Below are positions 1-64,000 of a stretch of DNA of 64,000 bases, piece after piece (the stretch's first letter is position 1; the number at the start of each line of letters is the position of its first letter). The translations under genes and the position numbers were made by a program. This DNA is from Antedon bifida (Eukaryota > Echinodermata > Crinoidea > Comatulida > Antedonidae). The DNA lies in the NCBI GenBank assembly GCA_963402885.1, contig OY727094.1, positions 2,668,501 to 2,732,500 on the forward strand, read 5' to 3'. Under the pieces are notes generated by a model that had not been told where the DNA came from, ran no database searches, and saw nothing but the letters and a program-made list of their open reading frames with translations.

Positions 1-129
1 CAATAAATGCATGGTGAAAAACAATATACAAAGATCTTATAATGTAATGCAGTACTTTTAATTTACTTTTTAAATATACATATCAAATTAAATTGTTGAC
101 ATACACATACACAGAGTAATTACTTGTAT

Positions 130-135
130 TTTATT
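130..135 (-). promoter_or_regulatory. Possible poly(A) signal of TXNDC17
   Basis: AATAAA on the minus strand, about 55 bases past the TXNDC17 stop codon. Position fits a 3' end signal, but the region is AT-rich, so chance occurrence is possible. Confidence 0.4.
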
Positions 136-188
136 GTAAATTATAAAATTGGTGTAAACTGGAATCGTTCATCATCTACTTTTTTTTT

Positions 189-1064
189 TCAATCTTCCTC
201 AAACAACATTTCAACTAGTTCCTTCTTTGCACACTCATCTTCAACTAAACGATTCGGCTGCAAAAAAAATATAGAAATTATGTGAAAACAATAAAATAAC
301 ATTTTTCTAGTTTGAATTCTGGTTTAATAAGAAGATTATATCAATACGGAACTGTTCCATTTCTTAGGGGCGGATTGTAGCCTCAAATTGCGGCCAACAA
401 TATAGTGTAGACAGAGCTTTACACAAAAATAATGAAAATAACTAATGCCAGACGGCGCGCTTACCGTTCCATGTTTTAACAGTGTAGGCACAGCTGTAAG
501 TTTGAATTCTGGATGTTTTCGAAACTCATTGTTAGGATCTTTCCAGCTAGAAATAGACATCGTTTAAAGAACATAAATGCAATAATTCTGCTAAGAGTAC
601 AGTATAACATAACAAGTATGACATGTTGAATCGGAGACGATTCGTTCGGCTCAAGAAAAGTGGGACGAACGAATCGTTAATTTTGTAACTTACTATGATC
701 GATCACCAACGTTACAGTGTATAAAAATGCTGCATTCAGCTGCCTTTTTCAATCCCTCTTCAACAATTGGTTCAGCTGAAAATGATACAGTGATTGGAGG
801 TTAGTACATAAGCAGGAGTGTAGTAGCCTCTATGCTCTAGTGAGTGTCAGAAACTAGGCTTAGGCCCGAAGCTTAAAAGCATTGGCCGCGCCGCAAACGC
901 TCTCCGATCCTAGCCTCACCTGTCACGCAATCCGGGCACCAACTTTTACCAGTAGCTGGGTCGATGCCTCCGCAAAACAACACGTACACATCTTGAGAAG
1001 ACTTGTACTCATCAAGTGTAGATAGTAGGCTTTCTATTCCTTCAACAGTCCTAGTAGTAACCAT
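189..1064 (-). CDS. TXNDC17: Thioredoxin domain-containing protein 17 (TRP14-like), 4 exons
   Basis: Four exons join in phase: 1064-920, 775-694, 546-465 and 257-189 (145+82+82+69 nt), giving 125 aa; human TXNDC17 is 123 aa. All introns are GT-AG. The redox motif WCPDC is at about residues 42-46, in the form typical of TRP14 rather than thioredoxin (WCGPC). Exon 3 carries [10 protein letters not shown] and [11 protein letters not shown], and exon 4 ends LVEMLFEED, both close to the vertebrate protein as I remember it. The family is a cytosolic disulfide reductase that works with thioredoxin reductase on small substrates. The start is the first ATG of an exon whose N-terminus has the expected length. 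The last intron holds pieces of a MITE (see 400-470). A possible poly(A) signal (TTTATT on +) lies at 130-135. Seen: exons, motif, length. Inferred: function. Confidence 0.93.
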
Positions 1065-1920
1065 CGTGTATATCAGTTATCAGAGCAGCTGAGATTTATT
1101 AAGTTAGGTGCGCCTACTTGGCCTAGCTAGCTAGCTTGGACTCCACACGTACAGCAGCAGCAGAATCGGGAAGAAGAACGAAATGACCAAAAAGGGAAAG
1201 TCCCAAAATAGCGCCCTCAATTTTTATTTGGAAGAAACCAAGAGCAGCTCATACGTCAGGCACGAATTAAAAATAATTATATTGATATATCTGGTTAAAT
1301 AATCATCAGGAGGTATAAAAATATTATTTTTATATCATCATCAGGATCTGGTTAAATGTACATAAAACAAATATGTGCAACAGAAATCACGAAGAAAAAA
1401 ACATGAATAAAATAGCCAAATAAAATAATATTTAGAAAAATTCTGCTCTAAAAGCCAGACCGACTTTTTAAGTAGTTAGGTAGTTTACTCAATGTGATAC
1501 CATTATTTGGTGACTCCCTAGAAAGTGAAAAAAGGTTGGTAGGTATAAAGTTAATAATTTCGCTATAGGCCTAGCATGAAAAAAAAATACTATGAAGTTG
1601 AATAAAAACGCCAAGAAACGTAAAATTTAAGTTATTTTACCTATATTTTAGTCATCTGATAATATTTTTTACACAGTAATTGTTTAGAACTGCAGTCTCT
1701 ATTTACAGCATTTGTGTACAAAAGAATAGGGATTTTACTGTGTAATTTGAATTTATAACTCCATGTTTGAACTATCCTAGGACAATCCTTATTTTCAACA
1801 AAATCGTGCGGTACACAATGAAAATCCCCAAAATGATGAAACATATATTATTATATATCGATAATTATTAGTATGATCAATAGAATTTTTTGCCCGTACC
1901 TGGCATCCTTTCAAGCCTAA
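1065..1920. other. Intergenic, nothing recognised
   Basis: Upstream of TXNDC17, probably holding its promoter and 5' UTR. I see no TATA-like box in a convincing place, no conserved coding sequence and no clear repeat. Confidence 0.4.
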
Positions 1921-1924
1921 AGTC

Positions 1925-2375
1925 TTACGCTGTACGTTTCTGTGAGTACGTTGTACGTTTCTGCGAGTACGCTGTATGTTTCTGCGAGTACGCTGTACGT
2001 TTCTGCGAGTACGCTGTATGTTTATGCGAGTACGCTGTACGTTTCTGCGAGTACGTTGTACGTTTCTGCAAATACGTATGATTCTGCGAGTACGTTGTAC
2101 GTTTCTGCAAGTAGGCCTACCTTGTACGTTTTTGCGAGTAAGCTGTACGTTTCTGCGAGTACGTTGTATGATTCTGCGAGTACGGTGTACGTTTCTGCGA
2201 GTACGTTGTACGTTTCTGCGTGTACGTTTCTGCGTGTACGTTGTACTGCGAGTACGTCGTACGTTTCTGCGAGTACGATGTACGTTTCTGCGTGTACGTT
2301 GTACGTTTCTGCGAGTACGTTGTACGGTTCTGCGAGTACGTTGTACGTTTCTGCTTTACCGCTTTACGTTTTTCT
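1925..2375. repeat. 21-bp minisatellite, about 20 copies
   Basis: Imperfect head-to-tail copies of a 21-base unit, roughly TACGTTGTACGTTTCTGCGAG, with scattered substitutions and a few shortened units. Because 21 is divisible by three, several frames stay open on both strands and translate to repetitive STLYVSA or FLRVRCT peptides. I regard these as non-coding. Confidence 0.9.
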
Positions 2376-2399
2376 GCGCGAGTAAATCGTGGTTCTCAC

Positions 2400-2600
2400 A
2401 AACAACGCAACGCAACGACATACATATTGAAGCGTGATTGCCACTAGCGACGTAACGCAACGCAGCGACGTATTGAAGCGTGATTGCCACTAGCGACGTA
2501 ACGCAACGCAGCGACATATTGAAGCGTGATTGCCACTAGCGACGTAACGCAACGCAGCGACGTATTGAAGCGTGATTGCCACTAGCGACGTAACGCAGCG
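2400..2600. repeat. 46-bp tandem repeat made from a MITE terminus
   Basis: The string GCGTGATTGCCACTAGCGACG recurs with starts at 2432, 2478, 2524 and 2570, an exact 46-base spacing. The unit is a piece of the GGTTCCCACTAG-type MITE found throughout the window, so a MITE end seems to have been amplified in tandem. Sequence to about 2775 is the rest of one MITE copy, ending in a TIR with GGGAAACAAGCTTAA. Confidence 0.8.
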
Positions 2601-2792
2601 ACGCAAAGTACTGTATTGCGACGCGTAATCACAAAAGTACTGTATTGCGACAAGTGGGAACCGACGACCCAAACAGTCGCAAGTTTGATTTCACGCAGGC
2701 GGGACCAAACATTTATTGGAAAGACATGTTCTTACGTAGGTTGCGTTGCGTTACGTCGCTAGTGGGAAACAAGCTTAATGTTCGTTGTTTCT

Positions 2793-3880
2793 GCGCGTAC
2801 GACGTTGTATATTTCCGCGAATAAGTTGTGTTTTTAATTGCATTTTTGGCGGCGATTGCCTTCCATATTATTTTCTTGAATTTTTATGTTTACTTTATAC
2901 TCTTTTGTCATTCTGTCATGCGACCAACCCTATTTTTACGTAGTGACCTCTGCCTTGGAAATGCAAAATAAAAGAATCTTTTATGTCAAACCATGGATTA
3001 ATCCACATGGTCAAACTTGGATATTTCCCATGAATACACCAACAATGAATACACTTTAAACCTTGGTAATAGCAATGCCGGATTATTTCGGTTTAAAGAT
3101 GTATTGTCCCACAAAAACATGAAAAGTAAAGATTAATAAAATCCGACTTCGAATAGATTATTTTTGTTTGCAAAGTTAATCACTTCCGTTGTACGTCTCT
3201 GCGAGTACGTTGTACGTCTCTGCGAGTACGTTGTACGTTTCTGCGTGTACGTTGTACGTTTCTGTTAGTATGTTGTACGTTTCTACGAGTACGCTGTACG
3301 TTTCTGCGAGTACGCATTACGTTTTTCTGCCCAAAAAATTTACGTTATTTCTGCGCGTACGACGTTGTATATTTCCGCGAATACGTTGTGTTTTAATTGT
3401 ATTTTTGGCGGCGATTGCCTTCCATATTATTCTCGGTGATATTTTTTTGACTTTTTTTACTTTTTTTTTCTCTTTTGTGGCGTTAACCACTATTTTATTC
3501 ATTTCATTCTCAAATGATCAATACAATGATTTTACACTTCATCCAAATATATATTCCCTTGTTATTCTGATTTTCTTGTACTTTTTTTTATCTTTTATAC
3601 GATTTGATCGTTTGTTTACTTTTGTATGCTCTTTTGTCATTCTGTCATGCGACCAACCCCATTTTTACGTAGTGACCTCTGCCATGGAAATGCAAAATAA
3701 AAGAATCTTTTATGTCAAGCCATGGATTAATCCACATGGTCAAACTTGGATATTTCCCATGAATGCACCAACAATGAATACACTTCAAAGCTTGGTAATA
3801 GCAATGCCGGATGATTTCGGTTTAAAGATGTATTGTCCCCCAAAAACATGAAAAGTAAAGATTAATAAAATCAGACTTCG
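2793..3880. repeat. Local duplication pair plus a second block of the 21-bp minisatellite
   Basis: About 2793-3150 and 3345-3880 share the same sequence (CTGCGCGTACGACGTTGTAT, the 'gcgattgccttccatatta' stretch, and a shared 3' segment). The first copy lacks about 190 bases present in the second. Between them, 3187-3330, lies another run of the 21-bp minisatellite. The minisatellite plus flank was therefore duplicated as a block. The 220-codon open frame across 3189-3851 is repeat-derived. Confidence 0.75.
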
Positions 3881-4562
3881 GATAGATTATTCTGTTAGTT
3901 AAGATAATTACTTCCGTAAAAAAAAACCCAAAAATTAATGTTTCACTTATAAAATGACCAAATAAATCATCATCATCATTCACGGTATACTATACGTACC
4001 ATTTATTTGTATCAACAGAATATATATATAGGCCTATACAGTATTTCTTTTACAAGAATATTTCTATAAGTTTAATCTAAATCATAATGAACGGAAAACT
4101 TATTTGATACAAAACGGGTTATGCAACGAGCCGAAGCTCTTAAACGCATTACCCTATAATACAGATATCTAATTAGCAAATAAAACAATAAAAGTACAAA
4201 TAGAAATAAAAAGTAAAAGTAACAAAAGTGAACTCTACATGAGTGAGTATTTATTTATTAATAGTTGTTGTATTTCCTTTTTAAATTTTCCGATTTTAGT
4301 TTCACACTTTATGTTTTCAGGTAAACAGTTCCAAATATTTGCCCCTCTATAGGCAATACTTGGTTAAATTCAACCAAAAACCCATCGACTGGCAGCCATT
4401 TTGACTATTTTTTGCTTTAAATTACAGTTTTTTAGGTAAATACATTTTTTTTTTGATCCATTTTTTGATCAAAGTGGATAACTATTAGGAGATGACATTA
4501 AAATGGCGTATTAAAAAACATTTTTAGAATTATTTTTTCAAGGGGGAACAATACATCTTTAA
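3822..4562. mobile_element. TTAA-bounded TIR element with an internal insertion
   Basis: Starts TTAAAGATGTATTGTCCC and ends with the inverse, GGGAACAATACATCTTTAA. Both ends match the related copy at 35591-35931; about 400 bases (roughly 3946-4365) have no counterpart there and look like a later insertion, possibly LINE-derived. No transposase is visible, so it is non-autonomous. TTAA at both borders would fit a piggyBac- or Kolobok-type target, but TA cannot be excluded. Confidence 0.7.
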
Positions 4563-5019
4563 TGCATTTAAAATGAAGGAAATTGAGCTAGGTTTAACGG
4601 TGTATTAAATGATGTAGGTCCTATATTATTTATTTTGTTTACATTTCTAGATATTTTACCTAAATTAAATTGATATAAACAAAATTACATTTTAATCGAA
4701 ACTTCTTTTCACAAACAATTTATTTAACTCTAAGTAGGCCCCTCTACATTTCATAAACAATAATACCTTTAAAAAGACGTATTTATGCCAATATTATGTA
4801 ATGATCCTTACACACACGTAGACCAACGTCTTTCGCTCTGACGAAGGAATTGTGTTTTCAAGCTTTGCACTTTTCTGTTTTACTTTATCGATTTAATACA
4901 AATATATAACTACTCGTTTACAGTACAGGTACAATCATTATTTCATCAACATCAAGGTGCAGCGTCTTTCTTATCTCTTTACGACAGTCGACACAGTATT
5001 TGGGTCTAAAATAATAAAA

Positions 5020-5246
5020 TTGTCAGAATGTGCCAGATTTAAAATAGGGACACAAGGGTACTCTGATGTGTACTGTAAACTAGTTTGACAAAAAAATATG
5101 GTAGTGATGTGCTCAAATATGGTAGTGATGTGCTTAAATATGGTAGTGATATGCTTAAAATGGTAGTGCTGTGACATCATCATATCCATATGGGCACATC
5201 ACATTTTTTTTGTCACATAAAGTTTGATAGTGTAGACACGGCTTTA
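5020..5246. mobile_element. MITE of the TGTAGACAGAGCTTTA family
   Basis: The right end reads GTTTGATAGTGTAGACACGGCTTTA; the interior carries repeats of TATGGTAGTGATGTGC. Related copies are at about 400-470, 25893-26045, 33357-33421 and 54850-55012, the last being the best-preserved palindrome. No coding capacity. Confidence 0.6.
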
Positions 5247-5626
5247 GACGTGTAATAAGTGCGAATTTACAAAGTGTGAAAACAACGTTATCCCCCAGCA
5301 GGGGAGCATTATGGTTTGGTGGTAGACTACTTCGAGCAAACAAAGTAAACTAACGGACGGTCCGTGTAATCAACCCCATGTTAACTATTGATTTGCTTAT
5401 TTATTCATTTTAATTTCTCCATACCAATAACAGTGGATAATACATATTACCATTTTAAAAAAGTAGTATAAACGTGGAGCTATGTTTAAAACTTGAATTT
5501 ACAATTAGGGAGGATACCTCCCTGATACAATTGACGTCGGGGCACGCCATATGCAAAACAAAGACGTCCGAGTCGAGCGGAAACACAAAAAGCAGTAGGC
5601 CTACCGCCATCACTCAGACCTTCACG

Positions 5627-8600
5627 TTATGATGTAGGCCTACAAGGCGATGTAACCAACCTAATACTACCAGACGCATTCATCTGTTTTAAAAGTTTAT
5701 ATTCCTCTGGTATGTTGTGACCATTTTTAAAAGATAAGTTTCCGTAATAATGGTACGTGACTGGTTTCCCTTCGGCTGTTCGGTTGAAAGGGTAAAATCC
5801 ATACAATGATACTTTACTACACATATTTCCAGCAAGCGAAAATAAGTAAAGGCCTGACGATGGTTTATTAATATTCCACCTCCTAAAAAAAAAAGAAACA
5901 AAAACAAAGGTATATGTAGTGATTATTCTAACTGAAACAGCATACCAAATAATGCATGAGTGTGGAAATCATAATGTCAACCCGAATAGGTGGTGTAGGC
6001 ATACCCATATGTTTTCCACTCGTTTTGTCACGATCGTGTCTAGCGACAACTTTAAGACACTGAGTATGCAGTTTGATGTCTGTATTGACGGCAATACAAT
6101 GGTCATAGCTCACATGCAAAATAAAACACGGTCTACTACCAAATTGGAAAGCTGGAGGACAGCAAACCAGCCGGACCACTCAATGTACATTTGAGCCAAT
6201 TGATTATTTCCTAGGCCTACTTTTTAAATTAAATGATACTAGTAGGTACCCGTCCAATGGATACATTTTTGCGGTTCTAATAGATGATAAAAGGTGCCCC
6301 AACTCGAACGGCGCTAGTATCCGGTTTAGGAGGAGATACAGAAACACTGGCTTAGTGCTATTATAATTAGTGTATAGATAGATAGATCTTTACCTTCTAA
6401 CATATTTGCTCAGTAATCTTTTTGGTCGTGCTAATACAATGTTTGGTTTAAACAGTCGTAGAGTATTGACCATACTCATCTTGTGATAATAACCGCTTGC
6501 CTTTGTCAACCATATAATAGTGGAATTATCCAAATTGTTCAGATAGCGATACGTCGTTTGGTAACAACTATCATTTTTATTCTGTGAGCACCAGTCGTAA
6601 TGTTTTCCCTGTTCATTGTTTATTGCCACTAATTTTGTTCTTGTTCCAACATCTTTCTCGAAACCTTCCAGTGGCGCCATGTTTGAACGAAACACGTGAT
6701 CATGCGCATCAATTTCCAATCCGCAATTACTCCCCTGCAGGATTCCGGAGTTTCCGATGACAGCGCACGTGTTCGCAGGCTTTATCCATGGTTCCCCATT
6801 GGCTTGAGCTGTTTCGGTGTAAGTTTGGTTTGATATCTGATCGTTAGGATAGACACGGAGCAATATGATCGGCGAAAACTCATTCAAAGTGTTTCTGCAG
6901 AAAAGAAAGCTATAATTATAATTATATGCAATAGCTATAGTGCAAATATAGCTATAGTACGAATATAGCTATAGTACGAATATAGCTATAGTACGAATAT
7001 AGCTATAGTACGAATATAGCTATAGTACATAGCTATAGTACGAATATAGCTATAGTACGAATATAGCTATAGTACGAATATAGCTATAACCCGTACAAAT
7101 ATAGCTATGTGACAAATATAGCTATAGTACGAATATAGCTATAGTACGAATATAGCTATAGTACGAATATAGCTATAGTATGAATATAGCTATAGTATGA
7201 ACTAACGAAATGTTGCGCCTCAACGCAATCCTCACACACCGCAATTTCAGAAGGAGGATTTTCATTAGGAATTCAGTTTCTGAAAAACTGTAGGATTAGA
7301 CAATACTGATGGACAAGAGTCATCTTACTTACAAATCAAATGCTATCATATAGAAAACGGTACGGGGAGCTGGTCTGTCGGTCTGTCTGTAACTATATTA
7401 CCGTACCTAAAGAGCCAACAACATCGACCGTAGGTCCAGTGTACACAGTTATAACCTGTGTGCACTTTAAAGAACCCAGTTCATTATTCGAGAAGAGTAG
7501 GGGGTTACCCCGGTGAACAGGTTCACAAAATAGCCCCTGTATCAGGGGGATTACCACCTATCTGATAGGACAGTGATTAATTCACTATTGGTAATCCTTG
7601 GCCACATTGCCTAAAGACATAAAATAAAATAAAAATAAAAAAAATATTCAGGCAAGTTTACCTTGTTGTATTTGCCGCTGTTTCGTTAATGTGTCTAAAG
7701 AGTTGTCGAATATCGATGATGCTTTGTAATGAATTTCTCGCGGGCTTCATCCCATTTACATTTGCCAATAATCTAAAAATCGATATTAAAAAAAAACCCT
7801 AAATAAATTACGTTAAAGCTTATATTTCAATGTAAATCTTGTGTGATTCAAATTGGGTTAAAAGCATAGCATTTGGTATGGCAACTCGTATAAAAGATTT
7901 GAGGCCATTTAAAATTTGACATTTTACCTCAGATAATGTCTGATTCCTAAACCATACATCCTAGAAACACGAAAATAATGGCAAATGATGCAGAAGTACT
8001 ATTTTCTATTCATGTTTAATAGAAATATATGCATTTAACTTAATATAAAAATAATAGATCTTGAACTATATTTTACCGCGTTGACATTGTATTGGTGGTA
8101 TTAACACACCACTACAGCAATGTTAACAAAATAAGAAGGAAATCATTCTTTTTATTATTAACTGCTTGTATCTTAATTTAAAATTCCAAATACTTGGAAC
8201 ATTTTAAACCAGCCCTCCAGTTAATGGTATTTTGCCTTTTGGTGAAAAGGTTAAATCTAGCGTCATATACCCCACATATGAAATATTCAATCTGGTCCAA
8301 GTCCATCGCAATACCGTGTTGCCCTTTCTCAGTCTTGAACGTATCAGAATTCTGAGGGGGATCATTTCATTATGTTTGACGCTTAATTTAATCTTTTCTA
8401 AAAAAATCAGCGATCATAATGAAAACATACCACTAACTAAAGAAGCCCTGAATAACATGTTAAACCTTATTTACTTTTCCCTGGATAAACGGTCTGCCTG
8501 TCATCAACCTCGTTGTGTTTGGGCCAATCAATTGCCTAAAAATTCCAAGTTCATTCATTCATTCATTCGTTTTATTTGATCAACAACTTGATAAGTTGTT

Positions 8601-9782
8601 ACAGATTAATTCAAAGTAAATAAAAGATGCAAAGATGGAAAAGATCAAATAAGCTCAATAAAGCTTTCACCAGAACAAATGCAATAGTGTTTTGTATTTG
8701 CTGTAATATTGATTACGAGTGCAATTTTTAGCCATCTAGAGGCGTAGTTTTCTCAAATTTTTCAAAACAATTATTATTCGGCGAATTAAGCAAGGACGAC
8801 CCTGTAAAATTAAACGTAATTAAAATTGTGATATCTAGAATGGTTTGAGTCGTTAAGCGTGGTTCCCACTAGGACGCAACGCAACGACGTATTGACGCAA
8901 AGTGATGTATTGCGTAATCACAAGTGGACACCGACGACGCAACAATGCTGCAAAAATCGCAGGTTTGATTTCACGCAGGTGGAGGCAAACACAATGAATG
9001 GAAGGGCATTTGCTTACGCTGCGTCGCTAGTGGGAACCAAGCTTTAGCTTGCACAATGCAATGAGGTCAAAGGTAACAGTTTAAATGACCTCAAATCTTA
9101 AGAGCTGCGAATTTCCGATACGCGTTGCCATACCAAATGCTTCTAACCCAATTTGAATTATCGACCCCTTTTTTAAGCTAAGGAACCCCATCCCCATTGG
9201 TTCCCACAAGGACGCAACGCAATGACGTAAGCCGCAACGCAAACAAATGACAAATCAAAAGCGATTGATTATTCCAACTGTTGCTTGTCATTGGTCAACT
9301 CAATGTTGCGGTTTACGTCATTGCGCTACGTCCTATATTGGGAACCAATCTTAACTTGAGCAGGGCCATCACACTATATAAAGCTTAGTTCGCACTAGCG
9401 ACGCAACGTAACGCACTATGCAACGTAAGAAAATGCCCTTCCAATCATTGCGTTTGCCCCCGCCTGCTTGAAATCAAATCTACGATGTTTGCAGCACTAT
9501 TGCGTCGTCGTCGGTTCCCACTTGTGATTACGCAATGCAGCACTTTGCGTCGATACGTCGCGTTCTAGTGGGAACCACGCTTAAAGCACTACTGGTGCAT
9601 GCTACCCCAGCTCCTCTAGAGTTTAAAGTACAACATAGATCTACTTACTTTTGAGTGAAGTTGACTGAATAGGACATACTTGCAACATACATGGTAGTAG
9701 TGAATGATGAATACAAGTAAATGTACAAACATACTGGACTGACAATAAACGCACATAAACACTTCTTCTTGACCGCCATCAT
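5627..9782 (-). CDS. ST8SIA: Alpha-2,8-sialyltransferase-like protein, copy A (4 exons, intact)
   Basis: Exons 9782-9649, 7772-7662, 6894-6394 and 5882-5627 (134+111+501+256 nt) give 333 aa with all phases matching. Exon 1 encodes a short basic tail (MMAVKKK) and a hydrophobic segment at about residues 8-24, the signal anchor of a type II Golgi protein. Exon 3 holds sialyl motif L, starting CAVIGNSGILQGSNCG near residue 125 and continuing DAHDHVFRSNMAPL. Exon 4 holds motif S (PSSGLYLFSLAGN), the YHYYG motif III and HxxxE of motif VS (His about 304, Glu about 308). The R-N-x-x-P context in motif L favours the ST8 family over ST3 or ST6. The family transfers sialic acid from CMP-sialic acid onto terminal sialosides in the Golgi. 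Acceptor and linkage are not decided by sequence. Confidence 0.9.
6934..7202. repeat. 17-bp satellite in intron 2 of copy A
   Basis: About 16 head-to-tail copies of ATAGCTATAGTACGAAT with variants (GTGACAAAT, a shortened unit near 7026). TATAGCTATA inside the unit is self-complementary. The same array in copy B (20839-21238) is longer, so the copy number changed after the gene duplicated. Confidence 0.9.
7340..7645 (+). mobile_element. SINE-like element with A-rich tail, intron 2 of copy A
   Basis: A non-coding stretch ending in TAAAATAAAATAAAAATAAAA, preceded by 'tggccacattgcctaaagacat'-type sequence. It looks like the conserved 3' half of a metazoan SINE. I cannot see clean A and B boxes, so the class is tentative. 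Copy B carries the same element at about 21395-21685, so insertion predates the duplication. Confidence 0.5.
8548..8720 (-). mobile_element. Probable LINE 3' end in intron 1 of copy A
   Basis: Reading on the minus strand, the sequence ends in a short ATGAATGAATGAATG run, as L2/CR1-type LINEs do. The counterpart in copy B (about 22595-22760) has fewer repeat units. No reverse transcriptase coding is visible. Confidence 0.4.
8855..9045. mobile_element. GGTTCCCACTAG MITE, type I
   Basis: Starts AAGCGTGGTTCCCACTAGGA and ends TCGCTAGTGGGAACCAAGCTTTA, so the termini are inverted copies. About 190 bases, no ORF of note. Copy B has the same insertion at 22889-23080. Confidence 0.85.
9195..9353. mobile_element. 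GGTTCCCACTAG MITE, type II (short palindrome)
   Basis: About 160 bases, nearly palindromic: TTGGTTCCCACAAGGACGCA at the left, TCCTATATTGGGAACCAA at the right, with ATTGGTCAA and its complement in the arms. Absent from the equivalent place in copy B. Confidence 0.75.
9381..9584. mobile_element. GGTTCCCACTAG MITE, type I, inverted
   Basis: Same type I interior as 8855-9045 but in the opposite orientation; the right end reads CTAGTGGGAACCACGCTTA. Absent from copy B, with the whole 9103-9592 stretch. Confidence 0.8.
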
Positions 9783-9977
9783 TACCACCAAAATTGTAAA
9801 TTTCCCCTTCGGTTTTAACTAGGATATGATGTAGATCAGCTTGGCACTGTTCTATGCACTCGTAACTCTGTGTGTCGTGTGAACACAGTTAGTATGATGA
9901 TCATACTGAGCCATCGCTTTGGTTCCAGAAGTGAGTCAAGCAAACGACGCTGGTGGCGCTCTGACTATACAGACCCC

Positions 9978-10578
9978 AGAGCCATATATAGAGAGAGTTA
10001 CGACTTCGAATGGATTAGAAGCCATGTTTGTGTCCAACTATTCCTATGTAGCGTATGGAGTTGAGTCTTTTGTTTTGAAAATGTATAACGTTCAAAAGGC
10101 TTTAATTATCGAATTTAATATCAAAACAATCAATTTGTTTAAAGGTTTTTGTTAAAATAATAAAAAAATTATAAAGTTACTGCGAACATGATTTTAAACA
10201 ACAAAAATAGCAATTTTGGAACGGCTCTGGTTGTGCGCTCCATGCACGCTCTACGCGTGCGCGTTTAGTTTGTACAGCGATTCTCTATAGTAATGCATTG
10301 TTTTTACATTTTGTTGTTTAAAATCATGTTCGCAGTAACTTTATGATTTCGTTATTATCTTAACAAAAACCTTTAAACAAATTGATTGTTTTGATATTAA
10401 ATTCGATATTTAAAGCCTTGTGAATGTTATACAATTTTTAAGCAAATGACTCGACTCCATACGCTACATAGGCATAGTTGGACACAAACATGGCCGGTGT
10501 GCACACCACGTGACTTTCTAAAATCCGTGAACGCAAAGTCGTAACTCTCTCTATATATGGCTCTCTATATATGGCTCT
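9978..10578. mobile_element. Fold-back element with arms of about 230 bases
   Basis: The left arm (9978-10210) begins AGAGCCATATATAGAGAGAG; the right arm (about 10310-10578) is its complement and ends CTCTCTATATATGGCTCT. The arms share the 'caaaacaatcaatttgttta' and 'gttactgcgaacatgatttt' stretches in inverse order. The element sits just upstream of the start of copy A, about 200 bases from the ATG. The same site in copy B is empty. Confidence 0.85.
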
Positions 10579-11131
10579 GACAGACCCCAGAGCCATATAT
10601 ATAAAGAGTTACGACATTGGATTAAAGCCACGTGATATGCAGATCAAATTGTGTGAAACTTCTCTGCATTAATGCATGTAAAGTATAGGAGCAACAAAAT
10701 ACTTTTAACTTTTCCTATATTTAAAAAAATGTAATTGCACATTTTACGGTGAAATATCGATGTGCACAGCGTACAGAAGTACTTGCGACAAAGAATATTG
10801 CGCGCACGTGCGCTAGTACATTATAAAGTTCGATTGATTGATTTTGGAACGAAACATCCCATAACTACGTCCTATTAATAACAATTATGTAATATTTTCA
10901 ATTCATAATGCATGCTTTGATGACTAAATAAAATAATAGAGTGTCTTGGATATATTTGTTAATATATTGAATAGGGTATGAACAATATTAAAATAATAAT
11001 GGCAAATTATTACAAATGAAATGATGAACGAGTCTCTGTATTTTAATAACGTTGGCGGCGCAGTTTGTTCAAAAACACACAGAGAGCTATAAAAAGAGGG
11101 GTGAATTTGTGTGTTTTTTGTAATGGTTCAT
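10579..11131. other. Upstream flank shared by copies A and B
   Basis: Matches 23515-24062 closely. It starts with the TIR-like CAGAGCCATATATATAAAGAGTT. In the B flank the inverse end occurs at about 24310-24340, so this may be the left part of a roughly 800-bp TIR element truncated in A. No coding seen. Confidence 0.5.
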
Positions 11132-11331
11132 GCTTTGATGTATCCTACATCAAAGCATGACGATGTTTATCTGAATAAACTCTCCGGGCGTTTATTGTTT
11201 TCAGGAGGGTTTTTAGGAGCACCTAGGTACCAAATCATATTTGGTTTCCAGGGACGTATAATAACGAAACGCAAGCGAGTTGACCAATCACAAGCGACTA
11301 TGATGATCTATCGCGCGCCGCCCTGATCATT

Positions 11332-11492
11332 ACGCTTGATTCCCACAAGGACGCAGCACAAGGACGTAAGCGCAACGCAAGTAATTTGACCAATTACGAC
11401 ACGATAGATCATTAACTGCTGTCGCTTGTCATGGTCAACTCGCTTGCGTTGCGCTTACGTCATTGCGTTGCGTCCTAGTGAAACCAAACTTT
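11332..11492. mobile_element. GGTTCCCACTAG MITE, type II
   Basis: Left end GCTTGATTCCCACAAGGACG, right end CGTCCTAGTGAAACCAAACT, arms carrying AACGCAAG and its complement. Copied again at 15273-15433 (tandem unit 2) and at about 24731-24896 (3' flank of copy C). A second, more diverged one follows at about 11766-11905. Confidence 0.7.
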
Positions 11493-12507
11493 AGATATAT
11501 TTTAATAGTTTAACTAGAATAGAAAAATGCAACATGTTTAATGAACGAAAGTTTTAAATAAAAAAGGCAATTTAGACACGTACATTTTTGTTTATTTTTT
11601 TATTTTCTGTCTTGTGTTTAGCCAACACTATAAAATGGCCTCTTAAATTACAAATACAACAAATAACAACAAATTATTTTTTATTGGAGGACAACTTTTT
11701 ATGTAACTTTCTTATGTTCCTTTTCGTGCACCATAATTTTTATACAAACGCTTCTTCTTCAACTGGCGCTAAACGCAAGGACGTAAGCGCACTCAAGTAA
11801 TTTGACCAATCAGGACACGATGTGTCATCCGTATTATCACTTGTGATTGGTCAACTCACTAGCGTTGTGCCTACGTCGTCCTTGCGCGCGTTGTACGTCC
11901 AATGAACAGATTGCTATGGTTAATTAATTAACTTATGTAGGCCTATGACGTCAGAATGTTTTAGGATGACGATTACAAGGCGATGTAACCAACCTAATAA
12001 CACCAGACGCATTCAGCTGTTTTAAAACTTTAAATTCCTCTGGCATGTGGTGTCCATTTTTAAAAGATGCATTTCCGTAATAATGGTACGTGACGGGTTT
12101 CCCTTCGGCTGTTCGGTTGAAAGGGTAAAATCCATACAATGATACTTTACTACACATATTTCCAGCAAGCGAAAATAAGTAAAGGCCTGACGATGGTTTT
12201 TTAACATTCCACCTCCTAAAAAAAAAGAAACAAAAACAAAGGTATATGTAGTGATTATTTTAACTGAAACAGCATACCAAATAATGCATGAGTGTAGAAA
12301 TCATAATGTCAACCCGAATAGGTGGTGTAGGCATACCCATGTTTTCCACTCGTTTTGTCACGATCGTGTCTAGCGACAACTTTAAGACACTGAGTATGCA
12401 GTTTGATGTCTGTACTGACGGCAATGCAATGGTCATAGCTCACATGAAAAATAAAACACGGTCTACTACCAAATTGGAAAGCTGGAGGACAGCAAACCAG
12501 CCGGACC

Positions 12508-15072
12508 ACCAGGCCCATAGTCAGGGGGGTTTTTATGGTTCGGGCGAACCCCCCCCCCCCCCCCCCCCGACATCCCCAATACCTCACCACCCTCATCTCT
12601 GAAAATCCTCCAAATACGTGCCCCACAATACAAAAGGTTATTTGTAAATTGAAAAATTCGTTAACTCGTTCGTGAATAACTCATACCTTATTGTTAAACA
12701 AATGAATTGGTTGCCGAAAAATAATACGAATTTTTGATCCCAGGATGTAACATGATATTGACGTGAGCTTGAGCACGAACGAATCGTACAAAGGACACCG
12801 CTAGACAACCGCGTACCTATTGTTTCGATCACTGGCAGTCAGCATGCATATATAGCCTTCCGACGTACATCAAAAAATGGAACGCTGCGGTTACCTACAA
12901 TATGTATGTGTGGCTATGAAGTATAGTGGATTATAGTGAATTTAATATATTACACTATAATATCTATGGTATCATGTACTGTAGTTTACACCTATAGCAT
13001 TCGATTATTTTTTTCTAGACCACCAGCCGATACGTAGGCCTACTCAACTGTATCAATACCACCTATTTACATTGATATATTTAGTTTCCTCAACAAATTG
13101 CTGTAAATAAATATAGATAGAGCTATCAGGGGCGGTCGCAAGACTATTTTAAGAGGGTTGCCCAAAGACTCCAGGGCTGTAGACACTGAGTATTTGAGCA
13201 AGCAAATTGTTAAATGACACCCCTAGATGGCCGCAAATGGTACTCTCGCACGTAAAATAAAAATGATAATTTTTTTTCGTTCAATGCGAACGTCACGGGG
13301 AGGTCCCCGATTAAGGTACTTTTGGTACGGTAATACATTCTAATAACTGTACTCAATTAATGTAAATTAATTATCAATTTAATAATTTTAAAAAGTTATA
13401 CAAAAAATATGAAGCTGTTGCTATAAATATATTGAGCAAAAGGTTAAATTGTATAATTTGGAATTTTAATTCATTTAAAAATGCTAAATAAAGTCAGATG
13501 TTAAAACCACCATTTCCAAACATTCATTTTTATTTATCCACTATAAACTTTACAAAAGTGTTGTTTTAAACCACACTCCAAATAAAACATAGAAAAGAAT
13601 GATAGGACATTTGCAGAAAGAAGCAAACTTTGCTCTGCTACCGGTATAACACGGTTCAAATTTCGGAACGTCTATAAATTACTACGGAAATTCGGCCTAA
13701 TATTTACGAACGTACGGAAATGAAGATAAATAGGGTACTACACGCATCGGAAATACAGAATACGCACAATTATGATTTGGCCTAAAAATTGGCCTTAGAT
13801 TATGGAAAACCCCCGGCAAAACTCAATAATTATGGACAAATCGATTATTAGCCTTGGCAATATGCCTAATATTTAAAAGGAATGAATATAGGCTATATTT
13901 CGTTTGTCGATGAATTTTTGAATTCATGTATGAATGATTGATCTATTAGAGGTAATCTGTGATGGCTCTAACACTGCTATGCGTGGGTAATTTGTGAATA
14001 ACGTAGTATGCTACATACACGAGCCTAGATAGGGAAGATCTGTACTGTCGTTCATTGCGAGAGGAGGGGGAAGTCCGGTAATGTGTCATGAAAAATGTAA
14101 CAAGCCAGAGATGAAATAAAATCACTAGCATTTAGCTGATTGTCGTTGTTTTAGTCGTCGTCAGAAGTTTATCGACCGACATCTATTTCTCATGTGTTGA
14201 GCGTTTCTTTAATTGAATAATTTTGGATTTTCAGTAAATTACTAATGGTTTATTCAAAGTCAAACTGTAACTAATCCCTCACTATTCAATCAAAATGTTA
14301 TTATACTACTATATTGTTGAAAAATGGATTGCGTGACATGAAAATGGATTGATAGTAAAACGTAACAAAGATACATTCTTGTCTGGTTATTATGTATTCA
14401 TGCTCCGATGAAGCAGAGGATTATTTTTGTAGCGTTCCATTTAAAATGAAAAGAAATATTTTGGTTGTGAAGGTCGTTTTAACAATTAGGCTAATATCAA
14501 AACATTCAACAATAATAAAATGCCCTGCAACTCTGTAACTACTTTATGACTAAGCCTATCAAGTTCCGGGTCCGGATGGATATTGTATACGATGAAATGG
14601 AACTCAATTTTAATTTAGTGGCAGAAACAACATTTAGTATGAAATTAAGGCTGTTGCCCGGGCCACAAGGGAAACACCCCTGGGTCCGCCCCTGGCTATA
14701 ATAAGCATTGAATTTGCCTTCTCACCCAAATTGTGCTTTTTTGGGGGGGCTTGTAACTTGAACGCAAAACAAAATACCGAGTGAATGATCAAACAATCGG
14801 CGGTGGTTCCGCACACAGAGCACGCGCATCTAACATACGGCGGCAACAAATGTTATCGTGAGGAGGAGGAAAAAAGTACGATCGTTTTGTTCAATCGTAG
14901 CATGCTGCATGAGAGTGTTTTTCCGGCCAATTAGAGGTGCCATTTATCATGAATGTTATGTACGAGAGTACCATTTCCGGCCATCAAGGGGTGTCACTAA
15001 ATTCGCCTCAGACCCCACCCGCGGGGCAGTGACCCAAATACTTATTGTCCGAACCCCCCTTGACAGATCCTG
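12508..15072. mobile_element. About 2.56-kb non-autonomous TIR element, copy in tandem unit 1 (right end lost)
   Basis: Same element as 16449-19013. Its right terminus stops at TCCTGGCT, where the tandem duplication junction joins it to TTGATGTATCC. No transposase-like frame was found; the open frames of 60-75 codons are repeated only because the element is. Confidence 0.6.
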
Positions 15073-18000
15073 GCTTTGATGTATCCTATATCAAAGCATG
15101 ACGATGTTTATCTGAATAAACTCTCCGGGCGTTTATTGTTTTCAGGAGGGTTTTTAGGAGCACCTAGGTACCAAATCATATTTGGTTTCCAGGGACGTAT
15201 AATAACGAAACGCAAGCGAGTTGACCAATCACAAGCGACTATGATGATCTATCGCGCGCCGCCCTGATCATTACGCTTGATTCCCACAAGGACGCAGCAC
15301 AAGGACGTAAGCGCAACGCAAGTAATTTGACCAATTACGACACGATAGATCATTAACTGCTGTCGCTTGTCATGGTCAACTCGCTTGCGTTGCGCTTACG
15401 TCATTGCGTTGCGTCCTAGTGAAACCAAACTTTAGATATATTTTAATAGTTTAACTAGAATAGAAAAATGCAACATGTTTAATGAACGAAAGTTTTAAAT
15501 AAAAAAGGCAATTTAGACACGTACATTTTTGTTTATTTTTTTATTTTCTGTCTTGTGTTTAGCCAACACTATAAAATGGCCTCTTAAATTACAAATACAA
15601 CAAATAACAACAAATTATTTTTTACTGGAGGACAACTTTTTATGTAACTTTCTTATGTTCCTTTTCGTGCACCATAATTTTTATACAAACGCTTCTTCTT
15701 CAACTGGCGCTAAACGCAAGGACGTAAGCGCACTCAAGTAATTTGACCAATCAGGACACGATGTGTCATCCGTATTATCACTTGTGATTGGTCAACTCAC
15801 TAGCGTTGTGCCTACGTCGTCCTTGCGCGCGTTGTACGTCCAATGAACAGATTGCTATGGTTAATTAATTAACTTATGTAGGCCTATGACGTCAGAATGT
15901 TTTAGGATGACGATTACAAGGCGATGTAACCAACCTAATAACACCAGACGCATTCAGCTGTTTTAAAACTTTAAATTCCTCTGGCATGTGGTGTCCATTT
16001 TTAAAAGATGCATTTCCGTAATAATGGTACGTGACGGGTTTCCCTTCGGCTGTTCGGTTGAAAGGGTAAAATCCATACAATGATACTTTACTACACATAT
16101 TTCCAGCAAGCGAAAATAAGTAAAGGCCTGACGATGGTTTTTTAACATTCCACCTCCTAAAAAAAAGAAACAAAAACAAAGGTATATGTAGTGATTATTT
16201 TAACTGAAACAGCATACCAAATAATGCATGAGTGTAGAAATCATAATGTCAACCCGAATAGGTGGTGTAGGCATACCCATGTTTTCCACTCGTTTTGTCA
16301 CGATCGTGTCTAGCGACAACTTTAAGACACTGAGTATGCAGTTTGATGTCTGTACTGACGGCAATGCAATGGTCATAGCTCACATGAAAAATAAAACACG
16401 GTCTACTACCAAATTGGAAAGCTGGAGGACAGCAAACCAGCCGGACCACCAGGCCCATAGTCAGGGGGGTTTTTATGGTTCGGGCGAACCCCCCCCCCCC
16501 CCCCCCGACATCCCCAATACCTCACCACCCTCATCTCTGAAAATCCTCCAAATACGTGCCCCACAATACAAAAGGTTATTTGTAAATTGAAAAATTCGTT
16601 AACTCGTTCGTGAATAACTCATACCTTATTGTTAAACAAATGAATTGGTTGCCGAAAAATAATACGAATTTTTGATCCCAGGATGTAACATGATATTGAC
16701 GTGAGCTTGAGCACGAACGAATCGTACAAAGGACACCGCTAGACAACCGCGTACCTATTGTTTCGATCACTGGCAGTCAGCATGCATATATAGCCTTCCG
16801 ACGTACATCAAAAAATGGAACGCTGCGGTTACCTACAATATGTATGTGTGGCTATGAAGTATAGTGGATTATAGTGAATTTAATATATTACACTATAATA
16901 TCTATGGTATCATGTACTGTAGTTTACACCTATAGCATTCGATTATTTTTTTCTAGACCACCAGCCGATACGTAGGCCTACTCAACTGTATCAATACCAC
17001 CTATTTACATTGATATATTTAGTTTCCTCAACAAATTGCTGTAAATAAATATAGATAGAGCTATCAGGGGCGGTCGCAAGACTATTTTAAGAGGGTTGCC
17101 CAAAGACTCCAGGGCTGTAGACACTGAGTATTTGAGCAAGCAAATTGTTAAATGACACCCCTAGATGGCCGCAAATGGTACTCTCGCACGTAAAATAAAA
17201 ATGATAATTTTTTTTCGTTCAATGCGAACGTCACGGGGAGGTCCCCGATTAAGGTACTTTTGGTACGGTAATACATTCTAATAACTGTACTCAATTAATG
17301 TAAATTAATTATCAATTTAATAATTTTAAAAAGTTATACAAAAAATATGAAGCTGTTGCTATAAATATATTGAGCAAAAGGTTAAATTGTATAATTTGGA
17401 ATTTTAATTCATTTAAAAATGCTAAATAAAGTCAGATGTTAAAATCACCATTTCCAAACATTCATTTTTATTTATCCACTATAAACTTTACAAAAGTGTT
17501 GTTTTAAACCACACTCCAAATAAAACATAGAAAAGAATGATAGGACATTTGCAGAAAGAAGCAAACTTTGCTCTGCTACCGGTATAACACGGTTCAAATT
17601 TCGGAACGTCTATAAATTACTACGGAAATTCGGCCTAATATTTACGAACGTACGGAAATGAAGATAAATAGGGTACTACACGCATCGGAAATACAGAATA
17701 CGCACAATTATGATTTGGCCTAAAAATTGGCCTTAGATTATGGAAAACCCCCGGCAAAACTCAATAATTATGGACAAATCGATTATTAGCCTTGGCAATA
17801 TGCCTAATATTTAAAAGGAATGAATATAGGCTATATTTCGTTTGTCGATGAATTTTTGAATTCATGTATGAATGATTGATCTATTAGAGGTAATCTGTGA
17901 TGGCTCTAACACTGCTATGCGTGGGTAATTTGTGAATAACGTAGTATGCTACATACACGAGCCTAGATAGGGAAGATCTGTACTGTCGTTCATTGCGAGA

Positions 18001-19012
18001 GGAGGGGGAAGTCCGGTAATGTGTCATGAAAAATGTAACAAGCCAGAGATGAAATAAAATCACTAACATTTAGCTGATTGTCGTTGTTTTAGTCGTCGTC
18101 AGAAGTTTATCGACCGACATCTATTTCTCATGTGTTGAGCGTTTCTTTAATTGAATAATTTCAGTAAATTACTAATGGTTTATTCAAAGTCAAACTGTAA
18201 CTAATCCCTCACTATTCAATCAAAATGTTATTATACTACTATATTGTTGAAAAATGGATTGCGTGACATGAAAATGGATTGATAGTAAAACGTAACAAAG
18301 ATACATTCTTGTCTGGTTATTATGTATTCATGCTCCGATGAAGCAGAGGATTATTTTTGTAGCGTTCCATTTAAAATGAAAAGAAATATTTTGGTTGTGA
18401 AGGTCGTTTTAACAATTAGGCTAATATCAAAACATTCAACAATAATAAAATGCCCTGCAACTCTGTAACTACTTTATGACTAAGCCTATCAAGTTCCGGG
18501 TCCGGATGGATATTGTATACGATGAAATGGAACTCAATTTTAATTTAGTGGCAGAAACAACATTTAGTATGAAATTAAGGCTGTTGCCCGGGCCACAAGG
18601 GAAACACCCCTGGGTCCGCCCCTGGCTATAATAAGCATTGAATTTGCCTTCTCACCCAAATTGTGCTTTTTTGGGGGGGCTTGTAACTTGAACGCAAAAC
18701 AAAATACCGAGTGAATGATCAAACAATCGGCGGTGGTTCCGCACACAGAGCACGCGCATCTAACATACGGCGGCAACAAATGTTATCGTGAGGAGGAGGA
18801 AAAAAGTACGATCGTTTTGTTCAATCGTAGCATGCTGCATGAGAGTGTTTTTCCGGCCAATTAGAGGTGCCATTTATCATGAATGTTATGTACGAGAGTA
18901 CCATTTCCGGCCATCAAGGGGTGTCACTAAATTCGCCTCAGACCCCACCCGCGGGGCAGTGACCCAAATACTTATTGTCCGAACCCCCCTTGACAGATCC
19001 TGGCTACGGCCC
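15073..19012. repeat. 3,941-bp tandem duplication, unit 2
   Basis: Second unit of the duplication at 11132-15072. Here the right end of the TIR element is complete (GGCTACGGCCCTG) and runs into the normal intron 3 sequence of copy B, so this unit keeps the ancestral right border. Confidence 0.9.
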
Positions 19013-19013
19013 T
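16449..19013. mobile_element. About 2.56-kb TIR element in intron 3 of copy B
   Basis: Left end CAGGCCCATAGTCAGGGGGG, right end (complement) CAGGGCCGTAGCCAGGATCT, both followed by a G/C run and TTCGG. Copy A has an uninterrupted GGACCACTC at this place. Here the left flank ends GGACCAC and the right flank begins ACCACTC, consistent with a target duplication of about 5 bases (ACCAC). No ORF resembling a transposase. Superfamily not assigned. Confidence 0.65.
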
Positions 19014-19345
19014 GACCACTCGATGTACATTTGAGCAAATTGATTATTTCCTAGGCCTACTTTTTAAATTAAATGATACTAGTAGGTACCCGTCCAATGG
19101 ATACATTTTTCGGTTCTAATAGATGATAAAAGGTGCCCCAACTCGAACGGCGCTAGTATCCGGTTTAGGAGGAGATAGAGAAACACTGGCTTAGTGATTA
19201 TAATTAGTGTATAGATAGATAGATCTTTACCTTCTAACATATTTGCTCAGTAATCTTTTTGGTCGTGCTAATACAATGTTTGGTTTAAACAGTCGTAGAG
19301 TATTGACCATACTCATCTTGAGATAATAACCGCTTGCCTTTGTCA

Positions 19346-20413
19346 GGTGTAGGTGTAGTTATGGACAGCAATCTAACATGGAAAAATCATATTAAAGAAG
19401 TAGAGAATAAAACTTCCAAAAGCGTTGGTATCATTTCTAGGTTATCCTCATTTGTACCCCTTAATATTCTTCGAACCCTTTACTGCTCCCTCATTCTTCC
19501 CTATTTGAGCTACTGTAACATTGTCTGGGCCAATACTTACGTATCCAACCTCAGTAAACTGCAAATTATACAAAAGAAGGCTATCAGGATTATATCTGGC
19601 GCTCCACCGCGGTCCCATTCTTCCCATTTATTTTCCAAACTTAATCTCCTCAAACTCATTGATATAAACATAATGCAACAAGGCAAATTTGTATTCTCCG
19701 CCCTGCATTCCACTTCTCCAAATCATTTAAACAATATGTTTATTCCGAATTTTTCTATTCACAATTACCCTACACGTTCTAGAACTAATATACACATACC
19801 TATCCACAACACCAATTATTTTCAAAACAGTATTAGATACTCCGGTCCATCAATGATGAACAGTTTACCACCCCCAATTACAAATGCTGTTTCAATTTCT
19901 TTATTTTCCAAAAAATTAAAACAACACCTAATGTTAAAGTATTAAAAAGACAACAATCGAATGTCGCAATTTGATTTATGCTGCTGAACATTGATCTACT
20001 GTGGTTTTTGAGTTTTATTTTCTGATTCTACAATTTGATTGATCTATTTTTTATCAATTTATTTATTTATTTATTTATTTATTTTATTTATTTTTTTTTA
20101 ATTAATTAATTTATTTATTTATTTTTTATTTTTCCTTTTCTGTGCGTTTTTTTGTCTTGTTTGTTTCTCTTTATTTCCACTCTTATTCAATTATCCATTT
20201 TATTTGCATAGGCATACCCAGCACAAGATTTCCTCATCTTCTCGGGATTATGCCTTCCTCCATAGCCAATTTTCTTAAATTCACTTTTCTGTTGTTTTAT
20301 CCAACAAACATCTATTTCATTTTTTATATTCCTTACCATTTTTGTTTATTATTTTGTACTGTATTGCTATGGAGGAAAATAAATGTCTTTTGAAATGAAA
20401 TGAAATGAAAAAA
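19346..20413 (+). mobile_element. 5'-truncated non-LTR retrotransposon (CR1/L2-like) inserted in exon 3 of copy B
   Basis: The plus-strand frame runs to a stop at 19945 and encodes the C-terminal end of a reverse transcriptase polyprotein: GVGVVMDSNLTWKNHI near the start, then LILPYLSYCNIVWAN and KKAIRIISG, the usual post-catalytic region of CR1/L2/Jockey-group LINEs. A TTTA-rich 3' UTR (about 20045-20135) and a terminal run of GAAAT units (20390-20410) follow. It is inserted opposite to the host gene. Only the last part of ORF2 is present, so it is dead. No long target duplication is visible. Confidence 0.88.
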
Positions 20414-20838
20414 ACCATATAATAGTGGAATTATTCAAATTGTTCAGATAGCGATACGTCGTTTGGTAACAGCTATCATTTTTATTCTGTGAGCACCAGT
20501 CGTAATGTTTTCCCTGTTCATTGTTTATTGTCACTAATTTTGTTCTTGTTCCAACATCTTTCTCGAAACCTTCCAGTGGCGCCATATTTGAACGAAACAC
20601 GTGATCATGCGCATCAATTTCCAATCCGCAATTACTCCCCTGCAGGATTCCGGAGTTTCCGATGACAGCGCACGTGTTCGCAGGCTTTATCCATGGTTCC
20701 CCATTGGCTTGAGCTGTTTCGGTGTAAGTTTGGTTTGATATCTGATCGTTAGGATAGACACGGAGCAATCTAATCGGCGAAAACTCATTCAAAGTGTTTC
20801 TGCAGAAAAGAAAGCTATAATTATAATTATATGCAATA

Positions 20839-21238
20839 GCTATATTAATATAGCTATAGTACGAATATAGCTATAGTACGAATATAGATATAGTACGAAT
20901 ATAGCTATAGTACGAATATAGCTATAGTACATAGCTATAGTACGAATATAGCTATAGTACGAATATAGCTATAGTACGAATATAGCTATAGTACGAATAT
21001 AGCTATAGTACGAATATAGCTATAACCCGTACAAATATAGCTATGTGACAAATATAGCTATAGTACGAATATAGCTATAGTACGAATATAGCTATAGTAT
21101 GAATATAGCTATGTGACGAATATAGCTATAGTACGAATATAGCTATAGTACGAATATAGCTATGTGACGAATATAGCTATAGTACGAATATAGCTATAGT
21201 ACGAATATAGCTATAGTATGAATATAGCTATAGTATGA
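20839..21238. repeat. 17-bp satellite in intron 2 of copy B
   Basis: The same TATAGCTATAGTACGAA unit as at 6934-7202 but about 23 copies. A higher-order pattern with GTGACGAAT variants repeats inside the array, which suggests internal re-duplication. Confidence 0.88.
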
Positions 21239-22888
21239 ACTAACGAAATGTTGCGCCTCAACGCAATCCTCACACACCGCAATTTCAGAAGGAGGATTTT
21301 CATTAGGAATTCAGTTTCTGAAAAACTGTAGGATTAGACAATACTGATGGACAAGAGTCATCTTACTTACAAATCAAATGCTATCATATAGAAAACGGTA
21401 CGGGGAGCTGGTCTGTCGGTCTGTCTGTAACTATATTACCGTACCTAAAGAACAACATCGACCGTAGGTCCAGTGTACACAGTTATAACCTGTGTGCACT
21501 TTAAAGAACCCAGTTCATTATTCGAGAAGAGTAGGGGGTTACCCCGGTGAACAGGTTCACAAAATAGCCCCTGTATCAGGGGGATTACCACCTATCTGAT
21601 AGGACAGTGATTAATTCACTATTGGTAATCCTTGGCCACATTGCCTAAAGACATAAAATAAAATAAAAATAAAAAAAATATTCAGGCAAGTTTACCTTGT
21701 TGTATTTGCCGCTGTTTCGTTAATGTGTCTAAAGAGTTGTCGAATATCGATGATGCTTTGTAATGAATTTCTCGCGGGCTTCATCCCATTTACATTTGCC
21801 AATAATCTAAAAATCGATATTAAAAAAAAACCCTAAATAAATTACGTTAAAGCTTATATTTCAATGTAAATCTTGTGTGATTCAAATTGGGTTAAAAGCA
21901 TAGCATTTGGTATGGCAACTCGTATAAAAGATTTGAGGCCATTTAAAATGTGACATTTTACCTCAGATAATGTCGGATTCCTAAACCGTACATCATAGAA
22001 ACACGAAAATAATGGCAAATGATGCAGAAGTACTATTTTCTATTCATGTTTAATAGAAATATATGCATTTAACTTAATATAAAAATAATAGATCTGGAAC
22101 TATATTTTACCGCGTTGACATTGTATTGGTGGTATTAACACACCACTACAGCAATGTTAACAAAATAAGAAGGAAATCATTCTTTTTATTATTAACTGCT
22201 TGTATCTTAATTTAAAATTCCGAATACTTGGAACATTTTAAACCAGCCCTCCAGTTAATGGTATTTTGCCTTTTGGTGAAAAGGTTAAATCTAGCGTCAT
22301 ATACCCCACATATGAAATATTCAATCTGGTCCAAGTCCATCGCAATACCGTGTTGCCCTTTCTCAGTCTTGAACGTATCAGAATTCTGAGGGGGATCATT
22401 TCATTATGTTTGACGCTTAATTTAATCTTTTCTCAAAAAATCAGCGATCATAATGAAAACATACCACTAACTAAAGAAGCCCTGAATAACATGTTAAACC
22501 TTATTTACTTTTCCCTGGATAAACGGTCTGCCTGTCATCAATCTCGTTGTGTTTGGGCCAATGTTCTAATCAATTGCCTACAAATTCCAAGTTCATTCAT
22601 TCGTTTTATTTGATCAACAACTTGATAAGTTGTTACAGATTAATTCAAAGTAAATAAAAGATGCAAAGATGGAAAAGATCAAATAAGCTCAATAAAGCTT
22701 TCACCAGAACAAATGCAATAGTGTTTTGTATTTGCTGTAATATTGATTACGAGTGCAATTTTTAACCATCTGGAGGCGTATTTTTCTCAAATTTTTCAAA
22801 ACAATTATTATTCGGTGAATTAAGCAAGGACGACCCTGTAAAATTAAACGTAATTAAAATTGTGATATCTAGAATGGTTTGAGTCGTT

Positions 22889-23080
22889 AAGCGTGGTTCC
22901 CACTAGGACGCAACGCAACGACGTATTGACGCAAAGTGATGTATTGCGTAATCACAAGTGGGAACCGACGACGCAACAGTGCTGCAAACATCGCAGGTTT
23001 GATTTCACGCAGGCGGGGGAAAACACAATGAATGGAAGGGCATTTGCTTACGTTGCGTCGCTAGTGGGAACCAAGCTTTA
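22889..23080. mobile_element. GGTTCCCACTAG MITE, type I, intron 1 of copy B
   Basis: Orthologous to 8855-9045 by position and sequence, left end AAGCGTGGTTCCCACTAGGA, right end GGGAACCAAGCTTTA. It was present before copies A and B separated. Confidence 0.85.
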
Positions 23081-23519
23081 GCTTGCACAATGCAATGAGG
23101 TCAAAGGTAACAGTTTAAATGACCTCAAATCTTACTGGTGCATGCTACCCCAGCTCCTCTAGAGTTTAAAGTACAACATAGATCTACTTACTTTTGAGTG
23201 AAGTTGACTGAATAGGACATACTTGCAACATACATGATAGTAGTGAATGGTGAATACAAGTAAATGTACATACATACTGGACTGACAATAAACGCACATA
23301 AACACTTCTTCTTGACCGCCATCATTACCACCAAAATTGTAAATTTCCCCTTCGGTTTTAACTAGGATATGATGTAGATCAGCTTGGCACTGTTCTATGC
23401 ACTCGTAACTCTGTGTGTCGTGTGAACACAGTTAGTATGATGATCATACTGAGCCATCGCTTTGGTTCCAGTAGTGAGTCAAGCAAACGACGCTGGTGGC
23501 GCTCTGACTATACAGACCC

Positions 23520-24342
23520 CAGAGCCATATAAAGAGTTACGACATTGAATTATAGTCACGTGATATGCAGATCAATTTGTGTCAAACTTGTCTCCGTTAA
23601 TGCATGTAAAGTATAGGAGCAAGAAAATACTTTAAATTTTTTCTTATATTTAAAAAAATGTAATTGCACATTTTACGGTGACATATCGATGTGCACAGCG
23701 TACAGAAGTACTTGCGGCAAAGAATGTTGCGCGCGCGTGCGCTAGTACATTATAAAGTTCGATTGATTGATTTTGGAACGAAACATCCCATAACTACGTC
23801 CTATTAATAACAATTATGTAATATTTTCAATTCATAATGCATGCTTTGATGACTAAATAAAATAATAGAGTGTCTTGGATATATTTGTTAATATATTGAA
23901 TAGGGTATGAACAATATTAAAATAATAAAGGCAAATTATTACAAATGAAATGATGAACGAGTCTCTGAAAGTTTGTGTCAAAAACACACAGAGAGCCATA
24001 TACTGTATAAATAGAGGGGTGAATTTGTGTGTTTTTTGTATTGGTTCATGCTTTGATGTATCCTGAATTGCATGTAGGCCCTAGCATTTATTCTTTTGTT
24101 ATAATAGACACAATATATATATATGTTACCAAATTAATACCATTAATAAAATTAATTACTAAAATAAAAACGGAATATAAGCGTTATTTCATAGACAAAA
24201 AAATCTAAAAATAATGCATGAACTACAGGAAAACGCTATACAAAATAGACGCGCGCGGCGTCAGCGTGCGTATTCTTTGACACAAAAATGGCTTCTAATT
24301 TTCAATGTCGTAACTCTTTATATATAATGGCTCTGTGACAGA
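23520..24342. mobile_element. TIR element with CAGAGCCATATA ends, upstream of copy B
   Basis: Left end CCAGAGCCATATAAAGAGTT followed by ACGACATTG; right end is the inverse, CAATGTCGTAACTCTTTATA with TGGCTCTG. About 820 bases, no coding frame of interest. Shares its termini with the fold-back element at 9978-10578. Confidence 0.65.
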
Positions 24343-25355
24343 CCGCGACCACCAAGGCAAAGCACTTTTTGTATTCATCCTGACTTATGGCGGCGCCCTA
24401 CCGAATGGACAATATTACCGGTTACAGGGAAAACCGCGGATTACTCATTCTTGTGATATATATTCTTTGACAGTACTAACAACAACGTGTAAATATTAAC
24501 TAGAGATAAATTAACAGACAACACATTCTAAACCGCGCGGTGATCTAGTTAGGACATCTGCATATACCGATATTTATTTGAATAAACTCCCAGGGCGTTT
24601 ATTGTTCAGGAGAGTTTTTAGGAGCACCTAGGTACCAAATCATATTTGGTTTCCAGGGACGTATAATAACGAAACGCAAGCGAGTTGACCAATCACAAGC
24701 GACTATGATGATCTATCGCGCGCCGCCCTGATCATTACGCTTGATTCCCACAAGGACGCAGCACAAGGACGTAAGCGCAACGCAAGTAATTTGACCAATT
24801 ACGACACGATAGATCATTAACTGCTGTCGCTTGTCATGGTCAACTCGCTTGCGTTGCGCTTACGTCATTGCGTTGCGTCCTAGTGAAACCAAACTTTAGA
24901 TATATTTTAATAGTTTAACTAGAATAGAAAAATGCAACATATTTAATGAACGAAAGTTTTAAATAAAAAAGGCAATTTAGACACATACATTTTTGTTTAT
25001 TTTTTTATTTTCTGTCTTGTGTTTAGCCAACACTATAAAATGGCCTCTTAAATTACAAATACAACAAATAACAACAAATTATTTTTTACTGGAGGACAAC
25101 TTTTTATGTAACTTTCTTATGTTCCTTTTCGTGCACCATAATTTTTATACAAACGCTTCTTCTTCAACTGGCGCTAAACGCAAGGACGTAAGCGCACTCA
25201 AGTAATTTGACCAATCAGGACACGATGTGTCATCCGTATTATCACTTGTGATTGGTCAACTCACTAGCGTTGTGCCTACGTCGTCCTTGCGCGCGTTGTA
25301 CGTCCAATGAACAGATTGCTATGGTTAATTAATTAACTTATGTAGGCCTATGACG
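24343..25355. other. 3' flank of copy C
   Basis: From about 24575 on, this matches 11166-11950 and 15107-15891, the 3' flank of the copy B last exons, including a type II MITE at 24731-24896. The first 230 bases show nothing recognisable. No gene. Confidence 0.6.
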
Positions 25356-28300
25356 TCAGAATGTTTTAGGATGACGATTACAAGGCGATGTAACCAACCT
25401 AATAACACCAGACGCATTCAGCTGTTTTAAAACTTTAAATTCCTCTGGCATGTGGTGTCCATTTTTAAAAGATGCATTTCCGTAATAATGGTACGTGACG
25501 GGTTTCCCTTCGGCTGTTCGGTTGAAAGGGTAAAATCCATACAATGATACTTTACTACACATATTTCCAGCAAGCGAAACTACGTAAAGGCCCGACGATG
25601 GCGATGAAATTTTCCACCTCCTAAAAAAAAAAGAAAAAAAAAAGAAATTTTTTTTAAATCCAAGTGGGCGCCTTATAGGCCTATTTTCCATTAGTATATT
25701 CCATATAGGCCTTCCCCATGCTTGTGGCATGCAGTGCAAAGAAACCCGATTGAGCCTACTATATATTGTCTTGTGTTGGTTTCCTGTGGAAACCTAGTTA
25801 GGCTGAACGTTCACATTGTGCTAATGAAGTGTGTCGGCTCAGTGTGATCTTCGACTTCAATTCATTCTTTTCTTTATAAAAAGTACTAAAGCTCTGTCTA
25901 AATTATCAAACTAATTTGACAAAAAAAATGTGATGATGTGCCCAAATATGGTAGTGATGTGCCCAAATATGATAGTGATGTGCCCAAAAATATGGTAGTG
26001 ATGTGCCCAAATATGGCAGTGATGTGCCCAAATATGTATATTGTAGATTACCTCGCAATCGACTTTTTAAGTGATTTACTTGGTCGTGCTAATACAATGC
26101 TTGGCTTGAATGTGCGCATGACATTGACAATATCCATCTTGGGAGACGAGGCGCTTGCCTTTGTCACCCATATAATAGTGGAATTATTCAAATTGTTCAG
26201 ATAGCGATACATCGTTTTGTAACAACTATCATTTTTATTCTGTGAGCACCAGCCATAATGTCTTCCCTGTTCATTGTTTATTGTCACTAATTTTGTTCTT
26301 GTTCCAACATCTTTCTCGAAACCTTCCAGTGGCGCCATATTTGAACGAAACACGTGATCATGCGCATCAATTTCCAATCCGCAATTACTACCCTGCAGGA
26401 TTCCGGAGTTTCCAATGACAGCGCACGTGTTCGCAGGCTTTATCCATGGTTCCCCATTGGCTTGAGCTGTTTCGGTGTAAGTTTGGTTTGATATTTGATC
26501 GTTAGGATAGACACGGAGCAATCTAATCGGCGAAAACCCCTTTAAACTTTTTCTGTAGAAAAAAAGACATGCTTTACTGAATAAACGAAATATAGTTGCC
26601 TCAACGTACACATCCAGCAAAACATTTTGATTTCATGTTCCCGCCTAAATATATTTTCTTTTTCTATCTGTAAAATATTGACTTTCATGTTTATTTATTT
26701 ATTTGGATGTACACCTTTAGATCGGTAGCACACTTACAGTACAAAGGTGCATTTGTAGTGCAAATTTTACATACAGAAAAGGCAAAAAAAGAAGAAAAAA
26801 CCAAATCAAATGAAAACATACATATTAAATCTATTAATCCGTAACATAATTATCCTCAAACCCACAAAATCTTAAAGATGTATTGTCCCTTTGACTAATT
26901 CCAAAAAAATAAAAAATAACAGATTTCGAAAAAAGGTGGGTCATTTTGAAGTATCATAATAGTTATTAACTATCACCAAAAATTTGTCGAAAAAAAAATC
27001 ATTTAACTGAAATACAGATGTTTTTTTGTTAAAAAAATAACTCTGACTTCCAGTCAAAGTTTTCGATCAAAACATACCCCATAATGAAACGCGCTTGTTT
27101 GGCTACTCTGTATGCATAATCATAAAACTTCCTCACGATCTGTGTGAAAATACCTTCTCAACCGTGACGAGTTGTAAACAATCCTAATTAGCATATGCAT
27201 AATGCGTAATCGTGGTTTGAAATCTTTGTTTACTTTCGCTCGCGACGATTTTCCAAACGAAATGTAATCAAACTAATTTACCTGTTAATTACGTAAAATT
27301 GTTGCTTTTGGCTCGAATTTTCGACTTAAAGTGAATAACTTTAATATTACTTTGATATGGCCAATTTAAATTTAGAATATTTTGACCTTCATTTTTTTGT
27401 GTTTCAAGGGACAATACATCTTTAAGTCTTTAAATTTATACTCTGTTAAAGTTATCAAAACTTACTGATAATTGATTTAGCGTACGTTAAACAGTATTAA
27501 CCTTTGACCCTTTTTATAACATTATCAATTTGTATATGGTCAGTTAATTTACGAGTAATATGTAAACCGAGATATTTATATGATTCAGTTTCAGATATAA
27601 AGCCATAGTTTCATTTCTGGTTAATGTTAGTATGCTGGCCGCAGTAGCCTTCCATACAATATTTGTGGCGTTTCATATTGTAACTTTTCGCGGCACTGTT
27701 TTGCCTATAGTTAGATAAATCAGTAATAAACTTCAGTCGTACCTTTGTAGCTAAGAAATATTAGTTTAAAATTGATAAATCACTATAATTGTTGAATCAG
27801 CTTGTTTTAGATATATTTAGGATACTATGGATATTAATGTTATTGCATTTTGAGAATCTATATAATAGTTTTGATTGTGTATAGTTCGAAGGGTGAACTA
27901 GTTATCACACAGTATGTACACATGTGTGCGAGATGCTGTATTTAGCCTAGGTACGTCTGCGCGATGGTTTCTTCTTAGTTGCTATGGCAACATGGATAGT
28001 GTTGAAAAGGCGACTGGATGTACCTTTTATGATGGTTATGTTTAGGGTGATCCCTTAATGTTTACATTTGTTGTAATTTGTACTTTTTAATAGTTTTATA
28101 GATTTCGTAGATTGTCAGTTATAGTTTTTTCCTTCATAGGTATTAAAGTTTAACAGTAGAAATTCACAGATGTTTTCAATTGTGCTGCATCCATATGCTC
28201 ACAGCTTTGTAAGTTATGTCATACTATAAAAGATACTGTATGTAAACAACAAACTATGTAACAATTTAATTAACAATAATAGCATATATAATCATATTCA

Positions 28301-28984
28301 TATGATAGCAAGATTGAAAGTATTTCATATGTACTACTGTATTTGAATATCAATTTGAAGGAATTATACTTTCTGTTACCGTTACCGTACCATACACATA
28401 TTCAATCATTGAATAAAACGGTTATACCTAACGGAGCATTTCTAAGCTGTTTGATTTTGTGTCCGTGAAAGTTAGCTTATAATACAATACTCTAATACCT
28501 ATAAGCTCAAGTTCAATAACTTTATTCAATAATAATAATAGTATGGTATTGTCTTTTCCACAAATGCAGACCTGTTACAGTGATAAATAATTGACTTTTT
28601 CCGAGTTTAAAAAAAGGAACATAAGTTTTAACTTGGGAACCAATAACTTGGTTCCAACTTGGAAACCAATAACTTGGTTCCAACTGGGGAACCAATAGCT
28701 TGGTTCCAACTTGGGAACCAATAGATTGGTTCCCAAGTTGGGAACCAATAGACTTTGTCCAGGCGACTGATGACACATCACGTAAACTGACCTAACTCTA
28801 CTTGTTCCTAGATCGCACTCAAATTCAGTTAATAATTTCGCCATTTTATTTCTTTCTTTCTACATACGTACCTAAATCCTGAATCAAAACTTTTAGTATG
28901 CAGCGGTGAATAAAAGTAAATTAACGTGTATATAATTAATGCAAGAGAAACAATAAACACACACTTTGTACTGGCCGACGCCAT
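25356..28984 (-). CDS. ST8SIA: Alpha-2,8-sialyltransferase-like protein, copy C
   Basis: Exon 1 at 28984-28872 (113 nt, ends AG|gtacgt), catalytic exon at 26552-26052 (501 nt) and last exon at 25620-25356 (265 nt) join in phase to 292 aa. No counterpart of the 111-nt exon 2 of copies A and B was found between 26552 and 28872; since that exon is a multiple of three, its loss keeps the frame. Exon 1 gives a type II anchor (MASASTK, then FIVSLALIIYTLIYFY). Motif L (CAVIGNSGILQGSNCG), motif S (PSSGLYVVSLAGN) and HxxxE (HHMPEE) are all present. The region between L and S differs from A (SASSPKMDIVNVMRTFKPS). An alternative is that exons 33264-33125 and 32699-32637 of copy D serve as its 5' end; these also join in phase and would give 322 aa. 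Confidence 0.8.
25893..26045. mobile_element. MITE of the TGTAGACAGAGCTTTA family, intron of copy C
   Basis: Starts AAAGCTCTGTCTAAATTATC and continues with four or five repeats of GATGTGCCCAAATATGGTAGT. It runs almost up to the 3' splice donor of the catalytic exon (26051). Confidence 0.6.
26690..27640 (-). mobile_element. LINE remnant interrupted by a TTAA element
   Basis: On the minus strand at about 27640-27485 a short frame reads ETESYKYLGLHIT, the conserved block after the reverse transcriptase domain of non-LTR elements. The possible 3' end is the TTTATTTATTT run at 26690. A TTAA-bounded element (26872-27425) lies inside. Heavily decayed. Confidence 0.45.
26872..27425. mobile_element. 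TTAA-bounded TIR element, about 550 bp
   Basis: Left end TTAAAGATGTATTGTCCCTT, right end the exact inverse, AGGGACAATACATCTTTAA. Nearly the same sequence recurs at 34852-35404. No transposase; non-autonomous. Confidence 0.82.
27641..28600. other. Intron of copy C, nothing recognised
   Basis: AT-rich, no long frame, and no match I could see to the 111-nt exon 2 of copies A and B. Confidence 0.4.
28625..28755. repeat. Small outlier block of the 27-bp GGTTCCAACTT minisatellite
   Basis: About five units built on TTGGTTCCAACTTGGGAACC, same family as the large array at 30085-31310. Confidence 0.85.
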
Positions 28985-29241
28985 CACAAATTAATAAAAT
29001 GTAACTCTGCAAGAAGAGGGTCAGATTGAGGGGGCTATACATTATTAATCTTGTATACACTATCTAATTTGGTAAAAAGATATAATATTTTGGCACAATT
29101 TTATGTTCTGTCTTGTGTTTAGCCAACACTAGGCCTATCTAAAAAGTTTTCACCGAAGGACATTCCTTTTCGTGCACCATCATTTTTATTCAGGTGCTTG
29201 GTTTCCACTTGGCGCGCAACGCAAGGACGTAAGCGCTCATA

Positions 29242-29424
29242 AAGCTTGGTTCCCACTAGAACGTAACGCAAGGACTCAAACACAACGCAAGCATTTTAAC
29301 CAATGACAAGCACAGTTATAGACAGTTAGCAATCACAAGCTAATAAGCCATCGCTTGTGATTGGTCAATTCACTTGCGTTGCGTTACGTCCTTGCGTTGC
29401 GTCGCTAGTGGGAACCACGCTTTA
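29242..29424. mobile_element. GGTTCCCACTAG MITE, type II
   Basis: Left end AAGCTTGGTTCCCACTAGAA, right end GTCGCTAGTGGGAACCACGC. Palindromic, with TTGTGATTGGTCAA in one arm and the complement, more diverged, in the other. Confidence 0.8.
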
Positions 29425-30084
29425 GCAATTTTGCCAATCAGGACGCGATGGATCATCCGTATTATCAGTTGTGATTGGTCAACTCATCTGCGTTGCCTAC
29501 GTCGTTGTGTTGTGCGTCCAATGAACAGATTCATTGATATGGTTAAATGCAACTAATTTAGGCCTATGATGTCAGAATGTTTTAAGATGACGATTACAAG
29601 GCGATGTAACCATGGAACTAATAGTTCCATGATGTAACCAACAAAGAAAAAGTACTATTTTTATTAGTCGCGATGCAACGCGACTCTACAACTCACTATA
29701 TCGGTCGGTCGGTCGGCAAACACTAACTCAAATTTTGAGTATGCAGTCATGTATATTGCCTTATTACTAAAATAATTACCGGTTAACGATTGTAGTAGGC
29801 TTAATTGAAGCACATTATACATTCTCTTTTATAACATTATACGCAGGCTTATTTCACTTTATTTTTAAGGCTTTATTATCGTTCTGCTTCACCACCGTCG
29901 AAATAAGTGCGGTTTTTGCAAACGGTTATATTGTGTAATAGATAATGGAAACATTCTTTTATGTTGACCTGTATTAGCACCTCTGTTTATTCATGTATGC
30001 TATTATTGTCTTTTAAATACGGTACGATATGCGTATTTGTTATAATAACTACAATCTACACTACTTGCGTTACGTCCAAGTGAG

Positions 30085-31310
30085 AACCAAGGTTGGTTTC
30101 AACTTGGAAACCAAAAAAAACTTGGTTCCAACTTAGGAACCAAACAACTTGGTTCCAACTTGAGAACCAAACAACTTGGTTCCAACTTAAGAAGCAAACA
30201 ACTTGGTTCCAACTTAAGAAGCAAACAACTTGGTTCCAACTTGAGTAGCAAACAACTTTTTTCCAACTTGGGAACCAAACAACTTGGTTCAAACTTTGGA
30301 ACCAAAAAACTTGGTCCCAACTTGAGAACCAAACAACTTGGTTCCAACTTGAGAACCAATAGATTGGTTCCAACTTGAGAACCAAACAACTTGGTTCCAA
30401 CTTGCGAACCAAACAACTTGGTTCCAACTTGAGAACCAATAGATTGGTTCCAACTTGAGAACCAATAGATTGGTTCCAACTTGGAAACCAAACAACTTAG
30501 TTCCAACTTAAGAAGCAAACAACTTTGTTCCAACTTGGGAACCAAACAACTTAGTTCCAACTTGAGAACCAATAGATTGGTTCCAACTTGGAAACCAAAC
30601 AACTTAGTCCCAACTTGAGAACCAATAGATTGGTTCCAACTTGGAAACCAAACAACTTAGTTCCAACTTGAGAACCAATAGATTGGTTCTAACTTGGAAA
30701 CCAAACAACTTAGTCCCAACTTGAGAACCAATAGATTGGTTCCAACTTGCGAACCAAACAACTTGGTTGCAACTTGAGAACCAATAGATTGGTTCCAACT
30801 TGGAAACCAAACAACTTGGTCCCAACTTGAGAACCAATAGATTGGTTCCAACTTGAGAACCAAAAAAACTTGGTTACAACTTGGTTCCAGCTTGGGAACC
30901 AAACAACTTGGTTCCAACTTGAGAACCAAGCAACTTGGTTCCAACTTGGGAACCAAACAACTTAGTTCCAACTTGAGAACCAATAGATTGGTTCCAACTT
31001 GGAAACCAAACAACTTAGTCCCAACTTGAGAACCAATAGATTGGTTCCAACTTGCGAACCAAACAACTTGGTTGCAACTTGAGAACCAATAGATTGGTTC
31101 CAACTTGGAAACCAAACAACTTGGTCCCAACTTGAGAACCAATAGATTGGTTCCAACTTGAGAACCAAAAAAACTTGGTTACAACTTGGTTCCAGCTTGG
31201 GAACCAAACAACTTGGTTCCAACTTGGGAACCAAACAACTTGGTTCCAAATTGGGAACCAAACAACTTGGTTCCAACTTGGGAACCAAACAACTTGGTTC
31301 CAACTTGCTC
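30085..31310. repeat. 27-bp minisatellite with internal dyad, about 45 units
   Basis: Unit about GAGAACCAAACAACTTGGTTCCAACTT in head-to-tail order, with a variant in which ACAACT is replaced by TAGAT. Each unit contains TTGGTTC and its complement GAACCAA, so both strands look alike and single strands can form hairpins. A roughly 350-base block (near 30660-30870) is repeated at 30970-31180, showing higher-order duplication. Open frames over it are artefacts of a unit length divisible by three. Confidence 0.92.
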
Positions 31311-31399
31311 AAGCAAAAATTCATTGAGAGTTATTTCGCCATGTTTGATAATTCTCCAACTTCTTAATCTTCACATACGTACATAATATACCCTTTGTG

Positions 31400-31865
31400 A
31401 TTGTTGACTATAAAGTAGATAAACATAATACATTGATAAGATGGTTAGACATATTTGCACAACATCTATGTCAGCACAAAAGAAAGACCGGGGGGCACCG
31501 GGAGCAACAATAAGATTGTGACAGTCGATCAGCCAGTATTCAGATCATCTATAAATTCCCTTAAGCTCTAACAATCGATAAAAAGTAAATAAACATGATA
31601 CATTAAGATGGTTAGACATATTTGCACAACATCTATGTCAGCACAAAAGAAAGACCGAGAGGCACCGGGAGCAACAATAATTATGACAGTCAATCTGTAA
31701 GTCAGTATTCATCTATAAATTCCCTTAAGCTCTAACAATCAATAAAACCATGACTATAAAGTAATTAACATGATACATTAAGATGGTTAGACATATTTTT
31801 TGCACAAGATTCATGTAAACAAGAAGAAGACAAAGACCGGGAGACACCGGGAGCAGTCTGTCATA
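31400..31865. repeat. Three tandem copies of a 160-170-bp unit
   Basis: AGATGGTTAGACATATTTGCACAACA-type sequence starts near 31439, 31605 and 31780, each followed by GAAAGACCG, CACCGGGAGCA and, in the first two, AAATTCCCTTAAGCTCTAAC. The third copy is more diverged and shorter. No coding seen. (Only short pieces of the unit are quoted.). Confidence 0.8.
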
Positions 31866-32636
31866 TTTTAAAATTATTAACAAACCTACCATTTTGTTTT
31901 GTTTCCATTTAAAAAAAAAACTATTTTAATGATGAATTGTATAATTATATTTATTGATCTACATCTGTAAGTCAAATGGGAAACTTAACATATAAAAAAA
32001 GAAATATAAAAAGAAATATATGTACAGTATATTATATATAATTAATTTTTTAGAATATCACCAAATATATATTTGGTAGTAGTCACTCTCATACTGTAGG
32101 CCTACATTTAAAAGTAACACATCCAAATGCCAACTTTAAGTCAATGGCTACCAGATGTCTCTGTGAGACGGTTATTTGAACCAGTACCAGTACCAGTACC
32201 CGTGCGGTTCAGAATTAATATTTGGCGCCTTTGGTGTTATATTATATACAGTGAATGCAAAAACAAAGCAAGAGAAACAAGAACTGGTTGATTACAAAGA
32301 AATGTATTCGTTTATTTCGTTTCATTTATTAAACAATTCTCTACAAAAAAAAAGATACAAGATGTTACATAGTAAAAAGCATGTGTAGAAGGAAGCCTAG
32401 ATAAGTTTTTTGTTACAAACAAATAAACTTAAGCCTAGACTCCCTGCAGTAATAAACAAAATAACAATGGTTCGGACAAATGAAAAACCATATTCAAAAT
32501 AAGTATGTAACAAAAATATGAAATCTCATAAAAAAAAAGGAAAAAAAGTTCAGTTCAGTTAAAAAAACATTTATTTGTTCAACAATGGCATTATACAGTA
32601 TAATATATAGGTGTGTACATAAATGAAAACACCTAC
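31866..32636. other. No gene recognised
   Basis: AT-rich sequence with a CCAGTACCAGTACC microrepeat at about 32180. A 70-codon plus-strand frame at 32176-32388 has no family features I know. Confidence 0.4.
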
Positions 32637-33356
32637 CTTATCACATTTACCGCTGTTTCGTTAATGTGTCTATACAGCTCTATAGTCGTCCATGATGATC
32701 TAAGGGTCGAATAATGATTTTTATGAATTTCCGGCATGCTTCATCGTTAAATTCCCTACTAACAATCGATACTAAAACTTAGAGTCTTACAAACAGATTT
32801 CGGAAAGATTTGGGACTCTTTGTTTGTTTAACATCCTCCGCCACAATACATTTTGACCCAAAATGAAATTAAGAACTTTTACGTTATAGGAGGGGTTTAT
32901 GAAATCGCTGGCACATAATGGAGGAGAGTATGAAACCGCCCTTTGACCCCCACCTAGATCTATTATTTATCACACCATTTCACATAGCAATCCTATATGT
33001 ATACAATGCTAATCCGTTTCCGTATATTTATGTTCCTGAGGTATTAAATTTAAATAAATTAATGTTAATACCGGTGGTAGATTGAGAGTCGCTTACAGTA
33101 AAATTTCCTGTATGGCCTACTTACTTTTTAGGATACTTTACTTTAGGATGAACTGAACCAAGACTTGCATTATGCAGCGGTGAATACAAGTAAATTAATA
33201 TGTATATAATTATTAGAGGGACAATAAACGCATAAAAACACTTTGTACTGGCCGACGCCGCCATCGCAAATTAATAAGATGTAATGCTGCAAGAACAGGA
33301 TCAGATTGAGGGGGCTATATATTATTACTCATGCTCAAGTACTCATGTACACTTTA

Positions 33357-33421
33357 AGCTCTGTCTACCACTATCAAACTTTATGTTGTCAAACTGGATT
33401 GATAGTGTAGACAGAGCATTA
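33357..33421. mobile_element. Short MITE of the TGTAGACAGAGCTTTA family
   Basis: AAGCTCTGTCTACCACTATC at the left, GATAGTGTAGACAGAGCATT at the right: a 65-base near-palindrome, an internally deleted member of the family at 5020-5246. Confidence 0.7.
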
Positions 33422-34851
33422 GACTAGTCGAAACACAGTTTAAAACTCGAATATCATGTACTGTACTTAATATTATAGATGTTCTACTAGACAGCGTCAT
33501 TTCTTTTTTTTTATTTCTGTATTCTAATTCAAAGCAATATAACATTAAAAACAATCATACATAATAATAGTTAATAATAATAATAATATTTATTCGGCAA
33601 AAGTTCATAAAAGTACATTTTACAATTCATCTTGCCAGGAGCAAGTAATAGGCATGAGCCCAAACAGAAAACTGCTCTTACTCCATCATAGTTACTGGAA
33701 TACTGGAACAAAGATCATATACGATCTTTGACTCATAGTAAATGACTCAGTAAATTATTAATAGTCTAGGTTCTAGACTTAATTTGGTAAAAAGATCAAA
33801 TATTTTGGCACACATGGCGTTTCATACTGAAAAGAAAACCGAAACGCCGAGTGAATTAAACAATTGATTTGATTTCTAAACATGGAACCCAGTGTTAGAT
33901 TAGATGCTGATGGACAATTTGTTGTTTTTTGAAAGTTTTTTTCCCACAATTTTTTTTTATAGAGCCTTTTTTATGTTACACAACAAAATAGCTCATGGTT
34001 TCCCGATTCCATGCTTTGGATGGAGATCGGTGGCCGCCGTATTCACCATTACACTTGGGCTAAGGGCTAAGTGAATACAATTTAAGAGAAATACTTGAAT
34101 ATTTATTGAGTTAAGTGAAACACTTAATATTTTAGGTAAATATCTCTTGGTGAAGTCACTGGGTACACAAATATAAAATAGAAAAAATTAGAGAGATGCA
34201 GAAAAATAAAATGTATTTATAACACCGTGATATATATTCTATATACACTCAGTAGGCTTAATATTATTATTTAATTATATACTAAACCCACCTATATCGC
34301 CTATATCTGAGAAAGGGAGCAGGAATTAATCATTTTTTACACCACGTTCGTCAACATGAGCGCCCTTACGTCACATTTTTGTCAGGTCTCTCGTGCGACT
34401 AAAACAAAATACAGGTAATCTTAGGACCTCTTGGGATACACAGTTCGAAAGTTTTTTACTTCAGATATCATTGGACAAAAATGGAATATGCGGCGGCAGG
34501 GAGAAACAAAATGAATAAACTATTTAATAACGAAACTTTTTTTAAATAATTGAATATTGGCAGGTTATTTGATATTGGTGGTATATAACAAATAAATTTA
34601 AAGAGCTTAAAGAAGTGATGGAAAATATATTTTTTACAGACTGTATGGACGCCGGTAAATTAACCCTCCACAAAAAAGTGGAAGCGTCCAGAATATAGGA
34701 GGAGCGTATATTATAAAAACCCATAGGCGGCCGGTTGAGCGCCAGACATAAAGTTAGGCATCGCTGCTCTGCAACTACTGGTGTTCCAAGTTTAATAACC
34801 ACATAATAAGGTACGTATTCTTGCCTGAAACTCGGGTGTCATTAAAAACTA
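33422..34851. other. Intergenic, no gene recognised
   Basis: AT-rich. The 33590-33700 part resembles a LINE 3' end on the minus strand but has no coding part. The minus-strand frame at 34542-34802 has no recognisable domain. Confidence 0.35.
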
Positions 34852-35404
34852 TTAAAGATGTATTGTCCCTTTGACTAATTCCAAAAAAATTTTTTTTTAA
34901 TATTTCGAAAAAAAGTGGGTCATTTTGAAGTATCATAATAGTTATTAACTTTCACCAAAAATTAGTCAAAAAAAAAATAATTTAACCAAAATACAGACGT
35001 TGTTTTGTTCAAAAAATAACTTTGACTTCCAGTCAAAGTTTTCGATCAAAACATATCTCATAATGCAACGAGTTTGTTTGGCTACTCTGTATGCATAATC
35101 ATAAAACTTCCTCGCGATCAGTGTGAAAACACATTCTCAACCGTGACAAGTTGTAAACAATCCTAATTAGCATCATGCATAATGCGTACTCGTGGTTTGA
35201 AATCTTTGTTTACTTTCGCTCGTGACAATTTTCCAGACGAAATGTAATCAAATTAATTTACCTGTTAATTACATAAACTTGTTGTTTTTGGCTCGAATTT
35301 TCGACTTAAAGTGAATAACTTTAATATTACTTTGATATGGCCAATTTAAATTTAGAATATTTTTTTTTTCATTTTTTGTGTTTCAAGGGACAATACATCT
35401 TTAA
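34852..35404. mobile_element. TTAA-bounded TIR element, second copy
   Basis: Same termini and nearly the same interior as 26872-27425, bounded by TTAA on both sides. Confidence 0.82.
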
Positions 35405-35590
35405 TAATTCGGTCATTTATGATTAATAAGTAGGCCTAATCACACTGATGTCTTTTGGTATAAACAATTTGAGATGGGATTTACCTGTGATTAATTATTA
35501 TTATTATTAAATTAACTCTAATATGGTTTTACACAACGTGCATATTGTAGTTTGTTTCAGCAGCGCATGGTTTACTAATACTAGGCTGTT

Positions 35591-35931
35591 TTAAAGATGT
35601 TATTGTACCCCTAAAGCATGAAAAATGAAGATTAATTAAATCAGACTTTGAATAGGGTATTTCGTAGTTTTAATAAAGTTATTCACTTCCGTAGAAAAAA
35701 AAATGTTTTCACAAATTCAACCAAAAACACATTGCTGACAGCCAATTTAACTATTTTTTAAACTTCAAATTGCAATTTTTTCAGGTAAATAATTTTTTTG
35801 TTAGATCCAATTTTTGGATCCAAAAGTGGATAACTATTATGTTAAAGTGGCATCATATTAAAACCAAAGATAATCTTTGGTAAAACAAACAATTAAGAAT
35901 TTTGTTGAGGGGACACAAGGCAATACATATT
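35591..35931. mobile_element. Related TTAA-type element, diverged right end
   Basis: Begins TTAAAGATGTTATTGTACCC and continues like the element at 3822-4562 (CAGACTT, CACTTCCGTA, GTGGATAACTATTA). The right end, GGACACAAGGCAATACATAT, is degraded. Confidence 0.6.
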
Positions 35932-38430
35932 GTCTTGTACTTTGTTAGAGGGCGCCTCATAAGTAACCATGCCTGCCGCTGTTGGGAAATGATGGGAGAT
36001 ATGTGTTGGCATTATTTAGAGTTTTTACTGATAAATCACAGACAATATTTTATATGATAGTATGTAAATAATTTCTTTATTAATTAGTATTGATATAAAA
36101 GGTAATTTGGGCTTGTTATTGCATTAAACGACTGTATAGTTTGATATATGCCTAGCCTACCTCGTCGGTCGTAGGCCTCCTAAATGAATGAGTATCAAAA
36201 TCATAGATTCTAACGTCCGGGCCTAAATGGTAGGTAGATGATGGTGGTAGTAGGCCTAGCCAATTAAACTGTCCATGCGCGTCCCACGCAACTCCGTGTC
36301 CAGTCGAGCTAGAAGTTTACGTGGTCTTCACGTCCACACTATCAATAATAAGAATAATGCAATGGGCCTTTCTTATAAATAATTGGGGCCTATATAGTAA
36401 GTAGGCAAGGCCTACCTGATATTTTTATAAAAAGACTGAAAATTAATTTAGTATGCTAATTAGATAATAATAATTCGGCAGGCTGCAAATGCCTCGATGT
36501 TCTTATCTTAACATGTGCATCATTCACAAATAATTATTATTGATGCAGGGGTGTGTCAAAAAACCTAAATGGTATGTCAATTCAAAACAAATGTGTGTCA
36601 ATTGACCACCCACCATATCATGAACAATGGTCACAATGCATCATTGTTCTTCAAAATGGGTGTGTCATTGTCACCTGAAGGTAGTCACTTTTTTGACACT
36701 TGTTATGGTATTCATAAGGTACAGTATGATGCACATACTGGCAGAGAATTTGTTTACATGGAGCCTAGAAATTTTGGGTTTACATCTTGAAGCCTCAAAG
36801 GATATAGAAAGACTTTCTTTCATACCACTACAAAATATAGTGGAAGAAGTGTCCCGTATTACTCTAATTGTACAGCCAATTTTTGTTTGGAGTTATCAGA
36901 TTGTTTACCCTCCTGTTATTGGCGAATTTATTTTGCTGTTGGTTGGGTTTGGAAATAAAATAAAAAAATAAAATAGATATGCGTAATATACTGTAAAAAT
37001 GAATTTTAAGAACACACCATGATGCCTTAATACATGCTGTATGTCATAGTTAATGTCATGATGAGTAAAATCAATTCCAACTTCCCATTGTTGAAAAATG
37101 TCCTAAAGTTGATAAATGTGTTCAGTAAGGTCTAAAGAAGACATTTCATCAAAAAAACCTTTTCTTGCAATTTGTGTCCAAAAGGTAATTTTTTAGCTAA
37201 ATCCCATGGACTATATTATCATTTATTTTACATTAACCATGATATTCGCATTCTGTTTTTGTAGTACATCTGTCTCATATATTATTACATAATTATTGAT
37301 TCCAATAAACCTAGAACAATATGATTTATCGTTTTCTTCAGTCTAGCCTAAAAAAGTGTGAACTATTTAACAGGGAACAAGGAGCAAGAATTTCTGAAGT
37401 AAAATTTGTTTCAAGGAATAATTTATATTATTGGGAAGGGAAGTGACATAAGTATAACCCTACTTACTTCATGTTTTTCATCACATAAATTATAGGCCTA
37501 AGATGACTATAAATTATAAGTATAGTACATTGTACATTTCACTCCTATAATATCTCAATTTATTGTTTTCCATGGATACTCCATTCAAGTTCAACTAGGA
37601 TTTGATACTGCATAATTGACAGATTTACTATATAACAGTACACCTGTATCAAAAAATGTATGTTTATATCAAAACACATGTGGGATAATCAACCTTTGTT
37701 GTCTGAAAGTTCTTTTAACCCTAATAACTTTAACTTCACTTTGAGTGAAAAAAAGTGCAATTGAAAATAGTTACTGTCATTCAAAAGTGTAATTTAAATG
37801 AATCTGTTTTATGATCAGAATAATAAAAATGACATGAGTGCATTTATTTTGTACTTTCTATGTCTATCATATTTTAAATATTTCAAACATCTTTTTTATT
37901 TATCCATGTTTTATTTTACTGTGAATATCCATTTTTTATATTCGTATATTCACAGTTTTTAGTATCACCTTTTTCGCATATAAAAAGAGAACTAATTATT
38001 TTTATGTATTATTATCTATTATTGTACTCTGGCCAGTGGTCTACATACTATTGAATGAATGAATAGTATCAACATTTACAGAAATAAAGGACATATTCTA
38101 AGCATCAGGAGCATAATTTTCAATAAAACATTTCAACTGCTCAATTTTGTGTAGGTGGTAACAGTTTTGTATAGTACTTGAGTACTGTATACCATGATAC
38201 ACCTCCATGCATGCATATTTTAGCAGTAAGGGGGTGTGTGGCATTGGCTACTGTACTGCTACTGTGCCCAACCAAACCAAGATCTCAGAACATATATTAA
38301 TTGAAGAAACAGCATAATATGTTGATTGTAATTATTACTATTAGTGGTAACAGTACATTTGGACATTTGAACATTAAACAAACATCATTATTGAGCACAT
38401 TTAAGTCACTACTCAAAACTCACATTTTCT
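35932..38430. other. Intergenic, no gene recognised
   Basis: Two overlapping plus-strand frames (36569-36790, 36627-36971) lack any family motif I know and end without splice-site context; they may be decayed repeat sequence. The rest is AT-rich with nothing recognisable. Confidence 0.35.
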
Positions 38431-38434
38431 GATT

Positions 38435-38503
38435 TTTTTTTCCAGCGCCATGAGCAATGAATGTTGGAAAGGCGCTATATAAAACGAATGATTGATTGAT
38501 TTT
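38435..38503 (+). mobile_element. SINE 3' tail
   Basis: AAGGCGCTATATAAA followed by GATTGATTGATT, the 3' end found on several metazoan SINEs. The 5' boundary is not clear. Confidence 0.45.
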
Positions 38504-39568
38504 TAAATGTTAAATTTCAAGGGATCAATAGGTCACCCATCCATGATGAAGTTATTCTTTGTTGGTTTCCCCCCTGTGTGTGTGACATCTGTGTTTTCTC
38601 CATTGAACCAAGAAAATGTAGTCCTGGTTCCCAAACTAAAATGTTTTAATGGTTCACCTACTGTACACTCACAGTCACCTAAATGTTATACCACAATAGA
38701 AGCAGTTTAAATTTATGAGTATTGAATATAAACAGCTGTTTTTCATTTATTTAGAAAATGTTAATATTATAGGTTAATACTAAACTGTCCATATGTCATA
38801 CCTGTCAAGTTGTGTTGAGACATTCATAATTTGCTATAATATTATCATATCATTATCATAATATGTTATCATCAAGGGTATCGTAAAAAAAAATTAGCTC
38901 CCACCTTAATGTGATATATAACCATAACCAATTTTCTATTAGATTATAGGCATTCATTCAAATCAATTTACTTTGTCATCAATTTTTTTTAAATGATTTA
39001 GTTTATTCCATGGTGTACAGTTAGTCTGTCGCAGTTTATAACAATTTTTTTTCATCTATTTATTGTGCACAGTACAAGTACATCCAATCTGTTTTTTAAC
39101 CTTTCCCCTCGGAAAACGAACAAAAATATGATAATTAGTAAGAAGAATTTTATATTGTAAAGCTTCATTTTGGTTGAATGTATCAATAGCATGCATTAAC
39201 GCTACCCTCACTTTTACACATCTACATATTGTTTTATTATACCAGCTTTGTAAGGTCTGAATAATTACAATAGATCATCAGCATATTATTCTAATTCTAC
39301 ATTGCCATGCAGTTTAATGCAAAACTGTAATATATATATATACCTGCACGTCCTTCAACCAACCAGTAATGTCCAAATGATGTCTGGATCTGAGAGGAAC
39401 TTAGAAGGCATGAACTGAGTTGTCTTAAAGCTTTTCAATCTCACTTGACATTTTAATGTTCACAATATTTGTACTTGCACCTGTTTTTTAAAACACGATT
39501 TATTTCTTGTTTTATTTCAGACAAAATTTTGATAATTGCAGAACCTAAGTAGAAGTTGGAAAAAGAAA

Positions 39569-42500
39569 ATGGAACAGTCTAAAAAGATTCTGACTTTCTT
39601 GTGCAGTTTCAGCGAATGTTTATTTTTCGGCGGGCTCACGTACGGTTGGGTAGCGCTCGTATTCGTTTTGAAAGATCGTGGTTTCTTCAGCGACGAATGT
39701 GATGCGGATTCTACTGTTGCGCCACTATTGAACGAGTCGGATGATTCGTGTGGGGGCGTGGCAAATTCAACAGAAGTTTCGTGCCCGGGACAAGATGGTA
39801 AACTGCAAGTGGTTTTCACGGTTGCAGCATTCACTATTAACGCAACCGCATTTATAATAGGGCCGATATATGATAAATATGGAACCAGAATTGTACGCAT
39901 TGTATTCAGGTAAACAGCATAGTGGCATAAATTGAATGAGAACAGAGCATTATTTGTACAATAATAAATGATAACAAATATAGTTGAATGAGAATAGTTA
40001 TGTATTTTGATGTTTCAATTTGTTTTTATGACCTATAGCATTAATTTTTTTAAACATTTTTAAAGTAATTTTTACCCATTTTATACATATTTTGTAAATT
40101 GAAACGCAATTCAGCATTTTTGCTGCTATGTTTTAACCTTTTTGTTTTATGAATAAGAGAACATAGTGTCTTCCATGAGCTGGAGAGTCAAATACAATTA
40201 ATTATTTTAACATATTTGTTTTATAATAAACATAAAGTTTAATTAAATTATTCGTGCCTTAACGATAAGAAATATAGTTAGGGAGAATCGGAAGAATATA
40301 GTGAAAAGTTTGACTTTCCATGAGCTGGGAACTCAAATACAAAATATTCATCATTTGTTTTATTAATAAATGTAAAGTTTAATTTAAATAATCCGGTGTT
40401 TCCATCTTAGAATGTAAAAAACTAGTCCATTCTAAAAGATACCGCTGGCACTGCAATTCTTATCAGCATTGTTGGATTTTTTATATTTGTTTACAAATTA
40501 TTATTTTTTATTTATTTTCAGCGTTTTCTTGGCGTTAGCATTCATTCTGTTAGCTCTCAGTGACCCAGAGAAGCCCAACATTTTATTTCCTGCTACCATG
40601 TTTTTGTCCAGCGGTGGTATCATGATTTTACTCTCCAATATACAGGTAAGATTACACTTGCTTTCCATCCATGACCGCCATAAATAATTTAATGAGCGTT
40701 AATATAAAGTCTGAAGATACCATGATAAAGTGGAATTAATCGTGTAGTTAGTAAAGAAAACAATGAAAAAAATTGTTTCTGATGAAATCACATAATGGAG
40801 AAAATATAAGCAACAAAAAAAAACAACAATAAAATAATCATTATCACAGAAGTATTCAATTATTGTATTAATCTGTTGAAGATAAAATGAATAAATAGTG
40901 GTTAACGCCACAAAAGAGAAAAAAAAATAGCTTTACTATGGATTAAAGGGAACCTATTCCTCTAGGATTATCCTCTCCCAACAACGTTATTATAATTGAG
41001 TTAGCATTGTTGTCAAATACAGGAAATCCTGACTTTGCCATATAACCAGGATGTTGCCTTGGCTAAATCAAAACATTATGCAACCCTCGCAACAAGACTT
41101 CATTTTAGCTTGGTTCCTACTAAAGATGCAACACATGCGAGTTGACCAGTGAAAAGTTTGAACAATTCATCGCTTGTAATTGGTCAAATTACTTGCGTCC
41201 TTTTGTTGTGTCTCTTGTTGGTATTAAGTGTAAAATTAGTAAAAATATGTTTGCAGTAAACCTATCTGTTTCCAAAATACACTTGTGGTTTTACTCAGAC
41301 TGCAAACCTAATTTCATTCAACTTTTATTTCTGGCAAAATGTCCATATGATACATAATAATACAAACAGAGGCGTAACTGCTATGAGCGCTCACTGGCTA
41401 AACCCAGGGGCCCCCGAGCTTATGCCCAGAGGAAAAAAACAGGCATTAAAATATGCCGAAAAAGGCTAAAACGCCTGAGGCCTCCAACGTTGGAGGGCCA
41501 CTTAGGTTTCCTAATCCAGGGGCCTCATGTCTCTGTGTTACGCCACTGAATACAAACAAAAGAAAATAAATACATTGTGTACAATCAACAAATGATGAAG
41601 GAGGACCATATGTTTATTCTGCATACAATAACAAATAAATAAAATACTTGATTTATGTATTTTTTTGTTTAGGTTGGAAATCTGTTTGGACGATGGCGCT
41701 CTACAATAGTTACTGCGTTTAGTGGTTCATTTGACTCGTCTGCATTTGTTATGTTACTGGTTAAGGTAATTTTTTCACACACAAGTTAAATAACATTTAT
41801 TTAATAGTTATTTAAATGTAATTGTTCTTTAATTGTTTTTTTTTATAGAATTCAAAATAATGTGATTGTTGAAATGTTATAAATATGATTTTTCCACTAA
41901 AATATTTTGAACCAATTTTAATAAAGCTGAAGCATTTTGATATTGTTGTTACAGATTGGATATGACGGCGGTGTATCAATGCAAACATCGTTTATCATCT
42001 TGGCTGTTGCCACCCTTGGCTTTAATCTCAACACTTGGATCTTTCTGCCAGTGAAACACATTCCCTGGCCTTTACCCAGTGACTGGGGAAAACCAACCCA
42101 GGTGGATGAAGAAACAAAAGAAAAACAACCGGAACAGGAAGAGATGAAAGTGTATGGTGAATCAGAGAAAGTAAATGGAAGTCATGCTGGTAAGGGTCAA
42201 AGTTCATACAAGAGTCGGCTATCTCTAAACTCCAAAATTCTGAAATAATAATATATATTCTTGAAAACCGATGTTCATGTGACCCTATGGTACGGTTCAT
42301 ATGGCCCTATAGTACGGTTCATATGACCTTATGGTACGGTTCATATGGCCTTATGGTACGGTTCATATGACCCTATGGTACGGTTCTTTATGACCCTATG
42401 GTACGGTTCTTTATGACCCTATGGTACGGTTCATATGACCCTATGGTACGGTTCATATGACCCTATGGTACGGTTCATATGACCCTATGGTACGGTTCTT

Positions 42501-45428
42501 TATGACCCTATGGTACGGTTCATATGACCCTATGGTACGGTTCATATGACCCTATGGTACGGTTCATATGACCCTATGGTACGGTTCATATGACCCTATG
42601 GTAAGGTTCATACGAAATAAGTCCATATAAGTGTCCTTCAGCTATTTATATCATGTAATATATTCAATTCAACTTTCAGACAAAACAGACGATAAAAATT
42701 CAAGTCAATCGCAGCTACATGATCTTCTTGAGCGCGAGTATCCGAACCTACGAACATGTTTTATATCACCTATGTATCTATTGTTGTTGTTATGGCTGTC
42801 GGTGATCCAGTTACGTCATTGGTTCTTTCTGGGGACGTTCAACCCGTGGATAAATGGAATGTCTTGTGATAAAAGCGAAGGTAATTTAAACACAAAATTA
42901 AATTTGTGAATCTCCATATTTGGGGTTAAGGTGTGGGATTTCGAGTGAGTGAGTGGGTGGGTGGGGTTCTTGAGGCTTAGCATTGGTGAGTAAACATCAA
43001 TCAATGTAATTAATGTGTATAGTTCAAGTGTAATAGTATTATCCATTGATGAAAAAAAAATTGCCTTTTATTGTAATACGCATTTGATCTAATTGAGCAT
43101 AAAACTTAAGGAAATTAAATCAATTTAAATAATAATCATTAATTGATTTAGTCATTAATAACATTTCCTCTATCACGTTTTCCAATCAATTAAATCATAC
43201 AAAATTGGAACAAATGTCAGTTTCAGCAATCTATTTCTATAACAGTTAATTACCTGTTGGTAATGATATTTTTTAGTTGTAATTTAAACTTAATAGCTTA
43301 ACTATGGGTTAATAATTAATTCGATGAATGAAGTTAATTATCATTGTCTCACAAAATTGAAAAACTTTTTTTTTATTTTAGCTTCTTATGAGTAATAAGA
43401 TACTGTATATAAGTAAATAATTCAGTTTTTGTTTATATCTAGTGAGTCAGTACACGTCTGCCTTTGCATCGGTGCAGTTCTGTGGTATTTTATTTGCACC
43501 CCTCTGTGGCTTGATACTGGATAGAAACCGCAAGAAGAAAACATCAACTGGAAGAGGTAAATTTGTTTCACTGTTAAATGTCCCTCTGAATATGTATTTC
43601 TGAAGGGAAGGGTTGTAGTGTATGTCACCATATATCCTCTGTTATAATCCCACCCCCTAGAACATGAAATTGGGTCGACCTTGGGGTGTGGGACTATACC
43701 CGAGAAAACCCTGGTTTAAGAAAAAATGATTGATAAAGCATTTCTTGTAAAAACTCATCTGAACTGGTTAGAGAGAGGCTTACATCCAGGCCAAAAGTCA
43801 ATACAGGGACTATACCCGGGGATATGCCTGTTTGTGAAATCAGACATAAAGTAAAGTAACCGAAGTGGGATTATACCCGAGGATATACAGTATATGAATT
43901 TCATTATGGTAATTGAAAACTATCATGAAGTAGGTTTTCATCAAGAAGTAACAATCCAATATACATAAATGTCATTATTAGATGCAAGTGAACGTACATT
44001 CCTTGATGATCTTGAAGACAGCATCTTGGCGTTCGTGGTCACCATCATCATCACTTTGCTCTTTTGTGTCATGATCATTGTCCCGATATTAGAGGTGCAG
44101 TATGTAACGTTCGTTCTACAAGTGTTGAGTCGTGCGTTCTTGTACGGCCTTGCAGCAGCCTTCATCGCCACTGCGTAAGTTTTTTATTTATTTAATCCAT
44201 TAGTAAGTAATACTCAGTACTCAAATCACAAACAATGCCTTTTTGAATAAGACTTAGGTAGTGCCATTTTTGTAAGCATCATGACAATCCTAGAATTGAG
44301 AAAGAGACAGAATCTACTCATTCTACTACTTATATTGTTAACTGTTTGTTAATTGTAGTGGAGCTGTAGCTTGGTGGTTAACATGATTGCCTTCCAATGC
44401 CAAGGTGCAGGGTTCAATCCTGACCTAGTGCCTGGGTTGTAACTCCACTCCCTAAGCCTCAAATGAGACTTAGTTTATAAGCATGATAAATGATAAATTT
44501 ATTTACTTTATTTAATCTTTCTTTATTCTGAAATACACTTTCAATACAATGTACTGATTTCCAAAGTGGTTCAGTTCCTAACTACATAAATGTAAACAAA
44601 ATACAGTATATAAATGGACATAAGAAAGTATAAAATTAAACTATAATTTATCCATCCTGTAATATATATAATATAGTTTGTGCTCTCTGTTGGATGCGTA
44701 TTAAATAAAAAAAAAAAAAAGAAAATCTACCTATTCAACTACTTATATTGTGAATTGTTTGTTAATACTATCTATTTACTGTTTGTAGATTTCCAATGCA
44801 GTACTTTGGTGCTTTGTATGGGTCTGGTATGATTCTGACTGCTCTGTTTGGTCTCCTTCAGTGGCCTTTGTTTCAAATCACCCAAAGTGTATCTGGAGGT
44901 GATCCATTAGCAGTAAGTTGTTCTGTCAAATTAACACCCCCCCCCCCACTCCTCTCTTATCCCCCTCACATCTTTCTTTCCCCTCTCACATATTTTCTCC
45001 TCCTCCCCCCACCCTTTCACCCTCTTCTTTCCGCAGTCATTTCCCTTCACTCTCTTCTTATTTGACTCGCTTGCCCCTCCCACACAAATTTCCCATCTTT
45101 CCTTTCCCTCTCTCACCCCCCCCCCCCCCCCAACCCTTTCAATACCGCTTTTCCTCTCTTCGCACAATCCTGCTTTCCCCCTTGCTTTTCTTTTTCCTTG
45201 CCTCTCTCTCTTTCTGTTATCTCTCCTTCCCTGTATTTATGAAATAAAAACTGATGCTTAGATGAAATGTTCTTGATTGTTTTCTTTCAGGTGAACATAT
45301 TTGTGTTGGCACTCAACTTTGTCCCCTTCCTTCTACCGCTCTATATTCATTTTTATGTGAAGAAGAAGCGTGTTATGATAAGCCAGCAGAACGGTACCGC
45401 AGACCCATTGTCGCCAAGAGTTACTTAA
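39569..45428 (+). CDS. SLC43A3: SLC43A3-like transporter (equilibrative nucleobase transporter 1 type), 9 exons
   Basis: Exons 39569-39909, 40522-40645, 41673-41765, 41955-42189, 42680-42880, 43443-43556, 43982-44174, 44789-44912 and 45291-45428 sum to 1563 nt, 520 aa; all phases match and introns are GT-AG. The protein is a 12-TM major facilitator. Exon 1 has TM1 and an outer loop with two N-glycosylation sequons (NES, NST); exon 3 holds [20 protein letters not shown], where FDSS matches SLC43A3 rather than the LAT3/LAT4 members; exons 4-5 form a long charged cytoplasmic loop; exon 5 has [16 protein letters not shown] and exon 7 [17 protein letters not shown], both family blocks. Human SLC43A3 moves purine nucleobases by facilitated diffusion; substrate here is inferred. 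An acceptor at 39519-39520 suggests a separate 5' UTR exon upstream. Confidence 0.93.
41109..41227. mobile_element. Diverged GGTTCCCACTAG-family MITE, SLC43A3 intron 2
   Basis: AGCTTGGTTCCTACTAAAGA at the left, GAGTTGACCAG, then CGCTTGTAATTGGTCAAATT and a decayed right end TTGTTGGTATTAAG. Older than the other copies. Confidence 0.55.
41367..41548. mobile_element. hAT-type MITE, 182 bp, with 8-bp target duplication
   Basis: Left end CAGAGGCGTAAC, right end the inverse GTTACGCCACTG. AATACAAA occurs directly on both sides (41359-41366 and 41549-41556). An 8-bp duplication plus CAG...CTG termini is the hAT pattern. Interior is GC-rich (GGGGCC) and non-coding. It lies in intron 2 of the SLC43A3-like gene. 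Confidence 0.88.
42270..42615. repeat. 22-bp satellite in SLC43A3 intron 4
   Basis: About 15 copies of CATATGACCCTATGGTACGG plus TT, with a second unit type in which CATATG is replaced by CTTTATG. Ends 65 bases before the exon 5 acceptor. Confidence 0.9.
44359..44510 (+). mobile_element. tRNA-derived SINE in SLC43A3 intron 7
   Basis: GGAGCTGTAGCTTGGTGGTT gives an A-box-like TAGCTTGGTGG, and GGTTCAATCC, about 35 bases later, is a good B box. The order and spacing are those of a Pol III promoter from a tRNA. The body cannot fold into a full tRNA, so this is a SINE head and not a tRNA gene. Confidence 0.7.
44936..45230 (+). repeat. 300-base polypyrimidine tract, SLC43A3 intron 8
   Basis: Nearly pure C/T on the plus strand, with C runs at 44936-44948 and 45115-45131. 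It ends about 60 bases before the exon 9 acceptor. Confidence 0.85.
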
Positions 45429-45910
45429 AGTCTAAACACCTTGTCTTTATTTTTGTATTTTTTACTATTACATAAGGTATAGTATAAATTGATATTTGTT
45501 GTGTAGCACAACCCCTGCCCCCTCCACTTGCCTGTTATCTTTTTTAAAAAAATGTTATCACATGGTTTTAATGTAATTTTTACTGAAATGCTTTAAAGAT
45601 GTATAGAAGATTACATGTAGCTGTTAATGCTGAATTTATTTTTCTTAGCATTTTAAATCTTGGGGTATACTTTAATTATTTAGAAAGAAAATGAGTTGAT
45701 GAGGGGAAGTTAGGGAGGGGAATTAATTTGGAGAGGGGGAAGTATAAAATTGAGAAGACTAATAATACTAATAACAATATTATGAAGTTGTGTAAAAAAC
45801 TATTTTGGAAGGATAAAAGGTTATATACAGAATACGCACACTTAATACTAGAGCTTAAGTAATTGTGGACTGATTATTGTAGGACGTCTTGTTTACTTTT
45901 GCCTTGAAAG

Positions 45911-46058
45911 TAAGCTTGGTTCCCACCTGGACGTGATGCATGGGCGTAGGCGAAACAAAAGTAAGTTGACCAATCACAAGTGACAGGGTGATGTATTGCA
46001 TCATGATTGGTCAAATTACTTGTGGTTTGTTTACGTCCAAGGCGGGAACCAAGCTTAA
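45911..46058. mobile_element. GGTTCCCACTAG MITE, type II
   Basis: TAAGCTTGGTTCCCACCTGG at the left and GGCGGGAACCAAGCTTA at the right; about 150 bases, near-palindromic. Confidence 0.82.
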
Positions 46059-46738
46059 AGGCACAATAGTAATAAATAAATACAGTTATACATTGATAAA
46101 TTAAACCAGGTTCACATTCCAATTCCAATTACCTCAACCATGAACCTCAATTAAAGTTTCAATTTGTTTTACCATACCAAGTTCAGACCTATAATTTATA
46201 GCTCCATGCCTCAACCACTCACCAACTCTGTGTGTGCCATTATTGCAGCAAATTAAAACCAGTGCCTAAAAACTTGGTTTGTAAAGTCACTTACATTCAA
46301 TTTTTATTAAAAACAAAAATGAAGTTTTGAAAAAGTAGAACACACTTTTATGCTGGAGAAACTTAAATAAGCCCAGAGGGGTTTAAGGCTAGTTTCCACT
46401 AGCAAACAAATATGTTATTTTAGAGTTATTTTAATATTATAAAATAGGCACAAACAAAATAAGTTGTTTGACTTCCAAATCGGAAAAGGCTTAGTAGAAG
46501 CGCAAATATAGAAAACAAGAAACAAGCCGTATTTAAGAAAACTAATTTTTATACCACAAAGTAGTTTATTTTAACACTTGTTTTATTTGTATACAGTAAT
46601 CTGTATAATTTTAAGCTAATTTTATTGCCTTAAAAATGTTTTTAGCAAATAATTGACAGACTGTGTTACATTATGTAATAGTTTTAACGCTAGGTGTAAT
46701 GTGTTAATGTGCGTTTACCCATTCATTCCCCTCATTAC

Positions 46739-46937
46739 CATAATGTATCCGTACTTAAATGTTACATAACATGAAATTACAAGCGTTCATGTAATGCGAT
46801 ATATCCACCATACGTTAATTTAGACTACGTAAGTGGCCATATTGTATCTGTACTTAAATGTTACATAACATTAAATTACAAGCGTTCATATAATGCGATA
46901 TATCCACCATACGTTACTTTAGATGTAAGCGGCCATA
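46739..46937. repeat. Two tandem copies of a 99-bp unit
   Basis: GTACTTAAATGTTACATAAC occurs at 46751 and again at 46850, with ATGCGATATATCCACCATAC and the GGCCATAT end following in both. A simple local duplication, no coding. Confidence 0.85.
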
Positions 46938-47112
46938 TTTGAATATTCATGTAGAAGGCTAGCCTTTTCATCAACATTGAAATGTGTTTTAGTCAATTTT
47001 TGTGGGTTTTAAAATTGAAATTTATCGTCGAATTTTTCAAGAATTCGACCCAGGTTCATCTAGCTAGTGTTACCATGAAGTATTATGGATATAAACAGGC
47101 AGTAATAATATA

Positions 47113-47585
47113 ATACCGTATTTATTCGAATAAACGCCCTGGGGCGTTTATTGGTCAAGGGTTTTTTAGGGGGCGTTTAATCGGGGAGGCGTTTATTTTG
47201 TTGGGTGTAATATGGTAACATGTATAATCAAATAAATACCCTCTAGATATGAAAACAAAGCCATATACATGGCTGCAGTCGCGTGCTCAAGTTAGTGTTT
47301 ACCAACCGACCGACATAGTGAGCTGTCGTTGCATGCAACTAAAAATACAACACACAAGAAGTGTAAAAATAAAAATGGTATCAAAATGCTTGGTAAATTG
47401 TTGATATTGTCAATCAATGAATTCTACTACAAATAGAAATGTTGTTGTAATACAATATTGTGTATATATGCAGGCCTGAGGACGTTTATTCGAGGGGAGC
47501 TTTATTCAAAATAATGTTCTGTGGGAGGGGGGGGGCGGGGTTTTTTATTTAAAGCGGGGAGTTTATTCGAATAAATACTGTATAT
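47113..47585. mobile_element. TIR element with TACCGTATTTATTCGAATAA ends
   Basis: Left end ACCGTATTTATTCGAATAAA, followed by GGGGCGTTTATTGG; right end TTTATTCGAATAAATACTGT, its inverse. A related copy is in intron 5 of the third DHRS11-like gene (58895-59273). Each arm carries several GGCGTTTATT repeats. No coding. Confidence 0.78.
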
Positions 47586-47936
47586 ACAACTCAATCTACA
47601 TTCCTGGTTATATTACCTAACATGGTCATGTGTTAGAATGTGGTATTATTAACTCATTATTGTAAATGGTAGCATTTTCGCAGTGGTACTTAATATCTTA
47701 CCCTTTACTATTAAAATATTGTACAGAACTTTTCAGTTTAGAATTTTATGTGTGTATTCTTTGCTCAAAGATGGCCATGAAGGGAGCCTGTGAGGCAATG
47801 TGTAAACCTGAACTAAATAAGGTCTTTTCAAGTGCAGGTCATGTTTCGGTCATGCAGGCCCTGGCATTTGTTTAACACATATTCCATATTTTGACTGTCA
47901 TTTACTGATAGTGCTTGTTTCAGCTGGGTAACGGTT

Positions 47937-48241
47937 AAGCTTGATTCCCACCAGGACGCAACGCAAGGACGTAAGGCGCAATGCAAACGGATTCACCAAT
48001 CACAAGCGACAGTTCGAATTATCTATCGCTTGTGATTTGTCACTTAAGCTTGGTTCCCACTAGCGACGCAATCTACGCAACGTAAGAAAATGCCCTTCCA
48101 ATAATTTTGCCACCGCCTGCGTGAAATCAATACTGCGATGTTTGTAGCATTGTTGCGTCGTCGGTTCCCACTTGTGATTAGGCCTATGCAATACTTTGTG
48201 TCAATACGTCGTTGCGTTGCGTCCTAGTGGGAACCAAGCGT
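47937..48241. mobile_element. Two adjoining GGTTCCCACTAG MITEs
   Basis: 47937-48050 is one half of a type II copy. It runs straight into a full type I copy, 48053-48241, with TTGGTTCCCACTAGCGACGC at the left and GTCCTAGTGGGAACCAAGC at the right. This looks like insertion of one family member in or beside another. Confidence 0.75.
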
Positions 48242-48371
48242 AAAAGAATTGCACGTGCTTTATCAACTTCAACGGCGTGTTTGGTGCGCGTGCGTGGTGA
48301 CCATCGTCGTTTTGGTTACATACCTAGTGCGCAGCGCTGGCCATCGTTTTTGTCGTTGAAGCGTTAACGCC

Positions 48372-48566
48372 AACTCAGACAGCGTCGTACGACGAGTCGT
48401 CTCATCGGGAGAAAATTAAATTATATTTAATTTAATTTAATTAAGTTCTCCCGACGACCTAAAAACTAAAAAAAAAAACCTCTCAAGACGACTCGTCGGG
48501 ATTCAACTCGGACAGCACCGACGAGTAAAGACGCTTCGTCGGGCCTCGTCGTACGATGCTGTTCCA
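48372..48566. mobile_element. GTCGTACGACGAG inverted-repeat element
   Basis: ACAGCGTCGTACGACGAGTC on the left and CTCGTCGTACGATGCTGT on the right, inverse of each other, with further internal inversions (GACTCGTCGGGA, TTCTCCCGACGA). About 190 bases, non-coding, 620 bases upstream of the first DHRS11-like gene. Confidence 0.7.
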
Positions 48567-49188
48567 TAAATCGTGAACAATCGGACGCGTCTCAGTGTAT
48601 ATGCAATCGACAAAAAAACCCGGGCATGCGCACTCGCATGAGAACGCTTTGGCACCCAGGTTGTCGTTAAATGGTCATGATTGACAGCCTAGTAAAATTT
48701 AACATTTTGGATTGGCTTCGTTCACACACAATCTACCCGGTTATTTCATTTTTAAAGAAACCCGTTGCCAACTATTAAACTAAAAATAACTTCATGTTGC
48801 AACACGTTGAATGAATAGGCATAATCTATGGACTTTGTAATGCGCGACCTGTTATCCCTCTTGTATATTTGCACATGGCGGGCTACACAATCTATAATTG
48901 GATCCCATATGGTGAGATTGCTTTATGTTTCAGGAAGCCTACACGTAGGTTCGTTACATATGTTGCAATGTCTCCTCAAATAGAGTGTTGATCACGCCAG
49001 ACTTTCATAGATAGGCGGTCTTATTAGGGTCGTTTAATTTTATCACTGATTAAATATACCGGTACACCGCGTGTACGAACGCTCACTCTTGCTCAAATTG
49101 CCAAGCTGCAATAACGTAACTTTGAACGAAGCCGGACATTCCAGCATTTTTACCGGACATTCCTGAAGTTTTAACCGGACATTGCAGT

Positions 49189-51726
49189 ATGGCAGAACGA
49201 TGGGTCGGACGTGTTGCCCTGGTAACGGGTGCGTCGTCGGGTAACGGAGAGCAAATCGCTCGTAGATTGGTTGAGCAAGGGATGAAGGTGGTAACCTGCG
49301 TAAAGGCTGATGTATTTCATCAACTTAAGGTCAGGTTATGTTAGTTATTTTTAATCTATTTTTTTGTTGATATTTTATAATGAAATGTTTGAAACGTTTA
49401 ACACCAAAATGAGTTTTCCAATCGATTGGCAGTAGCTTACTTTTTATCATAAACTGGCATTTCATGTAACCAGAACCCTGCGGAGATTGTGGTTCATGTA
49501 CATTCAAAGACAAAAGTAACAAAACAATGGCAAGAGATAATAAAGATAATGGACGAAGGCAGATCCAAGAAAGATGTGAATCTTGTGACGGGATTGCCTT
49601 AACAAATACATAACTATATAGTAATTGTATTGAGCCGATATACTACAAACTCTAGACGTAGAGTATAATAATCCTTTAATATCAATCTTTATATTTGACT
49701 TATTTTGTAACAGGCAATAGCTGATGAACTGAACGCCAAACACTCACCAGGACTGATGCACCCACTTGTCTGTGACGTAAGCAAGGAATCGGATATCTTA
49801 GCTATGTTCAAGGAGATCCAGGAGAAGTTTGGCGGAGTTGACGTCTGTGTGAACAACGCTGGTCTTGCTCTTGATAGCCCATTGCTGTCTGGAAAGACGG
49901 ATAGATGGCAATATATGTTAGACGTAAGTACCGTTCTACCTTTAAAATATCCATTAACGTAACGCAAAGACGTAGACACAACGCAAGCGAGTTGACCAAT
50001 GACAAGCGACAGTTCGAATAATTCATCACTTGTGATTGGTCAAATCCCCTACGTTGCGCGTTACGTCGTTGTGTTGCGTCTTAACAGACGATATTAACAA
50101 ACACAGCGTCATGTCGTGCAAGAAGAAGCGGGAAATTCAAAAGAAGTGTTTACCATGCTGCTGCTGAGCCTGCATCAACGGGGAATTCACGCGTGGCCTT
50201 CCTTTCGCATTCTAGCTATGGTTTTGTTTGTCTTAAATATGGTAATCTAAACACAATCCTACCTGACCTTTATTTTTCCCAACCGTTTGTTCTACAGGTG
50301 AATGTAATGGGTGTGGCTATCTGTACAAGAGAGGCAGTGGCTCAAATGATGAAAAATGGAGTCGACGATGGACACATTATCTTCTTAAACAGGTACGTAC
50401 TCATTGATTGTTATAGACCATATTGATTATTAATTAGTTAAATTCTACTTTTCATCAACTTTTACACATAAAAACAAATTAGCTGCTTTACTATTGATTA
50501 TTTCTGTCAGTGTCGTCCATCTAGTTGTGCCCAGTAGGTCGCAGGTTAGATCACCCATCCCCCCCCCTACCCCAATTTACCCATTTACAAAATATCAAAT
50601 AGTGAGCCTTCTTTCTCCGAATAATGTTTTCCCTGATATATTTTGCGAAGTACTTCACTCAGTTTCTGAGTGTTTTCTTTTTGTTTGTTTGTTAGTATTG
50701 CCGGCCATCGTATAGGTGTTGGATCAACCATTGGGTTTTACAGTGGAACCAAATACATGATAACGGCTATATCAGAAGGAGTAAGGCAAGAACTGAGATT
50801 GAAAAATTCTCACATTAGAGTTACGGTACGATTGTTTTTTTAGTATTATTGATTTGTAGCAAATGGCCGAAAATATTTAATTTTATATATAGGATTTGGA
50901 AGTGGTTTGAAAAGCCTTTAGTGCAGTATGTTGCTCGTCCTGTGATTGATGACCAAAATGATAATGACGTCAACCAACATGATAATGACGTCATGGTATT
51001 GGTGGCGCAAAATGATGAAAAAAAGGGCGCACTAATAATGTGATGCATTAATTACATTGATGATGATGATGTCAGATGATGATGGTGATGATGATTATGA
51101 TGAAGATGATAACGATGAACAGACGGCGTTGAATATATAATTATGATGTGAGGATGCGAGGAATGATGATGAGTTTATGTATAATGATTATGACTCAATT
51201 TTTTCTCTTTAAGAATATATCACCTGGAAAGGTAGAGACCCAATTTTACCCTACTCTGTTCGGAGAAGAAAGAGCAAAGAAGATGGCCTCAGAGTTTCCG
51301 GTTTGTTACATTAACAAGTTCATTATTAATTTAATGTCAATAACCTTATTATAATATAGCAAAATGCGTCTGTGACTGCAAAACTATATTTATTTTCACG
51401 CTGACAAAGTTTAGTCTTTAGTCCCATTTGAAAAATGCAATGTAAAATAGGCCTAATATGTTATGGGCATAACATCGTGTTTGATTAGTGATAATTAATA
51501 TATTGTTTTTTAAATTTCAGTATCTGCAGCCGCAGGATATTGCCAGTTCGGTACTACATGCACTGCACGCGCCGCCACACGTACAGGTAAACACGTAGGC
51601 CTACCTTTGTTAATTTACTCAAGATAGAGATTTTAGAATTATAAATTACCGTCGTGTATCTAACCTTATATTTTATTATTTCAGATCTTTGAAGTGCTCA
51701 TTCGTCCTGTTGAACAAAAAGACTAG
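49189..51726 (+). CDS. DHRS11: DHRS11-like short-chain dehydrogenase/reductase, gene 1
   Basis: Seven exons: 49189-49329, 49714-49923, 50298-50392, 50696-50825, 51214-51300, 51521-51586 and 51685-51726 (771 nt, 256 aa; human DHRS11 is 260). Classical SDR layout: cofactor motif TGASSGNG (residues 13-20, with Asn where Ile is usual), NNAG, catalytic Ser about 149 (SIAGH, its codon split by intron 3), Tyr about 164 and Lys about 168 in YSGTK, then ISPG. DHRS11 reduces ketosteroids and carbonyl compounds with NADPH in the cytosol; substrate here is unknown. It is the most divergent of the four: exon 1 ends CVKADVFHQLK rather than GCANNG. Its Ser-Tyr loop is the longest (15 residues apart). A MITE sits in intron 2 (49961-50085). 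Confidence 0.93.
49961..50085. mobile_element. GGTTCCCACTAG-family MITE (type II interior), intron 2 of DHRS11-like gene 1
   Basis: AACGCAAAGACGTAGACACA at the left, TTGACCAATGACAAGCGACA, then the complement and GTCGTTGTGTTGCGTC at the right. Outer termini are lost. Confidence 0.6.
51058..51120 (+). repeat. GAT microsatellite, intron 4 of DHRS11-like gene 1
   Basis: Imperfect GATGATGATG run with interruptions. Confidence 0.8.
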
Positions 51727-52548
51727 ATCAGCCAACGAACAACCGATCGATAACGCAGCATCGGTTTGTCCGTCGGTCCTACTGGGATCGTCAATAGCGG
51801 GCGTCATAGGCGTTATGTACCCTCGTTCTAGATGGTTTAATAATATTAATATTGGAAATAATTTTCGTAAAACCATTTAATATTATGTTATTGATATAAA
51901 GGACTTATATTGTTTACAATGTGTGTTTTTATTTATTTTTTTGCCTTATAATTACCGAAAATACATGTCGCTATAAATTCGGTTCATTTTGAATACCCAA
52001 CGGTGCAATTAGTCCTACTGAGTGGAACACTTGTTCATGGTAAAGCAACAAGAACAGAAATGAAGTACTGTAAATAAAATCATATTTATCAGAACAATAA
52101 GGCGTGTCATGTTCCCCATCATGAAAATACATGTCGCTATAAATTCAGTTCATTTTGAGTGGTTTTCGCTTTCAAACACTTGTTAATGGTGAAGCAGCAA
52201 AAACAGAAAGGAAGTAAATAAAATGATTATTTATAAGAACAATAAGGCGTGTCATGTTCCCCATCATTTAACGCATGAGCGCGTGTCAAAATATGTACGT
52301 CACAATGGTGACCAAACGTCATGGCAATTTTAATAATAGCCAAAGGGAAAGGGGCACACATGAAGTGGTATCAATGCATACCCTTTTTGCGACGTGACCT
52401 TTCATATGCAAAATCAATGCGATGGGGACAAAAGGTCATAATAAATATGAAAAGATATAGATTAGGAAATCATATTTGCCGAGGGTGACGCTAACCAGTC
52501 ACTAGTTAAACATCGTTGGACGATCCACAATTTAAGTACAGTATTCTC
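51727..52548. other. Intergenic between DHRS11-like genes 1 and 2
   Basis: A direct repeat pair: 51955-52110 and 52120-52260 share CATGTCGCTATAAATTC and AATAAGGCGTGTCATGTTCC. The rest is likely the 3' UTR of gene 1 and the promoter of gene 2; nothing else recognised. Confidence 0.5.
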
Positions 52549-55500
52549 ATGATGGCAGATCGTTGGGTTGGACGTGTGGCTTTGGTAACTGGTGCATCTG
52601 TAGGTATTGGTGCAGCTATCGCTAAAAAGTTAGTAAAACATGGAATGAAGGTGGTTGGATGTGCGAACAATGGAATCAATAAAGTCAAGGTATAAATGTT
52701 TAATTGTGGGGTAATCTATGAGGTATAGTGTAGAAATATAGATGGCTTATCGGGGATTATGGAGATTGAAAAGGCGAACATTTATAATAATCCATAGATT
52801 AAGCAATAAAAGACATGTCATCGTGAGTGACACCGTGAAATGTCACAAAGTTCTAGGAAAGTTATACCATGGAGGAATTAGTTTATTTTCCAAACCAACA
52901 CGTTGTCGACGAATTATCCTGTTGGTATTCCATTATTTTTCTGTTATACGCCCCAAATCCACACGCGTCGATCCACACTCATCGTAGGCCTAGTAACGTA
53001 ATATCTAACGTAATATCTAACAATTCATATATGTTTTTATTAAATAATATTTTTAGGCAATTGCAGAAGAACTAAAATCCCAGAATGCCCCTGGTCTTCT
53101 CCATCCTGTGAAATGTGACGTCAGTAAAGAGGATGAAATCTTAGCCATGTTTGCTGAGATCAAAGACAAGTTTGGAGGAGTTGATGTCTGTGTTAACAAC
53201 GCTGGACTTTCAATTGATTGTCCATTGATGTCCGGCAAAACGGAGGACTGGCGACATCTACTAAATGTAAGGTTTTCTGTACAGTTCGTGTAATGTTTTA
53301 CAAACTATTCTTATAGCACTACTTCTAATGCGCACTAGGAATTAGCTCGTACGGACATAGGTCTATGTGACGTTCACGTGTTAATTAGGGCCCGTTTATA
53401 AGATAACAAACAGATATACATTTTGGTTATAAAAGTAAATGAAAGGAAAGTTTTCATTCTAGAACTATGGATAGCCATTTATTGTCCCAATGTTTGTTTA
53501 TAACATGTATTGCTATCCACAATATACACAATACAATACATTATATTTTGAAAATTAACAAAATCATACCGAAACTAAATACTTGTACATTTATGGTATA
53601 ACTGAGGATAATCATTTAAGCTTGTTTCAGAAGGGGTCATCGGTTTCAGAAGAGTTTGCACTTACTAATCACGTGTCATTTGTTTGGACTTGTGAAAATA
53701 TAATTTCATCAAAGGCAGCATAGATGATTATCCTATAGTTCTAGGATGAAAACTTGTTTGATTTCTCTGGTTTTAATATGTACGAAAAATACACATTTTG
53801 TCTAGTTATCGTCGATCGTTAACGGTCTGGTAGGCCCATAAATGGGTCTTATCATTAATCACTAATAAATTCAAAAGCAGCAGAGAAAACAACAGTCATC
53901 ATGTATGGCGCCCCAAGCCATGCTTAGTTGTGTTATCAAAAGGAAATATGCACTTATTTAAAACGTCAATACAGCATGTTTAGGTGGTGGACAATAGTGG
54001 AAAATTCTAGTGGTAATGAACGAGTCAAGCATTAACCGTTCCTTGTGTACTGTGACACTAAATATAGTCATGGAGGTAAAAAATTATTACCCATTATTAT
54101 TTATTTCCTCCATGATATAGGTAAACGTTTTAGGACTTTCTATCTGTACAAGAGAGGCCCTAAATCAAATGACAGAGAGGGGCGTGGATGATGGCCATAT
54201 ATTTCACTTAAGCAGGTATATATTTACTGTTTTTGAATACATTATGATTTATGTATTATATTTCATTATATTTTGCAATTTATTTTTTGTAATATAATTT
54301 ATGGGAAACACAAGTCAGTCTGTGACCTGGCTTTTCTGAACAACAAGCAAAAACACGGATCATGTTTTCATCGCGTGAGGGTTGAACATGCAATTAGATC
54401 ATATTTTTATATAATTTATCTTGTGGCTCAACCTTTATTTTAAAGTGTTTTATTTATTTTTTTTCAGCGTTGGTGGACATTTCGTATTCTCATCCGTCTC
54501 ATTTTACTGTGGAACAAAACACATGGTTAGAGCTTTGACGGAAGGACTTCGACAAGAACTGAGAGCGAAGAAATCAAACATCAGAATCACGGTTAGCAGA
54601 AATGTTTAAGCTTGGTTTCCACTAGCAACACAACATACGCAACATAACAAAATGCCCTTCCAATAACTGTGTGTGCCCCCGCCGGTGTGAAATCAAACCT
54701 GCCATGTTTGCAGCACTGTTGCGTCGTCGGTTCCCACTTGTGATTACGCAATTACAGCACGTTGCGTTCTAGTGGGAACACGCTTTAGGGCTCACCACGG
54801 CACTAAGTTGAGAATGTATAATATCGACAAGGGGTCTAGAAACAGAACGGTAAGCTCTGTCTACACTCATCAAACGTTATGAATCAAATATGATGTGCCC
54901 ATATATGGACATGATGATGTCATATCACTACCATATCTAAGCATATCACTACCATATTTGAGCACGTCACACCTTTTTTGTCGAACTAGTTTGATAGTGT
55001 AGACAGAGCTTTATACAAAAAGATAGTATATGACCGCGTACCCATTAATGGCAGGGGTTATTAAAGCCTTCGTGCGGAGTTTTTTTAAACTAAAAAACAA
55101 AATAAAAGTCCCAATAATACGTGGATACATTCTGTGTGATACGTTTCCAACCTCTTCAGTGTGTACACAAATCACTCTGCTGCAGTTACTGCAGTAACTA
55201 TATTTTGTTTATCAATTAATCATACATTGTTTATTGTGACTGCCGCAAGTTATATCATACATTATATTGCCGTTTAAAAATGTAATTACTGCGGTAACTG
55301 CAGTATATTTTTTACATGATCGATAAAGTACTGACCTCTTTCTTCCACAGAGCATATCTCCTGGTTATGTTCAAACGGAATTTCTACAGAGGATGGTAGG
55401 CGAAGAAATTGCTAAAAAATATACCTATGAAATGAAGGTACGTTCTTCTTACAATAATGATAAATTCAAAAAAGGTCAAGGGCCAGGTCATTTTGGAGAA

Positions 55501-55900
55501 GATTAATATATACAGAGGTGTGACGTGACGTAGGCCAAATTATCTAGTGATTCGGGAAGGACCGCGCATGGATGGTTTTAAACACAATTTCCTGGGTCAT
55601 GTATGAACTTTATTCCCCCAACCCTCAACCTCTTTAGCTTTTAGAACCTATGTCTTCTTTTTCTAGGGTCTTGATGCTGAAGATATTGCTGACGCGTTAG
55701 CATATGCTTTGCACGCTCCTCCTCATTGCCAGGTAAGTTTCATAAAGTAATGCTAATAATTGTTTACAACATTTTGTCAGAATCAACATAATATTACGTA
55801 GAATTTACGTCAGTCCTTCGTCGATTTTACTTTTATTCATTGTCTTTTTTTTAAACAGGTTCATGATATCCTTTTACGACCAACTGACCAGAAGCAGTAA
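52549..55900 (+). CDS. DHRS11: DHRS11-like short-chain dehydrogenase/reductase, gene 2
   Basis: Seven exons: 52549-52689, 53057-53266, 54121-54215, 54468-54591, 55351-55437, 55667-55732 and 55859-55900. Two ATGs stand in a row (52549 and 52552); the second aligns with genes 3 and 4 and gives 253 aa. Counting from it: TGASVGIG at 13-20, NNAG at 93-96, catalytic Ser 148 (codon AG|C split by intron 3), Tyr 161 and Lys 165 in YCGTK. Cytosolic NAD(P)H-dependent oxidoreductase by family. The residue after the second strand, Arg in human DHRS11 (GCAR) and a cofactor contact, is Asn here (GCANNG), so cofactor preference may differ. Exon 1 is almost identical to that of genes 3 and 4. Intron 4 contains a type I MITE and a TGTAGACAGAGC MITE. 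Confidence 0.94.
54608..54788. mobile_element. GGTTCCCACTAG MITE, type I, intron 4 of gene 2
   Basis: TTAAGCTTGGTTTCCACTAG at the left, GTTCTAGTGGGAACACGCTTTA at the right, TTA present at both borders. It begins only 17 bases after the exon 4 donor. Confidence 0.82.
54852..55013. mobile_element. TGTAGACAGAGCTTTA MITE, best-preserved copy
   Basis: TAAGCTCTGTCTACACTCAT at the left, GATAGTGTAGACAGAGCTTTA at the right; the middle has ATGTGCCCATATATGG and inverted CACTACCATAT units. Intron 4 of DHRS11-like gene 2. Confidence 0.82.
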
Positions 55901-55975
55901 TATAGACTCCAATATCAGAAGCAGACATAGCAGGACGGAATGCGTACGCATCATTCCTAATGTTCTAGACACAAC

Positions 55976-56355
55976 AACTCAAGGGCGTAACGCAACGTAA
56001 GTTTAGTTGACCAATCACAAGTGATGCATTATTACTGTCGCTTGTCATTGGTCAACACGCTTGCGTTACGTTTACGTCCTTGCGGTACGTTCTAGTGGGA
56101 ACCAAGTTAACCAATGACAAGCGACAGTTCAAATAACCCATCGCTTGTGATTGGTCAATTCACTTGCGTTGCGTTACGTCCTTGTGTTGCGTCTCTAGTG
56201 GAAACCAAGCATTAAAGATGCAACACAAGGACGTAACGCAGCGTAAGTTTGGTGACCAATCACAATTGATGAATTATTACTGTCGCTTGCCATTGGTCAA
56301 CACGCTTGCGTTGCGTTTACGTCCTTGCGTTACGTCATGAGAACCAAGTTTAATG
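55976..56355. mobile_element. Cluster of two to three type II GGTTCCCACTAG MITEs
   Basis: Successive blocks 55976-56107, 56108-56216 and 56217-56355 repeat the ACCAATCACAAGTGATG arm, its complement, and ACGTCCTTGCGTTACG ends. They lie directly in the 3' flank of gene 2. Another full copy is at 56547-56702. Confidence 0.7.
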
Positions 56356-56546
56356 GGGGATGGAACTTCTCGCGTGACTCTTTCCATGAGCTGCACGGAG
56401 AAAGATGTTATTAATAATAATTATAATGCGGATTATACTGACGTACCCTTTGTTGGGTAGCTCCTCTTTAGTAGTGGAGTTGGAACTTGGATAAGGTTCA
56501 TCAACCATTTTAAAAAAAGGACTAAATAGGCCTATCTTTCATTTAA

Positions 56547-56702
56547 GCTTGGTTCCCACTAGAGACACAACGCAAGGACGTAGACGCAACGCATGCGAGT
56601 TGACCATGACAAGCGACAGTTCGAATAATCCATTGCTTGTAATTGGTCAAATCACTTACGTTGCGTTACGTCCTTGCGTGTCCTAGTGGGAACCACGCTT
56701 AA
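56547..56702. mobile_element. GGTTCCCACTAG MITE, type II, clean copy
   Basis: Left TTAAGCTTGGTTCCCACTAG, right CCTAGTGGGAACCACGCTTAA, 156 bases. A good reference copy for the family: arms contain GAGTTGACC, GACAAGCGACAG and the inverse. Confidence 0.88.
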
Positions 56703-56744
56703 ACCCTAAAGTTTTCAAAATGTTTTACTGATTTTGTGTAAATA

Positions 56745-56815
56745 TAATAATAATAATAATAAATATAATAATAATGATAATAATAATAATAAAATTAATA
56801 ATATAATAATAAATG
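56745..56815. repeat. AAT-rich microsatellite
   Basis: Imperfect ATAATAATA run between DHRS11-like genes 2 and 3. Confidence 0.8.
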
Positions 56816-57489
56816 TAACTGGTTTTCTAATTTATAATTGGTGGTGTTAAATCTGTGAAATTAAAGGAATATTTTATTCTTTTTATAATTAATTCTCATA
56901 TGTAATTAACGAGTCTTAATATTACGTTTGTGCGTTTGGTTTTGGCACTTGACTGTGATGGTAAGATACACAGTAGAACTCCCCCAACTTAGGACACCTC
57001 TATTCAGGGGACACCTCTGTTATGTGGACACTTTCCTGTGAAATAAATAAACAAGAGTACCGTATTCTGTATTGTATATGTTTTGAGAATTGATTTATAG
57101 TTGCATGATGCGCGCGCACAAACGACTTCGGGATTTGCGCGCGTGTAAAATGGTATGTACGTAAATAACGGATGGAATTCTGCAAGGGGCAGACGTGATG
57201 TTATATTAATGCCATGTCATCATCACGTATGGACATAATATGCATTTTTGTTCATATAAATGCTAAATCATTCACAACCTATTTTATGAGAGGTCATTCC
57301 AAAGGTCATTGAAAATAATAAATTTTGAGTGAAATTATATATATGTTATACACACACAAGCTCTAACTTTATTTAAACAATAGTAAGTATACACGAACCA
57401 AAGATGCAAGAAGTACCAAAATGCTGAGTCACTCATGAAAGGTGTGGTTATATCGGCACAGGATCGTCGAAATTTATGTTATTCTCATC

Positions 57490-59631
57490 ATGGCAGATCG
57501 TTGGATAGGACGTGTGGCTTTGGTAACTGGTGCATCTGTAGGTATTGGTGCAGCTATCGCTAAAAAGTTAGTAAAACATGGAATGAAGGTGGTTGGATGT
57601 GCGAACAATGGAGTCAATAAAGTCAAGGTACTGTATTTGTTGAAACAAAGACAATGTCTTAATTAAAATCTTTTAATTAAAACGTTCCATAAATGTATTA
57701 TAGCTTTATAGGATTATCTGCCGCTCATCATTCAGATTAAACGTAATATTTTTTTAATGTATATAAAGGCAATTGCAGCAGAACTGAAATCCCAGAATGC
57801 ACCTGGTCTTCTTTATCCGGTGAAATGTGACGTCAGTAAAGAGAATGAAATCTTATCTATGTTTGCTGAGATCAAAGAAAAGTTTGGAGGAGTTGATGTC
57901 TGTATTAACAACGCTGGTCTTTCAATTGATTGTCCATTGATGTCCGGCAAAACAGAGGACTGGCGACGTCTACTAGAGGTATGGTATAGTAGATAAGGAC
58001 TATTTTAATTTTTTTTAATAATGAATCGATATAATTCCTGAAAATCCATGCACTACGCCCAAATAGAGGCGTTGGTTCTTGAATCAACTAATAACGTTTT
58101 ATTTATTGTGTATTTTTCCACTTCAGGTAAACGTTTTAGGCCTTTCGGTTTGTACAAGAGAGGCTCTGAGTCAAATGGAGTCAAAAGGAGTCGATGATGG
58201 CCATATTTTTAACTTAAGCAGGTATGAATTTCGCATTCTGCCCGTTATTTTTTTTTTATATAAGAAAAACACAGATTCGTTTGTATATTTAAAAATGTCA
58301 CTATTTTTATTGTTTCCAGTTTGGGTGGACACAAAGTGTTGGAGGGTATTCCTTTTTACTGCGGAACAAAACACATGGTTACAGCTTTGACGGAAGGACT
58401 TCGACAAGAACTGAGAGCAAAGAAATCAAACATCAGAGTCACGGTTAGAACGGTTGACTATATTATTACATTTATGGCGCGCGTTGTGAGGGGAGAATTG
58501 GATTTTGCATTTTGACGCGCGATCGCTTCCCTTAAAGGTGGGTGTGGGGAGGGGATCTGAGTCTCCGACGCGACTTGTACGAGAAGTATCTTTTAACCGA
58601 GATAAGAGAAAGTGAAAGATGCAATGTGGGGTTAACACATATAACCAACATTTTTACAAAGAACTGAATTTATTTGTTCATAAACATTGTGTTTTATGTT
58701 TTCTTTACTACAGAGCATATCTCCAGGTTATGTTAAAACTGAATTTATGAGCAGAATGCTTGGTGAGGAAATGTCAGAGCAAATTTTAAGCACAATGAAG
58801 GTAGAGAATGTCTTGCTGTTTTTGCACAAATGCGTCTGGGGTCCATTCGTTACTCTCAGGAGTCGGACGGCGCCCCGTACTAGACTGGTATGATCCCTGG
58901 GAAACTGTTTTCGAATAAACGGGGCGTTTATTGTTGGGGAGGGTTTTTAAAGGGGCGTTTATTCGAGGGAGGCGTTTATTTGTTTGGGTGTAATATGGTA
59001 ACATGTATAATAAAATACATTCTCCCTAAATATGAAAAAAAGTGATAAAAATACATTAGAAATTATAATAAAATGCTTAGTCAATATTGTAGATCATAGA
59101 AGTCAATGAATTCTACTACAAATAGTTGTTATAATACATAATTGTGTGTATATGCATGTGATGGGCGTTTATTTGAGGGGAAAAATAAAGGCCCCTGGGC
59201 GTTTATTTGAAGGGGACGTTATTTCCAAACGAGGTTCTCCGAGGGAGGCGTTTATTCGAATAAATACGGTATTTATAACATCTAGGAATGTAGGCTACGT
59301 CGCGGTGTAATATGCTTGTTAATAATAATGATAGTTCATAATGTTTTTTTCTCGATTTTAAATTTTTAATATAGAGTCTTACCCCTGATGATATTGCCAA
59401 TGCATTGGTTCATGCTCTACACGCACCACCACATTGTCAAGTAAGTTTATTAACTCAAAAAATATTTTTATATTAGGCCTATAACTTCAGGCCGCCACAG
59501 AAACGGCTTCCCGTTCTTAATTATAAACATTTACTAAAGGTACTAGCATTTATTACGTCAATATTTAATTTTTTAAAATTTATTTACAGATTCATGACAT
59601 CATTTTAAGACCAATTGACCAGGACACCTAA
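57490..59631 (+). CDS. DHRS11: DHRS11-like short-chain dehydrogenase/reductase, gene 3
   Basis: Seven exons: 57490-57627, 57769-57978, 58127-58221, 58320-58443, 58714-58800, 59375-59440 and 59590-59631 (762 nt, 253 aa), with the same boundaries and phases as gene 2. Cofactor motif TGASVGIG, NNAG, catalytic Ser 148 (SLGGH), Tyr 161 and Lys 165 (YCGTK), then SISPGYVKTEF. Exon 1 differs from gene 2 at three of 138 bases. The 3' part of exon 4 is also nearly identical, but the segment between catalytic Ser and Tyr (SLGGHKVLEGIPFY) and the exon 5 lid region are different. Intron 5 holds a GCGTTTATT TIR element. Family role: cytosolic carbonyl or ketosteroid reductase; substrate unknown. Confidence 0.94.
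58895..59273. mobile_element. GCGTTTATT TIR element, intron 5 of gene 3
   Basis: TTTTCGAATAAACGGGGCGT on the left, GGCGTTTATTCGAATAAATACGGTAT on the right; same family as 47113-47585, with a TATGGTAACATGTATAAT interior in both. Confidence 0.75.
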
Positions 59632-59689
59632 TGAGCGTATCGAAAAATGAGGTGAATATGAACAAGGCAGTGTGCCCATCACCATCGGA

Positions 59690-60665
59690 TCCATGAGGCT
59701 ACGAGGTTCACGCAGCAGTCCTGTTAGGCCTGTATACAAAAAAAGTTACGGATTAATGACGATAGATCGATTTATAGTAAGTATTAGTGTCATGACTTAC
59801 ATAAAACATAAAACATATTGCAAACTCTATTGTAATACCTTACTTGAGCTATTGTAACATAATTTGGGGAAATAGTAGTCAAACTCTAATGAAAAGAGTT
59901 CAAACTATCCAAAACAGAACAGCTCGAATCGTGTGTGGTCTAACATGGGACACACCTAGTAGTGAGGCACTAAGACAAATTAATTGGTCAACTTTATTTT
60001 ATCAAGATAGATATGAATGTTGTATGGTTATATATAAGGTTTTGACAGATAATGCCCCACCTTACCTAAATAATGTATTTACATACAATGATATAAATTA
60101 TAATCTAAGGCACAGTGATACACATCTATTTATCCCGAAGCCAAAAACCGATTTTAAAAAACGAAGTCTGTCTTATCGTGGAGCAATTATATGGAATTGT
60201 CTCAATGTTGATACCCTTCCAAATTCAGTTAAGTTGTTTAAAACGTATCTGAAAAATGCATTGTAAAACATAATGGTATGGTAATCTACGATGGTGTACA
60301 TCCAACTTTTAAAATGGCTAAATATCATGTAAAATGTGTGTTTTATCACTATTATTTTAAGGTAAATGAAATCAAAAAGATTTATTATGTATTACAGTAG
60401 AATCCCCATAAATTATACACTTCGATAAGGGTTCCCGTTTACACGGGAAGTACCGGTATGGTGTACCCTAAATAGAGGTGTCAGGTGAAGGGGATTCTGC
60501 TGTAATTTTGTTTCTTTTCAATTTCAATTTTTTCGTTTCTTTCGTATTTATATGGTGTTGGTTTTTTTTTGTAATACAGTATCACGAACTTGTGTAAAAA
60601 CAATCAATGTTGATTGAACGAGTTGTGCTGTACATCAGTCTCGTGTCTAAATAAAGTTTATATAT
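59690..60665 (+). mobile_element. Non-LTR retrotransposon fragment (CR1/L2-like C-terminal end)
   Basis: A plus-strand frame to a stop at 60266 encodes LSYCNIIWGN, RVQTIQNRTARIVCG and APPYLNNVF, the post-RT block also seen in the LINE at 19346-20413 but from a clearly different lineage. Further upstream the frame is broken. A pogo-like MITE (60395-60502) lies in the 3' part. It sits about 60 bases past the stop codon of DHRS11-like gene 3. Confidence 0.8.
60395..60502. mobile_element. pogo/Tc1-type MITE, 108 bp
   Basis: CAGTAGAATCCCCATAA at the left and AAGGGGATTCTGCTG at the right, flanked by TA on both sides. The CAGTAGAA...CCC terminus and TA target are typical of pogo/Tigger-related MITEs. 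A half copy is at about 56970-57020. Confidence 0.75.
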
Positions 60666-61275
60666 ATACTTTAATACGTTTACTGTAGTATGGTATTAAT
60701 TGAATGATGATTATTTGTGATGTCACGTGGCTCATCATTTATGGTTTAATGGTTTTAAATTTTATGAATGAAGGGCATATTGACGAATAATTCGTAACCT
60801 CTGATACCAAGGCAAGATTGTCTTGCTGATATTAATTTATCATGTAGGTCACTTATACAATATATAATAATATATGATTAGGCATATATTGATTAAAATA
60901 AATGTTTTGTTTTGAGAAAAAAATGTTTTTGTCACAATTTCTGGCGTTTTAACAATGAATCGCTCAATTTCTGTGGGTTTGGTTTTACATTTTCTTCTAC
61001 ACCGGTCCGAAGATAAATATTTGTTAACGCTTTTTAACTCTTTGAAATACAAACAAATCATATTAAGCGGCTGTGTTTATACAGTCCGAATTGGTCAAAG
61101 TTCCAGATTTTAAAGAGTGATATTTCCAGGGGCTATGTGGTGGCGCTTTATGCAAATTTGTAAGTAAAAATGGTTTTACGCTTGACTGCACACGGTCTCA
61201 GACTCACGCTGTTCTCTGCTCTCCGACGAGTAGGCCTATTTATTTACTAAGTTTTAGGATTGTTTTGAATATAAA
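60666..61275. other. Upstream region of DHRS11-like gene 4
   Basis: No recognised feature except AT-rich sequence; likely promoter and 5' UTR of gene 4 near 61180-61275. Confidence 0.4.
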
Positions 61276-63826
61276 ATGGCAGATCGTTGGGTTGGACGTG
61301 TGGCTTTGGTAACTGGTGCATCTGTAGGTATTGGTGCAGCTATCGCTAAAAAGTTAGTAAGTCATGGAATGAAGGTGGTTGGATGTGCGAACAATGGAGT
61401 CGATAAAGTCAAGGTAGGCTAGCATTTTAAGTACGCGTACTACTAGCTAGGCCTATACTACTATATCATAAATGTTATTATTTATATGAACCTTGATAAA
61501 TCGTTTAAATGTAGTTTAAACATAGTAGTAGTTCAGGAAGCCTTGTATTTTGTATTGGTGCTGTGCCAAGTATATATTTATTTAGAATAATAAATAACAA
61601 ATACTAGGCCTAAATAGGAATACTGGTACAGTACTGTACAATGATGAAACTATAGAAAAATATGTTATTTGTAAAATTTCAGTAAAATTTCTAATTATTG
61701 TTACATAAAAGGCAATTTCAGAAGAACTGAAATCCCAGAACGCCCCTGGTCTTCTCCATGCAGTGAAATGTGACGTTACTAAAGAGGATGAAATCTTAGC
61801 CATGTTTGCTGAAATCAAAGAGAAGTTTGGCGGAGTTGATGTCTGTGTTAACAACGCTGGACTTGGATTTGATTGTCCATTGATGTCCGGCAAGACCGAA
61901 CATTGGAGACACATGCTGGAGGTGAGTTAGAAATATTTTTAATTATTTCTTTTGAAATCTACCAAAAGTGTTCAGTACGGTTGAGCACTTTTTTACAGAG
62001 GCCTTTGAAAACCCAGAGATTGTTCCCTTTTCTTGTGGAAACTTTATTTCTTGTCATCACTGATGTTTAACTATTTTTTAGGTAAATGTGTTGGCTCTTG
62101 CGATCTGTACACGAGAATCTCTAAACCAAATGGCAGAGAGAGGCGTAGACGATGGCCATATATTCCACTTGAACAGGTTAGACGTAGAATCATGACAGCC
62201 AATTATATATCAAAGTGTCGAAAGTGTCACGATTAAGCCAAAAAAAATGAATGACATGGTTCTTAATCTAAACATATTCTCTCATCTTAACCAACTCTGG
62301 TGATATTTTTATTCTCTTATATTTTCACAAAGCAAGATTTTCCATAATGTTAATCTAAGATAGAGGGCAGTCTAAGATAGATGGCAGTTTAAGATAGAGG
62401 GCAGTCTTAGATAGACGGCAGTTTAAGATAGAGCGCAGTCTAAGATAGAGGGAAGTTTAAGATAAAGGGCAGTCTAAGATAGAGAGCAGTTTAAGATAGA
62501 GAGCAGTTTAAGATAGAGAGCAGTATTAGATAGAGGGCAGTTTAAGATAGGGGATAGTCTTAGATAGAAGGAAGTCTTAGATAGAGGGCAGTCTTAGATA
62601 GAGGGCAGTCTAAGATAGAGGGCAAGCCAGCAAAGTTTGCAACATACTTGCATCCTATGCTGACATTGTCGATTATGACCGGCTGAGCGATAAAAGTTGA
62701 CCAAAATCTTGCACCAACTTTTTTAAAGGTGCTGATGAGAACCATATAATTCAAACACTGAATAAATAGTAAATTGATGTTCTATTTGCCTTTTCAGTAC
62801 AAGTGGTCACCGTGTAGCAGGCTCAGGATTTTACTGCGGAACGAAGTATATGGTTACAGCAATGACAGAAGGACTTCGCCAGGAACTACGAAACAAGAAA
62901 TCTAACATCAGGATCACGGTAAGTTCTTTAGTGTTACATCAAGGGTCACTACACTTGGGGGGTTGCCTTACCCATTGGGAAAACCCACGTTACTTTTAGT
63001 TCTCTTTATCTTAATTAAAGTGCGTTTACACTAATAACTTTTATTTATTTATTATTATCAGAGTATTTCTCCAGGTATGGTTAAAACTGAGTTTGCAATA
63101 AGGATGAGAGGAGAAGAAAAAGGCAACGAAATATATAGCCGAATGAAGGTAAAACATTCTAAAGATTGAGGTAACAAGGCCATTGAGGGTCAGTCTCCCA
63201 GGCAATAGACCACTGATCTAGGCCCTCCATAGTGTACATCACATCATGGAGGTATAAAATAATAATGTTATACCTCCATGATCACATCTATGGGCTGTTG
63301 TATAGTGCTTAAATCTACTGTGTGTGCTTTGTTGTTGTAGAACTTAGAGGCGGATGACATTGCTAACTCCTTGATCCATGCATTGCATGCCCCTCCACAT
63401 TGTCAGGTAAGTTTGAACTAAGTTTATAGGAAGATATATTTAGTATCTCAAGTAATGTAATTAAGTTGATGGTAACATTAATGATTCATTCAAATTATGT
63501 AAAGAAGAGAGGGGGGGGCTTACCATGACCTTTGACCTTGACGACATAACGAGCTGCACCCACCCACCAAGTTTGAAGACAGATGTGGTGATATCAATGT
63601 CTACTAGATGTTCATTAATACACCCCAACTTACTCCATTTTATAGATAATGCTTTTTTACCTGCACACAATTTACAGTCTCTCAATTTATTGTTGTTAAC
63701 TTAGGGAGTGATATAAAAGGTATTTATAGTGGTCCTTAAGCTTAACTGGAAACTAAGGAACAATGTTTTATTTTTTGTTTACAGATTCATGATATAATTA
63801 TGCGACCAACAGAACAAAGGAGCTAA
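61276..63826 (+). CDS. DHRS11: DHRS11-like short-chain dehydrogenase/reductase, gene 4
   Basis: Seven exons: 61276-61413, 61712-61921, 62082-62176, 62798-62918, 63062-63148, 63341-63406 and 63785-63826 (759 nt, 252 aa). TGASVGIG, NNAG, catalytic Ser 148 (STSGH), Tyr 160 and Lys 164 (YCGTK); the Ser-Tyr spacing of 12 is the shortest of the four. STSGHRV resembles human DHRS11 (SMSGHRV) more than the other copies do, so this may be nearest to the ancestral active site. Exon 1 is almost the same as in genes 2 and 3. Intron 3 contains a 17-bp satellite. A poly(A) signal follows at 63928-63933. Confidence 0.94.
62345..62630. repeat. 17-bp satellite in intron 3 of gene 4
   Basis: About 16 copies of TAAGATAGAGGGCAGTC with variants (TTTAAG, TCTTAG, GAGAGC). 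Confidence 0.9.
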
Positions 63827-63927
63827 ACGGTTATTTATGACAGCATGATGGTGGTTGGCAAAATGTGCCCCAAAAATAACCTAAGCCAGATGAATTACTA
63901 TCTATCTATAATAGCCATTTTTGTAAG

Positions 63928-63933
63928 GCAATA
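63928..63933 (+). promoter_or_regulatory. Poly(A) signal of DHRS11-like gene 4
   Basis: AATAAA about 100 bases past the stop codon of gene 4, in a plain AT-rich 3' UTR. Confidence 0.6.
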
Positions 63934-64000
63934 AAATTAAATATAGATATTTTCATCCCAGTATTATATTGGATTTTATTAATTTTGCTTTCAATTTCAA

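Follow-up and report, generated by a model that had tools for sequence, protein, structure and literature searches.

Exon-sized tracts, probably of interlocus gene conversion, among tandem DHRS11-like genes of the crinoid Antedon bifida

Exon-limited exchange between duplicated genes is known from the GOT1 paralogues of Tigriopus californicus. In the sections of that study drawn on here (Willett, 2013; PMC3728101), interlocus conversion between GOT1Sd and GOT1Sr is mostly limited to exons, with one intron unalignable, and GOT1p1 and GOT1p2 carry islands of divergence within homogenised coding sequence. The same sections describe the Teshima-Innan model of neofunctionalisation under gene conversion. 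Both GOT1 patterns appear to recur in an array of four DHRS11-like SDR genes (g1 through g4) within a 64,000-nucleotide stretch of the Antedon bifida genome, hereafter the window. Relative to these portions of the GOT1 work, which include population data, the crinoid case concerns another enzyme family, involves a three-gene group (g2 through g4) with no alignable intron among its members, and offers a second cluster as an internal control. Diverged segments amid homogenised genes are likewise expected under the Teshima-Innan model as outlined there, but that model places a divergent region narrower than the tract around the selected sites, whereas g2 through g4 are mostly unconverted, introns included. 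A limited literature search, judged by title, returned no paper on gene conversion in DHRS11. Interlocus conversion is recognised by stretches in which otherwise diverged copies agree at synonymous sites, and such stretches are present among g2, g3 and g4. The array looks like a clear instance of gene conversion, though an unremarkable one, of a kind already known from Tigriopus GOT1. Specifically, we consider it very probable that exon-sized tracts spread by interlocus conversion among these three genes, and that the loop between the catalytic Ser and Tyr codons is older sequence left unconverted.

All four genes are complete, with seven exons each in frame and GT-AG borders at 24 of 24 introns (Table 1). 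The g3 protein, which was the one scanned, scores 162.6 bits against Pfam PF00106 (adh_short; gathering cut-off 26.6), as a classical SDR does, and the g1, g2 and g4 proteins can be aligned to it over their whole length. The motifs TGx3GxG and NNAG and the catalytic Asn, Ser and YxxxK, whose roles are set out in excerpts of PMC10579966, were found by eye in all four proteins, with g3 aligned to 1xg5. When g3 was searched against PDB sequences, 1xg5_A was the best match (E 2.1e-77, 263 bits; runner-up 135 bits). Judged by these matches, g1 through g4 are DHRS11-like classical SDRs, and 1xg5 is the closest solved relative of g3. This structure was deposited as ARPG836, which we take to be human DHRS11, and the enzyme activity of DHRS11 is that of an NADPH-dependent ketosteroid reductase. 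The match to g3 is near full-length, the SDR motifs and the catalytic Ser, Tyr and Lys align, and the Ser-Tyr spacing of 15 residues equals that of g1, whereas the loops of g2 through g4 are 2-3 residues shorter and ART after strand 2 is replaced by ANN in g2 through g4. Across g1 to g4 the spacing is 15, 13, 13 and 12, as an earlier note on this DNA had it. No further family exon was found at E 0.01 in the ~18.7 kb downstream of g4. Elsewhere in the window there is a recent duplication of 3.94 kb with 99.6% identity.

Table 1. Positions, in window coordinates, of the four genes and of their homogenised and unconverted segments
Feature	Positions	Strand	Remarks
g1, DHRS11-like SDR gene, 7 exons	49189..51726	+	gene model; outside conversion group
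g1 exons	49189-49329, 49714-49923, 50298-50392, 50696-50825, 51214-51300, 51521-51586, 51685-51726	+	
g2, DHRS11-like SDR gene, 7 exons	52552..55900	+	gene model
g2 exons	52552-52689, 53057-53266, 54121-54215, 54468-54591, 55351-55437, 55667-55732, 55859-55900	+	
g3, DHRS11-like SDR gene, 7 exons	57490..59631	+	gene model; best PDB match 1xg5_A
g3 exons	57490-57627, 57769-57978, 58127-58221, 58320-58443, 58714-58800, 59375-59440, 59590-59631	+	
g4, DHRS11-like SDR gene, 7 exons	61276..63826	+	gene model
g4 exons	61276-61413, 61712-61921, 62082-62176, 62798-62918, 63062-63148, 63341-63406, 63785-63826	+	
g2 exon 1, homogenised	52552..52689	+	105 consecutive identical bases with g3
g3 exon 1, homogenised	57490..57627	+	pS, permutation, base differences
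g4 exon 1, homogenised	61276..61413	+	85 consecutive identical bases with g2
g2 exon 2, partly homogenised	53057..53266	+	pS 0.15 to g3, 0.30 to g4
g3 exon 2, partly homogenised	57769..57978	+	
g4 exon 2, partly homogenised	61712..61921	+	except end (alignment codons from ~101)
g2 exon 4, last 90 bases	54502..54591	+	tract common with g3, 4/90 differences
g3 exon 4, last 90 bases	58354..58443	+	tract common with g2
g2 loop segment, unconverted	54468..54501	+	split catalytic Ser codon to codon before FY
g3 loop segment, unconverted	58320..58353	+	
g4 loop segment, unconverted	62798..62828	+	

A genome search with exon 2 gave eight matches: the four genes above, three genes (cA, cB and cC) of a second cluster on contig C11, and one weak match (E 5e-4). 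The second cluster served as the internal control, and comparison between clusters (C7 versus C11) took the place of orthologues, all within one genome. Because exon 5 of cB was not found, this gene was omitted from the trees, codon models, and distance and permutation tests, and it appears in the tabulated pS values. Synonymous divergence is given throughout as uncorrected pS, since JC-corrected dS becomes infinite at saturation.

Synonymous divergence among g2 through g4 is highly uneven along the gene. Of the 138 bases of exon 1, 3 differ between g2 and g3, 4 between g2 and g4 (both as counted earlier), and 5 between g3 and g4, with pS of 0.03, 0.00 and 0.03, or 0-1 of ~34 synonymous sites. 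When exon 1 is set against the loop pooled with exons 3 and 5-7, the counts (rounded from the pS values, with g3/g4 exon 6 set at 16/16) are 1/33 vs 43/71 for g2/g3 (Fisher p 5e-9), 0/34 vs 49/70 for g2/g4 (p 4e-13) and 1/34 vs 57/70 for g3/g4 (p 2e-15). The same test gives p 0.21-1 for the controls g1/g2, g1/g3, g1/g4 and cA/cC, and 0.036 for g4/cA and 0.065 for g4/cC (0.017 and 0.031 against exons 3+5+6 alone); the lowish exon-1 pS between g4 and C11 may reflect mild constraint or older exchange between the clusters. Nucleotide-level constraint on a regulatory or RNA element could in principle keep exon 1 identical without any exchange, and would suit both the 0 or 1 synonymous difference in each of the three pairs and the g4-C11 values. 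However, exon 1 is free to change at synonymous sites in other copies, with pS of 0.10-0.24 within C11, 0.36-0.43 between clusters, and 0.69-0.72 between g1 and g2 through g4 (0.69-0.76 to g1 overall). Moreover, identity continues past the 3′ splice border for the first 3 intron bases only, and upstream of the ATG only ~9 bases are shared, by g2 and g3 alone. Synonymous constraint is thus largely contradicted within the genome by the g1 and C11 copies, and we regard it as extremely improbable.

The introns tell a different story from exon 1. A blastn match at 0.01 was obtained for 0 of 18 intron comparisons among g2, g3 and g4, vs 9 of 12 within C11, and over all six pairs of g1 through g4 none of 36 scored above the best of 100 shuffles; similarity was also not found between the flanks of the g2-g4 pairs. 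By itself this lack of intron similarity says little, because introns decay fast in the DHRS11-like family; the C11 matches are mostly shorter than 35 bases. Intron 5 of cA and cC is identical at 111/111 bases. A straightforward recent duplication, or unequal crossing over that has lately shuffled the 5′ part, would be in keeping with the tandem arrangement and with the presence of the 3.94 kb copy, but it should leave similar introns and flanks, as are seen in that copy and in cA/cC intron 5. Given that g2 through g4 have no such similarity although their exon-1 pS is near zero, this explanation is almost certainly wrong. The earlier note had reserved it for the case that introns near exon 1 proved as similar as exon 1, which did not occur.

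Further tracts lie in exons 2 and 4. Exon 2 has pS of 0.15 (g2/g3), 0.30 (g2/g4) and 0.38 (g3/g4), and differs from the five unconverted segments with Fisher p of 5e-5 to 6e-7 across these pairs; the g1 pairs and cA/cC, as controls, give p 0.12-1 over the exon-1 and exon-2 tests. Within C11, exon 2 pS is 0.12-0.20. This partial homogenisation of exon 2 was absent from the earlier note. Over the final 90 bases of exon 4, g2 and g3 differ at 4 positions, with synonymous differences at 2/22 sites vs 28/47 in the loop plus exons 3 and 5 (Fisher p 7e-5), whereas g4 differs from g2 at 18/90 and from g3 at 17/90. Exon 4 without the loop has pS of 0.09 for g2/g3, 0.58 for g2/g4 and 0.53 for g3/g4. The near-identical 3′ part of exon 4 once ascribed to all three genes is therefore a property of g2 and g3 but not of g4. 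Similarly, the idea that conversion homogenises the rest of the gene applies to exon 1, to a good part of exon 2 and to this g2/g3 segment, and fails for the remainder.

Tests of exchange along the gene agree in part. In a GENECONV-like permutation on 6 genes and 15 pairs (per-pair counts, without multiple-pair correction), the exon-1 run was reached in 0/2000 shuffles of all polymorphic columns for each g2-g4 pair. On silent columns, runs spanning exon 1 into exon 2 were reached in 0/2000 shuffles for g3/g4 and 2/2000 for g2/g4, and g2/g3 was not significant (392/2000). The between-cluster pair g2/cA had a nominal exon-2 signal on all columns (41/2000). By distance, the nearest relative of g4 shifts along the gene, from g2/g3 in exons 1-2 to C11 in exons 3-7 pooled. 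Specifically, subtracting its distance to cA/cC from its distance to g2/g3 gives -0.123 [-0.185,-0.067] in exon 1, -0.094 [-0.158,-0.036] in exon 2 and +0.083 [0.037,0.129] in exons 3-7 pooled (2000 codon bootstraps); among the six single segments of exons 3-7 the interval is clear of zero for the loop only, and that of exon 5 touches zero. The tree of exons 3-7 joins g4 to C11 with 82% bootstrap (protein 67%). Rooted AU topology tests showed no significant conflict and are not counted as support: exon 1 rejects 0 of the 4 trees tested, and exons 3-7 reject g2+g4 and g3+g4 (AU ~0.001) but not g4 with g2/g3 (AU 0.109), which exon 3 plus the loop slightly prefers.

The loop sequences are as printed in the earlier note, and the first 34, 34 and 31 bases of exon 4 in g2, g3 and g4 are indeed strongly different. 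For g2/g3, g2/g4 and g3/g4, respectively, pS is 0.78, 0.80 and 0.90 in the loop, 0.57, 0.70 and 0.79 in exon 3, 0.59, 0.58 and 0.65 in exon 5, 0.82, 0.81 and 1.04 in exon 6, and 0.30, 0.46 and 0.72 in exon 7 (8 sites). Exons 3, 5 and 6 thus resemble the loop in synonymous divergence, exon 7 less so, and the loop is no lone island. Its synonymous differences (6/8, 7/8 and 7/8, from 8-9 sites that depend on gap placement) do not depart from exons 3+5+6 (Fisher p 0.70, 0.43 and 1.0). A codon model, fitted to 13 columns with saturated sites, gives the loop a mean omega of 0.26; omega of 1 is rejected (2dlnL 7.9, p 0.005), and 0.26 is not different from the gene-wide 0.19. Diversifying selection on the pocket, one of the two causes first suggested, is accordingly rejected as the main cause of loop divergence, although selection may act at single loop sites or keep the pockets apart. 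The alternative result anticipated in the earlier note, that tract borders account for the pattern, is what equal synonymous divergence in the loop and the unconverted exons indicates. The description of a swapped catalytic loop had matters the wrong way round: exons 1-2 were exchanged, and the g4 loop is nearer the C11 genes than g2/g3, in line with exons 3-7 pooled, so exchange of the loop between genes is rejected as well.

A more elaborate possibility is neofunctionalisation of the Teshima-Innan type, in which conversion also reaches the loop and exon 5 and selection purges the converts, so that the pocket segments stay different and the cofactor half remains common to the genes. Both pocket-lining regions, the loop and exon 5, are among the unconverted segments and have the highest pN among g2 through g4 (0.49-0.54 and 0.27-0.34, with exon 7 close at 0.24-0.27), and the cofactor motifs TGx3GxG and NNAG fall within exons 1-2. 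However, exons 3 and 6 and every intron, which are noncoding or not known pocket segments, are unconverted too, the loop resembles exons 3 and 6 in synonymous divergence, and its mean omega is below 1. According to the excerpts of PMC10579966, this loop commonly varies among SDRs. There is no narrow peak of divergence with converted sequence on both sides, the converted flank lying on the 3′ side only, and in g2/g3 only; on the 5′ side, intron 3 and exon 3 are unconverted. We therefore judge this explanation unlikely. The same doubt applies to a modular family in which conversion refreshes the cofactor-binding half (exons 1-2) and selection keeps it out of the substrate half (loop and exon 5); if true, the tandem array would retain several substrate specificities on one common scaffold. 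The array may also represent a naturally occurring series of DHRS11-like pockets that share a single cofactor scaffold.

Under the favored explanation of interlocus conversion, g1 through g4 would be old tandem duplicates of one DHRS11-like classical SDR gene, with repeated short ectopic exchanges among g2, g3 and g4. Exon 1 would have been copied recently, exon 2 less recently or less completely, and g2-g3 conversion would also have covered the final 90 bases of exon 4. The tracts may be kept within exons because only protein-constrained exon blocks retain enough homology for pairing; introns, the loop and most remaining exons would be too diverged, such that their divergence continues. Lying between intron 3, where homology is undetectable, and the conserved FY-x3-K block, the loop would fall just outside the exon-4 tract and keep its older differences. 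The array illustrates, with a second cluster as internal control, how conversion limited to exons can mimic the swap of a single loop. Duplication dating or whole-CDS gene trees would be misled by such genes, in which exon 1 seems very recent and exons 3-6 old.

Conversion templated by spliced RNA or cDNA would yield exon-bounded tracts directly. Several exons are involved, and the near-identity of exon 1 and of the g2/g3 exon-4 end stops 3-10 bases from the exon edge, but exon-limited homology predicts the same borders, all four genes have kept their introns, and the exon-1 differences lie partly near the edges (positions 16, 18, 124 and 127; also 86 and 87). We consider an RNA or cDNA template very unlikely, and DNA-templated conversion the probable process. 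In the C11 cluster, the identical stretch of cA and cC takes in the whole of intron 5, which indicates a DNA template there.

Four complete DHRS11-like genes, g1 through g4, are modeled in tandem at the right end of the window, which belongs to a genome of 315.6 Mb in 27 contigs. Each consists of seven exons, has GT-AG introns in matching positions and encodes 252-256 residues in an uninterrupted frame. The g3 product matches Pfam adh_short (162.6 bits), and its best solved relative is PDB chain 1xg5_A (E 2.1e-77), presumably human DHRS11. Intron 3 splits the catalytic serine codon, and thus the loop between the catalytic Ser and Tyr begins at the exon 4 edge. After strand 2, the residues ART of 1xg5 are replaced by ANN in g2 through g4 and in the genes of a second cluster on contig C11. 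This apparent loss of a basic residue, at a position that we take to be linked to NADPH preference, may have altered that preference.

As claimed in the earlier note, the first exons of g2, g3 and g4 are nearly identical, differing at 3 (g2/g3), 4 (g2/g4) and 5 (g3/g4) of 138 bases, and its loop sequences and Ser-Tyr spacings (15, 13, 13 and 12 residues in g1 through g4) are likewise accurate. The near-identity that it extended to the 3′ part of exon 4 (last 90 bases) holds for g2/g3 (4/90), but not for g2/g4 (18/90) or g3/g4 (17/90). Synonymous divergence among these three genes (Nei-Gojobori proportions per segment) amounts to 0 or 1 differences at ~34 sites in exon 1, 15-38% in exon 2, 57-79% in exon 3, 78-90% in the loop, 58-65% in exon 5, 81-104% in exon 6 (values above 100% being an artefact of path averaging over few sites) and 30-72% in exon 7, which has only eight sites. 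Exon 4 beyond the loop stands at 9% for g2/g3 and 53-58% in pairs with g4, and in 20-codon windows the divergence climbs at codons 101-121.

When compared with exon 3, the loop and exons 5-7 combined, exon 1 yields Fisher p values of 5e-9 (g2/g3), 4e-13 (g2/g4) and 2e-15 (g3/g4), and exon 2 yields 6e-7, 5e-5 and 4e-6, respectively, whereas the control pairs g1/g2, g1/g3, g1/g4 and cA/cC (two C11 genes) give p 0.12-1 for the same exons. The exon 1 test returns p 0.036 for g4/cA and 0.065 for g4/cC. A GENECONV-style permutation (six genes, 15 pairs, 2000 shuffles, p per pair without multiple-pair correction) agrees for all polymorphic columns, where the exon 1 run is reached in 0/2000 shuffles for each of the three pairs. 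Silent columns alone give 0/2000 for g3/g4, 2/2000 for g2/g4 and, at 392/2000, no signal for g2/g3. No pair involving g1 falls below 0.05, nor does cA/cC, and g2/cA reaches a nominal, uncorrected 41/2000 through a short exon 2 run in all columns.

Could exon 1 simply be fixed at synonymous sites throughout the family? Exon 1 DNA finds at least eight places in the genome (g2, g3, g4 and five on C11), and the exon 2 peptide at least eight (g1 through g4, three matches on C11 and one on C9 that is weak, E 5e-4). The C11 cluster comprises three genes, cA, cB and cC; exon 5 is not recognisable in cB, probably a pseudogene. Synonymous proportions (pS) in exon 1 are 0.10-0.24 within C11, on par with exon 2 (0.12-0.20), and 0.36-0.43 between clusters. 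Exon 1 is therefore free at synonymous sites in the family, contradicting such fixation. Two orphan partial exon 1 copies (77-84 bases) also lie on C11, one preceding exon 1 of cC by 589 bases and the other that of cB by 392 (measured between starts); each has ~25 similar bases upstream, and what follows them is unrelated by eye. They are possibly leftovers of unequal exchange, or donors.

Recent simple duplication of g2 through g4 was also considered. None of 36 intron comparisons among g1 through g4, nor the 5′ and 3′ flanks, exceeded the best of 100 shuffles, and blastn at 0.01 matched 0/18 intron comparisons among g2, g3 and g4. This dissimilarity speaks against such a duplication, because copies that came to share exon 1 so recently should still have similar introns; DNA shared of late does stay alike in cA/cC intron 5 and in the 3.94 kb tandem duplication of the window (99.6% identical). 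Taken alone it is weak evidence, since C11 introns, too, mostly keep no more than short matches (9/12 comparisons at the same threshold) at exon pS of ~0.05-0.25. Intron 5 of cA and cC is identical at 111/111 bases, apparently a recent shared tract taking in an intron; matches in their introns 1, 2 and 3 extend over just 15-30 bases, and intron 6 has no match. In intron 3 of g4 and of cB, two separate genes, tandem repeats fill much of the length directly upstream of the loop exon.

The earlier note further raised the possibility that the loop evolves in a special manner. Its synonymous divergence is about that of exons 3, 5 and 6 combined (Fisher p 0.70, 0.43 and 1.0 for g2/g3, g2/g4 and g3/g4; eight sites per pair), the outcome that the note itself had set as a refutation of the idea. 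Non-synonymous proportions (pN) in the loop are the highest of all segments among g2, g3 and g4 (0.49-0.54), and just 0.23 for g1/g4. Diversifying selection on the pocket loop finds no support in a codon model (six genes, fixed tree), in which omega is 0.258 for the loop and 0.11-0.18 elsewhere; for the loop, the test excludes an omega of 1 (p 0.005) but not one of 0.19 (p 0.61), with low power for single-site selection because of 13 columns, uncertain gap placement and saturation. PMC10579966 describes strong variability of this loop as usual in SDRs. Selection may additionally guard the lasting differences in the loop and exon 5.

By distance, the closest relative of g4 shifts along the gene. 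The p-distance of g4 to g2/g3 minus that to cA/cC (95% intervals; negative is closer to g2/g3) is -0.123 (-0.185 to -0.067) in exon 1, -0.094 (-0.158 to -0.036) in exon 2, +0.083 (0.037 to 0.129) in exons 3-7 pooled and +0.250 (0.056 to 0.444) in the loop; singly, the interval for exon 5 just reaches zero, and zero lies within those for exon 3, exon 4 beyond the loop, exon 6 and exon 7. In a tree of exons 3-7, g4 joins C11 (82% bootstrap; 67% on protein). Approximately unbiased (AU) tests leave g4 with g2/g3 standing for exons 3-7 (0.109) and reject none of four trees for exon 1, and exon 3 plus loop slightly prefers g4 with g2/g3. Lacking significant topological conflict, our argument is built on distances and synonymous counts.

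The simplest account of the g2 through g4 pattern is interlocus conversion limited to exons. Short conversions would recur among g2, g3 and g4 only where copies remain alike. Exon 1, exon 2 and the helix-encoding part of exon 4, being conserved, would pair and be copied, and the loop, which adjoins a non-homologous intron and carries length differences, would be left outside the tracts. At a minimum, exon 1 would require two events and exon 4 a single one. On C11, the cA/cC stretch spanning intron 5 argues for a DNA template within that cluster. Work on the Tigriopus GOT1 genes (PMC3728101) describes exon-limited conversion with an intron beyond alignment, and divergence islands amid homogenised paralogues. 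A literature search for DHRS11 and gene conversion returned nothing related by title; g2 through g4 are a new example of a known process.

Locations of the genes and other features (window positions unless a contig or locus is named)
Feature	Location	Strand	Remark
g1	49189-51726	+	
g2	52552-55900	+	
g3	57490-59631	+	
g4	61276-63826	+	
Exon 1 with ANN (example)	57490-57627	+	
Intron 3 repeat, g4	62354-62624		17-base unit
Intron 3 repeat, cB			~29-base unit
Identical intron 5, cA and cC	C11:3011637-3011747; C11:3019238-3019348		
Orphan exon 1 copies	L018:8913-8993; L018:5468-5551	-	
GT29 sialyltransferase-like exon	5641-26632	-	at least 3 copies
Tandem duplication	11132-15075; 15073-19005		3.94 kb, 99.6% identical
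Open frame, between g3 and g4	59805-60266		
Open frame	19322-19945		
Large minisatellites	30093-31307; 42273-42612		27/53/106-base and 22-base units

Elsewhere in the window, the GT29 sialyltransferase-like exon lies in recently duplicated DNA where the duplicated blocks, in contrast to the DHRS11 cluster, also take in long flanks of the exons. The two open frames look like a retroelement reverse transcriptase tail, but had no Pfam match at 0.001.
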